IMG/VR virus record: IMGVR_UViG_3300021363_000005
Location: 1 to 64,000 of that record
DNA from: a virus
Strand: one strand, 5' to 3'
DNA length: 64,000 bases
The notes beneath the pieces were generated by a model, which made no database searches, was not told the DNA's origin, and saw nothing but the letters and a program-made list of their open reading frames with translations. This document shows positions 1 through 64,000 of the stretch, piece after piece; the first letter of the stretch is position 1, and each line of letters opens with the position of its first letter. Position numbers and translations under genes: made by a program.

Positions 1-2
1 TC

Positions 3-1445
3 CTGCTGGTCGATGTCGCCGGGTTTATGCGCATCGAAGCGATGAACACGCCGGACAACGCCGTCTACAGCCTGACCAACATCGGCGATCCCTTCAATGC
101 ACCGCCAACCACGGCGATCCCGGTGGGCGCGTCGGTCACCGTGCCGACGATTGTGAATGCTGGAACGAACGTCACCGTCACTGGCTCGCTGCTGACACCG
201 ACCGTTAATTCGACGACAGCGCCTGCGACTGTGACGGCCGGCAGCGTGGTTTATGGCGGCGTCGGTGGCGCGCTCACGGGCGACCTCGCGAACTTCTCAT
301 GGGACGCCACCAACAAGCGCCTCGGCATCGGCACCAACGCACCCGCTGCAGCGCTCGATGTTCGTTCGGCTACAGCCGGCAATCCGGCGATGCACGTCAA
401 GGCCGTGGGCAGCGCGGCGGCGCAGAATTTCTGCGACGTTCAGGTTGATGATGCGACTGGCGGTGCAGGCAGCATCTTCCGCGTCTTAGGCGGTGCGGGT
501 GGCACCAACCCGCTCTACCAAGTGGACCGGGCGGGCGACACTCAGGTCTCGGGTTGGCACCGTGCATTGTCGCTCACTGCGCCGGTTGCTGGTGGCGCTG
601 ACTATTTCGCTTACTATCTGGGCAACGGCGCGGGCGGCAACCTCGGTGTGTTCGGCGGCATCGGCGCGCCGACCTTCTCGACGTTCGGAGCCAAGGGTTC
701 GATCTACATGGACATGGCCGGGGCGGTGCCTTGGTACAATGTCGATGGCGCGACGACGTGGGCCAAGGTGGGAACCGGCAGTGGCGGGACATCGATCTCG
801 GTCGGTGACACGCCGCCGGGATCACCGACGGCTGGTGCGCTGTGGTGGAACAGCGTGCTCGGTACGATGTTCATCTACTACAACGACGGCAATTCTACGC
901 AGTGGGTGCCGGCCGCACCGGCAGCAGCGCTTGCCGCACCGGTCGTGACCTTGCCGGTCATGTGGCAGCAGGTGAGCGAGACCGTTCTGGCGGTGAATGG
1001 CAACTTCATCGACGTCACGCTGCCGGTCGGGGCCAAGCAATTCCAGATCGATTTCGAGGCGACGATTGTCGGCAGTACCAACGATACGCTCATGCTGTTG
1101 TGCATGCAGAGTGGCGCGCCCTACGTGACGGCTGATCAGACTTCGCAGCAGATGTATGGAGCGGGCGCGGGGACGGGTGCGCAGGCACCCACTGCTCAGA
1201 CCTCCATGCAGTTGGCTAATGCCCTTATTTTTCAAGGTCGCGTTTATGGTTCTTTGCAGGCGAACCCGCGCACGACCTTCATGGCGACGGCGGTAGTGAG
1301 CGAAATACAGAGCGCCGGTCATGTGATCCGCACGGTTGAGATGGACAACAGCTGTTCGCGCAGCACGATCACCGGTTTCCGTTTTCGCACGTCGCTCACG
1401 GCCTTCCTTGCCGGCTCGCGCGCCAGTGTCTCGGTGCTGCAATGA
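3..1445 (+). CDS. Tail fibre protein, 5' end outside window
   Basis: The reading frame is open from the window edge (first codons read LLVDVAGFM), so the start lies upstream and only the C-terminal part is seen. The middle is Gly/Ala/Thr-rich and holds LGIGTNAPAAALDV, a motif common in phage fibre and spike shafts. From about nt 960 there is a distinct C-terminal domain (WQQVS...FIDVTLPV...TGFRFR) that recurs in the next gene. The stop overlaps the next start (ATGA). A receptor-binding or tail-appendage role is inferred from composition and location. Confidence 0.7.
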   Translation: MLVDVAGFMRIEAMNTPDNAVYSLTNIGDPFNAPPTTAIPVGASVTVPTIVNAGTNVTVTGSLLTPTVNSTTAPATVTAGSVVYGGVGGALTGDLANFSWDATNKRLGIGTNAPAAALDVRSATAGNPAMHVKAVGSAAAQNFCDVQVDDATGGAGSIFRVLGGAGGTNPLYQVDRAGDTQVSGWHRALSLTAPVAGGADYFAYYLGNGAGGNLGVFGGIGAPTFSTFGAKGSIYMDMAGAVPWYNVDGATTWAKVGTGSGGTSISVGDTPPGSPTAGALWWNSVLGTMFIYYNDGNSTQWVPAAPAAALAAPVVTLPVMWQQVSETVLAVNGNFIDVTLPVGAKQFQIDFEATIVGSTNDTLMLLCMQSGAPYVTADQTSQQMYGAGAGTGAQAPTAQTSMQLANALIFQGRVYGSLQANPRTTFMATAVVSEIQSAGHVIRTVEMDNSCSRSTITGFRFRTSLTAFLAGSRASVSVLQ

Positions 1446-2998
1446 TCGACTTTCCCGCCTCTCCGACTGACGGCCAAGTTTTCTCGGCGACGAACGGTGT
1501 TGTCTATAAATACTCGACGGCTCAAAGCGCGTGGCTGGCGCAGGCTGGCCCGCCGGTTATCGGTGGCACGGGCGAGGTGGTGGTGTCGCTGGCGAGTTGG
1601 TTGATCCCGGCTGCTGGCAGCGATGTGCAGGTGCCGTTTGCCACTGTGCTGAACGGCAACGCTGGCCTGTGGTTTAACACCACGACTTTTCGTTACACGC
1701 CACCGGCTGGCAAATATTATTTGTCCTTTACTGGGTATTTCCTCGCGCCGAGCAGCGGCAACGGTTCGGCCAGTGTCGCTTTGCGCAAAAATGGTGCGCG
1801 CGTTCCAGAGGCATATATTGCGGGGTCTGCCAGCGCTAATTTTTGGATACCGATCACCTATGGCGCGTACGTCGATGCTAACGGCAGCGATTACTTCGAC
1901 TGGGTGGTGAACAACACCACCGGCACCGGCTGGGTCAACGGCTTCTTCTCGGCCTTCCCGCTGACCGGCATCAAGGGTCCGACTGGCGGCGCGCCCGGTG
2001 CGGTGGTGGGCGATTTCTTCGCGGCCAACAACACACCGTTCACGATGGCGACGGTCGAGACCGTCGTCGTCCCTCCTACCATCGTGACGGGCAATTCGGG
2101 TGGCTACTACAATAATTCGACGGGTCGGTACACGCCGCCCGCTGGGCGCTATTTGATTTTTGGGACGGCAGTGGTCGGCTACAGCGGCGGCGCGGTCTTG
2201 GCGGAAATGCGTTTGCGTAAGAATGGTGCGATGGTCGAGCGTTCGGTCGAGACGCCAGCGAATAGCGCCTACTACAACACTACGAAGGTCGCGGCGATTG
2301 TCGACGCTAATGGCACCGACTACTTCGAATTGTCGCTGTGGGGTAATTCAGTCGGCAATGCGTGCAGCAATCTGTATTTCGGCGCGACGCCGACGCAGGG
2401 CATGGTCGGACCTCAAGGACCGACCGGACTGCCGGGCCAGATTGGCTGGCGGCAGATCAGCGCTCAGACCGTCAGCGGCCAGCCGTTCATCGACGTCACT
2501 GCCTTGCCGGTCGACATCAATCATCTGCAGGTCTTCTTCAGCTGCACGCCCGGTACGAATGACTCCAGCTTTGGGGTGCAGCTTTACAATGGCGCAGGCG
2601 TGCTCGATGCGGCGAATGGCAACTATTTGTACGGCAACTTCGAGGTCAACAATTCTTTGACGGCTGGCAGTACGGGTGGTGCCACCTCGTCGACATCCAG
2701 CGCTTATTCGTCTGGCATCCTCTTTGATTTCACGCAGACCAACAATCGTGTCGCCAACAATGCGGCTTTTGCCGGTTCGTCGATCTCGGGCGACTTTCGG
2801 ATCGCCAACATCCGCGATACGGCGAAGCAGAAGGTCGTCAATTTCCAAGCCACCTATCCTAACGCTGCGGCTAATCTGCTGCTCAACATGTTTGGTGGCG
2901 GCCATCGAACCATAGCGGGAGCGATGACCGGCTTCCGTTTGCTCTTTTTAGCGGGTTCGACGATCTCGGGTAGTGTCACGGTGTGGGGTTCTCCCTAG
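1442..2998 (+). CDS. Fibre protein with two C1q-like repeats and collagen-like linkers
   Basis: 518 residues. The N-terminus (MIDFPASPTDGQVF...GVVYKY...AWL) matches the start of the adaptor gene at 3289, a short motif common in phage tail and neck proteins. Two related beta-rich segments follow, marked by YTPPAGKYYLSFTG near residue 85 and YTPPAGRYLIFGTA near 229; each continues into an LRKNGA strand and an (A/V)DANG(S/T)DYF(D/E) strand, as in trimeric C1q/TNF-like domains. Short Gly-Pro-X stretches (GPTGGAPG, GPQGPTGLPG) link them. The last ~180 residues are paralogous to the end of the upstream fibre. Probably a trimeric fibre or tip. Confidence 0.7.
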   Translation: MIDFPASPTDGQVFSATNGVVYKYSTAQSAWLAQAGPPVIGGTGEVVVSLASWLIPAAGSDVQVPFATVLNGNAGLWFNTTTFRYTPPAGKYYLSFTGYFLAPSSGNGSASVALRKNGARVPEAYIAGSASANFWIPITYGAYVDANGSDYFDWVVNNTTGTGWVNGFFSAFPLTGIKGPTGGAPGAVVGDFFAANNTPFTMATVETVVVPPTIVTGNSGGYYNNSTGRYTPPAGRYLIFGTAVVGYSGGAVLAEMRLRKNGAMVERSVETPANSAYYNTTKVAAIVDANGTDYFELSLWGNSVGNACSNLYFGATPTQGMVGPQGPTGLPGQIGWRQISAQTVSGQPFIDVTALPVDINHLQVFFSCTPGTNDSSFGVQLYNGAGVLDAANGNYLYGNFEVNNSLTAGSTGGATSSTSSAYSSGILFDFTQTNNRVANNAAFAGSSISGDFRIANIRDTAKQKVVNFQATYPNAAANLLLNMFGGGHRTIAGAMTGFRLLFLAGSTISGSVTVWGSP

Positions 2999-3017
2999 GA
3001 GGTATGATTGAAATTGA

Positions 3018-3296
3018 ATGAGCGACAAGCCTCCATTCGACCCGGTCAAGGCGTGCTTTTACTTGATCGCAGGGATCCTCGCGTTCGAGTGCTTCGTTGT
3101 CGGCGTGGGCGTGATGTCGTGTCTTTGGTACATGGAAACGATCATCAAGAACCCCGAGATCATGTGCGATCCCAAGAACCGCCTGTCCGAACTGCTGACT
3201 GGCGCGCTCGCGGCGGCGCTGGCGTTTGCTGGTGGTTTCACTCGCAACCCGCCGCCACCACCGCCACCGCCACCCAAGGGGCCTGATCATGGCTGA
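3018..3296 (+). CDS. Small membrane protein, holin-like
   Basis: 92 residues. A hydrophobic segment covers residues ~12-38 (CFYLIAGILAFECFVVGVGV), a second weaker one lies near 62-76 (LTGALAAALAFAGGF), and a run of prolines ends the protein. An AGGAGG sequence lies about 13 nt before this ATG. Two membrane spans and a charged tail would suit a holin, but the endolysin-like gene is far away at 34.2-34.8 kb on the other strand. The end overlaps the next gene by 8 nt. Confidence 0.6.
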   Translation: MSDKPPFDPVKACFYLIAGILAFECFVVGVGVMSCLWYMETIIKNPEIMCDPKNRLSELLTGALAAALAFAGGFTRNPPPPPPPPPKGPDHG

Positions 3297-3765
3297 AATG
3301 GACTTTCCCGCTGATCCGATCATCGGCCAGAAGTTCACCAACTCGGTAGGGGTGGTCTACCAGTGGAATGGTACGGCGTGGCTGATCGGCTTCTATGACA
3401 GCAGCACCGAGACCTTCGTCACGGTCGGTGACCTGCTGGATCAGATCCGCACTTTGCTGATGGACACCGACGTGAGCAGCGGCGAGTACCGCTACTCGAG
3501 CGACAGCATCGTCGCTAACATCAACATGGGCCTGATCGAGATGTACCGCATCCGGCCCGACATCTTCCTCGAAAACAACTTCCACATTCCGTCGTTCAAC
3601 GATGCCGATCTCAGTCAGCCGCTGGTGATCGAGCAGCAGTTCATTCCATCGCTGGTCTACTACGCCGTCGGCATGTGCCAGCTGCGCGACGACGAGGAAA
3701 CACAGGATGCCCGGGCGTCGAGTTTCCTTGGCAAGTTCTCGTCGATGCTGGTCGCCGTGGCCTGA
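3289..3765 (+). CDS. Neck/head-tail adaptor-like protein
   Basis: 158 residues from the ATG at 3289, chosen because it restores the DFPADPIIGQKF...GVVYQWNGTAWL opening shared with the fibre at 1442. The rest is mostly helical (VGDLLDQIRTLL...YRYSSDSIVANINMGLIEMYRIRPDIF...), resembling phage head-tail connector adaptors that follow the capsid genes. Assignment is by pattern and neighbourhood only. Confidence 0.55.
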   Translation: MAEMDFPADPIIGQKFTNSVGVVYQWNGTAWLIGFYDSSTETFVTVGDLLDQIRTLLMDTDVSSGEYRYSSDSIVANINMGLIEMYRIRPDIFLENNFHIPSFNDADLSQPLVIEQQFIPSLVYYAVGMCQLRDDEETQDARASSFLGKFSSMLVAVA

Positions 3766-3776
3766 CATTATGTCAA
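3762..3776. promoter_or_regulatory. P1 palindrome before neck gene
   Basis: CTGACATTATGTCAA, one change from P1. It overlaps the stop codon of the adaptor gene and its right arm runs into the Shine-Dalgarno AAGAGG of the gene at 3786. Confidence 0.6.
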
Positions 3777-3785
3777 GAGGTTATC

Positions 3786-4406
3786 ATGGCATCTGCTTTT
3801 GATCGTGTCTTCGCCGACGTCCGCAAGGACCTGCCGAGCGTGCCGGATGCGGTCGTGCGGCAGGAGATCTTCCGGGTGATGGACGATTTCACGCAGCGCA
3901 CCAACATCTGGCAGGAAGGCACGCCGGTCGACATTCAGCCCAACGTGCAGACTTACAATTTGACGGTGAGTTTCGGCCAGCCCAATCGCCTGATGTTCGT
4001 CTACGATGCCAATGCGGTGACCAAGTATTGGCCAATGCGCGGCATCAGCATGCGCATCCCCGGCGTCCTGCAGCTCTATCAGGCACCGACCAATGCAGCG
4101 ACATGGATCGCTGTTATTGCCAAGCGCACTGCCGAGCCGGTCGACCCCGGCACGCTCTATCCAGTGATCGATGATTGGATCGTCGACAAATATGCCGACA
4201 CACTCGGTCGCGGCATTCTCGCGCGCCTGCAGTTTGAGCCGCAGAAACCCTATTCCAACCCGATGCTCGCGAGCGCCAACCAGCGAGCGTACATCTCGGG
4301 CTGCTCGCTGGCCCGCGCCAACGACAGTCATGCCAACGTCTACGACGCCCAAAACTGGATGTTCCCGCAGGGCTGGGCGACGGTGACGAGAAAGCCATGG
4401 ACCTGA
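3786..4406 (+). CDS. Neck / tail tubular protein A-like
   Basis: 206 residues; start at the ATG after CAAGAGGTTATC. Mixed alpha/beta protein with YPVIDDWIVDKYADTLGRGILARL and KPYSNPMLASANQRAYISG, a layout seen in podovirus tail tubular A / neck proteins (T7 gp11 has about the same length). It lies between an adaptor and a tail-collar gene. Role inferred from position and size. Confidence 0.5.
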   Translation: MASAFDRVFADVRKDLPSVPDAVVRQEIFRVMDDFTQRTNIWQEGTPVDIQPNVQTYNLTVSFGQPNRLMFVYDANAVTKYWPMRGISMRIPGVLQLYQAPTNAATWIAVIAKRTAEPVDPGTLYPVIDDWIVDKYADTLGRGILARLQFEPQKPYSNPMLASANQRAYISGCSLARANDSHANVYDAQNWMFPQGWATVTRKPWT

Positions 4407-4407
4407 C

Positions 4408-5121
4408 ATGACCATTTCCGTCAAACATAAATTCCACTCGGCTAAGGGCGACGGTCCTGACTCGACCTTGGTCCGGCCATCGGCGTGGGACGACGATCAC
4501 GATTTTCAGACGACCAGCACGACGCCCATCGTGCTGGGTCGGCAGACGCCCGGAGCTGGTCCCATCGAGGAGCTGCCGCTCAACGTGCTGTTCCCGGCTG
4601 GTGGTGTCCTGCCGTTTGCCGGGTCGGTGCTGCCGGCTGGCTGGCTGTTCTGCTATGGCCAGTCGGTCAACCAAGTCGACTTCCCAGCGCTTTATGCTGC
4701 GATTGGCACGACCTACGGTGCCGGGCCGGGCCCGGCGACGTTCGTCATTCCTGATCTGCGCGGCACGGTGGTTGGCGGCAAGTCAAACATGGGCGGTGCG
4801 GATCGTGGCAACCTGCCCGGCGGTGCCACACTCGGTCAGTATCTTGGTGCGCCATCGGCTGGCGTCAATTTTACTTCGCTCGGTGCGCTCCATACTGATT
4901 ACGGCAACATCGGTTTCCAGCAAACTTTCGGTGCGATCACCACCGGGAACGCGTCAGCCGGCGGCAGTGCCGGTGGCAGTACCTACGCCGTCCTGAACGA
5001 TCAGGTGACGGTGGGGGGCTTCACCCGTGTCATTGGCGACTTCACGGTCAGCGTGTTCGGTAGTACGACGATCTCCATCGTTCAGCCGACCGTCATACTG
5101 AATTGGATCATCAAGACCTGA
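4408..5121 (+). CDS. Phage tail collar domain protein
   Basis: 237 residues. The region around residues 70-110 (GSVLPAGWLFCYGQSVNQVDFPALYAAIGTTYG...FVIPDLRG) is the classic phage tail collar (T4 gp12-type) signature with the usual PDLRG ending. A Gly/Ser/Thr-rich tail and a hydrophobic C-terminus (PTVILNWIIKT) are also typical. Likely part of a short fibre or tail tip. Confidence 0.8.
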   Translation: MTISVKHKFHSAKGDGPDSTLVRPSAWDDDHDFQTTSTTPIVLGRQTPGAGPIEELPLNVLFPAGGVLPFAGSVLPAGWLFCYGQSVNQVDFPALYAAIGTTYGAGPGPATFVIPDLRGTVVGGKSNMGGADRGNLPGGATLGQYLGAPSAGVNFTSLGALHTDYGNIGFQQTFGAITTGNASAGGSAGGSTYAVLNDQVTVGGFTRVIGDFTVSVFGSTTISIVQPTVILNWIIKT

Positions 5122-5122
5122 G

Positions 5123-5137
5123 GTGACACAATGTCAA
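5123..5137. promoter_or_regulatory. P1-like site over a start codon
   Basis: GTGACACAATGTCAA, two changes from P1. The ATG at 5131 that opens the coiled-coil gene lies inside the right half of the palindrome. Confidence 0.45.
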
Positions 5138-5403
5138 AAGGAAAGACAACCGTGGAGGTTGCGCAGGTTCCTCAATATAGCGACCAGACCATGCGCGAGA
5201 TGGAGGCGGGCCGTGAGGCGGCTCGTACGAACGCTGCCGCTCAGGAACGCGCCGATACGGCGCGCACGTTGGAGGCAGCTGAGACCGCAGCAAAGGAAGT
5301 TGAAACGCAACGGCAACAAGCTGAGGAGAAAATGCGCGTTGTAGCGGAGGCAGAAGCGGCGCATGCCGCCAAAACTTCCTCTGATGCAGCGTCAAGTCTA
5401 TAG
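5131..5403 (+). CDS. Small coiled-coil protein
   Basis: 90 residues, almost entirely charged/Ala heptad-like helix (residues ~20-85, rich in E, A, Q, R). No domain recognised. The start codon lies inside a P1 palindrome. Between virion genes, so possibly a minor structural or assembly protein. Confidence 0.6.
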   Translation: MSKGKTTVEVAQVPQYSDQTMREMEAGREAARTNAAAQERADTARTLEAAETAAKEVETQRQQAEEKMRVVAEAEAAHAAKTSSDAASSL

Positions 5404-5433
5404 TTTCCACGATACCAACCCAAGGAGAACGTA

Positions 5434-6063
5434 ATGGCTGGAAAACTCGCCTACATCATGTTCATCGAAGACGGGCATCCCGATCAGGGCCTGCCGCCCG
5501 GCATGCCGGGTCATCCCGACCAAGGCTTCAATCCTGCCTATCCTGATCAGGGCCTGCCCGGTGTACCCGGCGCACCCGGTCAGCTGCCGTCTGGACCGGG
5601 CGGACGTCCCGGTCACTTGCCGTCGCATGGTGGTGGACGTCCGGTCGATCCGGGCTACGGCATGCCGGAAGGGCTCAAGCCCGGTCAGCTGCCGGGTTAC
5701 TCACCCCCGCAGGTGGCTCCCGGCTCGACGCTGATCATGGTCCGTGATCAGTACGGCACGTGGTACTACGCGTCGCTGCCCAACAGCTCGGCACCGCCGC
5801 GTCCGTCGCCGCAGCCGCCGCAGCCGGGTCAGCCTGATCAGGGTCTGCCGGGTCAGCCGGTTTACCCCGATCAGGGCCTGCCGCCGGGTTCGCCCGGTGC
5901 ACCCGGACAGGGACTGCCGGTTCAGCCGGGCTTCCCTGAGCGTCCAAGCCATCCAATCGCACCGGGTGGTCCGCCGGTTCATCCCGGTCAGCCGCTTCCG
6001 CCGACTGGCCAGCCGCCGGTTGCCGGTCAGCCGCTGCCGCCGACTGCCCAACCGCGTCGTTAA
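5434..6063 (+). CDS. Pro/Gly-rich PDQGLP-repeat protein
   Basis: 209 residues. After a short ordered start (MAGKLAYIMFIEDG) the protein is low-complexity with repeated HPDQGLP, YPDQGLP, GAPGQ and GQPLPPT units; a short central patch (STLIMVRDQYGTWYYASLP) is the only ordered-looking part. RBS AAGGAG lies 7 nt before ATG. Function unknown; extended Pro/Gly structure suggests a linker or virion surface component. Its stop codon is the first half-site of a P2 palindrome. Confidence 0.7.
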   Translation: MAGKLAYIMFIEDGHPDQGLPPGMPGHPDQGFNPAYPDQGLPGVPGAPGQLPSGPGGRPGHLPSHGGGRPVDPGYGMPEGLKPGQLPGYSPPQVAPGSTLIMVRDQYGTWYYASLPNSSAPPRPSPQPPQPGQPDQGLPGQPVYPDQGLPPGSPGAPGQGLPVQPGFPERPSHPIAPGGPPVHPGQPLPPTGQPPVAGQPLPPTAQPRR

Positions 6064-6075
6064 CCTCGGGAGTTA
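6061..6075. promoter_or_regulatory. P2 palindrome between virion genes
   Basis: TAACCTCGGGAGTTA. It contains the TAA stop of the PDQGLP gene and supplies the GGGAG Shine-Dalgarno for the GTG start at 6079. Confidence 0.55.
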
Positions 6076-6078
6076 GCC

Positions 6079-7815
6079 GTGAGCGTGCTCAAGTTCGATA
6101 AGTTCGGTGGAGAAATCCCGGCGCTCGACGAGCGTCTGCTGCCTGATATGAACGCGGTCTACACTGAGAACGCGTTCCTGCAGGCAGGCCGGCTTGAGCC
6201 GCTCGCGGCTGACATTCCGATCCACACTTTGGTCGATCCGACGATGCGCTATGCGTTCCGGATCCCTATCGACAACCCGGGCATCGAGAACATCCTCGAC
6301 AGCTACTGGCTAGAGTTTCTTTACGCCGACACTTTCGTCGTGCGCTCGCCAGTCACCGATCAGGCGGATGGCGGTACCTACTACTGGGCCGATGGTAAAA
6401 GCCTGCCGGGCTATACGACCTACAATCGAGTAGCGGCCAGTCAGCCTAATCTTGTGCTGGGCATTCCTCGGCCGGAGCATGCTCCCGGTCTGACGGTGAC
6501 AGGTGGTGCGATCCCGACCGTGACGCGGGCTTACACCTACACATGGGTCTCCGACATCGGTGAGGAGGGTCAGCCCAGCGATCCGACCTTGGCGACCGGC
6601 AACGCCAGCGGCACGTGGCACGTCACGATGACGGCACCAACGCCGGCCGACAAAGCGAACCGGACGCTGACGACGACACGCATCTATCGCACCGAGACCG
6701 GCACGGATGGCAGCGTCGGGTTCTTCTTTGTCGTCGAGCTGCCCATCGCCACGCTCACCTACGATGACATCGTGTCAAGCGACATCGTGGCGAACAGCGA
6801 GCAGCTACAGAGTGAAGATTGGTCGCCGCCACCGACCGACCTTGCGGGCATGGTGTCGATGCCCAACGGCATGGTTGCCGGGTGGCGCGCCAACGAGCTG
6901 TGGTTCTGTGAGCCCTATCGGCCGCATGCGTGGCCGGTCAAGTACATGCTGGGTGTCGAGAGCCCGATCATGGGGTTGGGTACCATCGACCAGAACTGCA
7001 TGGTCTTGACATCCGGTCAACCCTACGTCGCAACCGGTGTCGATCCTTCGCAGATGGCGCTCAAGAAGGTCCAGCCACTCGAGCCCTGCACGTCGCCGGG
7101 ATCCATCGTGCAGACGCCGGGCGGCGTGCTCTATGCTTCGAATAACGGTTTGATCCTGATCGGTCCGAGCGGTGGCACCAACGTCACTCACGATATGATC
7201 CGCAAGGACGAGTGGCTGCGCCTGTTCAACTTGCGCACCTTGCAGGCGTCCTACTTCATGGACGGCTACTACTGCTATTCGAGCGCCATTGACGGTGTGT
7301 TCCAGACCGACACGTTCCAGATGGACGCGTTTCAACAGGAAAATTACTTCGGCACAATGATCGGTGCGCACATCTCGCAGGATCAGCGCCTCGGCTACAT
7401 GACGATCACCTGCGATCAGCCGACCTACAATGTCATGACCGATCTGTGGACCGGCGAGACGTTCGTGCTGCGCAACGGGCAGGTGTTCCACGTCGACCGT
7501 CGCCAGTACGATCCCAAGCAGAGCTACGTCTGGCGCTCGAAAATCGTGCAGATGCCGTACAAGGACAACTATGCGGCGGCCAAGATTTTCTACGACGTGC
7601 CGAATGGTCTGGCACCGGCTCCGGGCATCGAGCATCTGTTCAAGATGTACGCCGACGGCAATTTGAAATTCACGCGACCGATCCGCAAGTCGGGTGAGCA
7701 GTTCCGTCTGCCGTCCGGCTACAAGGCGGACTTCTTCCAGTTCGAGCTGAGCGGCCAGCTGATGATATTCAACATGCAGATCGCCACGTCGCCGCATGAA
7801 TTGCGAGGTCTTTGA
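6079..7815 (+). CDS. Tail nozzle (tail tubular B-like) candidate
   Basis: 578 residues, GTG start after GGGAGTTAGCC. Beta-rich throughout with repeated Tyr/Trp-containing strands; segments such as MVAGWRANELWFCEPYRPHAWP and GGVLYASNNGLILIGPSGGTNVTHDMI suggest a propeller-like fold as in podovirus nozzle proteins (T7 gp12, P22 gp10). It lies downstream of neck proteins and upstream of internal virion proteins. I did not see a diagnostic motif, so this is positional inference. Confidence 0.45.
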   Translation: MSVLKFDKFGGEIPALDERLLPDMNAVYTENAFLQAGRLEPLAADIPIHTLVDPTMRYAFRIPIDNPGIENILDSYWLEFLYADTFVVRSPVTDQADGGTYYWADGKSLPGYTTYNRVAASQPNLVLGIPRPEHAPGLTVTGGAIPTVTRAYTYTWVSDIGEEGQPSDPTLATGNASGTWHVTMTAPTPADKANRTLTTTRIYRTETGTDGSVGFFFVVELPIATLTYDDIVSSDIVANSEQLQSEDWSPPPTDLAGMVSMPNGMVAGWRANELWFCEPYRPHAWPVKYMLGVESPIMGLGTIDQNCMVLTSGQPYVATGVDPSQMALKKVQPLEPCTSPGSIVQTPGGVLYASNNGLILIGPSGGTNVTHDMIRKDEWLRLFNLRTLQASYFMDGYYCYSSAIDGVFQTDTFQMDAFQQENYFGTMIGAHISQDQRLGYMTITCDQPTYNVMTDLWTGETFVLRNGQVFHVDRRQYDPKQSYVWRSKIVQMPYKDNYAAAKIFYDVPNGLAPAPGIEHLFKMYADGNLKFTRPIRKSGEQFRLPSGYKADFFQFELSGQLMIFNMQIATSPHELRGL

Positions 7816-8000
7816 TGGCCGTCCCAACGATCCCGACGCCCGACGCTACGCCTGAAGGTCTCTATCAATCGGTGATGGCGCTCAAGCAAGTCGTCGACAT
7901 TGCCCATGGCAACGTGCCGGTGGGGCCGCGCGCGGCCAAGACGGCGGCCAGCATCAAGATCGGGGCAGCGATCTCTGCCGTCATCCGACTGAACTCGTAG
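7815..8000 (+). CDS. Small conserved-looking virion-region protein
   Basis: 61 residues (MAVPTIPTPDATPEGLYQSV...). The ATG overlaps the previous stop (TGATG), indicating translational coupling. One helix (LYQSVMALKQVVDIAHG) and an Ala/Ile-rich C-terminus. No recognised function. Confidence 0.6.
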   Translation: MAVPTIPTPDATPEGLYQSVMALKQVVDIAHGNVPVGPRAAKTAASIKIGAAISAVIRLNS

Positions 8001-8009
8001 GAGACGACG

Positions 8010-9260
8010 ATGGCCGTTAATCCCAACACCGTCGGCAACCCGCTCGATCTCTCGATGCCCATCGCTGAGACGACGAACCAAGCCTACAAAGATTGGCAGC
8101 AGCAACAGGACCAGATGAACTGGGCCAAGGCGGCCTACGCCGGCAACAAGGCGACGGCGGATAAAGTTCAGGCTGGTGATCTCGCCACCCAAGACGAGAT
8201 GAACCGGGCGGCGACCGAGGATCGTGCGCTCTACACCGGCACCTACGTGCCGGCGATGAAGCAGCAGATGGACTACGCGCTGAATTACACCACGCCGGAA
8301 CGCATGGCGGCGAACCGTGGCGCGTCGATGGCGACGTCCAACATCGCCTTCGATGCCAACGCCAACGCGGCTAAACGGCAGCTTGGGAGCTACGGCGTCA
8401 ACCCGGCGTCCGGTGCCTTTGCCGGGCTTGATGCCGGCGTCGCGGCGGCGCGCGCCAAGCAGGCGGCAGGGGCCGGGACGACGTCGGATCGCCAGACCGA
8501 GATGTTGGGTCAGCAGTACCTCGCCAACGCCATCGCGACCGGCGCGGTGCTGCCCGGACAGGCGGTCAATGAGGCGGGTCTGGGTGTCGGCGCGGGTAAC
8601 GCCGCCGCGAACACCGGGCTTGCCACGACGGCGTCGGGGTCATCGACCATGGGCACGCCGCTGCAGTGGAACCAGCAGGGCAACAACATGTTCGCCAACT
8701 GGCCAGCATGGGCGTCGACCGCGACTAATGCTGGTCTGACCCAGAACCGTGACACGGCCGCGCAAAGCGAGGCGCAACAGAAGATCAATGCGTCGAGCTC
8801 CAGCGGTATCGGCGCGTTGGTCGGTGCCGGTGCCGGCATCCTCGGCTCGGTCGTCGGTGGCCCGGTCGGCGGTATGATTGGTTCCTCGCTGGGCAGCATG
8901 GTCGGCAACAGCCTCGGCGGCGGCAGCGGTATGACATTCGCGGAGGGTGGTGCCGTCGATGAAGAAACGGCGGAGGGTGAACCGCCGATGGATGACGCGT
9001 CCAACATGGTGTCGCCCGAGATGTCGCCTAGCGGCGGTGCTCAGACCGACGACGTGCACGCTCTGCTGAACGAGGGTGAGTTCGTCGTGCCCAAGGACGT
9101 CACCTCTTGGCTGGGTGAAAAGTTCCTGCAGAATTTGATCAACAAGGCGCGTACAGAGGCATCTGGTCCCAAGGCCGAGCCCGAGCAGGCTCCGATGCCG
9201 CAGGCGATGGCGCTGTCACCGCCTGCGTTCCAGTCCGAAGGCGCACGCGCGGGGGCATAG
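8010..9260 (+). CDS. Internal virion / ejection-type protein
   Basis: 416 residues. Long Ala/Gln/Asn-rich helical N-terminal region (1-230), then a glycine-zipper membrane-like segment (ALVGAGAGILGSVVGGPVGG) near residue 270, then FAEGGAVDEE, then DDVHALLNEGEFVVPKDVTSWLG. The last motif recurs in phage virion proteins of podovirus-like genomes. The composition suits a protein ejected with DNA that inserts in the cell envelope, as for T7 gp14-type proteins; inferred. Confidence 0.55.
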   Translation: MAVNPNTVGNPLDLSMPIAETTNQAYKDWQQQQDQMNWAKAAYAGNKATADKVQAGDLATQDEMNRAATEDRALYTGTYVPAMKQQMDYALNYTTPERMAANRGASMATSNIAFDANANAAKRQLGSYGVNPASGAFAGLDAGVAAARAKQAAGAGTTSDRQTEMLGQQYLANAIATGAVLPGQAVNEAGLGVGAGNAAANTGLATTASGSSTMGTPLQWNQQGNNMFANWPAWASTATNAGLTQNRDTAAQSEAQQKINASSSSGIGALVGAGAGILGSVVGGPVGGMIGSSLGSMVGNSLGGGSGMTFAEGGAVDEETAEGEPPMDDASNMVSPEMSPSGGAQTDDVHALLNEGEFVVPKDVTSWLGEKFLQNLINKARTEASGPKAEPEQAPMPQAMALSPPAFQSEGARAGA

Positions 9261-9261
9261 C

Positions 9262-11376
9262 ATGACACTCAAGAATGAGATCTTTGAGGGCATCGCTGCC
9301 TACAAGGCGCTGACGCCAACGCCGCAGGACGACTACTACAAATACCGTCTAGGACAGCTCAAGAAAAAACAGAAGGACGACGACGCCGTCACTCAAGGCG
9401 CGAAGGACGAGATCGACGAACAGAACCGGCGGCGTGCTGCGGGCGGTCCGCCGGGCACCCCGGTACCGACGGTTGCTTCGACGGCGATGCCCGGGTCGAC
9501 ACAGACCGCGCTCAATACGTCGACGTGGGATCCGACCCAGCCGATTGGCCAAGCGAACATGCCGACCGACCAACAGGGTGGCATGATCCATGCGTTCAAG
9601 GATGGCGGTGCGGTCGATGACGAAAGCGATGTTGACCGGCTCGTTGCTCAACTGCTGACTGAAGACCGCGCGCGAGGTCAATACGGTGGCCAGACCTACG
9701 GTGGCGAGACCCACGGTGGTGCGCAATTCGGCGGCAATAAATTTGGCGGCAATAAGTTTGGTGGTGCGCGGTTCGGTGCCAGCAGCCCCCCTGATGAGCC
9801 GCCGCCTAGTACGCCCGAGCGGCCTACGCCTACGCCCCTGCCTACTCCTCCGGCAGAGCCCAGCACGCCCGAGGAACGCGAGCGTGCGATCTGGGGTCAG
9901 GAGTCAGTCGACCGAGCGAATGCCGCGCGCGACGCGGCGATGGCTACCGTTCGACGCGGCCAAGCCGTTCGACCGATGCCGGGGGAGGATCGTGCCTTCG
10001 CAGCGGATTGGCCGCCCCGGGATGATCGTGAGCCTCCACCCTCGGATACGGTTCCTTCAGCACCGGGGTTCGAGGGCGCGCAACCTTACGCTCCTATCGG
10101 CACCACCACTCCGGGCGAAGCAGCAATGGCGGCGCGCAGGGCGTTTTTTCCGCCGACCTCGCCGCGAGTAGAGCCGCCCCCTGCGCCGGTCGGTGCCGGG
10201 GCGGGTACAGCAGCGGGTCAGCAGGTTGCCGCCGCCGCTCCGCAGCCAGCTGCGCCAGCGCCGCCAACTCCTCCATGGACGCAGCAGCGGTCGCAGCCTT
10301 CGCTGGGCGTACCGACGCAAGCATTGAGCACGACGCCCCCGTCGTCTCCTGCACCCGCGCCCGCGCCCGCGCCGGCCCCCGCGAGACCGACTGGCCCCAC
10401 CGGGACGGCAAGCACACCGGCACCGCCGCCGACGGCAGGTGCTGCCAACGCGCCAAGCACTGCTCCGAAGGGGAGCCTAGCCGATCAGTCGCGGGTGACG
10501 GCGTTCGACCCAACGGCCGATCTCAACGATCCGCGCAACGCGCACCGCGTCGACCAGAGCGGGGCGACGGTCATGCCCACCCAGCAGGACATGCACGCCG
10601 TGCTGAATGCTGGGCTGCAGGCAGCACCGGGTGGCGGAGCTCAACAGCCGCCGCCGGGTCAAGGAGCGGTGTCACGCCCGGTGTTCAACCAGTGGGTCGA
10701 CGCGCACAACCAAGGTGGGCGGTTGACATCCGGTCAAGCCCTCATGGTCGGCATGGTTGGTAAGTACAAAGTTTTGTTGAGCCAAGGTCGCCAAGCCGAG
10801 GCGTCGCAGATGGCATGGGGTCTCATTCAGGCGGCCAATCTCGAGGCCGCGTCGTGGGGCGACGTCGCTAAGGACCAAATCCATGCGAACAACCTGCCCG
10901 GTGCGGTGGCCAGCATCGCCAAGGCGGCCGATCTTAGCCCGGACGGAATGCACCATCGTCCGAGCCCCGATGGACGGTCGATTGAGACCTACGATAACAA
11001 CGGCAAGCTGACAGCGACGACGCCGATGGATGGCCGGATGGCGCTGGCGGCGGCGATGGGTCTGCAAGATGGCACGCTGATGTGGGCGGCGCTGCAGAGC
11101 ACCGTCGCGTCGACCCAGAAACCCGACAGGAATGCCGAAGGACGGCAGCTCACCAACGACCTGCGTCGCCAGCAGATTGAGGGCGCACGCCTGCGTAATA
11201 AGAAGCTGGCATCTGCCGGGACCGGTGGCGGCGGCGGCGGGTCCGCTGCCGGTGCGGAGTTGGCGGCGCTGTTCGGGCAGACTAATGCGTCGGCTCATGT
11301 TGCCGGTCCACCGCAGGGTGGTGGCGAAGACGACAGTTGGATTGACCGAGAGACCACAAACCCACCGGATGAATAG
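9262..11376 (+). CDS. Large low-complexity virion protein with FGG repeats
   Basis: 704 residues. A helical charged N-terminus, the motif FKDGGAVDDE near residue 112, then a run of seven-residue YGG/FGG repeats (nt ~9681-9780: YGGQTYGGETHGG..., FGGNKFGGNKFGG), then a ~270-residue Pro/Ala-rich stretch, then an ordered C-terminal region (FNQWVDAHNQGGRLTSGQAL... onward). Second of four consecutive internal-virion-like genes. Start ATG follows the previous stop by one base. Confidence 0.6.
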   Translation: MTLKNEIFEGIAAYKALTPTPQDDYYKYRLGQLKKKQKDDDAVTQGAKDEIDEQNRRRAAGGPPGTPVPTVASTAMPGSTQTALNTSTWDPTQPIGQANMPTDQQGGMIHAFKDGGAVDDESDVDRLVAQLLTEDRARGQYGGQTYGGETHGGAQFGGNKFGGNKFGGARFGASSPPDEPPPSTPERPTPTPLPTPPAEPSTPEERERAIWGQESVDRANAARDAAMATVRRGQAVRPMPGEDRAFAADWPPRDDREPPPSDTVPSAPGFEGAQPYAPIGTTTPGEAAMAARRAFFPPTSPRVEPPPAPVGAGAGTAAGQQVAAAAPQPAAPAPPTPPWTQQRSQPSLGVPTQALSTTPPSSPAPAPAPAPAPARPTGPTGTASTPAPPPTAGAANAPSTAPKGSLADQSRVTAFDPTADLNDPRNAHRVDQSGATVMPTQQDMHAVLNAGLQAAPGGGAQQPPPGQGAVSRPVFNQWVDAHNQGGRLTSGQALMVGMVGKYKVLLSQGRQAEASQMAWGLIQAANLEAASWGDVAKDQIHANNLPGAVASIAKAADLSPDGMHHRPSPDGRSIETYDNNGKLTATTPMDGRMALAAAMGLQDGTLMWAALQSTVASTQKPDRNAEGRQLTNDLRRQQIEGARLRNKKLASAGTGGGGGGSAAGAELAALFGQTNASAHVAGPPQGGGEDDSWIDRETTNPPDE

Positions 11377-11378
11377 TG

Positions 11379-12503
11379 ATGCCTGATCTAGCTTTCAGTC
11401 CGGACGCACCGGAGTACGGGCCCGAAGTCGCGCAAGCTCCTCCGCCCGAGTTGATGCAGTCGCCTTTTCAGAGGCTGCCGGCAGCTGCGCCGTCGCCTGT
11501 TCAAGCGCCGCCCGCGCCGCCCGCGCCGCCGACGGGACAGGGCGATCAGCTTGGCGTGCAAACCGGCACGCCGCCGCCAGCGCCGACACCGGAGCAGGTG
11601 AAACAACAGACTGCTGCTGAAGCAGCCGACGATATGGAACAGCAAAAGGCTGCCGACCTCGAAGAGGAACAGCAGTACAAGACCTTGCGGTCTCATCACG
11701 GCAACTATGACATTCTAAAAGACAACGTCACTGCTGATAGTCATCCAGATACCCCTAAGTTGCAGCGGGCATTGGAGCTCTATAGCAAGCTGGGCAAGGG
11801 TGACCCTGCGATCAAGCAGTACAAACCGCTGATCGACGGTCTGAAAGCGAAAATCAATACCGAGACCAAGGCGCAAAATGACAAGGTGAACGCTGCACGC
11901 AAGGTCGAGGCGGCGCAGGCTGACGCCAAGTATGAAGATGTCAATCAGCGTGAGCGCACCTACGGAACAATCGGCACCATCGTCGACACCGTCGCTGGTG
12001 ACTATGGCGACCGCGCCAAGGATCGCGATCCCAAGGTGGCGCAGGCAAGCGATTTCACCGTCAAGACGTCGCCGCTTACCACCATGTCGATCAAGAAGCG
12101 CGACGGGACGGTATCCTATGAGCCGCTGCGCAACGCTGCGACGTCGATTGCCACGTTGAACGGTCGCATGCCTCCTGACGCTGCGGTGAACCACGTGCTG
12201 TCCATGGCGTCGCCGCTGGGTTTCGACGACAAAGGCAAGCCGCTGACCGGCGTCAACGGCAAGACCGGTGCCGGTGCGACGACCTATCAGGTGATCGGCC
12301 GCGACGTGCGCGACAACTATCTGGTCGTGACCAACGACGGTACGCACTTGCGGGTTGATCCCGATACGATGGCGCAGGTACGACAGGCCCGGCAGATGGG
12401 ATGGAGGGCGGCCAAGCAGTGGCAAACTGATCAGAAGAAAGCGGCTGAGCCTGATTGGCTCACTCGTACCTATCGAAGCGTCATTCCCGGGAAGGGCTTC
12501 TGA
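11379..12503 (+). CDS. Virion-region protein with Pro-rich N-terminus
   Basis: 374 residues from ATG 11379; a GTG at 11376 is an alternative. Residues ~15-75 are Pro/Ala/Gln-rich, ~75-190 helical and charged (EEEQQYKTLRSHHGNYD...), and ~215 to the end is a beta-containing region (TYQVIGRDVRDNYLVVTNDGTHLRVD). The stop overlaps the start of the giant gene (TGATG). Probably an internal or ejection protein; no family recognised. Confidence 0.6.
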   Translation: MPDLAFSPDAPEYGPEVAQAPPPELMQSPFQRLPAAAPSPVQAPPAPPAPPTGQGDQLGVQTGTPPPAPTPEQVKQQTAAEAADDMEQQKAADLEEEQQYKTLRSHHGNYDILKDNVTADSHPDTPKLQRALELYSKLGKGDPAIKQYKPLIDGLKAKINTETKAQNDKVNAARKVEAAQADAKYEDVNQRERTYGTIGTIVDTVAGDYGDRAKDRDPKVAQASDFTVKTSPLTTMSIKKRDGTVSYEPLRNAATSIATLNGRMPPDAAVNHVLSMASPLGFDDKGKPLTGVNGKTGAGATTYQVIGRDVRDNYLVVTNDGTHLRVDPDTMAQVRQARQMGWRAAKQWQTDQKKAAEPDWLTRTYRSVIPGKGF

Positions 12504-15500
12504 TGCAGAACGAGTTCACCAAGCCGGGATTTCTGTCAGGCATTCGTGATCCGACCGAGGCGGCACCGGAAGACACCAACACGCGGTCGTGGGGGCAGTT
12601 CGGTGCCGATACGGCGATTGGTCTGGCCAAGCCGTTGGTCGGCGCAGCGCGCACGGTCACGCAGGGCGCTCGCATGGGTCTCGACGAGCTGCCGCCGGAG
12701 GCTCGACCGGAGTGGTTGGGTGACGCGGCACATGGTCCGGTAGCTGACGTCGACCGTTCGCTGGGCAGCGCCGAGAAGTGGCTCGACGATCAGCGTTCGG
12801 CGCGTGACAAGGCGCTCGACACTGACTCGCCATTTCCCGGTCCTGACCAGCGCAGCTTCTGGCGGGAGCCGATTGCTTCGACCGTTCATCAGATAACGCC
12901 GCTCATTCCGATGGTGGCGGGTGCGGTCCTGACCGGCGGCACCAGTTTAGCGGCGCAGGCTGGCGTGGCGGCGACGTTCGGTTTGCTGGGTGTCGGCTCG
13001 TCGCTCAGCCAGTTGCGCGATGCTTCCGAGCAAATGCCAATCGATGAACTTAGAAAGTTACCGCAGTACCAAGAGTTCAATGGCGACGAGCAGGCTGCCC
13101 GCAACAAGGTGTTCAAGGACTCGGTCGATTTGAAAACCGAGGCGGCGACGTTCATCGTGAATGGAGCGACGTTCGGTGCCTTCTTGCAGGGCATCGGCAG
13201 TCCGGCCAAGAAGGCGCTGGCGCAACGTCTCAAGAGCATGCTGATCGGCGGTACGGAAGGCGCTGGCATCGGTGCGGCGCAAGGTGCTGTCAGCTCCTAC
13301 GGCGAAGAGCTGGGTAAGGTTCGGCGTGGCGAGCAGGAGAGCATTGACCCCGCCAAGGTGGCGGAGAGCACTGAGAGCGGCACGGCGTTTGGTCTGCCGA
13401 TGGGGCTGCACCATTTCGTTTCACCGCACAGACCCGGCCAGAAACCGTCTGAGGAACCACCGGCACCGACGTCGACGCCGCTTGACACCGATGTTAAGAG
13501 CGTCGCAACGCAGGCGCTGCAGACTGACACACCGCCTCCTGAGCCGACGATGTCGCCGTTCGGCGGCGACACGGGCGTACCCGGTCCACAGCAAGCGCCC
13601 AGTGCGCCGTTGCCGCCCGAGTTTCCCAACATCGAGCGGCCCGGTCTCCCGCAGCCCGGCGACTTTCCCCCAAGTAGCTCGCCGGGTCCGCCGCCTCCAC
13701 CTGCCGGACCGTCTCCCCCAATTCCCGGTGCCGGTGGTGGAGGTGGCGGTGCTCCTCCTGTTGGCGGTGCGCCGATGTCGACGCGTTCGCGGACGGGCGT
13801 GCCCGGACCGGCACGCGCGCCGACCGAGCCGCTGGCCCCACGTTTTGCTGAGATCGAGCGCCCGGGGTTGCCCAGCCCCGGCGACTTCGGTGCGGAACCA
13901 GAACCGGCTGTGCCGAGTTCTCCTGTCGCGGCACCGCGCCCTGCCCCCGCTGAAGCTGCGGTGGCCGCCCCGGCTCGACCGGCTCCTGTTGTGGCACGGG
14001 AGGAGCCGGCGGCCGGGCCTACTGCGGCTCGAGTTGCCGCGCGTGAAATCCCACAGGGTGGCGGTGAAGGTGTAACTCCCGGTGTAACTCCGGAGGTTAG
14101 ACAGGAAGCACGTGCTGAGCCGCGTCGTGAGACGACGATCACGCCCGGTGCCGAGACGGCCATCGCGCCTGTCACGCAGCGTGCCGAGCATGCGCCGGTC
14201 ACCTTGGGTGAGACGCTGTCGGAAGAAGCGCAGGCTCACATGGCGCGGGCACGCGAGCAGGCCGAGACAGCCCAGAACGAACGCAACGCTAAGACGGTTG
14301 CCGCGCGCACCGGCCGGACGATGGAGCGCACCGGCAAGGTCAAGACCGGCGTCGAGCGGGCGCTCGAAGTCGCGCTCAAGGCGTGGAAGGCGAGCAAGGA
14401 GAAAACTGCCGAGGGCTGGCAGACGCTGCGCCGGCAGGCGATCAACGTCGAAGCAGGGCGGGTCGCGGCCGGGCTCAGGGCCAAGGGGTACCTGAACCAG
14501 ATCGGCGAGCGGCCGGTGACACCGGGTGGCGTCGCGCGGGAAGTCGAGCGCATTCGCACCCGTGGTCAGCCGCGCAAGGCACCGGCAGCCGATACCAACG
14601 AAGTCCTCACGCCCGAGGAAGTGAGTTTTGCCAACCGGCTCGACGAGCTGCATCGGCGGATCACGCCGGACATGCCGCAGCTGCAGTACCGCGCCACCAT
14701 CCGTCCGATGCTGGCTGAGGCACGCCGGCTCGACGCGGCTCGCCATGAGAACGGCCAGCCGGCGATTTTCGAACGGGCACTGCCCAAGCCGCCGGGCATC
14801 GCGCGCTCGCTCGAACATCAGTTCAACGATCATGCCCACCGGCTGGAATTGCTGCGTCATCTGTCGCCGGACGAGTTTGCCAATTCCGAAGTCGTGCGCT
14901 CGACCCTGCAGAAGATGGCCGACATCAACGAGAAACGCGTCCCGCAGCGCGCGATCATGCGGCCGACAGAACCTGAGATTGACACGGTGTCAGGCCAGCT
15001 TGTGCGCCGCGAACAGCCGCCCGAGCCCACGGGGTTCCGCCCGCAGCCACACACCGAGTACCGCCCGTTGCCGACGCCCAGCTGGGTATCCGAAAAACTG
15101 GCGCAGGCGCACACCCAGACCGCACCGTCGATCATCGAGCACCAGCCCTACGCCGAGGCTGTCGCGTCCTTGGCAGGCCGCCAGTACCCCCGCCTGCCGG
15201 CGCAGCTGCCGACGGGCACCGCTGAGGTTAGGCGCATGCGGTCCGAGGCGACGGCGGCCGGGCAGCGGCATGACGTCGGCACGGTCTATCCGCAGGGTGC
15301 AGCGACGCCCGGTAGGGGCAAGGAGCGGCCGCTGACGTCGGCTCAGTTCGAACGGGAGCAGGAGGCGCATCGCGTCAAGACGGCAGCCGGCACGCCGCAC
15401 GGCGAGGAGCTGCGCCGTGAAGCGGGGCATGCTCAGCGTGAGCTGACGCCGACCGAGGCGCGCGAGCTGGCGGCTGCCAAGCTGGCTGAGGAACGCGAGA

Positions 15501-18500
15501 AAGGAACCGAGCGGCGTGAACATCTCGGTGAGATACCCAAAGAGGAAGACCTCAACACGCTGGTTGATCAGGCGCTGGGCAAGAAGGAAGGGGCAGCCGC
15601 CACGCAGACGACGCGCAGCAAGCACACTCAGATGCGCGAGATCATCATCGAGCACAGCATCAACAGCGTACTGAAAAAACATTTCGGCGCGGAACTGGAA
15701 AACCTGCGCAGTATGATGGACCGCTTGCAGATCGGCCTGCCGCCGATCAAGCCTGCCGAGCTCGCAGCGCTCGAAGCGCAAGGCGTCACGGGCGGCCGGA
15801 AGTCGCAAGCCATTCGTGCCGGCAAGCCGGTGGCACCGCGTGAGCTGGTCAGCCGGCCCAAGCGTGGCTCGGCGCTGACCGGCGCTGCCTTGGACCAAGC
15901 TGTTGTTAAACGGATCATGGAGATTGCCGGCGAACATGTGCCTAAAACGCTTGGCAAGGAGCAGGCGGCGGCGCTCAAGGTCGACCCTGCCCGCTTCGGT
16001 CTGCGGCTCGAGGCTGAGGAAAAGCCGCGTGGCACACGTGAGAGTTTTAAGGCTCTGCGTGAGGAGCATGAGAGCGCGCTGATCGATTGGCAGAACAAGG
16101 TGTTCGACCAGATCACGGCAGGCTACGAACTGAAGCCGGTCCTTGAAGAGATCATCGCGACGGCCAAGAGAATTACCGCTGAACAGCGCCAGCAGCGCGG
16201 CATCACCGGTCAGTCGATCAAGACGTGGATCCCCAACGGGCGTGATGCCCGCACCGCCGATGGTCGCATCTTCAAGAAGTACAATGCCGGCCACGCCGAG
16301 GAGAAGGCGACGCACTTCAACATGCTGGCCGACATCATGAATGCTGACGAGCAGATCAGGCTGGCGCAGGCGGCGGCACCGACGGTCGATGCCTTCGACC
16401 ACATGCGAGCGCCTGACGTGCAGCGTGTCATCGGCCAGCTCATTCCCGAACTCGGCAAGCTGGGCAGCGACTGGCGGCTCTATGAAGGCGGCATGGCCAA
16501 GGCGATCAATGAGGAGCGTCGGGCCAAGTCGGAAGAAGTCACCGAGCGTATGAAGGGTGTGCGGCCCGCCGAGGGTGGTGACGAGGAAACGCGGGCGGAA
16601 ATTCCCGAGACAGCGCCGTCGGCCGAGGAACAGATGCTGGCGGCCGAGCCCACTTTCGAAACCGAGGGTGACCGACGAGCGCGCGAAAACCGCAACAAGC
16701 GCGAATGGCAGGACATGATCGCCGCGCAGCGGCCCTCGACGCAGGTCAGCGGCGCTCGGGTGGTCGGCACGCGGGCCAAGGGCGCGTTTGAAAAGATACC
16801 CAAGACCGAGGAGTTGCCGCCCGGTGAAGGACGCAAGCTCTCCGGTGCCGAACTCGAGGAAGCCAAGCAGCGTCTGCTGGCCAACCGGCGTAACCGCCCG
16901 ACTGACGGCCCGCCGCCCGAGACGGCTGGCGAGTACCGCGCCGAGGTACAGGGCGCACGCGAGGCGCTGGCGACCGACGATCCGCAGCATCCGCTGATCA
17001 GCGACCACGAACCGGCGGCTGCCTCGCTCGACCGGGCCAAGGACATCATCAAGCGCGGCGAGGCGGGTGACGTTTCTTCCTTCATCACGCCCGAGTTCAT
17101 TGACAAATTGTCAACGGTCAATGCGGGCGTGCGTGTCCTGCATGCGCCGGTCGAGGTGGTGGCCGGTGAGCGCGGCGAGGGTCAGGCATTCTACCAGCCC
17201 GACAAGGACCGTATCGTCCTCAGCAACAACGTGAGCAGCGGCGACTACGTCAAGAACGTGGTGCACGAGCATGTCCACGCCGCGACCGAGCACCTGCTGG
17301 ACAGCGACGCCGCCTTCCGCAGTGAGGTCGAGGACCTGCGGCAGCGCGCCGAGGCGCATGCCAAGCAGGCGGGCGTCACCAACCAGCGCCTGCTCTATGG
17401 CCTGCGCGACCCGCACGAGTTTCTGTCGGAGAGCCAGTCCAACCCTGAGTTCCGCGCCATGCTGGGCCGTGCGTCGGCTCCCAGCCGGGGTGTCATTCAG
17501 GGGGCCAAGAACGTCATCAACGCGCTCTACCGCAGCATTCGTGACGCATGGCGCAGGGTGGTCGGCGAGAAGGATGGCGACACCGCGCTCGACGTGCTGT
17601 TCCGCGATACCTCCTCGGTGCTGGGCCGCACCGACAAGCTGGTCGCCAAGACACTTGACCGGCTGGCCATGGAAGGGCGGCAGCCCGGTGGCACGGCGGA
17701 GGGCCGGCGTTATAGCCCGCTGACCGACAAGGTTGCTGCGACGGCGTCACGGGTCGGCAAGGACGCGTGGTCGGCCGTCGCGCAGTCGCCCAAGTTCGAC
17801 ATCGGCATGTCGCTGCACTCGACGATGGATCTTGCCCGGCGTGGCGTGAAGGATTTTCAGGGCCATGCGCTCAAGGTGGCGCAGGTCATGGCGCGCAAGG
17901 CGACCGAGCGCGGCCGCATCATTAAGGAACAGGATCAGCCCAAGCTGCTGCGCACTGCGAAGTGGCTGAACGGCCTGAACAAGGACATGCGGATCAAGGT
18001 CGAAAAGTTCTTGACCGACGAGACGATGCATGGCGCGCACGCCGATGTGGCGTTGAACGATCCGAAGAACAAGCACATCAGCCTGTTCGAGCCGTTCAAC
18101 GAGGCAGGGCCCAAGCCGTGGGCGCTGCGCGACGCGCAGGTCCATCGCATGCATGAGGGCATGCGCGAGCGCTACAACGAGCTGACGCAGGTGCCGGGCT
18201 TCGTCGAGAACCGCGCTGCGCTGCATAAGTTCTTTGCCGACCGTGAGACCGAAATTCGGCACGAGGTGACCAAGGCGCTGACCGAGCATCTCGGCATCCT
18301 ACCGGCGTCTGCCGACACGCCCCGACTGAAGGCTGCCGCCATCGAGGTCATCCAGAAGCACATCTTGAACGAGAAGATGGACGTCGGGGAGAAGCAGCGA
18401 CTGGAAGCGATCAAGAGTGAGGCCGGTCGCAGCAACTTCCGCGATGTCGTGGCCCGGATCCGCCGCACGCCTGAGCTCAATCGGCTGGCCGGTCCCTACA

Positions 18501-21133
18501 TCCCGCTCACCCGGCGCGGCAACTGGGCGACATTTGGCCGGTTCAAGCTGGGTGAGGGCGGCGACAATGGCGAGCGTCCGCTGGCGGAGCGCGACACGCA
18601 CGGTCGCGACGTCGACGAAGGCGTACGCATGTTCGACACCCGCGAGGCGGCCGAGGCGTTTGAGCAGCGCATGCAGGATAAGTTCGGCATCAGCCAGCTC
18701 GATGGCGGCGAGTGGTTCATCGATAAGGCGACCGGCAAGCGGGCGCGCGAGTACACCGAGGAGGAACTGCGCCAGCTGCAGGACAAGACCCCCGATCTCA
18801 ACAACCGGTTGCTCAGGGCCAAGGAGGTCGAGCCCGGCATCGTCGAGGAAGGGCCCAACCGCTACGAGAAAAAATTCTGGGTCAAGATGCAGCCTAAGCT
18901 GCTGGAATTTCACGACAGCCGTGGCGAGGCCGATGCCAGTGCAGCGGCGTGGCGCGCCAAGCACGGTGCCGACATCGAGGTCAGCAACGCCGAACAGGTT
19001 CATCGCGGCAGCGGCAAGGAGAACGAGAAGTACGCCAGCTCGCAGATGCAGAAGCTGATCGACCGCGTCGAGACCACCGACACCTACCGGGGGCTCAGCA
19101 CCGACCAGCAGGCGGCGCTCAAGAGCGCGCTCACCTTGCAGGCGGCCAAGCTCAGTCTGCGGCGCGGCGTGCGTCAGTCGTTCAAGCCGCGCGACTACGT
19201 GGCCGGTGTCGACCCTGAAAACTTGATGCACAACTTCATGGACTACTCCGGGCAGACGGCGGGTTATCTCGCCAACACCCGGCACTATGTCGAGATGGCC
19301 GAGGCGAAGGCGTCGCTCGATAAGTTCATGGCCGACAGCCGCTACGAAAAAGACCCGGTCAGCACGCTGCACCAGCGGACCCGCGACGAGCTCTACCGGC
19401 GGTCCGACACGCCGGCCGAGAGCAACGTCAACACGCCGTTCGACAAGGTGGTCGACGGCGTCTTGAAGATGTCGATGTTCAGCCGGCTGGCTGGCTTCTC
19501 CTATTACGTCATCAACTCGACCGAGCCGGTGGCGCTGGGCGCGCCGATCATGATGGATCGCCACGGCCCCGGCCGGGTGGCGGCCGAGATGGCGAAATCC
19601 TACCGCATGATCGGTCCGCTCAAGATGGCGGCGGCTGCCGGGCGCGATGCCTACCGGGCGTTCCGGGGTCGCACTGAGGAGTTCGACGCCAACGGCAACC
19701 CAACCGTCTTCACCGACTACAAGAAAGTTTTCGAGAAGTCGGTGGCTCAGCAGGCTGATCGTGCCGGTCTAGAAGATTTCATCAATCAGGTGCAGAAGGC
19801 CGGGCTGTTCGAGTCGTCGGCCAGCATCGAGTACCAGCGCATGATCAAGGGCCCGGCGGTGCCGTCGGGTACTTTCGACAAAGCCCAGAACTGGGCAAGC
19901 AACGTCTTCCAAGGGGCCAACACCGCCGTCGAAAACCTTAACCGGTTCGTCACGGGCGTGACCGCTTACCGGCTGGAACGGCAGCGGCTGGGCAACGCTG
20001 AGGATGCCCATCAGAAGGCGGTCGATTACGCGACCGACGTGATGTACCGCACCAATGGCGACTATCGCGATTGGAACTCACCCTCGCTGCTGACCAAGGG
20101 GCCGATTGGCAGGTTGGCCGGGCAGTACAAGAAGTACCCGCAGCGCGTGCTGGCGAGCTACATCGAGGGTGCCGCTGCCTCGCTGAAACTGCTGACCAAG
20201 GAGGGCAGGACCGAAGAGAACATGCAGAAGGCGAAGCGTCTGGTCGCCATGACGGTGGTGCAGATTGGTGCCGCTGGCGTGCTCGGCCTGCCGACCGACA
20301 TTCTCAAGATCCCGATGAACACGCTTTACCTCAGCGGTGCGACCAGCGTCACGGGCGACGACGCTGAGAACTGGTTCCGGGGCAAGATGTTGAGCCAGTT
20401 CGGCCCGATGGGGCAGGTCATCACTGATGGTCTATCGCGTCTGACGCCGGTCGATGTTGCCAGCCGCATGGGCCTGTCCGGCTCAATCATCTATGGCTCG
20501 CCGTCGTCGCGTAAACCGGCCGACGTGATGGGCGCGGCCGTGGGGGTGATGCTCGGCTCGGGCGGCACCATGGCGCGCGACATGTTGAAGGGCGTCCAGC
20601 TGCTCAGTCAGTCGGCCAAGGCCAAATTGGATGGTGCTGACGCCGAGAGTTACAAACTTCTGATGCAGGGGCTGCGCTACACCATCCCGGTGCGCGCGCT
20701 GGCCGATCTGCTCGCGGCTACCGAGGCTGACGTCACGACGTCGACGTCGGGTCGCCCGCTGCGCGCGCCGTTGACCGATAGCCAGAGTGCCATCCGGGCG
20801 CTGGGTTTCCGGCCGACCGACGTGACACTGGCTGGCGAGGCGAAGGCGCGGGTCAAAGGCGCGGCCGACCGCTACACCGCCGAGCGCAATCGCCTGATCC
20901 AAGAGTGGGTGACGTCACCGCCGGCTGACCGGCGCTCGGTGCAGAAGGAGATCGACGACTTTAATCGGGTCTACACCAAGGGATCACAGCGCATTACGCG
21001 CGACGATCAGGTGAAGGCGATTGAAACGCGTCGCAAGGCCGAGAAGGCACCGTCCGGCGAGATGGGTCTGCCGCTCAATGCACGCACGCGCGCGTTCCTG
21101 CAGGATGAACCGACCTATGGGAGAGCACGATGA
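12503..21133 (+). CDS. Giant polyvalent virion protein with HExxH motif
   Basis: 2876 residues from the ATG at 12503 (TGATG overlap; an upstream in-frame ATG at 12455 lies inside the previous gene). Order: hydrophobic Gly/Ala segment near residues 130-170 (ITPLIPMVAGAVLTGGTSLA); Pro-rich disordered region ~310-550; long charged helices; VVHEHVHAATEHLL at ~1588, an HExxH zinc-protease-like site; more helical sequence; a C-terminal region with FSRLAGFSYYVINSTEP and QYKKYPQRVLASYIEG, typical of the large polyvalent proteins found in podoviruses and prophages. Presumably packaged in the head and ejected with the DNA. A P2 palindrome is embedded at 14085 and a P1-like sequence at 17100. Confidence 0.75.
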   Translation: MQNEFTKPGFLSGIRDPTEAAPEDTNTRSWGQFGADTAIGLAKPLVGAARTVTQGARMGLDELPPEARPEWLGDAAHGPVADVDRSLGSAEKWLDDQRSARDKALDTDSPFPGPDQRSFWREPIASTVHQITPLIPMVAGAVLTGGTSLAAQAGVAATFGLLGVGSSLSQLRDASEQMPIDELRKLPQYQEFNGDEQAARNKVFKDSVDLKTEAATFIVNGATFGAFLQGIGSPAKKALAQRLKSMLIGGTEGAGIGAAQGAVSSYGEELGKVRRGEQESIDPAKVAESTESGTAFGLPMGLHHFVSPHRPGQKPSEEPPAPTSTPLDTDVKSVATQALQTDTPPPEPTMSPFGGDTGVPGPQQAPSAPLPPEFPNIERPGLPQPGDFPPSSSPGPPPPPAGPSPPIPGAGGGGGGAPPVGGAPMSTRSRTGVPGPARAPTEPLAPRFAEIERPGLPSPGDFGAEPEPAVPSSPVAAPRPAPAEAAVAAPARPAPVVAREEPAAGPTAARVAAREIPQGGGEGVTPGVTPEVRQEARAEPRRETTITPGAETAIAPVTQRAEHAPVTLGETLSEEAQAHMARAREQAETAQNERNAKTVAARTGRTMERTGKVKTGVERALEVALKAWKASKEKTAEGWQTLRRQAINVEAGRVAAGLRAKGYLNQIGERPVTPGGVAREVERIRTRGQPRKAPAADTNEVLTPEEVSFANRLDELHRRITPDMPQLQYRATIRPMLAEARRLDAARHENGQPAIFERALPKPPGIARSLEHQFNDHAHRLELLRHLSPDEFANSEVVRSTLQKMADINEKRVPQRAIMRPTEPEIDTVSGQLVRREQPPEPTGFRPQPHTEYRPLPTPSWVSEKLAQAHTQTAPSIIEHQPYAEAVASLAGRQYPRLPAQLPTGTAEVRRMRSEATAAGQRHDVGTVYPQGAATPGRGKERPLTSAQFEREQEAHRVKTAAGTPHGEELRREAGHAQRELTPTEARELAAAKLAEEREKGTERREHLGEIPKEEDLNTLVDQALGKKEGAAATQTTRSKHTQMREIIIEHSINSVLKKHFGAELENLRSMMDRLQIGLPPIKPAELAALEAQGVTGGRKSQAIRAGKPVAPRELVSRPKRGSALTGAALDQAVVKRIMEIAGEHVPKTLGKEQAAALKVDPARFGLRLEAEEKPRGTRESFKALREEHESALIDWQNKVFDQITAGYELKPVLEEIIATAKRITAEQRQQRGITGQSIKTWIPNGRDARTADGRIFKKYNAGHAEEKATHFNMLADIMNADEQIRLAQAAAPTVDAFDHMRAPDVQRVIGQLIPELGKLGSDWRLYEGGMAKAINEERRAKSEEVTERMKGVRPAEGGDEETRAEIPETAPSAEEQMLAAEPTFETEGDRRARENRNKREWQDMIAAQRPSTQVSGARVVGTRAKGAFEKIPKTEELPPGEGRKLSGAELEEAKQRLLANRRNRPTDGPPPETAGEYRAEVQGAREALATDDPQHPLISDHEPAAASLDRAKDIIKRGEAGDVSSFITPEFIDKLSTVNAGVRVLHAPVEVVAGERGEGQAFYQPDKDRIVLSNNVSSGDYVKNVVHEHVHAATEHLLDSDAAFRSEVEDLRQRAEAHAKQAGVTNQRLLYGLRDPHEFLSESQSNPEFRAMLGRASAPSRGVIQGAKNVINALYRSIRDAWRRVVGEKDGDTALDVLFRDTSSVLGRTDKLVAKTLDRLAMEGRQPGGTAEGRRYSPLTDKVAATASRVGKDAWSAVAQSPKFDIGMSLHSTMDLARRGVKDFQGHALKVAQVMARKATERGRIIKEQDQPKLLRTAKWLNGLNKDMRIKVEKFLTDETMHGAHADVALNDPKNKHISLFEPFNEAGPKPWALRDAQVHRMHEGMRERYNELTQVPGFVENRAALHKFFADRETEIRHEVTKALTEHLGILPASADTPRLKAAAIEVIQKHILNEKMDVGEKQRLEAIKSEAGRSNFRDVVARIRRTPELNRLAGPYIPLTRRGNWATFGRFKLGEGGDNGERPLAERDTHGRDVDEGVRMFDTREAAEAFEQRMQDKFGISQLDGGEWFIDKATGKRAREYTEEELRQLQDKTPDLNNRLLRAKEVEPGIVEEGPNRYEKKFWVKMQPKLLEFHDSRGEADASAAAWRAKHGADIEVSNAEQVHRGSGKENEKYASSQMQKLIDRVETTDTYRGLSTDQQAALKSALTLQAAKLSLRRGVRQSFKPRDYVAGVDPENLMHNFMDYSGQTAGYLANTRHYVEMAEAKASLDKFMADSRYEKDPVSTLHQRTRDELYRRSDTPAESNVNTPFDKVVDGVLKMSMFSRLAGFSYYVINSTEPVALGAPIMMDRHGPGRVAAEMAKSYRMIGPLKMAAAAGRDAYRAFRGRTEEFDANGNPTVFTDYKKVFEKSVAQQADRAGLEDFINQVQKAGLFESSASIEYQRMIKGPAVPSGTFDKAQNWASNVFQGANTAVENLNRFVTGVTAYRLERQRLGNAEDAHQKAVDYATDVMYRTNGDYRDWNSPSLLTKGPIGRLAGQYKKYPQRVLASYIEGAAASLKLLTKEGRTEENMQKAKRLVAMTVVQIGAAGVLGLPTDILKIPMNTLYLSGATSVTGDDAENWFRGKMLSQFGPMGQVITDGLSRLTPVDVASRMGLSGSIIYGSPSSRKPADVMGAAVGVMLGSGGTMARDMLKGVQLLSQSAKAKLDGADAESYKLLMQGLRYTIPVRALADLLAATEADVTTSTSGRPLRAPLTDSQSAIRALGFRPTDVTLAGEAKARVKGAADRYTAERNRLIQEWVTSPPADRRSVQKEIDDFNRVYTKGSQRITRDDQVKAIETRRKAEKAPSGEMGLPLNARTRAFLQDEPTYGRAR

Positions 21134-21990
21134 CTGATCCTGTTCCCATCGCTCCCCCTCACCAACTGCCCGGGCAGAGCATGGATATGTTCCATGGCGA
21201 CGAACAGCCGCTGCAGACCTTTCAGCAAGGTGGTGCGGTCGGAAACTTCGACGAGGCAAAGCGTAAGCTGTTCCTGTCACCGCAGGAGCAGAACGCTTAC
21301 AAGTTGCACCTGCACAATCTGTGGTCCGACGATGGCTATAGTCACCCTGATGGTGGCCGGTCGTCGTATTACATGACACCGCACGAAGAGAACGGCAGGC
21401 ACTATGCGTTGCCGGGTGTCGCTGAGGGCCGTCTGCTTTCCAGACCTGAGTCGGTTGACCGGGCTCGAACACAGGGTCTCGACAACTTTCCCTCTTATGG
21501 ATCGTACGACGAACTCAGCAAACGCTATGGCGATCTGCACGGCTACATGGAGAAAGACACCAACGACTGGGAGCGCGTGCGCTCCGGTCCGCTGCAGGCA
21601 GGCGAGACCGAGATCACCGAAGGCTACGCACAGGGTGGTCGGGTGCAGGGTGAGGGCGAGGACGACCGGGTTGAACCGACTGACGAGGAACGGGCGCGCA
21701 ACAGCAAGACGATGGACGACATCGGTGCCGGGCGTCTCAAGGTGCCGGAGTATCAGGGTCGCGACTTCGCCCCGCGTCCGGTCGGCCCACAGAGTGATCA
21801 GGATTTCGAGCCGCGCCGCACGAAAATCCAGCAGCAGATGGACGACCCCGAACACGGTGCGTGGCACGACGACAGTAAGTATCAGATCTACACCCCGCAC
21901 CCGTCATTCTTTGCCGAGGTCGATCCGCGCGATCTCGTGGCGCACTTCGACAAACATCATCCCGAGGATCATAAACTCAACTTGCCATAG
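21130..21990 (+). CDS. Virion-region protein with GG-V motifs
   Basis: 286 residues, ATGA-coupled to the giant gene. Contains FQQGGAVGNFDEAKRK and YAQGGRVQGEGEDD, the short motif repeated in several other virion-region proteins here. The segment RPESVDRARTQGLDNFPSYGSYDEL and C-terminal IYTPHPSFFAEVDPRDLVAHF look ordered. No family recognised. Confidence 0.6.
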   Translation: MTDPVPIAPPHQLPGQSMDMFHGDEQPLQTFQQGGAVGNFDEAKRKLFLSPQEQNAYKLHLHNLWSDDGYSHPDGGRSSYYMTPHEENGRHYALPGVAEGRLLSRPESVDRARTQGLDNFPSYGSYDELSKRYGDLHGYMEKDTNDWERVRSGPLQAGETEITEGYAQGGRVQGEGEDDRVEPTDEERARNSKTMDDIGAGRLKVPEYQGRDFAPRPVGPQSDQDFEPRRTKIQQQMDDPEHGAWHDDSKYQIYTPHPSFFAEVDPRDLVAHFDKHHPEDHKLNLP

Positions 21991-21997
21991 GAGGGCT

Positions 21998-22012
21998 TGA
22001 CATGAAGTCAAC
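21998..22012. promoter_or_regulatory. P1-like site over a start codon
   Basis: TTGACATGAAGTCAA, one change from P1. The ATG at 22002 lies inside it; TAGGAGGGC is immediately upstream. Confidence 0.5.
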
Positions 22013-22160
22013 GACGAAGACGACCAGCAAGCTGGTGTCGAGCAAGCCCCTGCCGAGCATGTTCTCCGGCCAAGTCGCCGTGGGCGGCGGTGCGATGAAC
22101 ATTGTCGGCCCCGGCTCGACGCCGCCGCTCAAGGACTACAAAAAGGAAGGAGCCACCTGA
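22002..22160 (+). CDS. 52-residue basic protein
   Basis: MKSTTKTTSKLVSSKPLPSM...; Lys/Ser/Thr-rich start and PGSTPPLKDYKKEGAT end. RBS GGAGGGCTTGAC precedes ATG, and TGA overlaps the next ATG. Too short for functional assignment; resembles small proteins clustered near podovirus ejection genes. Confidence 0.6.
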   Translation: MKSTTKTTSKLVSSKPLPSMFSGQVAVGGGAMNIVGPGSTPPLKDYKKEGAT

Positions 22161-22369
22161 TGGCGACCTATCGCGGCGGCGAGGTGCCGGTGCCCGACCG
22201 GCTCGACGAAGATCTAAAACTGGTCGGCCAGAAGCTGGGCGGCATGGAGAATGTCGAGGAGGAACTTAATCTGCCTCCTTCGGCTGAACCGGACTACGAA
22301 CCGAAGCCCGGTCAGAAGGGTTACGGTTCTTCAACCCACGTCACTTTCAAATACAAACACGGAGGCTAA
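22160..22369 (+). CDS. 69-residue unknown protein
   Basis: MATYRGGEVPVPDRLDEDLK...; RBS AAGGAGCCACCTG. Acidic middle and a Gly/Thr/Lys-rich end. Coupled to both neighbours. No domain recognised. Confidence 0.6.
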   Translation: MATYRGGEVPVPDRLDEDLKLVGQKLGGMENVEEELNLPPSAEPDYEPKPGQKGYGSSTHVTFKYKHGG

Positions 22370-22370
22370 C

Positions 22371-22610
22371 ATGGCCAAAGGCGCTCCCCCTCCCTTCCTG
22401 CGCGGCAAGGGTGCTGCCGCTGCACCGCCGGCACGTGGCAGCATGGGCCGTCCACCGCCTGCGCCGCCGCGTCGCGCACCGCCGCCGATGGCCCCGCCAG
22501 CTGGACCGCCGCCGATGGATCCTACGATGGCCGGGGCACCGGCTTTCAACAAAGGTGGCAAGGTCGGCGGGTCGTTCCCCAAAGGCAAGCAGGCAAAGAT
22601 GCCTCGCTAA
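22371..22610 (+). CDS. Pro-rich 79-residue protein
   Basis: MAKGAPPPFLRGKGAAAAPP...; start chosen at 22371 because GGAGG lies 5 nt upstream. Pro/Ala/Arg/Met low complexity, then FNKGGKVGGSFPKGKQAKMPR, another instance of the F-x-x-GG-x-V motif. The stop is part of a P2 palindrome. Confidence 0.6.
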   Translation: MAKGAPPPFLRGKGAAAAPPARGSMGRPPPAPPRRAPPPMAPPAGPPPMDPTMAGAPAFNKGGKVGGSFPKGKQAKMPR

Positions 22611-22622
22611 CTCCGGAGGTTG
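22608..22622. promoter_or_regulatory. P2-like palindrome acting as RBS
   Basis: TAACTCCGGAGGTTG: carries the previous stop (TAA) and the GGAGG Shine-Dalgarno of the 56-residue membrane gene. Confidence 0.5.
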
Positions 22623-22624
22623 CC

Positions 22625-22795
22625 ATGACACGCGGTCTGATCTTCTGGGTGCTGATGCTGATCTGGTTGGTGTTCGGCGTCGTCTGGCACTTTGGCATGA
22701 TCGGTACGTTCGGCCCGCTCGGCGGCATATTCCTGATCTTCGTCCTGTTCTTCTGTCTGGGTTGGCAGGTGTTCGGTCCGCCGATCAGAGGGTAG
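22625..22795 (+). CDS. 56-residue membrane protein
   Basis: Two hydrophobic helices: residues 4-24 (GLIFWVLMLIWLVFGVVW) and 30-49 (GPLGGIFLIFVLFFCLGW), joined by a short GT-containing turn. RBS CCGGAGGTTGCC. Size and topology would also suit a small holin or antiholin; there is no direct proof. Confidence 0.6.
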   Translation: MTRGLIFWVLMLIWLVFGVVWHFGMIGTFGPLGGIFLIFVLFFCLGWQVFGPPIRG

Positions 22796-22840
22796 CCATG
22801 CCCAAAACACACGGACAAAGCTAAAGGAGGAGAATACCTC

Positions 22841-22981
22841 ATGCCCCGAGTGCTTGAAGACCTGCGCAAGAAAATCGCCGAGGGCAATCCCAAACTCAGC
22901 AAGTCCAGCACCTATGCGATTGCCACTAGCCAGCTGCAGAAGCAAGGCAAGCTGCCTAGGGCGAAAGACAAGAAGAAATGA
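22841..22981 (+). CDS. 46-residue basic protein
   Basis: MPRVLEDLRKKIAEGNPKLS...KAKDKKK-type sequence with STYAIATSQLQKQGKL. Good RBS (AAGGAGGAGAATACCTC) and ATGA coupling to the HNH gene. The SSTYAIAT-x-x-LQKQGKL pattern is common in tiny phage proteins of unknown role. Confidence 0.55.
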   Translation: MPRVLEDLRKKIAEGNPKLSKSSTYAIATSQLQKQGKLPRAKDKKK

Positions 22982-23223
22982 CGGCACCCTCGGGGCGTGT
23001 CTACTCGGCCTACGACCGCGCCTATCAGAAGCGGCCGGAAATTATGAAAGAACATGCCGAACGGTTGAAGGCGCGACGGCACATGGTTGCGCGCTACGGC
23101 AAGGAAGCGTTAAAAGGAAAGGATGTTGATCACGTCGTCGCGCTCAAGGGCGGCGGATCGAACGAGCCCAGCAACTGGCGGCTGCGCCCGATCAGCGAGA
23201 ACCGTGCTGATAAAACCTACTAG
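22978..23223 (+). CDS. HNH endonuclease, short
   Basis: 81 residues. C-terminal DVDHVVALKGGGSNEPSNWRL is an HNH-type beta-beta-alpha metal site (D-H, then N). The arm MVARYGKEALKGK precedes it. Lies among virion genes; small HNH nucleases of this sort often act in packaging or are free-standing selfish nucleases. Which applies here is not shown. Confidence 0.75.
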   Translation: MTAPSGRVYSAYDRAYQKRPEIMKEHAERLKARRHMVARYGKEALKGKDVDHVVALKGGGSNEPSNWRLRPISENRADKTY

Positions 23224-23231
23224 GAGAGCCG

Positions 23232-24404
23232 ATGACCCCCCCATATCGGATGATCGATCAGGCGACGGGCGAAGTTGCCACCGGACCAAACGGCGAAAAG
23301 TGGGAGAACATGGATGTGCCGCCCGGCAACATCATGGAGCTCTACAACACCACCGATAACACTACCTACTGGCCGCGCGTCTCGCCCAGCCAGATCGTGC
23401 GTCCCGGCGGCGATCCGCCGCCCGACCCGACGCCACCCGATCCTCCAACCCCACCTTCAGGAGCCGGCATGGACAAGCCCACCAACGAGCAACAGCTGCG
23501 CGACGCGCTCAACACCTATAAAAACGAAAACTATGTTGGCATGCTTGACCCGACGACGCAGGTCGAGATCAGCGCGCCGATCCAGATCGACTGCGGCGGC
23601 AACGCTGGCTACCCGTGGGGCGTCAACGGCAACTACGCCAAGTTCATTTACAAGGGTCACGGCGGCGACGTGCTGCTGTTCAACGGGGTTGCTGGTTCAG
23701 GCAATGTCGGCCTCACGGTTAAAAACCTGCTGATCGAGGGCGGCGACAGCGGCAACATGGGCGGCGGCGGCGCGGCCTCGTGCCTGCGCGTCTCGGCCCC
23801 GCTCGGCGACAACGGCTCGATCTACCGCTTCCACATCGAGAACTTGTTCGCCTTGGGTGCAGTCAACGGCCTGATCCTCGAAGGCGGCGTGTTCGAGGGC
23901 GAGGTGCGCGGTGCTTACATCGAGAAGTGCACGGGCGACGGCTTCCTGATGCGCCACCTACCCAACATCTCTGGTGCCAAGAACCCCATTGTCTCCAACA
24001 TCCTGATCTGGCACCTCAACTCGAGCCGCAATTTCGGCGCAGGACTGCGCACCGTCTACTCGGTCAACCTGATCGGCGGCAGCTTCATCCTCAATGGCGG
24101 TGGTGGCTGCGTCGCGCCCGACGGCATCCGCTATGCGGCGGCCTGCAATGGCGAGAACACGGGCGGCCAGAACCAGTGCGTGTTCGACGTGCCGTCGAAC
24201 GGCTACGGCTCGGTCATCTCGGGTGGCGGCGAGGCGTCGTCGGACGGCCAGACTCGCTGCCGCAAGTGGACGGGCAGCGAGTGGGTCGACGTCGGCAAGC
24301 CGCTGCTCTACTTCGCGGCTGTTGGGCCGGGCGTGATCGTCAACGAGGCCCACGTGAGCTACTACGGCGGTGGCGCTAATCCGATGTCGGTGTTGAAGCC
24401 GTAG
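23232..24404 (+). CDS. Tail spike with right-handed beta-helix
   Basis: 390 residues. N-terminal ~75 residues form a small head (ATGPNGEKWENMDVPPGNIMELYN) and a Pro-rich linker; the rest is a series of short strands with VKNLLIEGGDSGN, FHIENLFALGAVNGLILEGG, NLIGGSFILNGGG, as in pectate-lyase-like beta-helices. No catalytic pair can be assigned by eye. Last gene of the rightward block; its end overlaps the convergent gene by 29 nt. A polysaccharide-binding or depolymerase spike is the likely role. Confidence 0.65.
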   Translation: MTPPYRMIDQATGEVATGPNGEKWENMDVPPGNIMELYNTTDNTTYWPRVSPSQIVRPGGDPPPDPTPPDPPTPPSGAGMDKPTNEQQLRDALNTYKNENYVGMLDPTTQVEISAPIQIDCGGNAGYPWGVNGNYAKFIYKGHGGDVLLFNGVAGSGNVGLTVKNLLIEGGDSGNMGGGGAASCLRVSAPLGDNGSIYRFHIENLFALGAVNGLILEGGVFEGEVRGAYIEKCTGDGFLMRHLPNISGAKNPIVSNILIWHLNSSRNFGAGLRTVYSVNLIGGSFILNGGGGCVAPDGIRYAAACNGENTGGQNQCVFDVPSNGYGSVISGGGEASSDGQTRCRKWTGSEWVDVGKPLLYFAAVGPGVIVNEAHVSYYGGGANPMSVLKP

Positions 24405-24558
24405 CCTCTAGGTTTAAGAGCTCGACGATCCGGTGCATCAGCACCGGATCGTCACCGTGCACCAGTTCACCGTCGCCCGACCGATAGATGGCGTAGTCGG
24501 TGGTGTAGCCACCGTTCGACTGACGGACGGTTCGTTCGACACGATAGTGTGCACTCAT
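24376..24558 (-). CDS. 60-residue unknown protein
   Basis: MSAHYRVERTVRQSNGGYTTDYAIYR...; a small beta-hairpin plus helix. RBS CAGGAGAGACCC. Last gene of the leftward block. Contains a 13-bp perfect inverted repeat in its coding sequence that sits just after the spike stop on the other strand. Confidence 0.65.
   Translation of the reverse strand: MSAHYRVERTVRQSNGGYTTDYAIYRSGDGELVHGDDPVLMHRIVELLNLEATASTPTSD
24424..24453 (+). terminator. Strong hairpin after the spike gene
   Basis: 13-bp perfect stem (GACGATCCGGTGC / GCACCGGATCGTC) with loop ATCA, starting 20 nt after the spike stop. No U-run follows, so intrinsic termination is not certain; RNA protection or convergent transcription control are alternatives. 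Confidence 0.4.
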
Positions 24559-24572
24559 GGGTCTCTCCTGTT

Positions 24573-27539
24573 TTACTCGACGTTGAGGAACCTTGCGTTC
24601 TCCGGCTTCGACAGGTCGAACTCCCAGACATACTCACGGGCGGGCGGATTTTTCAGTTCAGTGCCGGCACCAAGTGAGCGTTGATTTTTCGGTCGCGTGC
24701 AGAAGCCTGCTTTGAGCAGCACGCGCCTCATGTGATGGAAGTCTTGGTCACTCTTGCGGCACGCACTTTCTATCTGCGGCTCGCTTAGCAGCATTATTTT
24801 TTCGCTGGTGGCGATGCGCCCAACATAGGGCGGTTTCAAATCATACAGCTGATTTTTGATCTGTTCCTTGGTGTGCGGGTTCGTACCCTGCCTTGCGATG
24901 CCGTTCGTCACGATCATGTTGCTGATCCGCTCGTTGACGAAAGTGCTGATGCGGTTCAGGGCAACTTGTGGATCGTCGGCATCAACAGCTGCTTCGCTCA
25001 ACGTCATGCGTTGGTGACGGAATTGATCGAACAGGAACTTCTTCATTGACATGATGTCAAAGTCGAGCAGGTTGAGGTGCTTGGCTATGGTCGCGCCAAG
25101 ATAGATCGCGACGATGGTGGCCAGCCAGAAGCGCTCGCTCTCGACAGCATTAAGCTCCTTTTGAAACTCTTGTGTGCACAGCACGACCGCTTGATCGACG
25201 TTGCCGTAGTGCTGGTTGAGATAGTCGGCATAGACTGTTCCGGCGGTGCCATGGTTACTTTCCAGCAGGCGTTTGATGATCACTACTCGATCCAGTGTCA
25301 GGCCGAGTTTGGTGATGGCGTTGGACAGCTCGATCTCGACAACGCGCAACGCCTGCGCCGTCGTCTCTCGACTAGTCTTTTGCACCAGTGAGAAATTTCC
25401 TGCCGTGGTCAGCAGTAATTGGGAATAGCGCTGCGGCTTGCGGGTAGCGTTGCGGGTAAGCCGACGGTGATCCTTAGCCCCCGTGATGTTGAGCACCATC
25501 TCGCCGACCTTGCTGAAATTACTGCGTGCGTCGACCACGAACTCATCGGCATAGACCGGCAGGTTGTGTATCATCGCGATGTATTCTCTGGTATCGGCCG
25601 GAGTGCCGCTGCCCAGTACGGCGCGCATCGACGCCCACACGCTGCAGGCAATTTCCAGCGACGCTGTTTTTCCCCTGCCACTCGGTGCCCGGGCGTGGAC
25701 GATGCCACCGTCGACACCAGTAAACCGCATCAGGGGCGAGGCGAACGCCGTGGCGATCAACACTTCCATTTCGATGCAGCCCTTGTCGACGAAGAAGCTG
25801 GCACCCTTTTTCCACTCGCTGAGTTCACCGCACGACTGATACTCCGGTGCTGAGTTGCGGCCGCCATAGGCGAAGCCTTGAATGTTGCCGTCCTTCTCAA
25901 GCCAACCCATGCGACTGACCGACAGGCCATCACGCCGCTGTTGGACCAACGTGACCCATGCCGTCATGTACGGTTTCACCTGTTTGAAGTTCGAGTACAT
26001 CAGACCGTTGCCGAAGCAGTGCTCGGCAAAGCTCTGATCTGATTTAAGCGAGCCTAGCGGTACGAAAAATGTTTTCTTGTCATCGAAGCCCTGAGTACCG
26101 CGAGCGATGCAAAACTCTATTCTAACCGGAAGCTCAGCCGTGCCGTCGAGATAGGTCATGCTGTAGACCGGCGTCAGAAAGACCGGGTTGTTTTCGCCAT
26201 CGGTAATGAGATGGTCCGGCGTGTGGATGAAGCCGGGCGGCAGAAAGATCGGCTCGTCTGCCAGCGGCAGGAGGTGGGTCATTACCGGCCCCGCATGACC
26301 GTTCACGCTGCCGTTCATGTGGGTGCGGGTCGGCGTGCCGCTGCCCGACAGACCGCGCGTGGCGTAGTTGATCGGCGACTGACCCTGACCGTTGAACTGG
26401 CAGGTCCGGCAGATCGCCGCCGCTGCTGTGCTGGCGCGGGCGATGGTGGCGCATGCCGGCCAGCCCTGCGGCTGGGCTATGTCGAACTTGGCGTCGGTCT
26501 GCTCGGGGTCGTAGCGCCCATCGTCGCTCGACAGATCGTGGAAATAATCTCGACCGTCCTGCACGTAGTGGCAGAGCTTGGCGAGCTCGAACCACAGCGG
26601 CTCGAGGTCTCCACTGCCGCCACGTCGTTCGCTATCTGCAACAACTGGGCAAGCTCCTCGAAGCAGCTCGATGGAGGTGACGATACGAGAATGGTCAAGA
26701 CTGGCGAGCGCACGATTAGCCTCCGCTCCCCGAATTGGCGGGCGTGGTGGCAGGACGGCAGGGTCGATCACGGCGGCGCGCGGCGGGTGGCTAACTCCGG
26801 AGGTTAGCGGGAACCCGCTCAGCGCCGTCGTGACCTCGGCCAAGGTCATCGTCTCGCCAAGGCTTAAAACCTTACATTCCTTGGGGTTATTTGGGTCCTT
26901 GCGATTGAAGCTGCCCGGCAGGCGCAGCAGGGTGACCGAGTTGCGCGTGACGCCATGATCGAATTTCAGCCCGTGCTGGGTAGCCGCCTCGATCAGCCGG
27001 TCAGCCAGCGGCTGCCAGACGGCGCGCGTGATCGGCTGATCGAGCACGATGTAGGCGTGGATGCCGTGCCCGGTGCTGACGATGGGCCCCGGTCGGATCC
27101 CGATCTTGTCAAAAAACGGTAGCAGGGCGGCCAGCGCGGCCCCCTGAGAGGCGTAACCTTTGTCCTTAACGTCTAGGTCCAGCACCAACGAACGCAACCA
27201 GCGGGCATTTGTGGCCTTCCTGTCGCCCTTGCTGAGCTTGCGGTTGCCACGCCCGTCAGTCTGGCCGGTGTAACCCTGCCCGGAGAGACAGAAAAATACC
27301 TGCGCTTGAATGTGGTTTAGGAAGCCGGTGAAGTTCTGCAGCTGGCCGTACTCGTCCATGCCGCCGAAGGCGCGGCCGCCGCCCCGGTACGGCATCGCCA
27401 GATTGCCGCCGAAGGCGTGGATATTCACAAAACTGTCAGGTGGATTTGCGACACTCCACGGCACCACCCGGCCCAGAAACTGGGCCAGCGGGTCGGGAAT
27501 GTATGTGCCGTTGCCGAACGGCGTCTCGTTGCCCCCCAC
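24573..27539 (-). CDS. Primase-helicase (PrimPol + DUF927/AAA-like helicase)
   Basis: 988 residues, GTG start after GGAGGCACCTC. N-terminal primase-polymerase: catalytic acids in VLDLDVKDKG (D121, D123) and the STGHGIHAY motif (H158). Residues ~370-390 have a Cys pair (CATIARAST...CRTC). The C-terminal half is a DUF927-like motor with Walker A APSGRGKT near residue 615. Function: primer synthesis and replicative unwinding. A perfect P1 palindrome is embedded in the coding sequence at 25046 and P2 at 26792. Confidence 0.8.
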   Translation of the reverse strand: MGGNETPFGNGTYIPDPLAQFLGRVVPWSVANPPDSFVNIHAFGGNLAMPYRGGGRAFGGMDEYGQLQNFTGFLNHIQAQVFFCLSGQGYTGQTDGRGNRKLSKGDRKATNARWLRSLVLDLDVKDKGYASQGAALAALLPFFDKIGIRPGPIVSTGHGIHAYIVLDQPITRAVWQPLADRLIEAATQHGLKFDHGVTRNSVTLLRLPGSFNRKDPNNPKECKVLSLGETMTLAEVTTALSGFPLTSGVSHPPRAAVIDPAVLPPRPPIRGAEANRALASLDHSRIVTSIELLRGACPVVADSERRGGSGDLEPLWFELAKLCHYVQDGRDYFHDLSSDDGRYDPEQTDAKFDIAQPQGWPACATIARASTAAAAICRTCQFNGQGQSPINYATRGLSGSGTPTRTHMNGSVNGHAGPVMTHLLPLADEPIFLPPGFIHTPDHLITDGENNPVFLTPVYSMTYLDGTAELPVRIEFCIARGTQGFDDKKTFFVPLGSLKSDQSFAEHCFGNGLMYSNFKQVKPYMTAWVTLVQQRRDGLSVSRMGWLEKDGNIQGFAYGGRNSAPEYQSCGELSEWKKGASFFVDKGCIEMEVLIATAFASPLMRFTGVDGGIVHARAPSGRGKTASLEIACSVWASMRAVLGSGTPADTREYIAMIHNLPVYADEFVVDARSNFSKVGEMVLNITGAKDHRRLTRNATRKPQRYSQLLLTTAGNFSLVQKTSRETTAQALRVVEIELSNAITKLGLTLDRVVIIKRLLESNHGTAGTVYADYLNQHYGNVDQAVVLCTQEFQKELNAVESERFWLATIVAIYLGATIAKHLNLLDFDIMSMKKFLFDQFRHQRMTLSEAAVDADDPQVALNRISTFVNERISNMIVTNGIARQGTNPHTKEQIKNQLYDLKPPYVGRIATSEKIMLLSEPQIESACRKSDQDFHHMRRVLLKAGFCTRPKNQRSLGAGTELKNPPAREYVWEFDLSKPENARFLNVE

Positions 27540-27556
27540 GAGGTGCCTCCATGGTG

Positions 27557-28882
27557 CTAGGTGGCAGCGCTCCCGGGCTTCAGCAGCGCGTCGATCCGGC
27601 TCTGCAGGTCGGCCGGCTCGTCGCCATCCTCTTCGTCTGTTTCGGGCGACGCCCCGTTCGCCCCCTCGGCATGCGCGGTGAAGGGCAGGGGCTGGTCACC
27701 GGGCAGGGCGTGAGGCGGCGGCTGGACGATCACCTGCGCTTGACCGGCCGGCGTCACCGGGGCGGTACGGCGCTTGCGCGGCGGCTTCTGGGCCGCTGCC
27801 AGCTCGGCCTTGAGACGGGCGATCTCCTGTTCGGGCGTCTCGGTTACCGGCGGTGCCTTGGTCTCCCCCTGCGGCACATTGGTTACCGAAGGTGACTGGA
27901 TCGGCTGGGTGACGAACCCGGCGGCTGACGCCATGGGTTGCGGCGTCTGCACGGCGGCGGGCGGCGGCGGGGTGGGGTTGAAAGCAGTCGCCGGCATGGT
28001 GGCACCCATAGGCTGACCGGTCGGGAGACCACTGGTGACGGGCTGCGGGTCCGGCCGCTGCAGCGGCACGACGTTGCTCTCGGCGGTGGCCTGTCCGGGG
28101 TCGCCTGAAACCTCGACCAGCTCCTCGGACAAGATGCGCTCGACCGTCTCGTTGTCCTGCAGCGCCACGATCTCCTGCGCTTGATGGTCGTTCAGCACGC
28201 CGATGGGCGTGAAGATGATCTTGGGGAACGCCGCCTCGTAGTCGAACGACAGGCGGATGATCAGGCCATCGTAGCGATAGCCCTGCATGTGCAGCTGGGC
28301 TTCGAGCTCGCTCAATCCGGCGAACGACGACGGCGGCAGTTTCAGCAGCATCGGTCCGCCGAAGGCTTCGTTCTTGAGATCGGCGGCGGGCACCACGGCG
28401 ATCCGCTTGTTGTCACTGCACGCCTTGCCCTTGCGCCCGTCATCCATGGTGCGCGAGCCGAAGGCATCCCAGCGGCAGCCCCGGCAGGTCTCGTTCTGTT
28501 TCTTGGGCGCGGCGATGTCGGGCTTCACCCCGTTGGTCGACCAGCAGTCGGGTGCCGCGAAGTCACCTTCCTTGTACTTCTCAAGGTAGAACGTCTTGCT
28601 GATCGCCATGGCCGATTTGATGATTACGACGTCGATGGTCGGGATCGAGCCCAGCACCTGCCCGCTCTGGTCACGCGCCAGCAGCTGTTGGGTGACGCCA
28701 CGGTAACGGAGGCCCCATGTCTTTCCTTTGAACGTGATCGAGGCGAAGCTGGGTTTGATACCCGCCGCTAGAGATCGCGGATCGACCTTCGACGTCTCGA
28801 GAATTTTCGATTGCGGACCGAGGTTGGCGATCAGTTGTGCAAGGTTGCGACTGCCCTGCTGGGGCACAAGTGGTTGGTTCAT
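27557..28882 (-). CDS. Zn-cluster replication-associated protein (ssDNA-binding candidate)
   Basis: 441 residues. Core includes CRGCRWDAFGSR...GKACSDNKRIAVVP (~residues 135-165), a Cys cluster of a type seen in phage ssDNA-binding-like proteins, followed by beta-rich sequence (PMLLKLPPSSFAGLSELEAQ). The C-terminal 170 residues are Pro/Ala/Gln-rich with a basic patch (KPPRKRRTAP) and an acidic end (DEEDGDEP), a tail arrangement also usual in SSBs. Sits between primase-helicase and helicase genes. Function is inferred. Confidence 0.5.
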   Translation of the reverse strand: MNQPLVPQQGSRNLAQLIANLGPQSKILETSKVDPRSLAAGIKPSFASITFKGKTWGLRYRGVTQQLLARDQSGQVLGSIPTIDVVIIKSAMAISKTFYLEKYKEGDFAAPDCWSTNGVKPDIAAPKKQNETCRGCRWDAFGSRTMDDGRKGKACSDNKRIAVVPAADLKNEAFGGPMLLKLPPSSFAGLSELEAQLHMQGYRYDGLIIRLSFDYEAAFPKIIFTPIGVLNDHQAQEIVALQDNETVERILSEELVEVSGDPGQATAESNVVPLQRPDPQPVTSGLPTGQPMGATMPATAFNPTPPPPAAVQTPQPMASAAGFVTQPIQSPSVTNVPQGETKAPPVTETPEQEIARLKAELAAAQKPPRKRRTAPVTPAGQAQVIVQPPPHALPGDQPLPFTAHAEGANGASPETDEEDGDEPADLQSRIDALLKPGSAAT

Positions 28883-28884
28883 GG

Positions 28885-29334
28885 CTACTCCTTCTCGTTG
28901 GGGCGGCGCACGCCCACGCTGGTGAACGTCGAGGCGTTGACGCCGGGCGGCAGCTGCCCGTCATTCTCGGCAATGAAGTCGAACACGGCAGCGGCGTTGG
29001 CGCGCCAGTCGACCAGATCAAAATGGTCACCCTCGATCACGAAGGCACGGAAGGTCGCACCGTCGCGGATGGTGGCGCTCTGTTTGGTGATTTGGTAGGC
29101 GGTGCCGCTCGGCGTCGGCGTGGCGTCGAGGCCAGACTGCTGCATGTAGGCGAGCAGCTTGTTGCCGATCTCGTCCATCAGTTTGGTGAACGGTTTCAGC
29201 TGTTCCTTGTGCAGCTTTTCAAGCTCGCGTTTTCTGTCGCGCAGCTGCACGTAGTGGTCGACCAACTTGTTGAGATCCAACGGCACTGCCGGGCTGGCCG
29301 GGTTCCCGGCAGCCTGCGTCTCACTCCTATTCAT
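28885..29334 (-). CDS. Small helical phage protein, unknown
   Basis: 149 residues. Coiled-coil N-terminal half (LVDHYVQLRDRKRELEKLHKEQLKPF) and a C-terminal part with TPSGTAYQITKQSATIRD...LPPGVNASTFTSVGVRRP. This architecture is frequent beside phage helicase/recombination genes, without known function. RBS AGGAGAGATAAA. Confidence 0.65.
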   Translation of the reverse strand: MNRSETQAAGNPASPAVPLDLNKLVDHYVQLRDRKRELEKLHKEQLKPFTKLMDEIGNKLLAYMQQSGLDATPTPSGTAYQITKQSATIRDGATFRAFVIEGDHFDLVDWRANAAAVFDFIAENDGQLPPGVNASTFTSVGVRRPNEKE

Positions 29335-29357
29335 TTTATCTCTCCTGTTCTACGACA

Positions 29358-30881
29358 CTAGTCCCACGATGCGTCTTCGAGCAAGTGAAGGAAGCTGTCC
29401 TGCTGAAGAAGTCGGTTGGTGAGCAGGTTATAGACCTGCTTCTCCATGGGCGTGCTCGACAGGTGCGCGAACAGTTGCTTGCGCGTCTGACCCACACGCC
29501 GGATGCGGGCATTGCCCTGATCGTATTGTTCGGCGCTGAGGGGTGGGCCGAACCATACGACGGTGTCAGCCGCCGTCAGCGTGATGCCGTGGCTGATGCA
29601 CTTGGGGAACGCCAGTAATGGTGATCGATCCTCGCTGTTCTGGAACATATTGAAAATTTTGTTGCGATCACGCGGATGAACCTGACCGTGGATCACGTGC
29701 GCGGTGCGGCCGCTCCGCAGCAGATGCTCATGGACTCCGTGCAGGGCATGGAGATAATTGATGAACACGATGACCTTGCCAGCTGCGGCGTCGATGATGT
29801 CGGTCAGCGTCTGCAGGCGTGCGTCGCCGTCGAGCTTGTAGATATTTCTTTTGCTGTCATAGAGCCAGCCGCACGAAACCTGCAGCAGCTTGCTCATGAG
29901 GACGCCGGCATTCATGGCGTTGATCTCGCCCGCCTTGATCAGCACCGTGGCATGCCTGCGCAGGCTGTCGTAGATGCGGCGCTGCTCCTTGCCCAGCTCG
30001 GTCATGATGGGCGGCGGCACGTAGGCCGGCGGCAGCTCGGTGATGTCGTCGAGGGTGTAGCGCACGCTCGGCTGGAAGTAGTTGAACGCCTTATCGATGG
30101 CCCCCGGCTTGTTCACCCATTTGAAGGCGGTGACCTTGAACATCAGCTCGTCGCGCAGGTGCGAGAAGTATTTCGGCACGCGCCATGGTGTGATGACCCT
30201 GATCTGGTTCCAGATGTCGGTCACGTAGTTGGGCATCGGGCTGCCGGTCATGCCCCAGACGATTGACATTTTGTCAGCGATCTTCTGGCAGACCTTGGTG
30301 CGGTTGGTCTTGTTGCGGTAGACGGCCAGCTCGTCGAGCAGCAGCACGTCGATGTCGCGGCGCTCCATGATCTCTTTCTGGATCACGGCGAGGCCGTCGT
30401 GGTTGACGATGTAGATGTCGATGCTGTCGTCGGCTAAAAGTTTCTTGCGCTTGTCGGCGGTGCCGTAGAGTACCGACCAGCGCAGGTGTGGTGTCGCTTT
30501 GAGAATTTCAGCGCCCCACGTGAAATGCATGGTGCTGATCGGGCAGACCACCAGCATCTTTTTGGCGATGCCGAGTTTTTTCAGGTAGTCAAAAGCCCAC
30601 AAGGCACATCGCGTCTTGCCGGTACCCATGCTGTTCAGCACGTAGCTCCGGGGGTTCTCCGTCATGCTCTCGACGGTGCGCACCTGAATGTCGAAGGGGC
30701 GTCCGCCGCACCAATCGTAGTTCAGTGCGACGGACGCGGGGGCATCGAAACCCATGGCACGGAGCGGTATGGTTATGCGCGGGGTATGCTCCAACGTCAG
30801 CTTGCCCGCTACGGGCACGACATCGGGGAACAGGGCCACGATCCCCGGTGTCGCCTCAACGTGCAAAGAGCCGATGCGCAT
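29358..30881 (-). CDS. SNF2-type DEAD/DEAH helicase
   Basis: 507 residues. Walker A NSMGTGKT (84-90), DELAVYRN motif II near 183, MTGSP motif III near 208, and a RecA-like second lobe with GQVHPRDRNKIFNMF and RIRRVGQTRKQ (motif VI). SF2/SNF2 translocase used in phage replication or recombination. Its start overlaps the end of the VRR nuclease gene by 26 nt. A P1-like sequence lies in the coding region at 30263. Confidence 0.85.
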   Translation of the reverse strand: MRIGSLHVEATPGIVALFPDVVPVAGKLTLEHTPRITIPLRAMGFDAPASVALNYDWCGGRPFDIQVRTVESMTENPRSYVLNSMGTGKTRCALWAFDYLKKLGIAKKMLVVCPISTMHFTWGAEILKATPHLRWSVLYGTADKRKKLLADDSIDIYIVNHDGLAVIQKEIMERRDIDVLLLDELAVYRNKTNRTKVCQKIADKMSIVWGMTGSPMPNYVTDIWNQIRVITPWRVPKYFSHLRDELMFKVTAFKWVNKPGAIDKAFNYFQPSVRYTLDDITELPPAYVPPPIMTELGKEQRRIYDSLRRHATVLIKAGEINAMNAGVLMSKLLQVSCGWLYDSKRNIYKLDGDARLQTLTDIIDAAAGKVIVFINYLHALHGVHEHLLRSGRTAHVIHGQVHPRDRNKIFNMFQNSEDRSPLLAFPKCISHGITLTAADTVVWFGPPLSAEQYDQGNARIRRVGQTRKQLFAHLSSTPMEKQVYNLLTNRLLQQDSFLHLLEDASWD

Positions 30882-31296
30882 GCCGTTCTACCCAACGCTT
30901 GAGTGCGGCCAGTCCTTCTGGCCCACTGATGATGAAGACGGTGCCGCCCGAACGATAGATGGCGCGGCACGTCTGTCGCTGCAGTCCGGTCAGCCACTCA
31001 CCCGGTGCCTTGGTCTCGATGGCAACGTAGTGACCGGCGAAGCACAAGGTGTAGTCGAGAGAGTTTCGCTTGCCGTAGCCAACGGGAACGAACATTGAAA
31101 CGTACAACTCGAGCCCTTTAGCGTCAAGCTCTTTCGCCACATCAGTGAGGTAAAGAGAAACACTTTTCTTAACACGGGCTTCGGGCGTCACCGGGGCCTC
31201 CATCGGAACAGGCAGTATCGGCACGACCGGGCGCTGGCGTACCTCCTCGAAAATCAGGTCAAGAAACGCCTCTTTCAAAATTTTGGCGGTTCCCAT
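30856..31296 (-). CDS. VRR-NUC / PD-(D/E)XK nuclease
   Basis: 146 residues from the ATG at 31296, chosen for the AAGAGGAAAG upstream; an earlier in-frame ATG lies within a P1 palindrome. Nuclease core: D81 in KRNSLDYTL, E94-x-K96 in VAIETKAPGEWLTGLQ, then QxxxxxxxxxxGGTVFIISG. Pattern fits VRR-NUC/Holliday-junction-type nucleases near phage helicases. Confidence 0.75.
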   Translation of the reverse strand: MGTAKILKEAFLDLIFEEVRQRPVVPILPVPMEAPVTPEARVKKSVSLYLTDVAKELDAKGLELYVSMFVPVGYGKRNSLDYTLCFAGHYVAIETKAPGEWLTGLQRQTCRAIYRSGGTVFIISGPEGLAALKRWVERHAHRLFAR

Positions 31297-31313
31297 TTTT
31301 AAGTTCTTTCCTC

Positions 31314-31328
31314 TTGACATCATGTCAA
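31314..31328. promoter_or_regulatory. Perfect P1 palindrome
   Basis: TTGACATCATGTCAA, immediately upstream of the VRR nuclease Shine-Dalgarno and overlapping the stop of the 62-residue gene (31325-31327). Confidence 0.65.
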
Positions 31329-31513
31329 AGAAAGCTTGCCTGCCACTCCCTGATGTAATCCTGCAGATCGACCTTTTCGTCTTCCCGCAGGTTTTCGAAG
31401 TCGGCGTTGCAATGGAGCAGATCGGCGGCGATCATCGCCTCGTCGCCGTCCATGTCGTAGCCATTTTCAGTCGCCGTGTTCAGAGCCACAAAGACCCGCT
31501 CTCTTAAATTCAT
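31325..31513 (-). CDS. 62-residue acidic protein
   Basis: MNLRERVFVALNTATENGYDM...; acidic helical protein, no family recognised. RBS CGGAGGTTAGTC comes from a P2 palindrome. Its beginning overlaps the end of the next gene upstream by 47 nt. Confidence 0.65.
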   Translation of the reverse strand: MNLRERVFVALNTATENGYDMDGDEAMIAADLLHCNADFENLREDEKVDLQDYIREWQASFL

Positions 31514-31691
31514 GACTAACCTCCGAGGTTATGACCGGCGGCACCATGTCTTCCATCTGCTTGAACGTCATGCCGTGGTTGATCCAGAACCACAGCATCT
31601 GAGCCTGATCGAGGTCCCACTTGGCCCCTTTCAGGATTTCGTAGCGGCGCGTCGTGTCGCGTTCGCTGTGGTCGATACGGATGTCCATCAT
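31467..31691 (-). CDS. 74-residue unknown protein
   Basis: MMDIRIDHSERDTTRRYEILKGAKWDLDQAQMLW...; the ATG overlaps the stop of the upstream nuclease (ATGA). Helical middle (GMTFKQMEDMVPPVITSEVSHEF). No domain recognised; coupling and codon use support it as real. Confidence 0.6.
   Translation of the reverse strand: MMDIRIDHSERDTTRRYEILKGAKWDLDQAQMLWFWINHGMTFKQMEDMVPPVITSEVSHEFKRAGLCGSEHGD
31518..31532. promoter_or_regulatory. P2 palindrome at a gene start
   Basis: TAACCTCCGAGGTTA; supplies the GGAGG of the 62-residue leftward gene starting at 31513. Confidence 0.5.
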
Positions 31692-32428
31692 AGGTGACCC
31701 TTTCCCCAATACTCGCAGCTGGTCACACCGCAGTGCTTTTTGCACAGACCGGACGGGCGCGGCGGAAAGTCGTTGTTGCGCACCGCCTTCTGCAGGCCGC
31801 CGGCGAGGTCGTAAATCTGCGGCAGGAACTCCGCCATTTCGCGTCGCGTCACTATAAAATCTGTAGCAACACCTTCGTTCAGGTAGATGTATTTGTTGTT
31901 CAGCGTGTGGATGGTGGGGAAGTGCAGGAAGACCAGCAGGGCGGTGAGCTTGAGCTGGAAGTTGGGCGGCAGCAGTTCGTAGCGTGGGTCCTTCTCGGCT
32001 CCGGTCTTCCAGTCGATGCTGCGCCCGAGCGGTGCATCGAGCACCAGCACGTCGGCTTGCGCTCGCAGCCATACCTTTTCTTTGCGCGAAAAATACTCGC
32101 AGGGTTTCAGCTCGTAAGTGCAGGCGAGGCGGTGCTCGACGAAAACCTGCTGGGTGGGCGGACCTTGCTTCATCGTCGTCGCCCAGTCGGCGTAGCGGGC
32201 GTACTCGGGGGGCAGCGGGGTGCCCTTGGCGATGAAGTCGGCCATCGCCTTGTGGACCCTAAACCCCTCTTTCATCTGCGGGCTCTCGGGTTCCTTGATC
32301 GTCTTGGCAATATCGTAGTGATAGAACTTGCGGGCGCAGTTGGTGAACTTGTCGAGGGCGGAGAAGCTCCAATGACGACGCTCGACGACCGGGTTGCCGT
32401 GAACGTCAGTGCGGTTGAGGCTGTCCAT
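31688..32428 (-). CDS. Cas4/RecB-like exonuclease
   Basis: 246 residues. PD-(D/E)XK core: H59, D126 in RAQADVLVLD, D139-x-K141 in SIDWKTG. C31 plus C229, C233 and C238 (GLCKKHCGVTSCEYW) give the four-Cys Fe-S cluster layout of Cas4-like/AddB-type nucleases. No cas1/cas2 or CRISPR array is present, so a replication/recombination exonuclease is the natural reading. Confidence 0.8.
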   Translation of the reverse strand: MDSLNRTDVHGNPVVERRHWSFSALDKFTNCARKFYHYDIAKTIKEPESPQMKEGFRVHKAMADFIAKGTPLPPEYARYADWATTMKQGPPTQQVFVEHRLACTYELKPCEYFSRKEKVWLRAQADVLVLDAPLGRSIDWKTGAEKDPRYELLPPNFQLKLTALLVFLHFPTIHTLNNKYIYLNEGVATDFIVTRREMAEFLPQIYDLAGGLQKAVRNNDFPPRPSGLCKKHCGVTSCEYWGKGHL

Positions 32429-32645
32429 CCTGCTCTCCTATAAAGCGGCGAATGCAATGCTTGATGTCGCGCCGCTGATTGTCGAGCACCCGGCCCCGTA
32501 GACCTGACACGGTGACGATGATCCTGCCACTAGGTCGATGTCGAAACCGCAGGTGGCTCTTCGATGTCATGCCGAGATATTCCAGATTGAACTCGGTAGC
32601 GAGCTCTTGGATCTCGCGTTGCGATTTCAAACCATGTTTAGCCAT
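32406..32645 (-). CDS. HicA-like small dsRBD-fold protein
   Basis: 79 residues, MAKHGLKSQREIQELATEFNLEYLG... with KSHLRFRHRPSGRIIVTVSG then a helix. This is the order of HicA/YcfA-like folds (helix, strand with H, strand, helix), although the usual PRH is replaced by TVSG. There is no HicB partner next to it. Overlaps both neighbours. Confidence 0.45.
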   Translation of the reverse strand: MAKHGLKSQREIQELATEFNLEYLGMTSKSHLRFRHRPSGRIIVTVSGLRGRVLDNQRRDIKHCIRRFIGEQDGQPQPH

Positions 32646-33333
32646 GCTTTGCTCCTAGTTCTCGCAGCGCCGCTTCGCGCGCGAGATTGAGATCGAGCAG
32701 ACGATACTCGTTGCTCGGGTCTTTCTTGGCCAAGGTTCGGTAGTTGAGGTTGACGTCTTCAACGGTGACGCGGCTGTCGGGCCGGAAGCCCAGCGTGGCC
32801 CGCCATGCCGGGCGGTTGTCGTCGCTCGGTGGTGGCAGCGCGTCGTAGCCGGCGAACGCCTGTTCCATGGTGCCGACGCCGTAGCGGTCGACCCGGCGGA
32901 TGGCGTCGATATGAGCGGCAAGGGCTGCGATGTTCTCGGCCACGCTGAGCCAGCGGTCGCAGGCCAGCACGCGATCCTTGCCCTGCAGCTTGAAGTAGAC
33001 GGCGGCCCCGGGGTCGCTCGGCTCGGCGCGGCCGCCCTTGGGCAGCCCGTAGATGGTGGGCTCGACATTGGTCGAGAGGATGGGGTCGCTGCCGCCCAGC
33101 CGCTCGATCTGGTCGAGCAGGCGCGTGCAGGCGGTCGGCACGGTGACGCGCTTGGTGCCTTTGCCGGTGATGATCTTCTGGCCTTCGCCGGTCCACTGCT
33201 TGCGCTCGACCATGGTGGCCTCGCTGAACGCCGAACGCGAACGGTCATCGGCTGGCGTGCGCCGCCAGCCGAATGGCCACGAGAGGGGGTAGTGATTGGG
33301 GTCCATACCATCATAATACCATTCTCTTGACAT
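32638..33333 (-). CDS. J-domain-like phage protein
   Basis: Up to 231 residues. The C-terminus (WRATLGFRPDSRVTVEDVNLNYR then LAKKDPSNEYRLLDLNLAREAAL) follows the DnaJ helix II/III pattern common in alphaproteobacterial phages, but the HPD tripeptide is replaced (KKDPS). The N-terminal part has a beta region. Start uncertain: the ATG at 33333 lies in a P1 palindrome; ATG 33306 is the alternative (222 residues). Confidence 0.55.
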   Translation of the reverse strand: MSREWYYDGMDPNHYPLSWPFGWRRTPADDRSRSAFSEATMVERKQWTGEGQKIITGKGTKRVTVPTACTRLLDQIERLGGSDPILSTNVEPTIYGLPKGGRAEPSDPGAAVYFKLQGKDRVLACDRWLSVAENIAALAAHIDAIRRVDRYGVGTMEQAFAGYDALPPPSDDNRPAWRATLGFRPDSRVTVEDVNLNYRTLAKKDPSNEYRLLDLNLAREAALRELGAKHG

Positions 33334-33340
33334 ATGTCAA
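33327..33340. promoter_or_regulatory. P1 variant, 14 bp, one centre base missing
   Basis: TTGACATATGTCAA; arms extend outwards to give a 20-bp perfect palindrome (CTCTTGACAT mirrored). Lies between the J-domain-like and 94-residue genes. Confidence 0.55.
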
Positions 33341-33350
33341 GAGGGAACTA

Positions 33351-33635
33351 CTACATGTAGCCCATTTCATCGAGGATCATCTGCTTGGCGCATTCTAACA
33401 GCGCAAGAATTTCCGATCCCTTCACGCCGGCTGCGTTGTAGCCGACGTCGAAACAGTCTCTACCGTCGACATCTGTCGTCTTGAGGCGCAGTACGAGCAG
33501 CTTCTCGCACGGCGTGCGCCCCGCCTCGATGTCGCTGATGCAGTCGCGCAGGCACTCGACGGGTGTCCATAGCCGATTGTCACGCGTCTTGAGCGCCCGC
33601 ACGGCACCGAGGGACGTGACTTGGTCGTCAGTCAT
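33351..33635 (-). CDS. 94-residue unknown protein
   Basis: MTDDQVTSLGAVRALKTRDN...; start at 33635 by ATGA coupling with the upstream gene. RLWTPVECLRDCISDIEAG is followed by a beta strand (KLLVLRLKT) and a helical C-terminus. Resembles small phage proteins of unknown role. Confidence 0.65.
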   Translation of the reverse strand: MTDDQVTSLGAVRALKTRDNRLWTPVECLRDCISDIEAGRTPCEKLLVLRLKTTDVDGRDCFDVGYNAAGVKGSEILALLECAKQMILDEMGYM

Positions 33636-34030
33636 GCCGGTGTCCCCCTTCGTACGTTCTTCGACGCGTACATCACCGCCGTCGCTGCCTTCACGGCATG
33701 CATGCAGGCGGTCTCGCTTTCGCTGATGGCGATGGCGGCGTTGCGTGCCCCGTCGTCGATGGCGTGCCACATCGTCGACGCCGGCACATCTTCGGGCAGG
33801 CCGTCCTGCGGTAAAAACGGCTTAGGCCGGTCTCGCATTTTCTCGCAAGCGGTGATGAACGCCGCTGCCATCAGGTGCAGGTGGCCGACCTCGCTCAGAT
33901 GGTCGGGATTGAACCCGGCGCGCACGCGGCGCAGCGCCGTCTCACTCACTTCCACCATCAGGTGGACGGTACGCGATTGCACTGCCTTCTGATACTCGTT
34001 GGGTTCCTCGTACTGCAGCATCGTCGACAT
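33632..34030 (-). CDS. 132-residue helical protein
   Basis: MSTMLQYEEPNEYQKAVQSR...; strong RBS (GAGGAGGCTAAAA). Mostly helical with LSEVGHLHLMAAAFITACEKM and NAAIAISESETACMHAVKAATAVMYASKN. Function unknown. Confidence 0.65.
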   Translation of the reverse strand: MSTMLQYEEPNEYQKAVQSRTVHLMVEVSETALRRVRAGFNPDHLSEVGHLHLMAAAFITACEKMRDRPKPFLPQDGLPEDVPASTMWHAIDDGARNAAIAISESETACMHAVKAATAVMYASKNVRRGTPA

Positions 34031-34232
34031 TTTTAGCCTCCTCATAAAGTAGTTGCATTCTAAGTAGTAGTCCCGGGTGCAAAAGCAACTTGCCCCGCAT
34101 GATCTTGTTGATCGTATCGCGCCGTACGTGCAGGCGCTTGGCCGCCGCCATGATCCAGTGGTCGCCGAACAGCCGGCGACCCAGCGAGGCGAACACTGCA
34201 ACCTCCACCGTCAGGCGGGCAGGCTCCCGCAT
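33942..34232 (-). CDS. HTH DNA-binding protein
   Basis: 96 residues starting at 34232 (TGATG overlap with the endolysin stop). IMAAAKRLHVRRDTINKIMRGK (in two parts here) is a Cro-like helix-turn-helix. Overlaps the next gene by 89 nt in another frame. A candidate regulator of P1/P2; that link is a guess. Confidence 0.6.
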   Translation of the reverse strand: MREPARLTVEVAVFASLGRRLFGDHWIMAAAKRLHVRRDTINKIMRGKLLLHPGLLLRMQLLYEEAKNVDDAAVRGTQRVSEGSAIAYRPPDGGSE

Positions 34233-34801
34233 CAGGCGATGCCGGTCGTCGTCGAACTCCCGTTGATGGTCAGACACTGCATGCGCGGCGCGGTACTGGG
34301 CGGAATGGCACGACCGACATGGACCCAGCTGTTGTTCTCGTAGATCAGCTGGTCGATGCCCAGCTCGGCCATGTGCGGCTCGATGGCTTTGCAAACCGCC
34401 TTGACGTTGCCGAAACCGGGGACGGTGAAATCGGCGGCGCAACCATAGAGGTGCGCCGAATTGCTGGCACCGCCGATGGCCGTGTTGAGTTGCTTGCAGC
34501 GGAAGCCTGACGAGATGATGACGGGTTGGTTCTTGCAGATCGAGCGGATGCCTTCGAGTGTGTCGTTGGCGAGATTGCTGAGTTGCTCGGTCGCGTTGGC
34601 ATCTGGTGTGTTGTCGATGCCCTGCATCGCTGCAGTGTCGCTGGCCGTCAGTTCGGCCAAGGTAAAGTGGGGAGAGATATTGCCGGGTGGTAGGATTTCG
34701 ATGGGTTTGTCGATCAGGTTAATGGCGGACTGCGCCATCTCGGCGTTGGTGGCTTTCAGCGAGTTCAACCAGCTGAGAACCTGTTCTTGCGTCTGTGCCA
34801 T
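34232..34801 (-). CDS. Peptidase M15-type endolysin
   Basis: 189 residues. SGFRCKQLNTAIGGASNS then AHLYGCAADF, i.e. the SxHxxGxAxD zinc site (H117, D124), and WVHVG with H161. These are the ligands of M15A/L-alanyl-D-glutamate or D-Ala-D-Ala peptidases. The N-terminal ~45 residues are helical, without a signal peptide, so release would depend on a holin. RBS AAAGGGGGCTTCC-type. Confidence 0.8.
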   Translation of the reverse strand: MAQTQEQVLSWLNSLKATNAEMAQSAINLIDKPIEILPPGNISPHFTLAELTASDTAAMQGIDNTPDANATEQLSNLANDTLEGIRSICKNQPVIISSGFRCKQLNTAIGGASNSAHLYGCAADFTVPGFGNVKAVCKAIEPHMAELGIDQLIYENNSWVHVGRAIPPSTAPRMQCLTINGSSTTTGIA

Positions 34802-34829
34802 GGAAGCCCCCTTTAGAGGAGCTGCTACC

Positions 34830-34844
34830 TTGACATCATGTCAA
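34830..34844. promoter_or_regulatory. Perfect P1 palindrome
   Basis: TTGACATCATGTCAA between the DNA polymerase terminator and the endolysin gene, 28 nt upstream of its ATG. Confidence 0.65.
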
Positions 34845-34848
34845 AGAC

Positions 34849-34890
34849 AAAAAAAGGGCTACCCGGCAGGGTAAGCACACCGGGTAGCCC
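34849..34890 (-). terminator. Rho-independent terminator after DNA polymerase
   Basis: On the minus strand, an 11-bp stem (GGGCTACCCGG / CCGGGTAGCCC) is followed by a run of seven Ts. It ends transcripts of the polymerase gene just before P1 at 34830. Confidence 0.8.
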
Positions 34891-34979
34891 TCGTAGCGGT
34901 TGGTCTCAAACAGGAGAGTGAAAGACCAAACCCCCTCTAGCACCGTGGTACATAGGGAAGCTCTGCGCGATTGGCAACC

Positions 34980-36902
34980 TCACTTGGTCTCGCCGTAGCG
35001 GACGCCGACGCCGATGTCACACGCCAGCGGGATCGTCGGCATCCATGTCGGGGGCCGGTTCATCTCCAATTCGGCCCAAATCTTTGCTGTTTCAATGTGC
35101 TGGATGGGCACCCGGTAGACCAGCTCGTCATGGGCCGAGTGGACCAGCCGTGCGCCCAGCCCGGCCATCGGGTTGCGCAGCCGGACCGCCGCCGACATGA
35201 CGATGCAGCGGCAGCAGTGCTGGGCGATGGTCTCGAGCAGCGAGGCTCCGTAGGTGCGCCGCTGCTTGCGCCCGTCGCGGAACCACCAGTTGCCCATGCC
35301 GTCTTCCTCTTGGACGTAGCGCAGCTCGGGGAAGTGGATCGGCAGGCCGGTCGGCCCGACCATCAGGTTCTTGTAGAAGGTCACGCACTTCTTCACCAAG
35401 CCTTCGCCCTGACCAAACTCGGGCAGCGAGTGCATGATCTGCAAAATGTGGTCGAGCTCGCGCCACGTGAAGACGATACGACGGAAACGTCCCCGGTATT
35501 TTTGCACGACGTCGATGGACTGCTCGTCGGTCAACTGGATCGGAGTATCGGTCTTGGCGCTCAGGATAAAAACGGTGTGCTGGAATTTCAGCCAGCCGCA
35601 GGCATAGCCCAATTGTAGAATGCCGGTCTTGCCGACGAACCGTTCCAGCTTGTCGAGGCTGGTGATCAGGCGGGCGAATACAGTGCTCGCGAAGTCGGCG
35701 TAGACGTCACGTCCCTCGCGGAATGCCTGCACGAGATCTTCCTGCCCGCAGAACTCAGCCGTGAAGCGGGCCTCGATCTGCTTGGCATCAACGGTCAACA
35801 GCAAGTAGCCGTCGTCGCAGTAAATGGCGTCACGCAGCACGCTGTCACGTCCAAGGTTCTGCACGTTCATTTCCCACGCACCGCCGAAGCGATGGGTGTG
35901 CGCAGCACCGATGACCACCGGCATGGGCATGATGCAGGTGCCGAGTTTGGGGAACTCTAGGTCGGCGATCTTGAGGAAGCGCGTCGTGCGCGTTTCCTCT
36001 TGGGTTGACTTGGTTTCGAGCCGCGCCTCGACCACCGTACGCACCATGACGTTGGGATGTTCCTGCAAGGCAAGGAAATCCTCGTCGCTCTTGGCGAAGG
36101 CGTAGGTCTCCTGCTGGGTGCGGCCGGATATTTTGGTGGGCGGCGTCACTCCCAGCATGCGCAGCACGTCGGCCAGCTTGGGGTTGCTCATGAGGTCGGC
36201 CTTGGTGACACCCATCGCCTCGACCTGCGCCAGTGCCAGCGCCTTCTGCTGCTGGACCGTAACCAGATGGTTGGCCAGCATCTGCTTGTCGACGCGCAGT
36301 AGGGGCTCGGTGGTGCAGCGGGTGACGATGTCGTGCAGGATGAACTCGTCGGGTGGCATCTTGTCGAACAGGCGCAGGTAGATCTCGCGACAGAGCCACG
36401 TGTCGTGCAGGCAGTATTCGACCTCGCGATCCCACAGCCCAGCGGCGATGATGTCGGCCCGGGTCATACCCTTCACTTCCTTGATCAGCGATCCCTTGGC
36501 CGGCAGGCCGAAGTAAGCAGCGACGCTGTCGAGAGAGTGTGACGCCAGCTTTGAACCCAGCATGGTGCGCGTCATGGCGATGGTGTCGACGATCAGGTCC
36601 GGGCTGAAGTCGTAGACCCACGACAGGATCGACATGTCGAACTGAGCGTTGTGGCTGACCATGACGATGGGCTGCTGGGTCTCGATGCGATGGCGTTTTA
36701 TTTTGTGGATGAAGTGGGGGATCTCTGGTCCATCGATCAGGATGGGATCGCCCGTGATGCCCGCTACCCCTAGGCAGATCGACTCATAACGGGGGTCCAG
36801 AATGTATTCGGCGGGCGACATGCGGCGCAGGGAATACTCTGTGGAATAGTGACTTTCAAAATCGCAAAATAGCCCGATAACCTCCGGAGTTATCATGGTC
36901 AT
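34980..36902 (-). CDS. Family A DNA polymerase with 3'-5' exonuclease
   Basis: 640 residues; start by ATGA overlap with the HNH gene. Exonuclease: D14-x-E16 near the start and SHNAQFDMSILSW. Polymerase motif A TVDAKQIEARF (~370), motif B FVGKTGILQLGYACG, motif C HDELVY (~587). No 5'-nuclease domain, as usual in podovirus replicases. The first codons (ITPEV) encode a P2 palindrome. Confidence 0.9.
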   Translation of the reverse strand: MTMITPEVIGLFCDFESHYSTEYSLRRMSPAEYILDPRYESICLGVAGITGDPILIDGPEIPHFIHKIKRHRIETQQPIVMVSHNAQFDMSILSWVYDFSPDLIVDTIAMTRTMLGSKLASHSLDSVAAYFGLPAKGSLIKEVKGMTRADIIAAGLWDREVEYCLHDTWLCREIYLRLFDKMPPDEFILHDIVTRCTTEPLLRVDKQMLANHLVTVQQQKALALAQVEAMGVTKADLMSNPKLADVLRMLGVTPPTKISGRTQQETYAFAKSDEDFLALQEHPNVMVRTVVEARLETKSTQEETRTTRFLKIADLEFPKLGTCIMPMPVVIGAAHTHRFGGAWEMNVQNLGRDSVLRDAIYCDDGYLLLTVDAKQIEARFTAEFCGQEDLVQAFREGRDVYADFASTVFARLITSLDKLERFVGKTGILQLGYACGWLKFQHTVFILSAKTDTPIQLTDEQSIDVVQKYRGRFRRIVFTWRELDHILQIMHSLPEFGQGEGLVKKCVTFYKNLMVGPTGLPIHFPELRYVQEEDGMGNWWFRDGRKQRRTYGASLLETIAQHCCRCIVMSAAVRLRNPMAGLGARLVHSAHDELVYRVPIQHIETAKIWAELEMNRPPTWMPTIPLACDIGVGVRYGETK

Positions 36903-37309
36903 CGCCTTGGAATTAGTAGTTGGCCTTCGGACCACCCATTGTAGCGGCGAGTGGCTACGGTGAAATAAGACAGACCAGCTTTATCGGCAGCTTCTGCCAG
37001 CGGCAGCCGTCCCCATTTCGTGTTTATAAATACGTTGGTGCGCATGTTGTTTGCTTGCTGTTTAGGGGTCACCCACCGGCAGTTGCTCGGTTCATAGTTA
37101 CCGTAAGTATCAATGCGGTCGATGGTCAACCCATTCTTCCAAGTCGATCCCATGTCTTCCCAGACTAAATTAAATACTTTCCATTTGTCGCAAACATGAA
37201 TACCTCTCGCTCCGTATTTACGCCAGCCATCAACATTGGGGTTGTTGCATCGGCTTCTCATACAACGCCACGAAATATAAGCAGGGTGATGTTGCATTTT
37301 ATGTGGCAT
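36899..37309 (-). CDS. Free-standing HNH homing endonuclease
   Basis: 136 residues. LTIDRIDTYGNYEPSNCRWV then TPKQQANNMRTN is the HNH catalytic core of AP2/HNH-type homing endonucleases; ISWRCMRSRCNNPN precedes it. A C-terminal helical region (AEAADKAGLSYFTVATRRYNGW) probably binds DNA. Directly upstream of the DNA polymerase, sharing four bases with its start. Confidence 0.8.
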   Translation of the reverse strand: MPHKMQHHPAYISWRCMRSRCNNPNVDGWRKYGARGIHVCDKWKVFNLVWEDMGSTWKNGLTIDRIDTYGNYEPSNCRWVTPKQQANNMRTNVFINTKWGRLPLAEAADKAGLSYFTVATRRYNGWSEGQLLIPRR

Positions 37310-37332
37310 ATGAAACTTCCGTAGCTAGAGAC

Positions 37333-37360
37333 AAAAAAAAGGCGACCCCGAAGGGCCGCC
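37333..37360 (-). terminator. Rho-independent terminator upstream of HNH gene
   Basis: Minus strand: 8-bp GC stem closed by a TTCG tetraloop (GGCGGCCC-TTCG-GGGTCGCC), then eight Ts. Ends transcripts of the 103-residue gene. No P1 or P2 lies between this terminator and the HNH gene. Confidence 0.85.
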
Positions 37361-37365
37361 CGATA

Positions 37366-37677
37366 CTAGTCCATCCTGCAGATTTCCCAATCGCCATCCT
37401 CGTCCATGACCATCACCCATGCATGGGGGAACAGCAGAATGCGTTCGTCGCGGAACATCAGCGCGCTCAGCGGTTCGAGTGGTGGGTCCGAGCCCGTCTC
37501 GTCGCCGTAGGTGAGCTGTCGTTTCTCTGGATCCCACGTGAAGCCATCGAATTTCCGCCAGCCGTAATGGGCGTCGAGTTGTTCGATGGCCGAGCGCGGG
37601 TCGTCGGTGTCGAGGAATGAAATGATCAGTCCCCAGTCATCGAGGTTCCCCCCGATGACGACTAAAGGTAAGGTCAT
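37366..37677 (-). CDS. 103-residue unknown protein
   Basis: MTLPLVVIGGNLDDWGLIIS...; alpha/beta with FDGFTWDPEKRQLTYGDETG and a C-terminal WVMVMDEDGDWEICRMD. RBS AAGGAGAAAGCA directly follows a P1 site. No family recognised. Confidence 0.65.
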   Translation of the reverse strand: MTLPLVVIGGNLDDWGLIISFLDTDDPRSAIEQLDAHYGWRKFDGFTWDPEKRQLTYGDETGSDPPLEPLSALMFRDERILLFPHAWVMVMDEDGDWEICRMD

Positions 37678-37687
37678 TGCTTTCTCC

Positions 37688-37702
37688 TTGACATGATGTC
37701 AG
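37688..37702. promoter_or_regulatory. P1 palindrome upstream of SD
   Basis: TTGACATGATGTCAG, one change. Adjacent to the AAGGAG of the 103-residue gene. Confidence 0.6.
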
Positions 37703-37789
37703 TGCGTGGCTCCGTTCGATGAAGGCAGTTTAAGCAGACTTCTACTGCACCACGCGGCTGTCCATACGGCCTCCCTAATTAGACCCTAA

Positions 37790-38326
37790 TTAGGACCTCA
37801 CCCGACGACGCGCTGCGGGTGCGTCGCTGGCCGGAGCGGGCTCACGCTCCGGTTCGGCCGGGGCGGCCGGCTGCGCCGGCTCGTCTTCCGGCTTGGGATC
37901 GGGCGGCAAAGCCAGTGCCTCGCGCACTGCACCCTCAACCGCCAGCATGCCCTTGCTCTTGGGCTTGATCACCCGCTTCTTCACCGGCACCCCGATGTCG
38001 ATGCGCGTGCCGTCCTTGAGGCTCGCCAGCAGGATCACAAAGCCATCTGAGAAGATCACGCAGTCGGCGTAGGGACGGTGCTTCAACGTCACCTTCACGT
38101 TGCACTTGCCTTCCCATGCCCCGGCGGAATGCGCGGGTAGGCCCTTCTCGAAGCGGACCTGCTTGATAACCGCCTCGATGGTGCCACGGCAGCAGACGAG
38201 CTTGGCGTCTCTTACTGTGGCGGGGTAGTACCCCTTCATGTTTCCCATGTCGGGAATTTTCTGGACGACCAGACGTTCGGTCTTAGTTGCCAGTCGGTGT
38301 GGTACGTGGATGCTACCTTCACACAT
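37790..38326 (-). CDS. 178-residue unknown protein with Pro-rich tail
   Basis: MCEGSIHVPHRLATKTERLV...; beta-rich core (KCNVKVTLKHRPYADCVIFSDGFVILLASLKDG) and an Ala/Pro/Glu-rich C-terminus. RBS CAAGAGGTAAGCAA lies beside a degenerate P1-like sequence at ~38337. Function unknown. Confidence 0.65.
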   Translation of the reverse strand: MCEGSIHVPHRLATKTERLVVQKIPDMGNMKGYYPATVRDAKLVCCRGTIEAVIKQVRFEKGLPAHSAGAWEGKCNVKVTLKHRPYADCVIFSDGFVILLASLKDGTRIDIGVPVKKRVIKPKSKGMLAVEGAVREALALPPDPKPEDEPAQPAAPAEPEREPAPASDAPAARRRVRS

Positions 38327-38481
38327 TTGCTTACCTCTTGACGTTAGAGTTAACGCTTTACGCTACGCTACACGGTGCCGGTCGCGTGAGGGATGGGGTC
38401 ATCACCACCGGCGCTCGGGTTGCTCCCCATGGCAGCTCTTTGCACGGTAAACCGCCGTGCCAGTGCCCGAGGTCGTTTCGA

Positions 38482-40017
38482 TCAGTCCATAAGATGCGAG
38501 CGAATGCGCTCGACGACGTTCTCAATATCATCGACCGTGCTCTCGATATCACGCACGCGCTTGACCATCGAATGGTTGTCGGGGTGGCTCGCCACCACGT
38601 CACCCAGTGCACTGGCCAGCCGCTCGGCCGGGGTCGTCTCCTCGGGCTGCTCACCGTCGAGCAGTTTGAGGTGATGTTCCATGCCCTTGGCCGACCGCAC
38701 GATGTCGCTGTCGGTCAGAAAGAACGCCGCTCCCGGCGCACGACCGATGGCGTAGAGTTTGGACCTCTCCACCACCTCGCGGATCACCGCCGGGATGCGC
38801 CCCGCCAACGCTTCCCCCGCACCCGACAGATCCTCGTCGGGCTTGATCAGCTTGCGGCCATAAACCCGCAAGAGCTTCTGCACAGCGCCGGCATCGGGTG
38901 CCCCGATATGCAGCACGGCGTCGAGCCGACCGGGCCGCAGCATGGCCTGATTGATCTCACCCGCCTTGTTCGAGGTCAGCACGACCATGATCTCCGAACC
39001 CTTGGAGATGATACCGTCGACCTTGTTCAGGATGTCGTCCATCTGCGGCGTCCGCTCGCCTGCCATCTCGCGGTCGATGTCCTCGACGAACACGACGCAA
39101 GGTTGGTAGTTGGTCGCGAACTGCAGGGCCGACTCCAATGCCGAGACCCGACCGACCGTGATGAAGGTCCAGCCGTTGTCCTCGCATTTCTTGGCCGTCA
39201 CCGTGGCCGCCAGCGTCTTGCCGGTACCGTAGGGACCTTCGAGCAGGACGCCGCGCTTGAGCGGAACGTCATGCTCGCGGCACCATGCGGTCTGCTCAAT
39301 CGGTGTCCACAGGTTGGTGACCACCTGATCCATCAGATCCTCGGAGAACACCAGCTCGTGCTCCCTGACTTTCTTCAGGTTCATGAAGGTCGGCGGCTCC
39401 ATCAGGTTGATGGTGCCCTTGTCGAGCGACAGCTTGAGCGCGTGGCCTTTGTAGATCGACCGCTCGCGCACGATCTGGCGGGTCAGCTCGGCCAGCCCGT
39501 GGATCATCTCGATGTGCTTGCGCTTGGTCTGGCCTTGAATGCAGAACCTGACCTGCCCTTTCTTCTCCTCGGTGCCGGTCATCAGTTGACCGTCGACACC
39601 GGGCAAACGGAAGCCACCCCAGAAGATCGAGGCAGTCTCGTTGATCCCGGTCTCGATGCTCATCATGGTCGGCGCGTTCCTGCGCCACCATGGTCCGGTT
39701 GGTGTCGGACTGGCCCAACCGTAGGTCTCCCGCATCGCCTGCATGAAGGCGACGCAGCCATCCCATGGGTGAGCGTCGATCACCTCGTGAACATTGATGA
39801 CTTCCTCCTCGGCCTGCTCCAGCCGAGCCAGCCACTCGCGGGCCTCCAGCAGGGTCATGTTGCGCGGATCGGCCGGCAGGATGATCTTGCTGCCGCTGTA
39901 TTCGATGGATGCATCGATGTTGGCGAACGCCTTGTCGGTCGGTTTCTTCTCACCCGCACGGTTGACCAAGTCCTGCAGAAAAGCGACCAATGCGCTGCGT
40001 TCCATTTCGAAAGCCAT
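38482..40017 (-). CDS. AAA+ ATPase
   Basis: 511 residues. Walker A EGPYGTGKT near 261, Walker B CVVFVEDIDRE near 311, sensor/second-region-of-homology VLTSNKAGEINQAMLRPGRLD near 355. The ~230-residue N-terminal part (AFEMERSALVAFLQDL...) is phage-specific. FtsH/p97-type motor core without a protease domain; possibly a remodeller or DNA-associated ATPase. Exact role unknown. Confidence 0.8.
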   Translation of the reverse strand: MAFEMERSALVAFLQDLVNRAGEKKPTDKAFANIDASIEYSGSKIILPADPRNMTLLEAREWLARLEQAEEEVINVHEVIDAHPWDGCVAFMQAMRETYGWASPTPTGPWWRRNAPTMMSIETGINETASIFWGGFRLPGVDGQLMTGTEEKKGQVRFCIQGQTKRKHIEMIHGLAELTRQIVRERSIYKGHALKLSLDKGTINLMEPPTFMNLKKVREHELVFSEDLMDQVVTNLWTPIEQTAWCREHDVPLKRGVLLEGPYGTGKTLAATVTAKKCEDNGWTFITVGRVSALESALQFATNYQPCVVFVEDIDREMAGERTPQMDDILNKVDGIISKGSEIMVVLTSNKAGEINQAMLRPGRLDAVLHIGAPDAGAVQKLLRVYGRKLIKPDEDLSGAGEALAGRIPAVIREVVERSKLYAIGRAPGAAFFLTDSDIVRSAKGMEHHLKLLDGEQPEETTPAERLASALGDVVASHPDNHSMVKRVRDIESTVDDIENVVERIRSHLMD

Positions 40018-40058
40018 TGCCTTTACCTCTGAGTTTGAGTTGTACTATACGCACTTCC

Positions 40059-40079
40059 CACTTGACATGATGTCAAGTG
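40059..40079. promoter_or_regulatory. Extended perfect P1 palindrome
   Basis: A 21-bp perfect palindrome with core TTGACATGATGTCAA (40062-40076) and CAC/GTG outer arms. Lies between the zinc-ribbon and AAA genes, 42 nt from the AAA start. Confidence 0.7.
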
Positions 40080-40082
40080 GTC

Positions 40083-40352
40083 TCATGCCCGCCGGGCTGT
40101 AACCGCCGGGTGTTGAGCTCCTTCGAAGTCGACGTTGCAGACGTTGCAGTCGTGGCGATTGCACCACACCTGCAAGCCACGTGGTGTCCAGCCCACGCTG
40201 TATCGTGAGTAGGTGAGCGGGCTGTCATAGGGTGCGCGTCCCTCTTGAATGTCGGTAACGCACATCGCGCAATGAACGTAGGTGCTGATCTGGTTGTCGG
40301 TGCTGATGGGGGGTTTGTCGCTGCCATTGTCGTTTTGTTTTCTTCTAGCCAT
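40083..40352 (-). CDS. Small Cys-rich protein
   Basis: 89 residues; YVHCAMCVTDIQEG and VWCNRHDCNVCNVDFEG give two Cys/His pairs, a likely zinc site. RBS GAGGTAGCC. No function known. Confidence 0.65.
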   Translation of the reverse strand: MARRKQNDNGSDKPPISTDNQISTYVHCAMCVTDIQEGRAPYDSPLTYSRYSVGWTPRGLQVWCNRHDCNVCNVDFEGAQHPAVTARRA

Positions 40353-40359
40353 GGCTACC

Positions 40360-40581
40360 TCACTTGATGTTCAACACATGTTGGATGCAGACGTTGATCA
40401 CGGCGCGGTCGTAGGGCGACAGGTAGACACCGCGCTTGTCGAGTTTGCGGACGACGAACAGCAGGGCACCGAGACAGGCGCAGGCCCAGCGATGCTTGGC
40501 GTAAAAGCTACCGGCCAACCATCCAGCGACGGCCGACGTGGCGACCGGGATCCATGGTGCAATGTCGGACCATTCAAACAT
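40360..40581 (-). CDS. 73-residue membrane protein
   Basis: MFEWSDIAPWIPVATSAVAG...; hydrophobic segment 9-25, a second (WACACLGALLFVV) near 32-45, then a basic C-terminus. Overlaps the upstream gene by 8 nt. Membrane protein of unknown role. Confidence 0.6.
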   Translation of the reverse strand: MFEWSDIAPWIPVATSAVAGWLAGSFYAKHRWACACLGALLFVVRKLDKRGVYLSPYDRAVINVCIQHVLNIK

Positions 40582-40807
40582 CGGGATAATCCATCGCTAT
40601 GACGTAGCGTCTGAGCCAAACACGCTGGCCAGTCGTCCTGCCATGCGCAGCGGCAATCGGCTCGAGACTGCGGATGTGCTTCTCGCTGCGACCGATCAGT
40701 GGTGTGATGCCGATGCCCAGCGCACCACTGGCCACCATGCCGATAGAACCGTCCGGGTATTTCGACACCCACGCCCAAAGTTCGTCGCCTAAAGTCAGTG
40801 TTCCCAT
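40574..40807 (-). CDS. 77-residue unknown protein
   Basis: MGTLTLGDELWAWVSKYPDG...; start set at 40807 because AGGAG lies 7 nt upstream (ATG 40813 is too close). Small, with IGMVASGALGIGITPLIGRSE that resembles a phage protein fold binding nothing I can name. Confidence 0.6.
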   Translation of the reverse strand: MGTLTLGDELWAWVSKYPDGSIGMVASGALGIGITPLIGRSEKHIRSLEPIAAAHGRTTGQRVWLRRYVIAMDYPDV

Positions 40808-40819
40808 GTTCATCTCCTC

Positions 40820-40834
40820 TTGACATTGTGTCAG
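40820..40834. promoter_or_regulatory. P1 palindrome
   Basis: TTGACATTGTGTCAG. Overlaps the stop of the LuxR-type gene (40831-40833); the AAGAGGAG Shine-Dalgarno of the 77-residue gene follows. Confidence 0.6.
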
Positions 40835-41094
40835 ACGTCATGATCGTCGCCATCGTCGACGTAACCGCAGCGTGGGCACGGCAGGGCAATCGCTGCACGC
40901 AAGCAAACCGATACCGCTTGCGTGCGGCTGCGCACGCCCAGTTTGCGCAGGATTGCCTTGACGTGCACCTTGACGGTGTCGTCGGTACTTCCAAGGTCTT
41001 GAGCGATTTTCTTATTGGCATGGCCCAGCAGCATCCCCGCCAGAACGTCGGCCTCGCGACGCGTCAACGGGTAGTTCATGCTTTTCAGGGCCAT
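40831..41094 (-). CDS. LuxR/GerE-type HTH protein with Zn-like tail
   Basis: 87 residues: LTRREADVLAGMLLGHANKK then IAQDLGSTDDTVKVHVKAIL is a complete LuxR C-terminal HTH. A CPRCGYVDDGDD tail adds one Cys pair. No sensor domain, so it is a stand-alone DNA binder, and its 3' end carries a P1 site. A good candidate regulator. Confidence 0.8.
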   Translation of the reverse strand: MALKSMNYPLTRREADVLAGMLLGHANKKIAQDLGSTDDTVKVHVKAILRKLGVRSRTQAVSVCLRAAIALPCPRCGYVDDGDDHDV

Positions 41095-41097
41095 GCA

Positions 41098-41493
41098 TTA
41101 CTCCGAAGCGAATTGTTGCATCAGCCGGTCGAGCTGCTCGCGGGTCAGCACGTAGACGTCCATGTCTTGGCTGCGCAAAAGCCTCAGCATGCCAATGACG
41201 TCTTTGTCGTTGGCCGTGGTTGCATCGTCGAACATCAGGCTGGGGTACTTGGCCATCAGCATCTTGCCCAAGGTGACGACCTGACGGGCGGTCTGCTGGG
41301 CGACGGCATACAGCGGTCCACCCAACTGGTCTTCTTCGACCGGCAGCTTGAGACGCACTGCGATAGAAGGCAGGCCGCTTGCCATGCCGCTGTCCAGCAC
41401 GTTCACATCCTCAAGCACGCCGCAGTCGAGGAAGTTGCCGCGCCATGGCGGCGGATCGTCCTTGCCGATAAAGCGAACTTTCATTGGAACCAT
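41098..41493 (-). CDS. 131-residue unknown protein
   Basis: MVPMKVRFIGKDDPPPWRGN...; start ATG at 41493 has AGGAG 6 nt upstream; a GTG at 41499 is alternative. Beta-hairpin start, helical end (LGKMLMAKYPSLMF...DVIGMLRLLRSQDMDVYVLT). Not recognised. Confidence 0.65.
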   Translation of the reverse strand: MVPMKVRFIGKDDPPPWRGNFLDCGVLEDVNVLDSGMASGLPSIAVRLKLPVEEDQLGGPLYAVAQQTARQVVTLGKMLMAKYPSLMFDDATTANDKDVIGMLRLLRSQDMDVYVLTREQLDRLMQQFASE

Positions 41494-41495
41494 GT

Positions 41496-42938
41496 TCACT
41501 CCTGTTTGCTAGGTTTGACGACGTAGTCCTTACGCACCCAGCCGAGGCTGGGATCGCCCCGAATGTGCTCGGGGATCAGGCGACTATAGGCCATGCACTT
41601 GCCGCACAGCCGATAGCCCTCGTCGTAGTCGTAAGTCCATTCGTGCTCGTCGCGCCTACACTGCACATCGTGGTGCAGGTAATTACGCCAGTGCTGCATC
41701 ACTTCATGAGCGCGCCGCCGCGTAGCCGTGCGGAACTGCCGCTCGATGTACTGCACCGGCTTTTCTTTGGGCACCCGCAGGACAAGGCGATGGTAGTCCA
41801 TCTTCGCCCGCCGCCCGGTCAGCCCGGTGCGGATCGTCCCGGCGGGCTGCACGTGGTGGCTATCGATGGGCACTTCGTTCAGGCAGGCAAGAACGGTGAC
41901 GATCCAGCGCATCATGCCGGTGAACTCGGTGGTCTCTTGCACCATCAGGCTGGCGATGGTGTCGAACACCACCTTGTCTCCCGCCGATGCGACGAACGTC
42001 TCCATGACTTGCCGCATGCGCCCGGTGCCCAACACGCCATGGCGCATCAGGAACTCGGGCAGACGCAGCTCTTTCATCTGCGTCATCTTCTCGATCATCG
42101 TGCTGCGGCCGCCCGCCGAGTAGCCCCACAACGATGCCGGCCCCAACTGCTGCAGCATGTATATTTCATTCTCGGACATTTCCAGAATACGGGCGGCGGC
42201 ATCGGGTTGGTCGAGTGCCACGAACGGACGGCAGCCGGTGCCTTTGCCATCCTGTCCGGAAAACGCATACTCGCGCACGCTGAAGAAATAGCAGATCGTC
42301 GTGCCGATCAGGCCGTGCGCACCGAACGTCTCGCACACCATCTCGACCACCGCCTCGGTGTTGCTGAGACGGCGGATGATCAGGCCGAGGCGGTCGGCAA
42401 CCTCGTCCCAGTTGAACTTGCTGTTGTCCGCGTTGTGCAGCTCGCGCATGACCTCGACCTTGGTCTTAAGGTCGAACTCGATCCACGTGATGTCGTATGG
42501 CAAGGTGGCGTATTGCAGACGGGTCAGCAGCTTCTCGGGTTTGGTGGTCGTCGACACTTCCGTGGCGTAGCGCACGAAGTCGTTGTCGAGCACGAAGCGG
42601 TGGGCCTTCAGCATGTCCTGCCGGTACGACCGCAGGATCGGCTCGATCTCCTTGGCTTGATGCCGGTTGAGACTGAGCCGCTTGGGCAGGGTGTAGGTCT
42701 CGGCGACGAAGAGGTCGGCAAGGCTTGCTTCATCCTTGTCGCGCATGACCTTGTCGACCGCTTTGACGGCGGCCGGATGGCCCGCCATCAGGGCTTCGCT
42801 GAAGTCGACGGCCGACGAGCGGCCGCCGCTTGGTGATGGTATCGTACCCGCCGGCAGCTTGATGGTGCCAGACTTCAGGATCCGTCTGATTTCGGGATGC
42901 CGTCTTTGCGCGGCTTGCCGTCCTTTGTATTTCGCCAT
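41496..42938 (-). CDS. 480-residue phage protein, unknown function
   Basis: MAKYKGRQAAQRRHPEIRRI...; long helical body with LRLPEFLMRHGVLGTGRMRQVM and a C-terminal Cys cluster (CRRDEHEWTYDYDEGYRLCGKC) followed by HIRGDPSLGWVRKDYVV. The C-terminal pattern recurs in phage/prophage proteins of Rhizobiales-type genomes, without known function. RBS AACCCCCGGAGTTAAAGG comes from a P2 palindrome. Confidence 0.6.
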   Translation of the reverse strand: MAKYKGRQAAQRRHPEIRRILKSGTIKLPAGTIPSPSGGRSSAVDFSEALMAGHPAAVKAVDKVMRDKDEASLADLFVAETYTLPKRLSLNRHQAKEIEPILRSYRQDMLKAHRFVLDNDFVRYATEVSTTTKPEKLLTRLQYATLPYDITWIEFDLKTKVEVMRELHNADNSKFNWDEVADRLGLIIRRLSNTEAVVEMVCETFGAHGLIGTTICYFFSVREYAFSGQDGKGTGCRPFVALDQPDAAARILEMSENEIYMLQQLGPASLWGYSAGGRSTMIEKMTQMKELRLPEFLMRHGVLGTGRMRQVMETFVASAGDKVVFDTIASLMVQETTEFTGMMRWIVTVLACLNEVPIDSHHVQPAGTIRTGLTGRRAKMDYHRLVLRVPKEKPVQYIERQFRTATRRRAHEVMQHWRNYLHHDVQCRRDEHEWTYDYDEGYRLCGKCMAYSRLIPEHIRGDPSLGWVRKDYVVKPSKQE

Positions 42939-42941
42939 CCT

Positions 42942-43061
42942 TTAACTCCGGGGGTTGAAGTATTGCTCGTAGGTCACGCGGGGTTCCGGCCACAGCGCCA
43001 GAACTCCCATCAGCACACCGCCCAGCACGAACGCAGCGATCAACCAGTCGACGTATCTCAT
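42942..43061 (-). CDS. 39-residue membrane microprotein
   Basis: MRYVDWLIAAFVLGGVLMGV then LALWPEPRVTYEQYFNPRS: one transmembrane helix and a short tail. Start ATGA-coupled to the gene upstream; stop lies in a P2 palindrome. Confidence 0.6.
   Translation of the reverse strand: MRYVDWLIAAFVLGGVLMGVLALWPEPRVTYEQYFNPRS
42943..42957. promoter_or_regulatory. P2-like palindrome
   Basis: TAACTCCGGGGGTTG at the junction of the 39- and 480-residue genes; on the minus strand it contains the RBS of the latter. Confidence 0.5.
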
Positions 43062-43255
43062 CGCGGGTTGAGCATGCGGTGCAGATCGAACGCCAGACGC
43101 CCCTCCCTGACCAGCTCACGCAGCCGCTCGATGTCGTTCATGCTGCCGACGTAGCAGTAGTGATCGTGACATTCCTTCATGTTGCCGAGCACCGTCTCGC
43201 TATAGGTGAGAAGCAGATCGAAGTTCTTGAACTCCATAGGTTTCTCTTTGACCAT
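43058..43255 (-). CDS. 65-residue unknown protein
   Basis: MVKEKPMEFKNFDLLLTYSE...; RBS CAGGAGAGTATC. One Cys/His-containing patch (MKECHDHYCYVGSMND) then a helix. Unknown. Confidence 0.65.
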   Translation of the reverse strand: MVKEKPMEFKNFDLLLTYSETVLGNMKECHDHYCYVGSMNDIERLRELVREGRLAFDLHRMLNPR

Positions 43256-43267
43256 GATACTCTCCTG

Positions 43268-43282
43268 TTAACATAATGTCAA
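43268..43282. promoter_or_regulatory. P1 palindrome variant
   Basis: TTAACATAATGTCAA, one change, followed by the AGTGG extension also seen at 40059 and 53797. Upstream of the 65-residue gene. Confidence 0.55.
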
Positions 43283-43301
43283 GTGGATAACTTTAGTTGT
43301 C

Positions 43302-43332
43302 GGCGGCTGCGACCAAGGAAGCAGCAGCCGCC
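43302..43332. terminator. Hairpin between small genes
   Basis: 9-bp stem GGCGGCTGC / GCAGCCGCC with a 13-nt loop in the 72-nt gap. No clear U-run on either strand, so termination is possible but unproven. Confidence 0.35.
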
Positions 43333-43354
43333 GCTCTGGGATCTTTTAGGGGGG

Positions 43355-43459
43355 TTATCGCTTTTTCTTTCCGAGGAACTTAACGGTCAGCCATGCGACC
43401 AGCACCGGAAAGCACATCCCGATGATGATCATCAGGACTTGCAGCGCCTGCTCTATCAT
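43355..43459 (-). CDS. 34-residue membrane microprotein
   Basis: MIEQALQVLMIIIGMCFPVL then VAWLTVKFLGKKKR; single TM helix with a basic end. ATGA overlap with the upstream HTH gene supports translation. Confidence 0.55.
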   Translation of the reverse strand: MIEQALQVLMIIIGMCFPVLVAWLTVKFLGKKKR

Positions 43460-43746
43460 TTGTTTTTGCCGTTCTTGATCCACGCCCGGTGATAACCGAG
43501 CGCGCGCCCCGCTGCTTCCAACGTGGCGTTCTGGGGTCGTCGGGTCTTGCCCTCGAACCATGCCTTGACGCAGCCGGCGGTTGGTCCGCCTTCTTCTTGG
43601 ACTTCCTTGTAGTCTGCCTTCGTCAAGTTGCGCCTGCCGAAGTGGTCCTGCATGACGGTGCGGATTTCGTCGATGGCCGGATCCTTTGTCCGGAACATGT
43701 AAGCCGAGTAGAGCCGCATCGTTCCCTTGTTTGGTGGTCTCGCCAT
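43456..43746 (-). CDS. HTH regulator, Cro/CI-like
   Basis: 96 residues. LTKADYKEVQEEGGPTAGC then VKAWFEGKTRRPQNATLEAA is a helix-turn-helix with the VKxWxxG...RRP pattern of phage regulators. A candidate binder of P1 or P2. Confidence 0.6.
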   Translation of the reverse strand: MARPPNKGTMRLYSAYMFRTKDPAIDEIRTVMQDHFGRRNLTKADYKEVQEEGGPTAGCVKAWFEGKTRRPQNATLEAAGRALGYHRAWIKNGKNK

Positions 43747-43749
43747 GAA

Positions 43750-44115
43750 CTACTTCTCCGCCTTCGGCGGCTTCAGGGCATAGACCATGGCAACGCTGCC
43801 GGGATGATGATGGCGCTTGGTCATCAGCCCTTTCGTCACTGCCTGATTGAGGACGTGGCTGTATGACGTCGGCGACATGCCCATACTGACCACGATCTCG
43901 CGCGCTTGCTTTGCTTCTACCTCGGTGAGCTTGCGCTTCTTCATCTCCTTGACCAGCAGTTCCATGCTGTCCTGCGCGGTCAGGCGCAGCTTGCCGTTAG
44001 CCTTGGGCTCGACGTTGGGCACGTAGTTGTGCTGCACGTTGCGGGCTATCCCCGAGAGGCGTTTCAATGCCTCGCCGAGCAGCTTGTCTTCTACGAATAT
44101 TTCCAGCCTAAACAT
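43750..44115 (-). CDS. Winged-helix-like protein
   Basis: 121 residues; C-terminal half LTEVEAKQAREIVVSMGMSP then TSYSHVLNQAVTKGLM is reminiscent of a winged HTH for phage replication/repression. N-terminal part is alpha/beta. RBS CGGAGAAAATAG. Low-detail match. Confidence 0.5.
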   Translation of the reverse strand: MFRLEIFVEDKLLGEALKRLSGIARNVQHNYVPNVEPKANGKLRLTAQDSMELLVKEMKKRKLTEVEAKQAREIVVSMGMSPTSYSHVLNQAVTKGLMTKRHHHPGSVAMVYALKPPKAEK

Positions 44116-44158
44116 CTATTTTCTCCGTCGTTAAGTTGAAAGGTTTACGCACTCCTAC

Positions 44159-44368
44159 TCACCAGCCCGGGTCGTATGTCAGTAGCGGGCCGATCACGAT
44201 CTCGCTGTCCACCTTGTGGCAACGAGCAAAGAACTTCTCGCCGTGCTTCTCGAACATCTCGATCATCTTCTCCTCGATGGGTCCTTCGAAATGTATCTTG
44301 CGGTCACGGCTATAGATCAGCACCCGGCCACGATGCGGGTGCTGGCTGCGCTGGATCTTGCAGATCAT
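44159..44368 (-). CDS. 69-residue unknown protein
   Basis: MICKIQRSQHPHRGRVLIYS...; beta strands then a helix (EEKMIEMFEKHGEKFFARC). RBS GGAGGATTAA. Confidence 0.65.
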   Translation of the reverse strand: MICKIQRSQHPHRGRVLIYSRDRKIHFEGPIEEKMIEMFEKHGEKFFARCHKVDSEIVIGPLLTYDPGW

Positions 44369-44836
44369 TTAATCCTCCAGCTTTTTGGCATGCTCGAGGA
44401 TCGTCTCGGCAAACAGGATGGCGTTCTGTTTGGGCATGCCGACCCATGCAATGCTCTTGCCGAAGTCGATGACGACCGTCTTGCCGCTCGGATGGATGCC
44501 GATGCCGATGCGCAGCGCACCCTCGTCATTCGCACCCAACTTGCCTTCGGGAAACTCGCCGGTCGGTCCGAGCTTGGCTGACATGGTGTCAAGCCCGCAC
44601 TTGATCTTGAGCGAGCGCGGATCGTCCGGCCGTCCCGCCGTGGTGACGGCGACGCGCTGTTTGCAGACGCTACACGTCACAAGGAAATGTCCGCAGCGTT
44701 TGGCCGGATAGGGCAATAGGGTGGTGCAGGTCGGCGTCGCTCCCTCGGTCGCATCGACGTCGATACCCTCGGGATAGTCCGGATCGGGCGGGTTCTGCGG
44801 CTCGCGATTGCCATCAATCCACTCGACATTCAACAT
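44369..44836 (-). CDS. 155-residue unknown protein with Cys pair
   Basis: MLNVEWIDGNREPQNPPDPD...; CSVCKQRVAVTT suggests a zinc ribbon; C-terminal IGIGIHPSGKTVVIDFGKSI then a helix. Start at 44836, RBS GGAGGTTAAC from a P2 palindrome. A P1-like sequence (44578-44592) lies inside. Confidence 0.65.
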   Translation of the reverse strand: MLNVEWIDGNREPQNPPDPDYPEGIDVDATEGATPTCTTLLPYPAKRCGHFLVTCSVCKQRVAVTTAGRPDDPRSLKIKCGLDTMSAKLGPTGEFPEGKLGANDEGALRIGIGIHPSGKTVVIDFGKSIAWVGMPKQNAILFAETILEHAKKLED

Positions 44837-44837
44837 G

Positions 44838-45479
44838 TTAACCTCCGGAGTTAGAGAGAAGTTTCGTCTCGAATAGTTGTACGACCAGTCGGTTGGTCTC
44901 GTCGAACACCCACTGAAAGTTCTTGTAGGTTTCCTCATATCCCGCAATCGGTGGCAGACGGCGCAGGCCAGCCTCCCGACGCATTGCCTCCATGCCGGGC
45001 ACGATGTCCCATGCATGCGCGGTGTCGTAGCCCAACCACCACAGGCCGTGCGGGCAGTCGTCGTGGCACAGCTGCCATAGACGGATCCATTCCTGCCAGC
45101 CGATCAGCGTCGAGGTGTCGCCTTTGCGATCCTCGCGCAGATGACGCGCCGCGTCGCCCTGCGGGTAGAGCAGACTCTCGGTCACCCACGCCTCGCGATG
45201 CAGGCGGTAGCGGATCCACTCGTCAGCCTCCAGCGGATGGCAGTAAGCCGCATAGGTGAGCCCGCCGTGAACCTCGGCGTCGATGTCGTTGTAATCCTTG
45301 CCAGCCAGCGGATGGTTAGGTCCGAGGCCGACATAGCCGCACCACGAGCCGAGCGCGCCGCGTCGCATGGTGCAGCGCGCGCCGGTCTCCTCGTGCACCC
45401 AGATCGCCCGGTCGGGCTCGTCGTCCCATTCACCGTAAGGCCAGCCGGTGCGGTCGTTGATGTTGTCGAAGGTGTCCAT
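44838..45479 (-). CDS. 213-residue unknown protein ending NSGG
   Basis: MDTFDNINDRTGWPYGEWDD...; start chosen for GGAGGAGCT. Trp/Tyr-rich alpha/beta protein (CTMRRGALGSWCGYVGLGPN, HGGLTYAAYC). The final residues NSGG are encoded by a P2 palindrome. No family. Confidence 0.65.
   Translation of the reverse strand: MDTFDNINDRTGWPYGEWDDEPDRAIWVHEETGARCTMRRGALGSWCGYVGLGPNHPLAGKDYNDIDAEVHGGLTYAAYCHPLEADEWIRYRLHREAWVTESLLYPQGDAARHLREDRKGDTSTLIGWQEWIRLWQLCHDDCPHGLWWLGYDTAHAWDIVPGMEAMRREAGLRRLPPIAGYEETYKNFQWVFDETNRLVVQLFETKLLSNSGG
44839..44853. promoter_or_regulatory. P2 palindrome at gene junction
   Basis: TAACCTCCGGAGTTA. Encodes the last residues and stop of the 213-residue gene and the RBS of the next. 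Confidence 0.6.
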
Positions 45480-45489
45480 AGCTCCTCCG

Positions 45490-45726
45490 TCATACCCAGC
45501 TCTCGACAATGCAAGGATCGTCGTCGAGTTGACGATTGACGCAGGTCAGCCCCATCTCGACCAGACTTTGGCGTAACGCCGCCAGCGCCTTATCGCTGAT
45601 CGGCGTGGCGATAGCCTCAGCCGAGTGGATCGTCCTGCCTGCCTCGATGTCCCAACCGCGCACCACGTAGTGACCGGGTGCATCCTTGGGGTCCTTGAAG
45701 ATCGTGTAGCCGAAGCATCGTTCCAT
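45490..45726 (-). CDS. 78-residue unknown protein
   Basis: MERCFGYTIFKDPKDAPGHY...; start at 45726 after GGAGGAAGTG. SAEAIATPISDKALAALRQS is helical; ends DDDPCIVESWV. Confidence 0.6.
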   Translation of the reverse strand: MERCFGYTIFKDPKDAPGHYVVRGWDIEAGRTIHSAEAIATPISDKALAALRQSLVEMGLTCVNRQLDDDPCIVESWV

Positions 45727-45806
45727 CACTTCCTCCGTAGCAAAAAATCCCATGTGAACAGCCAGAGCAACCACATGCCTCGGCGTTTCTTTGGTTTGCG
45801 GATCAT
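45726..45806 (-). CDS. 26-residue basic/hydrophobic microprotein
   Basis: MIRKPKKRRGMWLLWLFTWD then FLLRRK. RBS GGAAGGACAA; ATGA/TGATG overlaps on both sides. Very short, but the spacing and overlaps match the surrounding chain of genes. Confidence 0.45.
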   Translation of the reverse strand: MIRKPKKRRGMWLLWLFTWDFLLRRK

Positions 45807-46081
45807 TTGTCCTTCCGTCGCTTTTGCATTTCACGGACTGCCCATTGCACGGCCGAGGCTTTTCTCTTCCATTCGAGAGGCAGACTGATCAGTTCGTTGT
45901 CGGTGATCGGTCGCCATGCCGGTCCGTCTTTGCCGAGGTCCAGCACGTAAAGCTCGGCACAATTCATGCACACCGAGACATCGCCAATCTCCGGCAAGGC
46001 ATCGCCGAAAGCCGACGACGCGCTGTCCATCTGGTAGTCGCACTTGGCGCAGCGCCATGGTTTGAAGCGGGCAACTTTCAT
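45803..46081 (-). CDS. Zinc-ribbon-like 92-residue protein
   Basis: MKVARFKPWRCAKCDYQMDS...; CAKC and CMNC pairs form a likely zinc site. C-terminus LPLEWKRKASAVQWAVREMQ. Coupled to its neighbours. Confidence 0.65.
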   Translation of the reverse strand: MKVARFKPWRCAKCDYQMDSASSAFGDALPEIGDVSVCMNCAELYVLDLGKDGPAWRPITDNELISLPLEWKRKASAVQWAVREMQKRRKDK

Positions 46082-46284
46082 GGGTTTTCCTTCAGGATCT
46101 CGCCCGGTCGACCTTGCTTGCGCCATACATCGAGTATGTGCAGCGCGCGGTAGATGCGGCCGTTGATGTTGCGTGGACGGTCGTGTCCCGCATCGGAAAT
46201 CTGCCTGATCACGAGCGGTGTGCCATCCTCGTTGTCGACGATGGAGCAAACGACGCCGCTCAGTTCGTAGCGATAAAATTTCAT
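46078..46284 (-). CDS. 68-residue unknown protein
   Basis: MKFYRYELSGVVCSIVDNED...; RBS AGGAGATCGACC. Beta sheet (PLVIRQISD) then helical C-terminus. Unknown. Confidence 0.6.
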   Translation of the reverse strand: MKFYRYELSGVVCSIVDNEDGTPLVIRQISDAGHDRPRNINGRIYRALHILDVWRKQGRPGEILKENP

Positions 46285-46379
46285 GGTCGATCTCCTACAC
46301 GTCTCAAAGCGACAGCAGGGGCGGGGCAAACGTCATTGCGGACGTCACCCCGTTGGACGGCTATGTCCCCGCCCCCACC

Positions 46380-46408
46380 GCACCCGGCCCTTGGTCACTA
46401 CCGGGTGC
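46380..46408 (+). terminator. GC hairpin with T-rich flank
   Basis: GCACCCGG...CCGGGTGC stem followed by TATTTCTTTTT on the plus strand. It overlaps the end of the 63-residue leftward gene and precedes P1; on the minus strand no T-run follows. Confidence 0.35.
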
Positions 46409-46589
46409 TATTTCTTTTTGACATTTTGTCAATACGCGCTTGTCGCGCCACGACAATCTCGTAGGCTTGGTGCGAACCCAAGCGATGGCACATCTTGACC
46501 CACCGCTTACGTTCGCTCTCGTCGTCCGGCGCACCGGTCAGTGCGCGCCAGCGGGCGAAGTCGTATTCGAGTTCCAGCGCCCACATCAT
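46398..46589 (-). CDS. 63-residue basic protein
   Basis: MMWALELEYDFARWRALTGA...; RBS GAGGAGACGTTG. Helical and basic. Ends inside a hairpin, with a P1 site (46418) in its 3' part. Confidence 0.6.
   Translation of the reverse strand: MMWALELEYDFARWRALTGAPDDESERKRWVKMCHRLGSHQAYEIVVARQARIDKMSKRNSTR
46418..46432. promoter_or_regulatory. P1 palindrome in 3' coding end
   Basis: TTGACATTTTGTCAA, one change, in codons for IDKMSK of the 63-residue protein. Confidence 0.5.
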
Positions 46590-46735
46590 CAACGTCTCCT
46601 CACGCGCACCTGCTTGGTCCGCTCGCGACCATGCAGGGTGTAGCGCAGGATGGCAGTGAAGATGTAGATGCCGTGGTGCCAGCGCATGACGACGAAGTTC
46701 ATGCGTGTTGGCCACGGTCTGCCCGTCAGGGTCAT
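46589..46735 (-). CDS. 48-residue basic microprotein
   Basis: MTLTGRPWPTRMNFVVMRWH then HGIYIFTAILRYTLHGRERT; RBS GGGGGCCACCACC; TGATG overlap with the next gene. Looks like a short beta-sheet protein. Confidence 0.5.
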   Translation of the reverse strand: MTLTGRPWPTRMNFVVMRWHHGIYIFTAILRYTLHGRERTKQVRVRRR

Positions 46736-46866
46736 GGTGGTGGCCCCCTTACTTTGCGCCGCCATGCCTCACGACGAGCGAACTTGATGCGTTGCTTCTC
46801 GCGGAACTCGTCGAGCGACAGCATCTCCTGCCGCCACCACGCAATCAGTCGTTTGATCAGGAACAT
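46732..46866 (-). CDS. 44-residue basic protein
   Basis: MFLIKRLIAWWRQEMLSLDE then FREKQRIKFARREAWRRK...; RBS GGGAGGTTGATC. Amphipathic N-terminus followed by a charged helix. Confidence 0.55.
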   Translation of the reverse strand: MFLIKRLIAWWRQEMLSLDEFREKQRIKFARREAWRRKVRGPPP

Positions 46867-46868
46867 GA

Positions 46869-47096
46869 TCAACCTCCCGTCTTGATGAACGGCGCGTCGT
46901 GGTTCTTCTGGGTGTACTCCTGCCCGCGTCCCTCGCCCAAGCCAGCACCGCTGCGCTCGAAGCACGGCTTGCACAAGGTGGCCCATGAGCCACCGCGTGA
47001 GACGCGCGCATCGTAGAGTTTATGGGTGATCTTCTTCAGGCAGACGTTGCACATCCTGTCGCCCGTCCACGTCTTTGGTATCCGTGCCATCTTCAT
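46869..47096 (-). CDS. Zn-finger-like 75-residue protein
   Basis: MKMARIPKTWTGDRMCNVCL then KKITHKL...CKPCFERSG: two CxxC pairs. RBS AAGGGACA. Confidence 0.6.
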   Translation of the reverse strand: MKMARIPKTWTGDRMCNVCLKKITHKLYDARVSRGGSWATLCKPCFERSGAGLGEGRGQEYTQKNHDAPFIKTGG

Positions 47097-47112
47097 TGTC
47101 CCTTCGTTGCTT

Positions 47113-47298
47113 TCATCTGAACGTCCCCATGCGCGCTCGCTCGGAACGCTGCGCCATCGCCTTGACCTGATCGAGCTCGCGTTGCAAGTGGATAACTTCA
47201 TCGCACAACGCGATAACGGTTTGCCGCAGAACGTCGCCGGTCGGCCCATCCTTGCGGATGGTAGCGAGCAGCATCTGCAGTCGTCGATTGTCTTTCAT
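47113..47298 (-). CDS. 61-residue coiled-coil protein
   Basis: MKDNRRLQMLLATIRKDGPT...CDEVIHLQRELDQVKAMAQR; RBS GGGAGAGGCAACC. Confidence 0.55.
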   Translation of the reverse strand: MKDNRRLQMLLATIRKDGPTGDVLRQTVIALCDEVIHLQRELDQVKAMAQRSERARMGTFR

Positions 47299-47447
47299 GG
47301 TTGCCTCTCCCGAAGGGCGCGCGCTACCGCACTTGAAACCCAAGCGTTCATCGACGTGCCGTCGGCTTCAGCGGCAGCTTTGAGAAGTTTCATGAGGCGC
47401 TTGGACAATCTAATGTGGAGCTGTGGTCTTGACATGGTGTCAGTCAT
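47295..47447 (-). CDS. Ribbon-helix-helix (Arc/CopG-like) protein
   Basis: 50 residues: RPQLHIRLSKRLMKLLKAAA then EADGTSMNAWVSSAVARALR. One strand followed by two helices with the G-T/S-MN-W turn: a complete RHH DNA-binding unit. Start by ATGA coupling at 47447; a second ATG at 47435 lies in a P1 site. RHH proteins bind short palindromes as dimers, so this is a good candidate reader of P1. Confidence 0.7.
   Translation of the reverse strand: MTDTMSRPQLHIRLSKRLMKLLKAAAEADGTSMNAWVSSAVARALRERQP
47429..47443. promoter_or_regulatory. P1 palindrome at the RHH gene start
   Basis: TTGACATGGTGTCAG, two changes; spans codons 2-6 of the RHH gene. Confidence 0.5.
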
Positions 47448-47620
47448 TCGTGAAACCCCCCGAGGAACTTGCGCAGTTCCTCGCGCTGCTGGGGATCTTC
47501 TATGCCGCGCAGCCACTGACACTCGGCGCAGATGTCCTGATCGTTGGCGGCTGGGTGCAACGCCCAGCTCACGACATGTATGCCGCAGTCGCGGCAGTCG
47601 AACTCGCGGGGTTCGCTCAT
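47444..47620 (-). CDS. 58-residue Zn-ribbon-like protein
   Basis: MSEPREFDCRDCGIHVVSWA...ICAECQWLRGIEDPQQREEL: two CxxC pairs in a common phage small-protein pattern. ATGA overlap with the upstream membrane gene. Confidence 0.6.
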   Translation of the reverse strand: MSEPREFDCRDCGIHVVSWALHPAANDQDICAECQWLRGIEDPQQREELRKFLGGFHE

Positions 47621-47751
47621 CGCTTGATCCACCATGCTGATGGTCCCTGCTCCTCGACAAAGGCCGAGCAGGCGTAGAAGAAAATCAGGATGCACAGCAC
47701 GAGCCCGATCAGCTTGGCTGCGGACCACAGGAAATCAGTGAACTCTTCCAT
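47617..47751 (-). CDS. 44-residue membrane protein
   Basis: MEEFTDFLWSAAKLIGLVLC then ILIFFYACSAFVEEQGPSAW; one TM helix. RBS GGAGGAGCCCTGAC. Confidence 0.55.
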   Translation of the reverse strand: MEEFTDFLWSAAKLIGLVLCILIFFYACSAFVEEQGPSAWWIKR

Positions 47752-47752
47752 G

Positions 47753-48073
47753 TCAGGGCTCCTCCTTGGGATGTGGCCTGCCGTAGAGCGGCAGCTCGAC
47801 GATGGGGTACCAGAAGCCATTGTCAGGCAGGGGATGGTCATCGAGCCGGCGCTTCTCGATGTCCTTGAAAATGGTGGCGCGCGCCGGATTTCTGGTCCAG
47901 CGATGGGCCACCATGGTGGTGCCGAGCATGTCGAGCTCGCATTCGAGATACATCGGCATGTGCGCAATGTCGTTAAGAGTTTCCCCTTTAACGATCATAT
48001 ACATCGGCTGGTCGTAGCCCGTGAGGTGCTGCAACCAGCGGCGAACCGACAACAGGATTTTGTTGAATGGCAT
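47753..48073 (-). CDS. 106-residue unknown protein
   Basis: MPFNKILLSVRRWLQHLTGY...; start after AGGGGAGAAGAC. Beta-rich middle (PMYMIVKGETLNDIAHMPMY) and LPLYGRPHPKEEP tail. Unknown. Confidence 0.6.
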   Translation of the reverse strand: MPFNKILLSVRRWLQHLTGYDQPMYMIVKGETLNDIAHMPMYLECELDMLGTTMVAHRWTRNPARATIFKDIEKRRLDDHPLPDNGFWYPIVELPLYGRPHPKEEP

Positions 48074-48084
48074 GTCTTCTCCCC

Positions 48085-48339
48085 TCATTCGATGAACACC
48101 CGATAGGCTTCGACATTGAGGCGCAGGCGCGCCGCGATGATGGTGTGTTGCAGCTCCATGGCGTGGACGATGACTTCGAAATCATCGTGACTGAGATTGG
48201 CGCGGATCAACACCTGCGCCATCGCCGGTACGTCGGCGATGGCGTTACGCAACTCACACAACTTGAAGAAGTCCATGGTGATGCGCAGCGCCAAGCCTTT
48301 GCTGATTTCCCATTCATCCTTTGGTGGTTCTTCGGTCAT
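48085..48339 (-). CDS. 84-residue helical protein
   Basis: MTEEPPKDEWEISKGLALRI...; several amphipathic helices (FFKLCELRNAIADVPAMAQV). RBS GAGGGATCC. Confidence 0.6.
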   Translation of the reverse strand: MTEEPPKDEWEISKGLALRITMDFFKLCELRNAIADVPAMAQVLIRANLSHDDFEVIVHAMELQHTIIAARLRLNVEAYRVFIE

Positions 48340-48461
48340 GGATCCCTCGTGCATTGGTAGTATTGAAAGAGCAGCAAGCAGCCCACCCAGAACGACACGC
48401 CGACGCCGTAGAAGACAGCGACGTCGTGCAGCAGTGCGCCATAGAGTTCTTCGTTCATCAT
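48336..48461 (-). CDS. 41-residue membrane microprotein
   Basis: MMNEELYGALLHDVAVFYGV then GVSFWVGCLLLFQYYQCTRD: single TM. ATGA overlap with the next gene. RBS weak. Confidence 0.5.
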   Translation of the reverse strand: MMNEELYGALLHDVAVFYGVGVSFWVGCLLLFQYYQCTRDP

Positions 48462-48464
48462 GGC

Positions 48465-48581
48465 TTATGACCTATTCTTGGGTGGATGGGCCTCGGCCTG
48501 AAGCACAGCATTCCAGAAGGAAGCCCACTTGGAGTGTCCGAAGCCCCGGAAGATGTGATAGCTCATGACGATCCATCTCAT
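48465..48581 (-). CDS. 38-residue small protein
   Basis: MRWIVMSYHIFRGFGHSKWA then SFWNAVLQAEAHPPKNRS. The FRGxGHSKWxSFxNA pattern is found in short phage proteins of unknown function. No strong RBS; ATG at residue 6 is an alternative. Confidence 0.5.
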   Translation of the reverse strand: MRWIVMSYHIFRGFGHSKWASFWNAVLQAEAHPPKNRS

Positions 48582-48589
48582 TACAGGGC

Positions 48590-48781
48590 TCAAAAAACCG
48601 GCAGGCGGGGTCGCATCGCCGAGACGATGCTGTCCCACTGGTCACGGGTCAGCCAGATCCCGGCAGAGATATGGCCGTCCTTGTCGCTCACGGTGAGGGC
48701 GACGCCGTCGTAGAGTACCCAGACGTCGACGTCGCAATCCTTGTTGGCGATCAGCGGTAGGGGTTGGGCACGCAGGTTCAT
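48590..48781 (-). CDS. 63-residue unknown protein
   Basis: MNLRAQPLPLIANKDCDVDV...; beta-rich with GIWLTRDQWDSIVSAM. ATGA overlap with the upstream gene. Confidence 0.6.
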   Translation of the reverse strand: MNLRAQPLPLIANKDCDVDVWVLYDGVALTVSDKDGHISAGIWLTRDQWDSIVSAMRPRLPVF

Positions 48782-48981
48782 TGGTCATTCCTCCTGAAAG
48801 ACATGCCGGGGGGTTTGAGGTTGGGCTCGCACTTGCAACGGAACTGCTTCTCGCCGCGACTGCAGTAGTGCGCGGCCTCGAGCTGGCACAGCATCTCGGT
48901 CTCGAAGCCGTACTGGATGAAGCCTTGCGGCGGCAGCAGCCCGGTCATCAGCACGATCAGTGCCCATGTTGGTTCTGACAT
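48778..48981 (-). CDS. 67-residue Cys-containing protein
   Basis: MSEPTWALIVLMTGLLPPQG...; hydrophobic N-terminal segment, then Cys-containing C-terminal part (MLCQLEAAHYCSRGEKQF, CKCEPN). The start ATG lies in a P1 site; RBS GGAG is ~10 nt upstream. Possibly exported or membrane-anchored. Confidence 0.55.
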   Translation of the reverse strand: MSEPTWALIVLMTGLLPPQGFIQYGFETEMLCQLEAAHYCSRGEKQFRCKCEPNLKPPGMSFRRNDQ

Positions 48982-48989
48982 GATGTCAA
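48975..48989. promoter_or_regulatory. P1 palindrome over a start codon
   Basis: CTGACATGATGTCAA, one change, containing the start codon of the 67-residue gene; also borders the stop of the 213-residue gene at 48986. Confidence 0.6.
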
Positions 48990-49627
48990 TTCTCCTCGGG
49001 GTTCTCCGGATCACCGAAGACGAAGCGGCCCGTCATCGATCCGTCGATGGGGTCGGTCGTCTGCACATCGTCGCTCAGCTTGGTGTGCCGCCACGTCTCG
49101 CGTGAGCGGTTGGCACCCAGCACTTTTAGGATCTCGATCATGGTCGACTGCTGCATCATGGTGTTGGTCTCGCGGTCGTAGTGCAGCATCTGGAACATCA
49201 TCACCTCGTCGCGGTCGGGGTGGTCGCCGAGGTTGGGATACTTCTCGACGTTGCGATCAAGCACGCCCTTGTTTTTAGTGCGCAGCGCCCACGCCTCGGA
49301 GCAGAACACCGAAGCGTAGGTGCCGGGCACCAAGGCAGCGATCTTGTGGATGAACGCCGTGGCATCCTTGCTCTGGGTGCTGCCCCAGTTGCCGCCGGTC
49401 GCCTTGGATACGTCGACGACGCCCATGTCGCCGCCCTTCATAAAGCCAACGATGCGGGGCGCGAACTCGTCGTTGCGGTGCAGCTCGGACAAGGCTTGCG
49501 AGCGCAGCGTTGGCAGCGCCTTGGTGTTCCACCAATCGCGCACTTCGGGCGAGCAGGCGACGGCTGTGGGCTTGATCGTGCGCAGTATGTCGAGCAGGGG
49601 ATCGAGGTTTACTTTGCGTGTGTTCAT
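48986..49627 (-). CDS. 213-residue unknown protein
   Basis: MNTRKVNLDPLLDILRTIKP...; RBS AGGAGAAAGTC. Helical N-terminus, then an alpha/beta core (YASVFCSEAWALRTKNKGVL, VMMFQMLHYDRETNTMMQQS). No recognised family, although HDxxS/DR patterns are present. Confidence 0.65.
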   Translation of the reverse strand: MNTRKVNLDPLLDILRTIKPTAVACSPEVRDWWNTKALPTLRSQALSELHRNDEFAPRIVGFMKGGDMGVVDVSKATGGNWGSTQSKDATAFIHKIAALVPGTYASVFCSEAWALRTKNKGVLDRNVEKYPNLGDHPDRDEVMMFQMLHYDRETNTMMQQSTMIEILKVLGANRSRETWRHTKLSDDVQTTDPIDGSMTGRFVFGDPENPEEN

Positions 49628-49638
49628 GACTTTCTCCT

Positions 49639-49929
49639 TCATGAGGTTGGTTTAGCCCGCCCGTTGAGGCGGATGCGCTGCACCGCCTTGCCGTCGGCAT
49701 AGTCGGGCAACGGCACAAGCGGTGGTCGTTTGCTGCGCTGCGCCTTGGCCTTGAGGACGGGCGCTTGCGGCTGCAGGGCTCGCAGGATCAGCGAGAGCAG
49801 CCAGATCTCGTGACTGACGGCGAGCGTCGGCAGGCCGACCACGGTAATGTTGTGGGGCTGGCTCGCTACAGTGATCTCGATCAGGCCGTCGTCGATGAAG
49901 TCGACGACAACACGATGGGTTCTTTTCAT
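49639..49929 (-). CDS. 96-residue unknown protein
   Basis: MKRTHRVVVDFIDDGLIEIT...; start at 49929 after a GGAGG 12 nt upstream. Beta strand start, hydrophobic helix (HEIWLLSLILRALQ) and basic C-terminus. Confidence 0.6.
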   Translation of the reverse strand: MKRTHRVVVDFIDDGLIEITVASQPHNITVVGLPTLAVSHEIWLLSLILRALQPQAPVLKAKAQRSKRPPLVPLPDYADGKAVQRIRLNGRAKPTS

Positions 49930-50035
49930 GGCTGGTTTTGCGCCTCCTTGTCGAGCGCCGGGCAGCGCGTGCGTAGCAGCAGGGGCATACTCTACTCTGT
50001 CGCTACGCACGGGTGCCGCCCGGGTACTCGGTTGA

Positions 50036-50785
50036 TTAACCTCCGGAGTTAGCAATCGGAGGCGTGATCTTGACCTTGGCGAGTTTCTCTTTCTTGTTGT
50101 CAGCCTTGGCCTGTTTGGCCTTATCTTTGGCCTCGGCCTTCTGCTTCTTGGTGCCGCCGAGTTCCTTGACCATTTTCTCGAGGATGTCGCAGCACTTGTA
50201 GATCTCGGGGTAGTCGTAGCCTTCGTTGAGTTTGAGGATGCGCTCGCGCTCTGCCCAGAACTTCTCGGCAAGGTCTTTCTTCTTAACCTTGGTCGAGTGG
50301 TCGGCCATGGTGCCGTCGATGTCCTTGTCGGCAAGGGCATGCTTGGGCTTGTTGTTCTGGGCACGGGCAAAGCCGAGCAGCAGCTCCCAGATGCGGCCTG
50401 ACTTGACGGTGCCGTTCGAGCGCAGGTGCTTCATGCGCTCGACGGCGCGATGCAGCACGGCAGGTCCGTCGTAGTTGGGATTACGGCCGAGGATGATGAA
50501 ATGCTTGATGTCGGAGGCACGCTGCTTGAATTGCTGGGTTTCCCTGATGTCGTTGCCGCCGACGTCTAAAAGCTCCTCGCCGGCACCCTCGATGATCTCG
50601 GACCATGCCCGTTTGTTGTCGTCCTCGTCGAACAGGCCCTCCTTGGCTTTGCGGGCGATCAGCTCGGCGGCGCGCAGGCGTGCCGTCTTGCCTTTGCCCT
50701 CGGAGCGGCCGATCTCGCGCAGTTCAGCAAACGCTGCCGCTTTGGCAGCGTCGATGTTGGACGCAGTTGGTGTATTGTCGGTCAT
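50036..50785 (-). CDS. 249-residue Lys-rich protein ending NSGG
   Basis: MTDNTPTASNIDAAKAAAFA...; helical body with a Lys/Ala-rich C-terminal tail (KKQKAEAKDKAKQAKADNKK), i.e. a basic nucleic-acid-type tail. RBS CAGGAGAGCTGA. The last residues are encoded by a P2 palindrome. Function unknown. Confidence 0.65.
   Translation of the reverse strand: MTDNTPTASNIDAAKAAAFAELREIGRSEGKGKTARLRAAELIARKAKEGLFDEDDNKRAWSEIIEGAGEELLDVGGNDIRETQQFKQRASDIKHFIILGRNPNYDGPAVLHRAVERMKHLRSNGTVKSGRIWELLLGFARAQNNKPKHALADKDIDGTMADHSTKVKKKDLAEKFWAERERILKLNEGYDYPEIYKCCDILEKMVKELGGTKKQKAEAKDKAKQAKADNKKEKLAKVKITPPIANSGG
50037..50051. promoter_or_regulatory. P2 palindrome at a gene end
   Basis: TAACCTCCGGAGTTA in the NSGG-stop codons of the 249-residue protein. 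Confidence 0.5.
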
Positions 50786-50910
50786 TCAGCTCTCCTGTTT
50801 ACTTGACATGATGTCAGATGGAGTGGTGCAAAGTCCATGGCGTCAAAAGCAATACACGGCACATCGACGTGCGCCACTACGGGGGAGTGGGAGCGCACGT
50901 CGATGGCCAT
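50782..50910 (-). CDS. 42-residue small gene with embedded hairpin
   Basis: MAIDVRSHSPVVAHVDVPCI then AFDAMDFAPLHLTSCQVNRR. Excellent SD (AAAGGAGGTGATGCCA) and ATGA coupling to the 249-residue gene. The coding sequence holds a 13-bp perfect inverted repeat (50862-50905) and a P1 palindrome (50803). Confidence 0.6.
   Translation of the reverse strand: MAIDVRSHSPVVAHVDVPCIAFDAMDFAPLHLTSCQVNRRAE
50803..50817. promoter_or_regulatory. P1 palindrome inside a small gene
   Basis: TTGACATGATGTCAG, one change, in codons for TSCQV. Confidence 0.55.
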
Positions 50911-50925
50911 TGGCATCACCTCCTT

Positions 50926-51207
50926 TCAACGGTAGCGACGATTGTCATCGTCGGTGTCATCCATTTTCGGCGGACTGGTGTCGGTCGGGCAGTGCTCAAC
51001 CGGAATGCCGTACTTGCCGACGTCGACGGTGTAGCAGCCGTCGCCGGAAGCGATCACCGACGGTGCGCGCTGTGGTGTCGAGCAGTCGACCTGCGTGCAC
51101 GGCGGGTTGCCGAGGTAGTGACCGGGCTTGGTGAAGTCGTTCTGTTGAGCGAGCGATAGCTCGTATGACGACAGCAGGATAACGATAGTGACTAAGGAAG
51201 TTCTCAC
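50926..51207 (-). CDS. Secreted small protein
   Basis: 93 residues, GTG start after AAAGGAGAAATAAA. MRTSLVTIVILLSSYELSLA is a signal peptide (cleavage after LSLA likely); mature part has Cys pairs (CTQVDCSTPQ, GDGCYTVD). Its leader is nearly identical in DNA to the gene upstream. Confidence 0.6.
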   Translation of the reverse strand: MRTSLVTIVILLSSYELSLAQQNDFTKPGHYLGNPPCTQVDCSTPQRAPSVIASGDGCYTVDVGKYGIPVEHCPTDTSPPKMDDTDDDNRRYR

Positions 51208-51219
51208 TTTATTTCTCCT

Positions 51220-51567
51220 TTACTTGTTGGATTTTGCCGCGACGACTTCGAGGAGTTCGCGGTGTTGACGATCACGCTTGGCGATCTGTTCGTTGGTCTC
51301 GCCGGTGCATGCCCAAATGAACGAGCCAAGCCAGCCGACAAGCGTCCAGCCGAAAAACAGATTGACGAAGAACACGCCACCGGTTCCGGTCGCCTTGCCG
51401 CGAGACATCGCGATGATGGTCGGGATGAAGTAGATCAGAAGGCAGATGCCGATCAGCAGTAAACCCGCACCCGCACTGGCGGGGTCGGAACTAGAAGCGG
51501 CGAGCGATGGCTCGCACGATGCCAGCAATGAGCCGGCGATAATGGTAGTGACCAAGGAAGTTCTCAC
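51220..51567 (-). CDS. Superinfection-immunity-like membrane protein
   Basis: 115 residues, GTG start. Signal peptide with lipobox-like LLASC; then GAGLLLIGICLLIYFIPTII and GVFFVNLFFGWTLVGWLGSF, the two-helix YFxPT / NLFLGWTLIGW pattern of phage superinfection-immunity-type proteins (T4 Imm family). C-terminus basic. Would act in the inner membrane. Confidence 0.65.
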   Translation of the reverse strand: MRTSLVTTIIAGSLLASCEPSLAASSSDPASAGAGLLLIGICLLIYFIPTIIAMSRGKATGTGGVFFVNLFFGWTLVGWLGSFIWACTGETNEQIAKRDRQHRELLEVVAAKSNK

Positions 51568-51568
51568 T

Positions 51569-51670
51569 TTACTTATCCTTCTTGTTGTGTCCGAACAGCG
51601 TTCGGATGGCGACCACGGCAATGATGGTGCCGCAGATCATTGAAAGGGCAATCAGCCCGCTGATACTCAT
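51569..51670 (-). CDS. 33-residue membrane microprotein
   Basis: MSISGLIALSMICGTIIAVV then AIRTLFGHNKKDK: one TM helix and a basic tail. RBS GGAGGAAATT; just downstream of a P1 site. Confidence 0.55.
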   Translation of the reverse strand: MSISGLIALSMICGTIIAVVAIRTLFGHNKKDK

Positions 51671-51680
51671 AATTTCCTCC

Positions 51681-51695
51681 TTGACATAATGTCAG
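51681..51695. promoter_or_regulatory. P1 palindrome
   Basis: TTGACATAATGTCAG, one change; immediately upstream of the RBS of the 33-residue gene. Confidence 0.6.
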
Positions 51696-51699
51696 GAGA

Positions 51700-51861
51700 G
51701 AAACCCCTGCCTGCCCGCAGAGCCCGCAAAGACAACTGCGAGCAGGCAAGGGAACCCGGCTGCCGTGACGCTCCCAGACCAGCAGCCGGTAGATCCCCGG
51801 TGTTCGGGTGCGAGTGTCACCGAGGGAACTGGGACACTCCTATGCACCGGGGCTCATTAGA
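51700..51861. other. Structured non-coding segment
   Basis: Within a 296-nt gap between genes. Hairpins: GCCTGC...GCAGGC (~51709-51747) and a nested stem with outer CCCCGGTG/CACCGGGG (51795-51852) and inner GAGTGTC/GACACTC. Possible structured RNA or mRNA leader; no coding sequence found on either strand. Confidence 0.45.
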
Positions 51862-51909
51862 ATAAAAAGGACCGCCGACGACGACGGGGGAGTTGTGCCG
51901 TCGGCGGCC
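51862..51909 (-). terminator. Rho-independent terminator
   Basis: Minus strand: stem of ~10 bp (GGCCGCCGAC / GTCGGCGGTCC) followed by TTTTTATT. Ends the transcript of the 33-residue gene at 51967-52068. Confidence 0.75.
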
Positions 51910-51966
51910 AAGTTAACGCCCGCCTCCCACGGAGATGAGGTGCAGGCGTTTCACGATTTACACGGA

Positions 51967-52068
51967 TCATTTGTTACGCACGAAGCGCAGCACGGCGACC
52001 GCGACGCAGCAGACCAGCACGAAGATCAGGAACTGCCTGACCTCGGGACTGGCCAGCAACTCGGCCAT
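51967..52068 (-). CDS. 33-residue membrane microprotein
   Basis: MAELLASPEVRQFLIFVLVC then CVAVAVLRFVRNK; TGATG overlap with the gene upstream. One TM helix. Confidence 0.55.
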   Translation of the reverse strand: MAELLASPEVRQFLIFVLVCCVAVAVLRFVRNK

Positions 52069-52322
52069 CAATGCACCCTATCGGCATCGTCGGGAAACAT
52101 CCGACCATGCATCTGCTGCTCGACCAGCAGCAGACCCTGATCGCTGTCGATCAACTTGTAACCCCGGTTGGTGACGAACAGGCGCGCCGTCTCGGCGAAC
52201 ATCCACGAGCCGGCAAGCAGCATGAAGTGGCCCGATGGTGATTGCGCCCAGACGCAGGTACGGTCGCCGTGCGGTGCCAAGAACGCACTGGGAAAAGCTG
52301 GGAAGGGAATGACCTTTGACAT
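52068..52322 (-). CDS. 84-residue unknown protein
   Basis: MSKVIPFPAFPSAFLAPHGD...; start ATG in a P1 site, RBS AAGGAG 8 nt upstream. Beta-rich (CVWAQSPSGHFMLLAGSWMF) with a C-terminal helix. Confidence 0.6.
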   Translation of the reverse strand: MSKVIPFPAFPSAFLAPHGDRTCVWAQSPSGHFMLLAGSWMFAETARLFVTNRGYKLIDSDQGLLLVEQQMHGRMFPDDADRVH

Positions 52323-52330
52323 GATGTCAA
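52316..52330. promoter_or_regulatory. Perfect P1 palindrome over a start codon
   Basis: TTGACATGATGTCAA. Contains the ATG of the 84-residue gene and the stop (52327-52329) of the gene before it. Confidence 0.65.
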
Positions 52331-52503
52331 CTCCTTTCCTGCTCGATCAGAATGTAGGCGATGTTGAAGGCCGGCACCGAATAGAGTTCGGCTTGGATAC
52401 GGAGGTCTTCGGGGATGGCCTCGATGACTTCGAGAACAGCCCGCAGTGCCTGCACGAGCTGGCGATTGCGCGTGACTAATAGATCTTCGTCATGCTTGCT
52501 CAT
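52327..52503 (-). CDS. 58-residue helical protein
   Basis: MSKHDEDLLVTRNRQLVQAL then RAVLEVIEAIPEDLRIQAEL; amphipathic helices. Weak RBS (GGTGACCC). Overlaps a P1 site at its stop. Confidence 0.55.
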   Translation of the reverse strand: MSKHDEDLLVTRNRQLVQALRAVLEVIEAIPEDLRIQAELYSVPAFNIAYILIEQERS

Positions 52504-52506
52504 GGG

Positions 52507-52848
52507 TCACCGTGGTGTGGTGTTGCTGCGATTGATCGTGGCGACGGGCGGTGCCTTAGGCGGATCGATGCGCTTCAGGCCATAGCGCACGATGGCCGCC
52601 TCGGCACCCTCGCGGGTGAGATAGGCGCTGACCAGTCGCGCGACGACACCGGACGGCGTGGTGATGAAGACCCAGAACTTACCGTCGTACTTGTCGGCAT
52701 AGGCCGATGGTGTGAACGTCATTGAAGCCTCCTGTTTCATGGTGTCGTGGAACTGATGACAATTACCGCAGTACATAAACCGGATGTCCTGCGGGTGGTA
52801 GCTGGTGCGCCCACATTGTGGGCACGTGATGGATGGTTGTTTCGTCAT
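52507..52848 (-). CDS. Zn-ribbon protein fused in frame to a second domain
   Basis: 113 residues. N-terminal CPQCGRTSYHPQDIRFMYCG then NCHQF: a CxxC...CxxC ribbon that in other phages is a stand-alone ~40-residue protein. A second start with a strong SD (CAGGAGGCTTCA before ATG, residue 43) lies in frame with no stop between, so the locus may make two products or be a fusion. Confidence 0.55.
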   Translation of the reverse strand: MTKQPSITCPQCGRTSYHPQDIRFMYCGNCHQFHDTMKQEASMTFTPSAYADKYDGKFWVFITTPSGVVARLVSAYLTREGAEAAIVRYGLKRIDPPKAPPVATINRSNTTPR

Positions 52849-53081
52849 TATTCCTCGCCAAACGGTGGTGGATCATGACGATGTTCAATAAGAAATTCCC
52901 ATATGTCGTCGATGGGCACGGCGCAGCGGTTGGCAACAGCATACACCAAACCCATGATCAAAGCGCTGTAACCAACTGCGTCGTTGATGCCCTCCAAGGC
53001 TTCAGGCAGCGGCCGCACGCGCGCAAAAAACTTTTCGTCATGCATCGTAACCGCCAGCACAATGCGCTCAGGTTCGGCCAT
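52848..53081 (-). CDS. 77-residue unknown protein
   Basis: MAEPERIVLAVTMHDEKFFA...; start at 53081 after AAAGGACACCGA. Helical (LPEALEGINDAVGYSALIMG). First gene of the leftward block; TAATG overlap with the next. A P1 site lies ~28 nt upstream. Confidence 0.6.
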   Translation of the reverse strand: MAEPERIVLAVTMHDEKFFARVRPLPEALEGINDAVGYSALIMGLVYAVANRCAVPIDDIWEFLIEHRHDPPPFGEE

Positions 53082-53108
53082 TCGGTGTCCTTTCGTGGTT
53101 TGAAAGCA

Positions 53109-53123
53109 TTGACACGATGTCAA
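53109..53123. promoter_or_regulatory. P1 of upstream P1-P2 composite
   Basis: TTGACACGATGTCAA, one change; 4 bp from P2 at 53128. Confidence 0.65.
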
Positions 53124-53127
53124 ATCA

Positions 53128-53142
53128 TAACTCCGGGGGTTA
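53128..53142. promoter_or_regulatory. P2 of upstream P1-P2 composite
   Basis: TAACTCCGGGGGTTA, followed 2 nt later by a P1 half-site (ATGTCAAG, 53145-53152) with the AGTGG extension. Confidence 0.6.
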
Positions 53143-53161
53143 ATGATGTCAAGTGGAAAAC

Positions 53162-53186
53162 GTACATTAGAATGTTTCTAATGTAC
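53162..53186. repeat. Inverted repeat with 3-nt loop
   Basis: GTACATTAGAA-TGT-TTCTAATGTAC: 11-bp stem. Confidence 0.7.
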
Positions 53187-53264
53187 ATTCGTGTTGTGCG
53201 GCAAGCTCGATTGCCCCTGACCGGCACGATTTACACGGCACATGCGGTCGGCAAATAGTTTTCA

Positions 53265-53670
53265 TTTGATGATAAGCGAGCGGCCAAGTGATGAGCAGCT
53301 CATGTTAAATAGAAAAATCGCTTATCATGAACCCTTTAATATCAACGGGTTAGGGGATGATAAGGATGATAAGGAGGGTTTTGGTGCACATAGCCCCAAC
53401 TATTCTTCAACGGGGAGTTTAAGTGACTACTATTAGTTACTTAAACTCCCCGTGAGATCACATGTCGGCTGTATACGTCGTTTATCCTCCTTATCTTCCT
53501 TATCATTACATTGGTAAGTTCCGGAGGAACTTCCCATTAACCCAAGCTATCCCGTAAGTGCCGGATAATATGAGACTATTAGACACAATCATATATCGGA
53601 ACACACAGTTTTCCTTATCATGATGATAAGGAGGATGATAAGGATACAATGGAAAGTTTGGCTTATCTGC
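53265..53670. repeat. Cluster of GATAAG boxes
   Basis: About 11 GATAAG or CTTATC words in both orientations, including tandem GATGATAAGGATGATAAGG (53355-53375) and CCTTATCATGATGATAAGG (53612-53630). Resembles binding sites for an initiator; TTATC is the first half of a DnaA box but the remainder (CACA) is absent. Confidence 0.55.
53411..53452. repeat. 14-bp inverted repeat
   Basis: CGGGGAGTTTAAGT / ACTTAAACTCCCCG with a 14-nt loop. Cruciform-forming potential in the middle of the origin-like region. Confidence 0.65.
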
Positions 53671-53687
53671 CGCCCTTGCTGGCCCTA

Positions 53688-53791
53688 ACCATGTCAAGTA
53701 GAAACTTACTATTAAACAAATTCCTACTTACCATGTCAAGTAGAAACTTACTATTAAACAAATTCCTACTTACCATGTCAAGTAGAAACTT
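53688..53791. repeat. 42-bp direct repeats (iterons)
   Basis: Two complete units of 42 bp and a partial third. Each begins ACCATGTCAAGTAGAAACTT, i.e. contains a P1 half-site (ATGTCAAG), and then an AT-rich stretch. The third copy runs directly into the P1-P2 composite at 53797. Confidence 0.7.
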
Positions 53792-53796
53792 TCCAC

Positions 53797-53811
53797 TTGA
53801 CATTGTGTTAA
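53797..53811. promoter_or_regulatory. P1 of downstream P1-P2 composite
   Basis: TTGACATTGTGTTAA with CAC/GTG outer arms; 4 bp from P2. Confidence 0.55.
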
Positions 53812-53815
53812 GTGG

Positions 53816-53830
53816 TAACTCCCGGAGTTA
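53816..53830. promoter_or_regulatory. P2 of downstream P1-P2 composite
   Basis: TAACTCCCGGAGTTA, 4 bp after P1, the same spacing as at 53109/53128. Confidence 0.6.
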
Positions 53831-53914
53831 ACATCGCGCCGCGCAGCCCGCGCCTGCCGTGCCCTTGACGCGCATTACACGGCACATGTGCCGCGCGGCG
53901 CGGACCCCGGACGT

Positions 53915-53946
53915 GCGAAAACCCGCGACCCTTGCGGGTCGCGGGT
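53915..53946 (-). terminator. Terminator of the 246-residue gene
   Basis: Minus strand: 11-bp GC stem ACCCGCGACCC / GGGTCGCGGGT with 4-nt loop followed by TTTTCG. Separates this gene from the origin-like region. Confidence 0.8.
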
Positions 53947-53959
53947 TCGCGGTAAGTTT

Positions 53960-54700
53960 TCAGTTCACGCTCTGAGACTGGGCGCTGCCTTCGAGCTGCG
54001 CCTTAAGCTGCGCCATCTCGTCGGCCGCAGACAGGCCGGTCTCGCCGTCGGCGACTTCGCACGCCTTGACGAACGCCTCGCACGCCTGAACAACGGCGAG
54101 CATTGCGATACGCTGGCGCGGCTTCGCCTTGATGGCTTCGAGCGCCACCTTGTCCGACTTGGCGACGCGTTCGTCCGACGTTGTCGAAAGCCACCGCTTG
54201 GCTAGCGTCAAGGCAGGGTTCTCGTCTGCCTTGGAAACCGGATTGAGGATGGCGTCAAGCTCGACGTCGTTCGGCTTCGTGGTCGGATGCTTGTCCATCA
54301 CCTTGCGGACCTTGGCCCCGCGAACGGTATAGGACTGCTTGTCCAACTTGGTCGCCTTCTCGACGATGTCGCTCATATCGTAGGCAGCGAACCGCCCCGC
54401 GTCTGCGAACGCACCGAAAGCGGATGCCCAAGTCTTAACCGAATTTTCGGAAAGCTCCTTGCGCATGCTGCCTTCGCCCGACCGGAAAGGCGTATTGAAC
54501 GCGTCGAAAATCTTCGCCGTATCAATGTCGCCGTTCACCTTGTTCTGCCGATGGGCAACGCCAACGGCGAACATGAAAGCGGCGAACCGCTCGAATACGG
54601 ACAGGTCCGTAAGATTGCCCGTGCCGATCTCGGCCGCTGCCTTGATGATGGCCGCCTCTGATTTCAGGCTTTTGGCGTCGTACTTGCTGATATCCAACAT
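53960..54700 (-). CDS. Origin-adjacent 246-residue protein, unknown
   Basis: MLDISKYDAKSLKSEAAIIK...; start after GGAGACGAAA. Helical and Lys/Ala-rich, with RLAFA-type stretches, KPRQRIAMLAVVQACEAFVK and an acidic/Gln C-terminus. It lies alone between the origin-like repeats and the P1-rich control region, with its own terminator, so an initiator, partition or regulatory role is plausible. No domain recognised. Confidence 0.6.
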   Translation of the reverse strand: MLDISKYDAKSLKSEAAIIKAAAEIGTGNLTDLSVFERFAAFMFAVGVAHRQNKVNGDIDTAKIFDAFNTPFRSGEGSMRKELSENSVKTWASAFGAFADAGRFAAYDMSDIVEKATKLDKQSYTVRGAKVRKVMDKHPTTKPNDVELDAILNPVSKADENPALTLAKRWLSTTSDERVAKSDKVALEAIKAKPRQRIAMLAVVQACEAFVKACEVADGETGLSAADEMAQLKAQLEGSAQSQSVN

Positions 54701-54718
54701 TTTCGTCTCCACATGTTA

Positions 54719-54733
54719 TTGACTTGATGTCAA
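54719..54733. promoter_or_regulatory. P1 variant before the 246-residue gene
   Basis: TTGACTTGATGTCAA, one change; 19 nt from the leftward start codon. Confidence 0.55.
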
Positions 54734-54777
54734 TGGGAGCGGCGCTCCCTACCCTACGTCAAGTGTAATCAAAAGTA

Positions 54778-54792
54778 TTGACTTGATGTCAA
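54778..54792. promoter_or_regulatory. P1 variant, second copy
   Basis: TTGACTTGATGTCAA, identical to the copy 59 nt away; its minus-strand half reads as a -35 box (TTGACA). Confidence 0.55.
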
Positions 54793-54901
54793 CGGCGAGC
54801 CGCCACCCCGGAGATGGACACGGCCGGGGTGGGGTAGTGTCGGCTTAGGGGCTTCACAAATCTGGGTACGTGTTTTTTCGGTTCTTTCCTCTTGACATCG
54901 C

Positions 54902-54916
54902 TAACCGCCGGGGTTA
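54902..54916. promoter_or_regulatory. P2 beside a P1 half-site
   Basis: TAACCGCCGGGGTTA, with TTGACAT at 54892-54898 directly before it. Confidence 0.5.
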
Positions 54917-54944
54917 AGCTTCTCCCACCCGCGAAAAAGCGCCA

Positions 54945-54959
54945 TTGACATTATGTCAA
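54945..54959. promoter_or_regulatory. Perfect P1 palindrome, candidate promoter
   Basis: TTGACATTATGTCAA. Its TTGACA is followed after 17 nt by TATCTG, a weak -10, in the direction of the gene at 55003. The palindrome could thus be both -35 and operator. Confidence 0.5.
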
Positions 54960-55002
54960 GAGGTACTTATCTGCTTCACGTGGCATATGGAGATGTTTGT
55001 AA

Positions 55003-55482
55003 ATGGCATACGATACCCAGCTCAAGATGGATCCCACGCCGATGCCGATAAAGCCTGCGGTGCTGCTCCTGCTGCATCGTCGTCGCAAGATGGCGTTCGT
55101 CAGCTACACCTCGAACGCACGCGGTCGCGCGGCTGTCTTGGCTTCCGCTATCCGCCACCGCGACACCGTCGAGCGCGCCCATCTGCGCGACCTGCCCGAG
55201 GGCGACATCAGGGACTTCGCCTTGCTGGCGACCAGCGTCGGCTTGGAGCCGCGCAAGGCCAACAAGACGGTCGAACGCCTGCAGGCCAAAATGGTGCGCG
55301 ACGGTTACAAGCTGTTCGGCAGCCCCCGCTCTGCCATCCCGCTGGTGACGCTCAACGGCAAGCGCATGTCGTTGGTCGAGGCGATGCTGGAAGCCAAGTG
55401 CAAGACCAACTATCAGACCTGCTATCGCCGGGTGCAGCGCGGCTGGCCAGTCAAGGCTGCTCTCGACTTGGAGCCGAGATAG
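55003..55482 (+). CDS. 159-residue unknown protein
   Basis: MAYDTQLKMDPTPMPIKPAV...; first gene of the rightward block, downstream of a P1 site. C-terminal TNYQTCYRRVQRGWPVKAAL is a short helical motif seen at the end of HNH/HTH-type phage proteins. Middle is helical and basic. Function unknown. Confidence 0.6.
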   Translation: MAYDTQLKMDPTPMPIKPAVLLLLHRRRKMAFVSYTSNARGRAAVLASAIRHRDTVERAHLRDLPEGDIRDFALLATSVGLEPRKANKTVERLQAKMVRDGYKLFGSPRSAIPLVTLNGKRMSLVEAMLEAKCKTNYQTCYRRVQRGWPVKAALDLEPR

Positions 55483-55539
55483 CGATACGCCGAAGCGTGT
55501 CGCTTTCGCTCGATCTCGAACCCAAATAGGAGCCATACA

Positions 55540-55776
55540 ATGGGAACTAAACTTTTACCCGCCGAGTTCGACTGCTATCAGGCTGCCGAGCCCGATGAGC
55601 CGATGTTCGTCCTGCTGGCCCGCGACCAGACCGCGCCTGCGCTGGTCCGCGCGTGGGCCTACCAGCGTTCGACTGCCATCGACAACGGCATGCGTCCGCC
55701 CGAGGATCGCGCGCAGGTCACCGAGGCGTTGCAGTGCGCCGACGCCATGGTGAAGTGGCGCGAGGAAAACCGATGA
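55540..55776 (+). CDS. 78-residue unknown protein
   Basis: MGTKLLPAEFDCYQAAEPDE...; helical (FVLLARDQTAPALVRAWAYQ). RBS AGGAGCCATACA. Similar in style to short helical phage proteins of unknown role. Confidence 0.6.
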   Translation: MGTKLLPAEFDCYQAAEPDEPMFVLLARDQTAPALVRAWAYQRSTAIDNGMRPPEDRAQVTEALQCADAMVKWREENR

Positions 55777-55816
55777 CGCGCGTAAATGCGCGCGTCATCC
55801 AGCGCCCGGTGCTGGG

Positions 55817-55978
55817 ATGATCCGCATCACCGCCCCCCACTTCGTTGCCGGTGTCGTCATCACCTGCGGTCGGGTCGGCCGGCGTGCCCGCATCCTCGAC
55901 TACATGATCGGCTGGACCGCCCAGCAGGTCATCGATTATGTCGAGAAGAAACACTGGCGTTACGAGCTGCTGCCATGA
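55817..55978 (+). CDS. 53-residue conserved phage protein
   Basis: MIRITAPHFVAGVVITCGRV then GRRARILDYMIGWTAQQVID; a very common small phage protein pattern (MIRITAPHFxAG...ILxYMxGW). ATGA overlap with the next gene. Confidence 0.7.
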   Translation: MIRITAPHFVAGVVITCGRVGRRARILDYMIGWTAQQVIDYVEKKHWRYELLP

Positions 55979-56508
55979 CCGCCCCCAGCCCCCCTACGCG
56001 CGACGAAACCCTCGCTCTCCTGCTGCGCGCCCGTGACCTGCTCGATGCGGCCGAGGTTCCGAGCGACGGCCGATTGATCTGGCCGTTCGACTATGAAATG
56101 CTCTCTGTTCCGCACGAACAGGAGAGTGCCATGACAGACCCCGCGCCCGGCTATCCCGTCGCTGCCAACCCGGTCCCCGCCGTTCCCGCCGTGCAGGCCG
56201 TCCCGCTCACCCCGGCCGAGCAGGAGCAGGTCGACATGCTCTACGACGAACTCAAGCCGGCGGCCACCGAGAGTGCGCGCGCCTACGTGCTGGCGCGCAC
56301 CCCGGCCAGCCTGCAGGTCGCCATGAACGAGAAGATCGACGCCGACTGGCCGGCACCCGAGCCGCCCACCGAGGATGTGCTGGCCGCCCGACGCGAGGAC
56401 GCCATGTCGGGTTTCCGCACCGCTTCGGTGACGCTGTCGCAAACTGCACCGGTCGCCGACCCGCCGGTCGGCCAGACCTACCCGGCGCAGTTCCAGCCGC
56501 TGCGCTGA
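55975..56508 (+). CDS. 177-residue protein with internal SD start
   Basis: MTAPSPPTRDETLALLLRAR...; first ~50 residues contain the VPSDGRLIWPFDYEML pattern seen in capsid-like proteins, then a second start (ATG 56131) follows a typical SD (CAGGAGAGTGCC) in frame. The C-terminal 120 residues are Pro/Ala-rich helical. May be two products or a fusion. Confidence 0.55.
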   Translation: MTAPSPPTRDETLALLLRARDLLDAAEVPSDGRLIWPFDYEMLSVPHEQESAMTDPAPGYPVAANPVPAVPAVQAVPLTPAEQEQVDMLYDELKPAATESARAYVLARTPASLQVAMNEKIDADWPAPEPPTEDVLAARREDAMSGFRTASVTLSQTAPVADPPVGQTYPAQFQPLR

Positions 56509-56512
56509 AACC

Positions 56513-56920
56513 ATGACGACGCCGGCCCAAGAGACCACCGAGCTGTTCGCCACCTTGCAGCCGTTGGCGCTTGCCGACTACGTGACCTACATCATGTCGC
56601 GCACCCGCGCCGACTTGCAGGCCCTGATGGCTCCACTGGCGGCTGGCGACCCAATGCCTGCCCCGCCGCTGCCGGCCAATCAGGTGATCGTCAGTTCCGG
56701 TGATGCCATCCCGGTCAAGGACGGCAGCAAGACGGTCAACGCGCCCGCCACCGTGGCGGGCGGCGTGCTCACCGGCGCTCAATTGGGTTCGACCACGACC
56801 ATGGTGGCCAACGCGGCTGCCGTGGTCGTCCACAATCTCGCGGATGCCAATCAGGCGGGCTCGCCCGGCACCGCCACGGTGGCGGCCGGTGTGCTCAGCA
56901 AGGTCAATCTTACCGTGTGA
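56513..56920 (+). CDS. 135-residue Ala/Val-rich protein
   Basis: MTTPAQETTELFATLQPLAL...; helical N-terminus, then repetitive beta-like VNAPATVAGGVLTGAQLGST and TATVAAGVLSKVNLTV; possibly a small virion decoration protein. Unproven. Confidence 0.55.
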   Translation: MTTPAQETTELFATLQPLALADYVTYIMSRTRADLQALMAPLAAGDPMPAPPLPANQVIVSSGDAIPVKDGSKTVNAPATVAGGVLTGAQLGSTTTMVANAAAVVVHNLADANQAGSPGTATVAAGVLSKVNLTV

Positions 56921-56960
56921 TCCCGCAGATGCAGACTCTACTTTGTAGGATCACACTGGT

Positions 56961-57155
56961 ATGAACTACGCGCTCGTGCTCTCGGCGCTCGAGAAGCACG
57001 CGCGCATGGCCCAAGCTGCTGTGAACTTTGCGCGGGAAAAGGGTAGAGGAAAGCTTTTCAGCGAGGCGATGATGGTGCTGACGGAGGCCGAGCTGGCGCT
57101 ACTCCATGTCCAGAAAGAACAACAAGCTGCGCAGCGTGATGCACTTCACCGCTGA
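56961..57155 (+). CDS. 64-residue helical protein
   Basis: MNYALVLSALEKHARMAQAA...; helical with LFSEAMMVLTEAELALLHVQ. Overlaps the next gene by 50 nt. Confidence 0.55.
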   Translation: MNYALVLSALEKHARMAQAAVNFAREKGRGKLFSEAMMVLTEAELALLHVQKEQQAAQRDALHR

Positions 57156-57270
57156 CTTCCTGACCGTGCTCGCCTGTTTCAGCCTGCTCTTGCTGGCGCT
57201 TTGTCTCGACATCATAATCACGGTCGTGCGTCGTCGACGCGGCCGTAGCATCAAGGTGACGCCCCTTTAA
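57106..57270 (+). CDS. 54-residue membrane protein
   Basis: MSRKNNKLRSVMHFTADFLT then VLACFSLLLLALCLDIIITV then a basic tail (RRRRGRS). Single TM helix, N-terminus basic. Overlaps the previous gene in another frame; it lies just before the convergent terminase gene. Confidence 0.5.
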   Translation: MSRKNNKLRSVMHFTADFLTVLACFSLLLLALCLDIIITVVRRRRGRSIKVTPL

Positions 57271-57326
57271 CGCCTTGTAGCTTGAGGGGCGGGCAAGACG
57301 CGCCAGCTTTGCTGGAGGTTGCTGGT

Positions 57327-58778
57327 TCAAGTCCAGCCGGCTGCGGACGCGGGCACCTTGCGCACCCGTCCTTCCATCATCCTCGCCCGCGTAACCTTTT
57401 TAGCAATGGCGACCGCTGTCCCGCCCGACGCCCCCATGCAGAGATACTGGTGGGCGTCGCCGATGTGCGAGTAGCGGTTCTTCTCGGGGGCCGGCTGAGC
57501 TTCGTTGAGCTGGTTGTACTTGAAACGGTAACCGCCGTTTAACGCAGTGACGAGCGTTGGACACTTGCCGCGATCCACCAACATCGCTGCCGTGCCGCCG
57601 CGACTCTCGGTTAAAAAGCGCTCGACCGAGTTCAGGCGAGGTGCCAAGCGATTGCTGGGAGCAGCCATGCACATGAACCCAAAGCTGCTGATGACATCAT
57701 AAGACGTGAACTCATCGTGGTTGCTTTTAGCCATGCCGGCCGGGTCAAAGATAATACATACTGGGCAGCCCACATACCGTCGACCGCTGACCACTTGGCG
57801 GATCCGGGGCAGCTGCAGTTTCAGGCCGATGTCGTCGGCGGCAATTTCTTCATGCACCAGCAACCGAGACATCGAGTCAATTTGACCGAGTAGGGCCCAT
57901 GGATCCCGTCCAAGATCCAGACCGATGAGAAGCGGCGCGCCGGGGATGACCAAAAGTTCGTCACGGCAATGGAAGCTAGTGAAGAACATCCCGGCGTAGA
58001 CGGCCGCCCCCGAAGGGTCCGGGCCGAACTCCGCCATCACATACCTTTTCACCCACGCTGGATTGGTCGACGTCGACAATCTCGCGTAATACTCGCGTCC
58101 CTTCGCCAGCCGTGCCGGATGATCAATCGGAAACTTTAGCGTCTCCGGCGTCTGCAGCAGCCAGTTGAGATTTTCCGCATCGGGCGAAAGTCCGCCGGGC
58201 TGGACGAACACCTGCCATTGCGGCGGCGGTGTCGCCACCGTCTGCTGCCACGTCGTGCCGTCGGTCGGCATGTTGCTATCAAGCACCACGCCGTACCACG
58301 AGGCCCCGCCGTCGATGGCCGACGGGAAGCGGCCGCAGCGGCCAGCGATGGCGACCATCAGGTCGAAATCGATTTCGATGGCTTCCGACACGAACGCGCC
58401 GGTCAGGTTCATCGACAGGATGCGCTTCTGATCCTCCGGCGTTTCCAGCGGCAGGAGGATCCACTCCGACACCACGTCGCCGAAACGAAACCACACCGTG
58501 CTCTCCGATACCCGCCAGTCGGCAATCGGACCGAACCACTGGATGATATCTTTCAGGACGGTGTTTTTTAACTGACTTAACGTCTGGCGCAGGAGCGCAA
58601 AGCGGGTGTGCCGCACGCCATCCAACCCCGGTCGCTGCTCGCACGCCCGGCGCACCAGCTCGAACAGGACGGTCGTCGTCTTGCCCGAGCCGAGCGGTCC
58701 CAGAATGAACCGGTAGAACGCGTTTGACATCATGAACTGCGACCCCGTGGGGGGCGGCGTAAAAGTGATTTCAATCAT
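57327..58778 (-). CDS. terL: Terminase large subunit
   Basis: 483 residues. Walker A GPLGSGKTT (27-35); nuclease acids in LIGLDLGRDP (~284), IIFDPAG (~344) and HIGDAHQY (~441). ATPase-nuclease that packages DNA through the portal. Unusually it reads opposite to the portal gene. RBS weak. Confidence 0.9.
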   Translation of the reverse strand: MIEITFTPPPTGSQFMMSNAFYRFILGPLGSGKTTTVLFELVRRACEQRPGLDGVRHTRFALLRQTLSQLKNTVLKDIIQWFGPIADWRVSESTVWFRFGDVVSEWILLPLETPEDQKRILSMNLTGAFVSEAIEIDFDLMVAIAGRCGRFPSAIDGGASWYGVVLDSNMPTDGTTWQQTVATPPPQWQVFVQPGGLSPDAENLNWLLQTPETLKFPIDHPARLAKGREYYARLSTSTNPAWVKRYVMAEFGPDPSGAAVYAGMFFTSFHCRDELLVIPGAPLLIGLDLGRDPWALLGQIDSMSRLLVHEEIAADDIGLKLQLPRIRQVVSGRRYVGCPVCIIFDPAGMAKSNHDEFTSYDVISSFGFMCMAAPSNRLAPRLNSVERFLTESRGGTAAMLVDRGKCPTLVTALNGGYRFKYNQLNEAQPAPEKNRYSHIGDAHQYLCMGASGGTAVAIAKKVTRARMMEGRVRKVPASAAGWT

Positions 58779-58790
58779 GACTTCATGATC

Positions 58791-59294
58791 TCATGTCTCA
58801 GTAACTCCCGGGGTTAGGATCGCCTCACCTTCGATGGTCTTGGGCTCGCTCGACTCCTTGTCAAACGATAACTTATGACCGCCCAGCATGATGTTGATCT
58901 GCACCCGCCCGCTGCCGTCGTCCTTGGTCAATGGACCCTCACCAAGATGACCTAGCTTGGCAAGGAATTGCAGGGCTTGTACGCGCGCGGCACCCGGTAT
59001 GTCCGCGTCGCGAATGATGTCGACGGTGTCCAACAGCAGCTCCTCGATCATCGACGCTGCCTTGACCGACACGCGCTCGCGCAAATTCTGCTTGGTGCTG
59101 GCCGACCAGATCTGTGCTTCCTCGAGCAGATGGGTCTGGAAGATCGGGTGTTCCTTGATCCGGTCGTAGGCGTCGCTGTCGATGCCGGCGCGTTGCAGCA
59201 GGATTTCGAGCGGCTGGATCTCGCGCGCGATCTCGCGGGCGATACGGGCCATGTCGAGTTCGGTGAGCTCGCGTTGACCGACCATCAGGGTCAT
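58791..59294 (-). CDS. Terminase small subunit-like
   Basis: 167 residues, RBS AAGGAGCGCCAG. Helical N-terminal region with LTELDMARIAREIAREIQPL, then KEHPIFQTHLLEEAQIWSAS and SMIEELLLDTVDIIRD. This DNA-binding, ring-forming architecture and its place beside terL indicate the small subunit. Its last codons (LTPGVTET) encode a P2 palindrome. Confidence 0.65.
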   Translation of the reverse strand: MTLMVGQRELTELDMARIAREIAREIQPLEILLQRAGIDSDAYDRIKEHPIFQTHLLEEAQIWSASTKQNLRERVSVKAASMIEELLLDTVDIIRDADIPGAARVQALQFLAKLGHLGEGPLTKDDGSGRVQINIMLGGHKLSFDKESSEPKTIEGEAILTPGVTET

Positions 59295-59368
59295 CTGGCG
59301 CTCCTTGTAGGATTGTTTCAGTAAGGCTACTATACCCAGTATCTATTGGTAAGTTCTCGCGGGGGACC

Positions 59369-61585
59369 ATGGCCGACCCGTTCGTGGCAGCACCTGCGCC
59401 GACCTCTGTGCCGATGGCACAGCGCTACCCGACATCGTTGCGGGTGGTCTCCAACGCCGAGCTCGATCAGCAGCAGCAGGAGCAGGACCAGCTTCAGCAG
59501 GACGCGCAGAACCTCGCGGCTGCGCACCCCTATCAGGGGCTTGTAGGCTTCATCCGTTCGCAATGGGACATCATGCGCCGCCATCGCGACACGGTGGCTG
59601 GCTGGTCCGAGCGGCTGCTATCAGCGATGCGCGCCTTCAACGGCGTCTATGACCCACAGAAACTCCAAGAGATCAGGAAGTTCGGCGGCTCCGAGGTTTA
59701 CGCGCGTCTGATCGCAGCCAAGTGTCGAGGGGCCTCGTCACTGCTGCGTGATGTTTACCTCGGGGCCGACCGGGCATGGGGGCTCGATCCCGAGGCTGAC
59801 CCCCCGGTGCCGGGGTCGATCCAGCAGGCCATCCAGTCGCTGATCCAGAGCGAGCTGCAGCAGGCCCAGCAGATCGGCATGCCGATCACGCCTGATCAGA
59901 TCCGCGAGCGGCTGTGGGGCATGATGGCTCAAGCCCGCACGGCGGCTAAGAAAATGGCCGAGGATCAGACCCTGCTGGCCGAGGACAAGCTCGACGAAAT
60001 CCTGACCGAGGGAAATTACTACGGCGCACTGGCCGACATCCTCGTCGACATCCCGCTATTCCCGTATGCGGTCCTCAAAGGTCCAACTGTCCGCATGGTG
60101 TTCGAGGTCGATTGGTCGACCGGGCGTCCCGTCATGCGGCGAAAGCCAAAGTTGTGGTGGGAGCGGATCTCGCCATTCGATGTTTATTGGACGCCGGGCG
60201 CATCTGACATCGAGGACGCGTCCATCGTGGAGCGGACACGGCTTACGCGAACGGATCTCAATGACCTTCTCGACGTCGAAGGCTATGATGTAGCAGCCAT
60301 CCGCGCTGTGCTCGATAATTACGGCCGTGGTGGGCTCAGCGACCAGTGGGACATGGCCGAGTCGCCGCGTGCCATGTTGGAAAGTCGCGAGGATCCGTGG
60401 TTTAACCAGTCGCATATGATCTCCTGCCTGCAGTTCACCGGTAACGTGCAGGGCAGGATGTTGATCGATTACGGCTTCACCACCAACGACATTCCCGATC
60501 CGATCCGCGACTACGCCGTCGAGGCGTGGATGATCGGGCCCTACCTGATCAAGGTCCAGCTCGGCGTCTCACCGCGCCGCCGCCACAAGTATTACATCTC
60601 GTCTTGGGAGAAGGTGCCGGGCACACCGGTCGGCAACGCCATCCCTGATCAGATTTCTGATCTGCAGGAGGTTTGCAATGCGTCCCTCCGCTCACTCGTC
60701 AACAACCTCAGCATCTCGTCGGGTCCACAGGTTGTGGTCAATGATGATCGTCTCGCAGGTCTGGAAACAGGCGAGGACCTCTACCCATGGAAACGCTGGC
60801 ACGTTAACAATCCACTGCTTGCCAGCAGCACCGAGAAACCGGTCGACTTTTTCCAGCCGCAGTCTAACGCCAACGAACTTTTAGGTGTCTTCAAAGCGAT
60901 CTACGATCTTAGCGACGACGTCTCGGCGATCCCTAAGTACCTTTCGGGTAACTCGCCGGGTGGAGGTGCTGGTCGCACGGCGTCGGGTCTTGCGATGCTC
61001 ATGGGCAACGCGTCGAAAATTCTCCAGACGGTTTGCGCTAACATTGATCGCGACATGATGTACCCCGCGCTGACCAACCTCATGGACCTCGTCCTGCTGA
61101 CCGACACGTCGGGTCTGCTGCAGGGCACCGAGACCGTGACGCCCAAGGGCGTCGTTGTTGCAATGCAGCGGGAAACGATGAGGGCGCGCCAGCTCGAGTT
61201 CCTGCAGCTCACCGGCAACCCCATCGACATGGCGATCATGGGACCGAAGGGACGCGCCGCTGTGCTCCGCTCAGTCAGCACCACCATCGGCCTGCCCGGC
61301 GAGGAGATCGTGCCGACCGACGACGAGATCCAGCAGCAGCAGGCGCAGGCACAGGCCAACGCTGCGGCTGCGGGGGCCGCTGGACACGCGCAAGGTCCGC
61401 CGGTACCTCCGGGTGGCCCGGGCGGCGGTGGCCCTTCAGCGGGCCCGGGACGGCCTCCACCGCCCGGCAATACGGCTAACCTCGCTGCACCGACACCGCA
61501 GCAGACGCCGGCCCCGGGCGACGACAGCACCAAGGCGCAGGCACCGCGCGCCGCGACGTTCCTGCAACGACCCCGTGGGCAGTAA
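59369..61585 (+). CDS. Portal protein
   Basis: 738 residues. Helical stem and clip typical of podovirus portals: WWERISPFDVYWTPGASDIE, then ISDLQEVCNASLRSLVNNLS, DVSAIPKYLSG, and a Gln/Ala-rich C-terminal barrel. First gene of the rightward head block, divergent from the terminase genes. Confidence 0.85.
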   Translation: MADPFVAAPAPTSVPMAQRYPTSLRVVSNAELDQQQQEQDQLQQDAQNLAAAHPYQGLVGFIRSQWDIMRRHRDTVAGWSERLLSAMRAFNGVYDPQKLQEIRKFGGSEVYARLIAAKCRGASSLLRDVYLGADRAWGLDPEADPPVPGSIQQAIQSLIQSELQQAQQIGMPITPDQIRERLWGMMAQARTAAKKMAEDQTLLAEDKLDEILTEGNYYGALADILVDIPLFPYAVLKGPTVRMVFEVDWSTGRPVMRRKPKLWWERISPFDVYWTPGASDIEDASIVERTRLTRTDLNDLLDVEGYDVAAIRAVLDNYGRGGLSDQWDMAESPRAMLESREDPWFNQSHMISCLQFTGNVQGRMLIDYGFTTNDIPDPIRDYAVEAWMIGPYLIKVQLGVSPRRRHKYYISSWEKVPGTPVGNAIPDQISDLQEVCNASLRSLVNNLSISSGPQVVVNDDRLAGLETGEDLYPWKRWHVNNPLLASSTEKPVDFFQPQSNANELLGVFKAIYDLSDDVSAIPKYLSGNSPGGGAGRTASGLAMLMGNASKILQTVCANIDRDMMYPALTNLMDLVLLTDTSGLLQGTETVTPKGVVVAMQRETMRARQLEFLQLTGNPIDMAIMGPKGRAAVLRSVSTTIGLPGEEIVPTDDEIQQQQAQAQANAAAAGAAGHAQGPPVPPGGPGGGGPSAGPGRPPPPGNTANLAAPTPQQTPAPGDDSTKAQAPRAATFLQRPRGQ

Positions 61586-61600
61586 CCAAAGGAGAACATC

Positions 61601-61948
61601 ATGGCACGAGAGAATGGCGACGCAGATGGTGGCGACCGCGCTCCCTTCCTGAAGGGTGGCACTACGCCGATGCACAGCCCGCAAGGCACCGGCACGCAGA
61701 CGCCGGGCAAGAGTTCGCAGGAGGGGTCGAGCGCCATCGGTTCCAGTCAGGACGCGCAGGCAGGACCGCCCGGCGTTGCCGGGTTCAGTGACGCGGCGAC
61801 CAACAAGGACCATGCCGGCACGCAGGTGCCCGGTCAGTCGGCGCAGAAAAAGTCGAGCAACAACCAGTTTGCCGAGGGCGGTAAAACGCCGATGTTCGGC
61901 AATCGCGGCTCGTTGCCGGCGCGCGGCGGCTACACCACGCCGGGTTAA
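61601..61948 (+). CDS. Small protein with GG-x-x-PM motifs
   Basis: 115 residues, RBS AAGGAGAACATC. FLKGGTTPMHSPQ and FAEGGKTPMFGN flank a Gly/Ser/Gln-rich region. Similar proteins sit after portal genes in other podoviruses; role unknown. Confidence 0.6.
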   Translation: MARENGDADGGDRAPFLKGGTTPMHSPQGTGTQTPGKSSQEGSSAIGSSQDAQAGPPGVAGFSDAATNKDHAGTQVPGQSAQKKSSNNQFAEGGKTPMFGNRGSLPARGGYTTPG

Positions 61949-61951
61949 GCC

Positions 61952-62185
61952 ATGGCGCTTAACAAATCGGGACTGCCACCGATGAAACGTCCGGTCGTCG
62001 CCGCTGAGCGACCGGGCGGTTTCGGCACGGTGAAACCGGGTAAGCCGGCACTCGACATGGGTTCCAACATCGCTCAGCCACCGGGTAAGTTGAAAGGCAT
62101 CCCGGCGCTGGCGCGCGGCGGCAAGCTCGGACCGAGCCTGCCCAAGATCGCCAAGATCCCGACCATCAAACCTCCGAAGTTTTAA
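61952..62185 (+). CDS. 77-residue Pro/Lys-rich protein
   Basis: MALNKSGLPPMKRPVVAAER...; LARGGKLGPSLPKIAKIPTI. Basic and low-complexity. TAATG overlap with the next gene. Confidence 0.6.
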   Translation: MALNKSGLPPMKRPVVAAERPGGFGTVKPGKPALDMGSNIAQPPGKLKGIPALARGGKLGPSLPKIAKIPTIKPPKF

Positions 62186-62427
62186 TGAAACCGGCACCCA
62201 ATTACGGCCCGCCCAAACTTAATCCGCTGACTGACCGTTTGACATTAAGTCAAGGCGACGTGCAGCTGCCTAATCGCGCGGCGGTGAACCAGCTGACCAA
62301 GGGCAACCCGGCGCAGCGGTCGTATCAGAACTACGCCAAGCTCGCGTCCAGTGGGGCGAACGCGCCGATGACTTACCAGAGCATCATCGACATGGCTTCA
62401 ATGGGGGCTTCGGTGCTACCGAAATGA
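62185..62427 (+). CDS. 80-residue unknown head-region protein
   Basis: MKPAPNYGPPKLNPLTDRLT...; mixed polar. A P1-like site (62239, TTGACATTAAGTCAA) lies inside, coding for LTLSQ. Just before the 91-residue gene. Confidence 0.55.
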   Translation: MKPAPNYGPPKLNPLTDRLTLSQGDVQLPNRAAVNQLTKGNPAQRSYQNYAKLASSGANAPMTYQSIIDMASMGASVLPK

Positions 62428-62703
62428 ATGGCTACCAACCCTTTGTCCGAGATCGTCATGGCGGCGGCCCAGCTCAAGGCGGCTGCGCCGTCGTTTTATC
62501 AAGCGTTGTGCGATGCCATGCGCGCCTACGAGGTGCAGGCCATCGCTGAAATTCTGGCCAGCGACGTGCCGCACGAGATGTTCCGCGCGCAGGGTAAAAT
62601 CAAAACTGTCCAGCAGCTCAGGAAACACCTGAACGAGTGCACCGAGCTGCGCGAGACCTACACCCGGAGAGACGCCAATGCCCGACCCAACCCCGCTGGT
62701 TAG
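62428..62703 (+). CDS. 91-residue helical protein
   Basis: MATNPLSEIVMAAAQLKAAA...; helical with VPHEMFRAQGKIKTVQQLRK. Overlaps the scaffold gene by 26 nt. Confidence 0.55.
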   Translation: MATNPLSEIVMAAAQLKAAAPSFYQALCDAMRAYEVQAIAEILASDVPHEMFRAQGKIKTVQQLRKHLNECTELRETYTRRDANARPNPAG

Positions 62704-63799
62704 CACGCCGTCGCCACCTGACGGGGTCGATCCCAACGTCAAGCTGCCGCCCAGCGTCATGGCATCGAGCCGGCTGGCGATGGAGGCGCACCAGCGCATG
62801 TATCCTAACGGGCAGAATGCGCCGTCGCCTGAGCAGACCCCCGCGCCCAACGGTGAGCCGCCAGCGATCACGCAGGAACCGCCCGCCGAGTTGCCGGATG
62901 TCAACGCCGACGGCACGCCCAACTGGGAGAACCGCTTTAAGGCGCTCAAGGGCCGCTACGATGCCGACAGCCGGCGCTGGGGCGAGACGCAGCAGCAGTA
63001 CGACCAGCGCATGCGCGACCTCTCGCAGGAGAACAATCAGCTCAAGCAACCGCCGCTGCCCGGCGCGGGCGAGATGCCCAAGCTGGTCACCGCCAAGGAG
63101 GTCGAGGATTACGGCGCGGACCTGATCGACGTCATCAAGCGCGCGGCGCAGGAGGCGGTGATGCCGCTGCTGACGCCGCTGGCGACATCGATGGGACAGG
63201 TGCAGGCGCGTGTCGAGACGACAGAAAAAGAAACCAGTCGGCAGTTCCTGCAGCGCATGCACGGCAACATGGACAACGCCGTGCCGGGGTGGAACGAACT
63301 CAACAAGGATGCGAATTTCATTGCGTGGACCAAACGCAACGACATATATTCCGGCCTTAACCGGCAAGAGATGCTCCAGAGGGCGTGGTACGCAGGCGAT
63401 AGCAACCGTGTCGCAGCCTTCTTTCAGGGGTTCCTTGCAGAGGAGGCTGCCACTGACCCGGCAGCGGCCGAGGCCCGCCAGCAGGCAATGGGAGCTGCGT
63501 ACGGGGGACACCCGCAACCTAACGGTTCGGCTGCTCCTACCGCGCAACAACCCGCCCCTCGCGTGACCCTCGAGTCGCTGGCGGCTCCCGGCAGGGCCCG
63601 AGCGGCTGCAATGCCACCCGCAGGCAAACCCGTTTGGACGGCTGCCGGCATTTCGCAATTTTACATGGACATCGCTGCCGGCAAATTCCGTGGACGGGAT
63701 GCAGAGCGCATCGCGACCGAGGCCGATCTCATGGCGGCCCAGCGCGAAGGACGCATCCAGATTAACCCTCGCACGGCGACCCAGCTCGGCGGCAGTTGA
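62678..63799 (+). CDS. Scaffold-like protein
   Basis: 373 residues between portal and capsid. Acidic, Pro-rich N-terminus, coiled-coil centre (YDADSRRWGETQQQYDQRMR; GQVQARVETTEKETSRQFLQ) and a C-terminal helical domain. Composition and location are those of capsid scaffolds. A terminal basic patch near RGRDAERIATEADL may bind the capsid. Confidence 0.7.
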   Translation: MPDPTPLVSTPSPPDGVDPNVKLPPSVMASSRLAMEAHQRMYPNGQNAPSPEQTPAPNGEPPAITQEPPAELPDVNADGTPNWENRFKALKGRYDADSRRWGETQQQYDQRMRDLSQENNQLKQPPLPGAGEMPKLVTAKEVEDYGADLIDVIKRAAQEAVMPLLTPLATSMGQVQARVETTEKETSRQFLQRMHGNMDNAVPGWNELNKDANFIAWTKRNDIYSGLNRQEMLQRAWYAGDSNRVAAFFQGFLAEEAATDPAAAEARQQAMGAAYGGHPQPNGSAAPTAQQPAPRVTLESLAAPGRARAAAMPPAGKPVWTAAGISQFYMDIAAGKFRGRDAERIATEADLMAAQREGRIQINPRTATQLGGS

Positions 63800-63812
63800 C
63801 GTATAGGTCAAC

Positions 63813-63839
63813 AGGCTCCGGCGGTTGCCGCAGGAGCCT
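63813..63839 (+). promoter_or_regulatory. Hairpin sequestering the capsid RBS
   Basis: AGGCTCC / GGAGCCT outer stem with an inner GCGG/CCGC stem. The Shine-Dalgarno AGGAG (63832-63836) lies in the 3' arm of the outer stem, 7 nt before the start codon. Confidence 0.5.
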
Positions 63840-63842
63840 GCC

Positions 63843-64000
63843 ATGGCCGTTTATCCTCTCGCTGGTTCGGGCACCGTCCCGCCGATTTTCCCCACCGGTT
63901 CGCTTACCCCCGCTCCCGCTTACTCGCATACCGTCATCCCAGAGATCTGGTCAGGCAAGCTGATCGAGAAGTTTTACGCCTCGACCGTGCTGGCTGCGAT
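63843..64000 (+). CDS. Major capsid-like protein, 3' end outside window
   Basis: First ~52 residues (MAVYPLAGSGTVPPIFPTGS...) including VIPEIWSGKLIEKFYASTVL, the helical opening typical of HK97-fold capsids of the T7-like type. Open to the window edge; start ATG after the hairpin. Confidence 0.75.
   Translation, partial: MAVYPLAGSGTVPPIFPTGSLTPAPAYSHTVIPEIWSGKLIEKFYASTVLAA

Follow-up and report, generated by a model that had tools for sequence, protein, structure and literature searches.

The region at 53.1-55.0 kb of this virus, which we refer to as the hub, carries two short palindromes, P1 (TTGACANNNTGTCAA) and P2 (TAACYYCNGRRGTTA), that stand side by side at what was described as a fixed distance. 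This raises the question of whether the pair is one composite site for cooperatively bound proteins or whether P1 and P2 are separate signals that happen to meet there. The window analysed here comprises bases 1-64000 of a 65,710-base IMG/VR virus record, and coordinates refer to it unless a relative is named.

Direct reading confirmed the order P1, 4 bp, P2, with centres 19 bp apart, at both places. The first composite reads TTGACACGATGTCAA-ATCA-TAACTCCGGGGGTTA (P1 at 53109-53123 and P2 at 53128-53142), and the second reads TTGACATTGTGTTAA-GTGG-TAACTCCCGGAGTTA (P1 at 53797-53811, with one mismatch, and P2 at 53816-53830). The GATAAG repeats and a set of 42-bp repeats are bracketed by the two composites, as had been noted for the GATAAG region, and the last 42-bp copy runs into the second composite. 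For 30 P1 and 14 P2 sites spread over 65.7 kb, chance predicts 0.013 pairs at any one exact gap and 0.5 at gaps of up to 40 bp; the genome contains two pairs at a gap of 4 bp and four altogether with a gap of up to 40 bp.

The same 4-bp gap recurs in other genomes, twice in G005 (28501 and 37111) and once each in G014 (30401) and L005 (6708). The G014 composite (30401-30434) is syntenic with the second composite of the window, lies next to the same conserved flank (DNA matching 53836-53927) and keeps the gap although its letters have changed; the G005 pairs are at loci other than those of the window composites. The P1/P2 gaps in G002 are 13 and 15 bp, the site at 64854 (record coordinates) has a gap of 6 bp in the window's virus and of 4 bp in L005, and close pairs across the genomes also show gaps of 2, 6, 12, 13, 15 and 27-29 bp. 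The spacing whose lack of conservation in relatives was to refute the idea recurs in G014, G005 and L005 and not in G002, and "fixed" is too strong a word for it: the 4-bp gap is preferred, not obligatory. In G017, two palindromes spelled TACCTT/AAGGTA and GTACTGC/GCAGTAC adjoin and even overlap by 3 bp (6666, 8471 and 61404), and its close palindrome pairs number eight against 0.3 expected.

The preliminary description overlooked that P1 and P2 are dispersed over the whole genome, with the majority of copies outside the composites. Allowing up to one mismatch, the 65.7-kb genome has 30 P1 and 14 P2 sites, of which 26 and 10, respectively, are solitary, so that the P1+P2 pair is not the basic unit. 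Both motifs occur in the window far more often than in dinucleotide shuffles and exceed every shuffle (P1 with up to two mismatches, 30 versus 1.5 expected; P2 with up to three mismatches, 33 strand-matches versus 2.9 expected). Intergenic DNA makes up about one tenth of the genome and holds 20 of the 30 P1 sites (2.9 expected) and eight of the 14 P2 sites (1.3 expected). Many P1 copies shortly precede the ribosome-binding site of the gene that follows, as typified by a solitary copy before a leftward gene (31314-31328), and others lie within genes; one overlaps the start codon of an 84-aa gene (52316-52330; gene at 52068-52322, minus strand). A -10 box downstream of P1 was found in one case against 1.1 expected, no more often than by chance, and we rejected P1 as a general -35 element; the absence of a -10 box at most P1 copies is a hallmark of non-promoter sites. 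P2 is spaced more evenly than random in the window genome, G000 (p 0.012), G002 (p <0.001) and G005 (p 0.002), as is the palindrome of phage RHph_TM27A (TM27A; p 0.011), and most P1-type sets fail this test, which rules out even spacing as a general rule.

Relatives were gathered from IMG/VR by searches with the portal protein, a hub protein (A) and a second protein (B), both described below, and about 20 long genomes were taken. The closest named phage by portal protein is Rhizobium phage RHph_TM27A (57%), with HMO-2011-type phages at 23-26% identity; direct DNA similarity of the window to named phages was not found, and a viral scan with the DNA polymerase as query gave no match. An unbiased count of exact inverted repeats, run on the window and the relatives with no motif supplied, picked out P1 in the window; most complete relatives yielded dispersed palindromes of their own. 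These are spelled TTAACANNNTGTTAA in G005, CTTATATNNATATAAG in G009, CGAACTTTAAAGTTCG in G008, TTACCCNNNGGGTAA in G015 and G019, TTACGCCCNGGGCGTAA and TCACGCCCNGGGCGTGA in G020 and G018, TTACCGNNNCGGTAA in G028 and G029, and GTTACCTNNNNAGGTAAC in TM27A, with others elsewhere. A table of genome against palindrome spelling is near-diagonal, and most relatives have 10-41 primary sites per genome. The signal was weak in G021, G026, G030 and G031; G004 and G012, both short partial contigs, contain P2 but yielded no palindrome in this count, and the outgroups HMO-2011, phiM6, Slicky01 and CRP-13 (50 kb each) showed no dispersed palindrome. Since the relatives have their own diverged palindromes and the outgroups none, P1 and P2 belong to a class of sites found across the clade. 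They also appear to represent two distinct binding specificities, in line with the two proteins or dimers first proposed for the composites: P2 is the same in G005 while its partner there is TTAACANNNTGTTAA, and G012 has P2 without P1.

The positions of P2 are conserved as well. P2 was found within 40 bp at 19 of 36 testable orthologous places in five relatives (1.3 expected), and many of the orthologous copies lie within 4 bp although their Y/R letters have changed. The copy in the 3' end of a 167-aa gene adjoining the terminase gene (58802-58816) is conserved in all five testable relatives, again with changed Y/R letters, and that at the end of the capsid gene (64854, record coordinates) in four of five. 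A solitary P2 in the primase/DUF927 gene (26792-26806) has a counterpart at nearly the same place in both G014 and G005, and another at a gene boundary (6061-6075) is conserved in three of four testable relatives. The conservation of P2 across orthologous places points to selection on the DNA and not on the protein alone.

A third composite, a half P1 followed by P2, had been proposed at 54892-54916. The element exists and reads TTGACA-TCGC-TAACCGCCGGGGTTA, with P2 at 54902-54916, and its supposed half P1 is better read as a -35 hexamer. Its counterpart in G014 is TTGACA-17-TATATT with P2 within the spacer at a different offset, and a similar element in G005 (38369-38400) still has TTGACA where half of that genome's P1 would be TTAACA. 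On these grounds we rejected the half-site reading and regard the element as a putative promoter with a P2 operator. In the window it forms a rightward promoter-like match, TTGACA-17-TAAGCT, on the plus strand (54892-54920), and P2 lies in its spacer; P2 is present at the matching place in G014, G002 and G005. Facing the other way, at the first composite, is a sigma70-like leftward match, TTGACA-17-TATGAT (11 of 12 consensus positions; 53124-53152, minus strand), also with P2 in its spacer. P1 follows immediately after the -10 box of the leftward element, where it forms the P1 of the first composite, and at the rightward element a P1 stands 28 bp further on (54945-54959). Judged by their consensus matches, both hub promoters may be active.

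The rightward element and its P1 precede a 159-aa basic protein (pI 10.4; 55003-55482, plus strand), the first gene of the rightward operon, which is 64-66% identical in relatives. Its C-terminus weakly resembles that of HNH endonucleases. This protein, C, was rejected as the reader of P2 as it occurs in genomes without P2.

Close relatives differ in the repeats at the centre of the hub, which are of a GATAAGG type in the window (53266-53646) and of a GTAGGTGT type in G014 (30000-30330), with conserved hub DNA on their flanks. This turnover suggests a replication origin whose iterons change along with their reader. The 42-bp tandem repeats (53685-53788, minus strand) contain TTTCTAC-TTGACA-17-TTTAAT and could therefore represent leftward promoters in tandem instead of iterons. 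A palindrome at 53162-53189 (GTACATTAGAA...TTCTAATGTAC) is kept in the G014 hub (30360-30387), where it lies on the opposite side of the composite, and partly in G008; a terminator and a third site are both possible readings of it.

Two proteins are candidate readers of the palindromes. Protein B (249 aa; 50036-50785, minus strand) belongs to a family found in 21 genomes of the clade and in none of four outgroups, and a six-frame search located it at the contig end of G017 too. Its homologue in RHph_TM27A is a 242-aa gene (18372-19100). In the window, P1 lies directly upstream of gene B (50803-50817) and P2 at its 3' end (50037-50051). The genome's own palindrome occurs within 150 bp upstream of B in 11 of 21 genomes, against a background of 15% (p=8e-5; corrected for 37 tests, about 0.003), and of the 37 protein families that occur in six genomes or more, B ranks first in this respect. 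Sister B proteins go with the same or a near-identical palindrome (G000, G014 and G002; G018 and G020; G028 and G029). Core homologues of hub protein A (246 aa; 53960-54700, minus strand) are confined to G002, G005 and G014, the other fully sequenced genomes of the TAACYYC type; G008 and G009 have more distant homologues. In all six genomes inspected, a P1-type palindrome of the genome's own set is directly upstream of A, and the window has two such copies (54719-54733 and 54778-54792). The AlphaFold2 models of both proteins are all-helical and fairly confident (mean pLDDT 79.5 for A and 84.8 for B). Neither protein matched Pfam, and fold searches of the two models gave no significant PDB match, so DNA binding by A and B stays putative. 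As candidate regulators, B is the likely reader of P1 and A the likely reader of P2.

Co-variation was not decisive in naming the reader. In a Mantel scan, B followed the palindrome moderately (r 0.27 with alignment distance and 0.43 with tree distance), whereas the primase/DUF927 protein followed it best of the families tested (r 0.71-0.76) and exonuclease 30 followed it too; replication genes thus track the palindrome better than B does, and shared phylogeny confounds all such correlations. The primase/DUF927 protein has 988 aa (24573-27539, minus strand), and its homologue in RHph_TM27A (42248-45331) is annotated as a putative integrase, probably wrongly. Other candidates were set aside. 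The 87-aa product of 40831-41094 (minus strand) strongly matches the LuxR/GerE helix-turn-helix domain (E 2e-17), but of 23 records searched the window genome alone has it, and for that reason it cannot explain a clade-wide trait. Two small proteins that look helix-turn-helix-like by eye (43456-43719 and 43750-44115) have no Pfam match to such a domain and occur only in G000, G002, G008 and G014. Elsewhere in the window, a gene at 33632-34030 (minus strand) weakly matches the hairpin domain found in the anti-CBASS/anti-Thoeris proteins Acb2/Tad1, at a level (E 0.004) that falls below the cut-off.

The life style of these phages bears on what the sites might be for. Of 14 records searched, 12 had no integrase, and the two that had one were G021 and the outgroup HMO-2011; the window genome has none, and the tyrosine recombinase domain PF00589 had no match in the window genome. 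ParB (PF02195) had no match in 14 records, with control genomes positive. As most members are without an integrase and none has ParB, a repressor that maintains lysogeny is not demanded. The search for a T7-type RNA polymerase (PF00940) gave no match, but the control genomes were silent too; P1 and P2 sites are symmetric, where promoters of such a polymerase would be asymmetric and oriented. Portal homologues were found in two Bradyrhizobium assemblies, L197 (NZ_PSRT01000042.1) and L195 (NZ_JADPKS010000067.1), on contigs of 60.6 and 61.0 kb. Both contigs have the length of a whole phage, and the 60.6-kb one also encodes B; they fit extrachromosomal carriage or a contaminating phage, and phage-plasmids are possible.

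For the sites as a whole we favour a stoperator-like operator network of two specificities that has two phage proteins as its readers, a view that, on sequence evidence, we hold to be about evenly poised between right and wrong. P1 and P2 would each be recognised by a different phage-encoded, probably dimeric DNA-binding regulator, and the roughly 30 P1 and 14 P2 copies would act as operators at a few promoters and presumably as transcription roadblocks or silencers elsewhere. Both layers would meet at a divergent control hub (53.1-55.0 kb), where P2 in the -35/-10 spacers of the leftward and rightward promoters and P1 just downstream of each could allow one regulator to block open-complex formation and the other to block promoter escape. 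A spacing of 4 bp would leave room for the two regulators next to each other. Protein B would read P1 and hub protein A would read P2, each repressing its own gene.

There is a real possibility, somewhat short of an even chance, that the composites are a by-product of both motifs crowding gene boundaries and promoters, with the equal gap having no cooperative meaning. That the majority of sites stand alone, that many other gaps occur and that the position of P2 at the hub is apparently set by promoter geometry all fit this reading; yet outside the window genome a gap of 4 bp accounts for four of 11 pairs with gaps of up to 40 bp, where about 0.3 would be expected under uniform gaps, and the gap persists at the syntenic G014 position despite the changed letters. 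In another reading, the palindromes would be loading or priming sites for the primase/DUF927 helicase or another replication protein, placed every 1-3 kb and symmetric to serve both strands, as might be suggested by the primase/DUF927 protein tracking the spelling best of the families tested, by a Cas4-like exonuclease that tracks it while the capsid does not, and by the even spacing of P2 and of the TM27A palindrome. We consider this unlikely in view of the strong enrichment of sites at gene boundaries, of the genome's own palindrome standing upstream of B more often than of any other family and of the uneven spacing of P1-type sites in most genomes; the primase correlation may merely mirror the shared ancestry of the early region.

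Even spacing of P2 and the copies inside coding sequence would also suit an architectural protein, nucleoid-like or for packaging, that organises or protects the genome and for which regulation is secondary; so would the genome-wide coverage, late genes included, and the small, all-helical A and B without a known fold. The concentration of sites at gene starts and stops, P2 within the hub promoter spacers and the placing of sites at the candidates' own genes make such a role quite improbable. Most doubtful of all is a role at the RNA level, where the palindromes would terminate transcripts as hairpins or mark intergenic processing sites. Complementary flanks lengthen the stem in three of 30 P1 copies in G000 and in four of 15 copies in G009 (7-9 extra pairs); one example of such a stem is gaccgcTTGACATAATGTCAAgcggtc after the capsid gene. 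Most copies, however, have no extended stem, numerous copies lie within coding sequence, and within a genome the arms keep their primary sequence and not only their pairing; RNA hairpins are disfavoured as the main role. The G009 copies concerned (3347, 3983, 18905 and 58006) have GC-rich complementary flanks of 7-9 bp that vary by copy, as if they were also hairpin terminators.

A stoperator-like network has partial parallels among known systems. Coliphage P1 lives as a plasmid and has c1 operators dispersed over its genome; these are 17 bp long and asymmetric, and no c1-like protein was found here. Centromeres of the parS/ParB kind depend on a ParB-family protein, which was not found in 14 records (PF02195). 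The stoperators of cluster A mycobacteriophages (L5, Bxb1) occur in up to 30 dispersed copies, most of them not associated with promoters (PMC6550527, PMC9283540), and each related genome has a similar, non-identical consensus (PMC6550527). The 30 P1 and 14 P2 dispersed here resemble them in number, as do the 10-41 primary sites of most relatives, in their preference for short intergenic gaps with -10 boxes at chance level at P1, and in a consensus that diverges among related phages. A bound repressor that halts transcription elongation, as in the L5-type system, would be the counterpart of the roadblocks proposed here. The two systems differ in that L5-type sites are 13 bp, asymmetric and mostly oriented one way relative to transcription, whereas P1 and P2 are palindromes; that there are two unrelated specificities per genome here and most members are without an integrase; and that the candidates A and B have no recognised DNA-binding domain. 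In Bacillus prophage SPbeta, the 15-bp element SPBRE at scattered promoters was found in silico and is bound by the phage master repressor MrpR (PMC10516654). It shares with P1 and P2 that a repeated element scattered over one phage genome was first found in silico, but it occupies about ten promoter sites against tens of sites here, many of them inside genes, and MrpR has a tyrosine-recombinase fold that is absent from the all-helical A and B models without a PDB match. Motifs typically located between ORFs in Nostoc phages A-1 and N-1 were proposed as stoperators from sequence alone; they are asymmetric, and the passage that describes them mentions neither diversification across a clade nor a second specificity (PMC4916379).

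Only a few phage groups, namely cluster A mycobacteriophages and SPbeta, have established dispersed repressor sites. Here the trait recurs in podoviruses of a broad clade, relatives of a Rhizobium phage, which together show more than 10 palindrome spellings and, in several members, two specificities per genome. More tentatively, and with considerable doubt, this clade of uncultivated podoviruses might possess a genome-wide control layer built on two independent, fast-diversifying sets of palindromes, in which the A and B families would be a new kind of sequence-specific DNA-binding protein and operator spelling and protein would change together, setting groups of immunity or exclusion. The finding bears on the need for dispersed operators in phages that are mostly without an integrase, and one clade member, RHph_TM27A, is available on a Rhizobium host. 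As a natural series, the clade would allow one to follow the joint change of specificity in a DNA-binding protein and its dozens of sites, with candidate proteins of no known fold.
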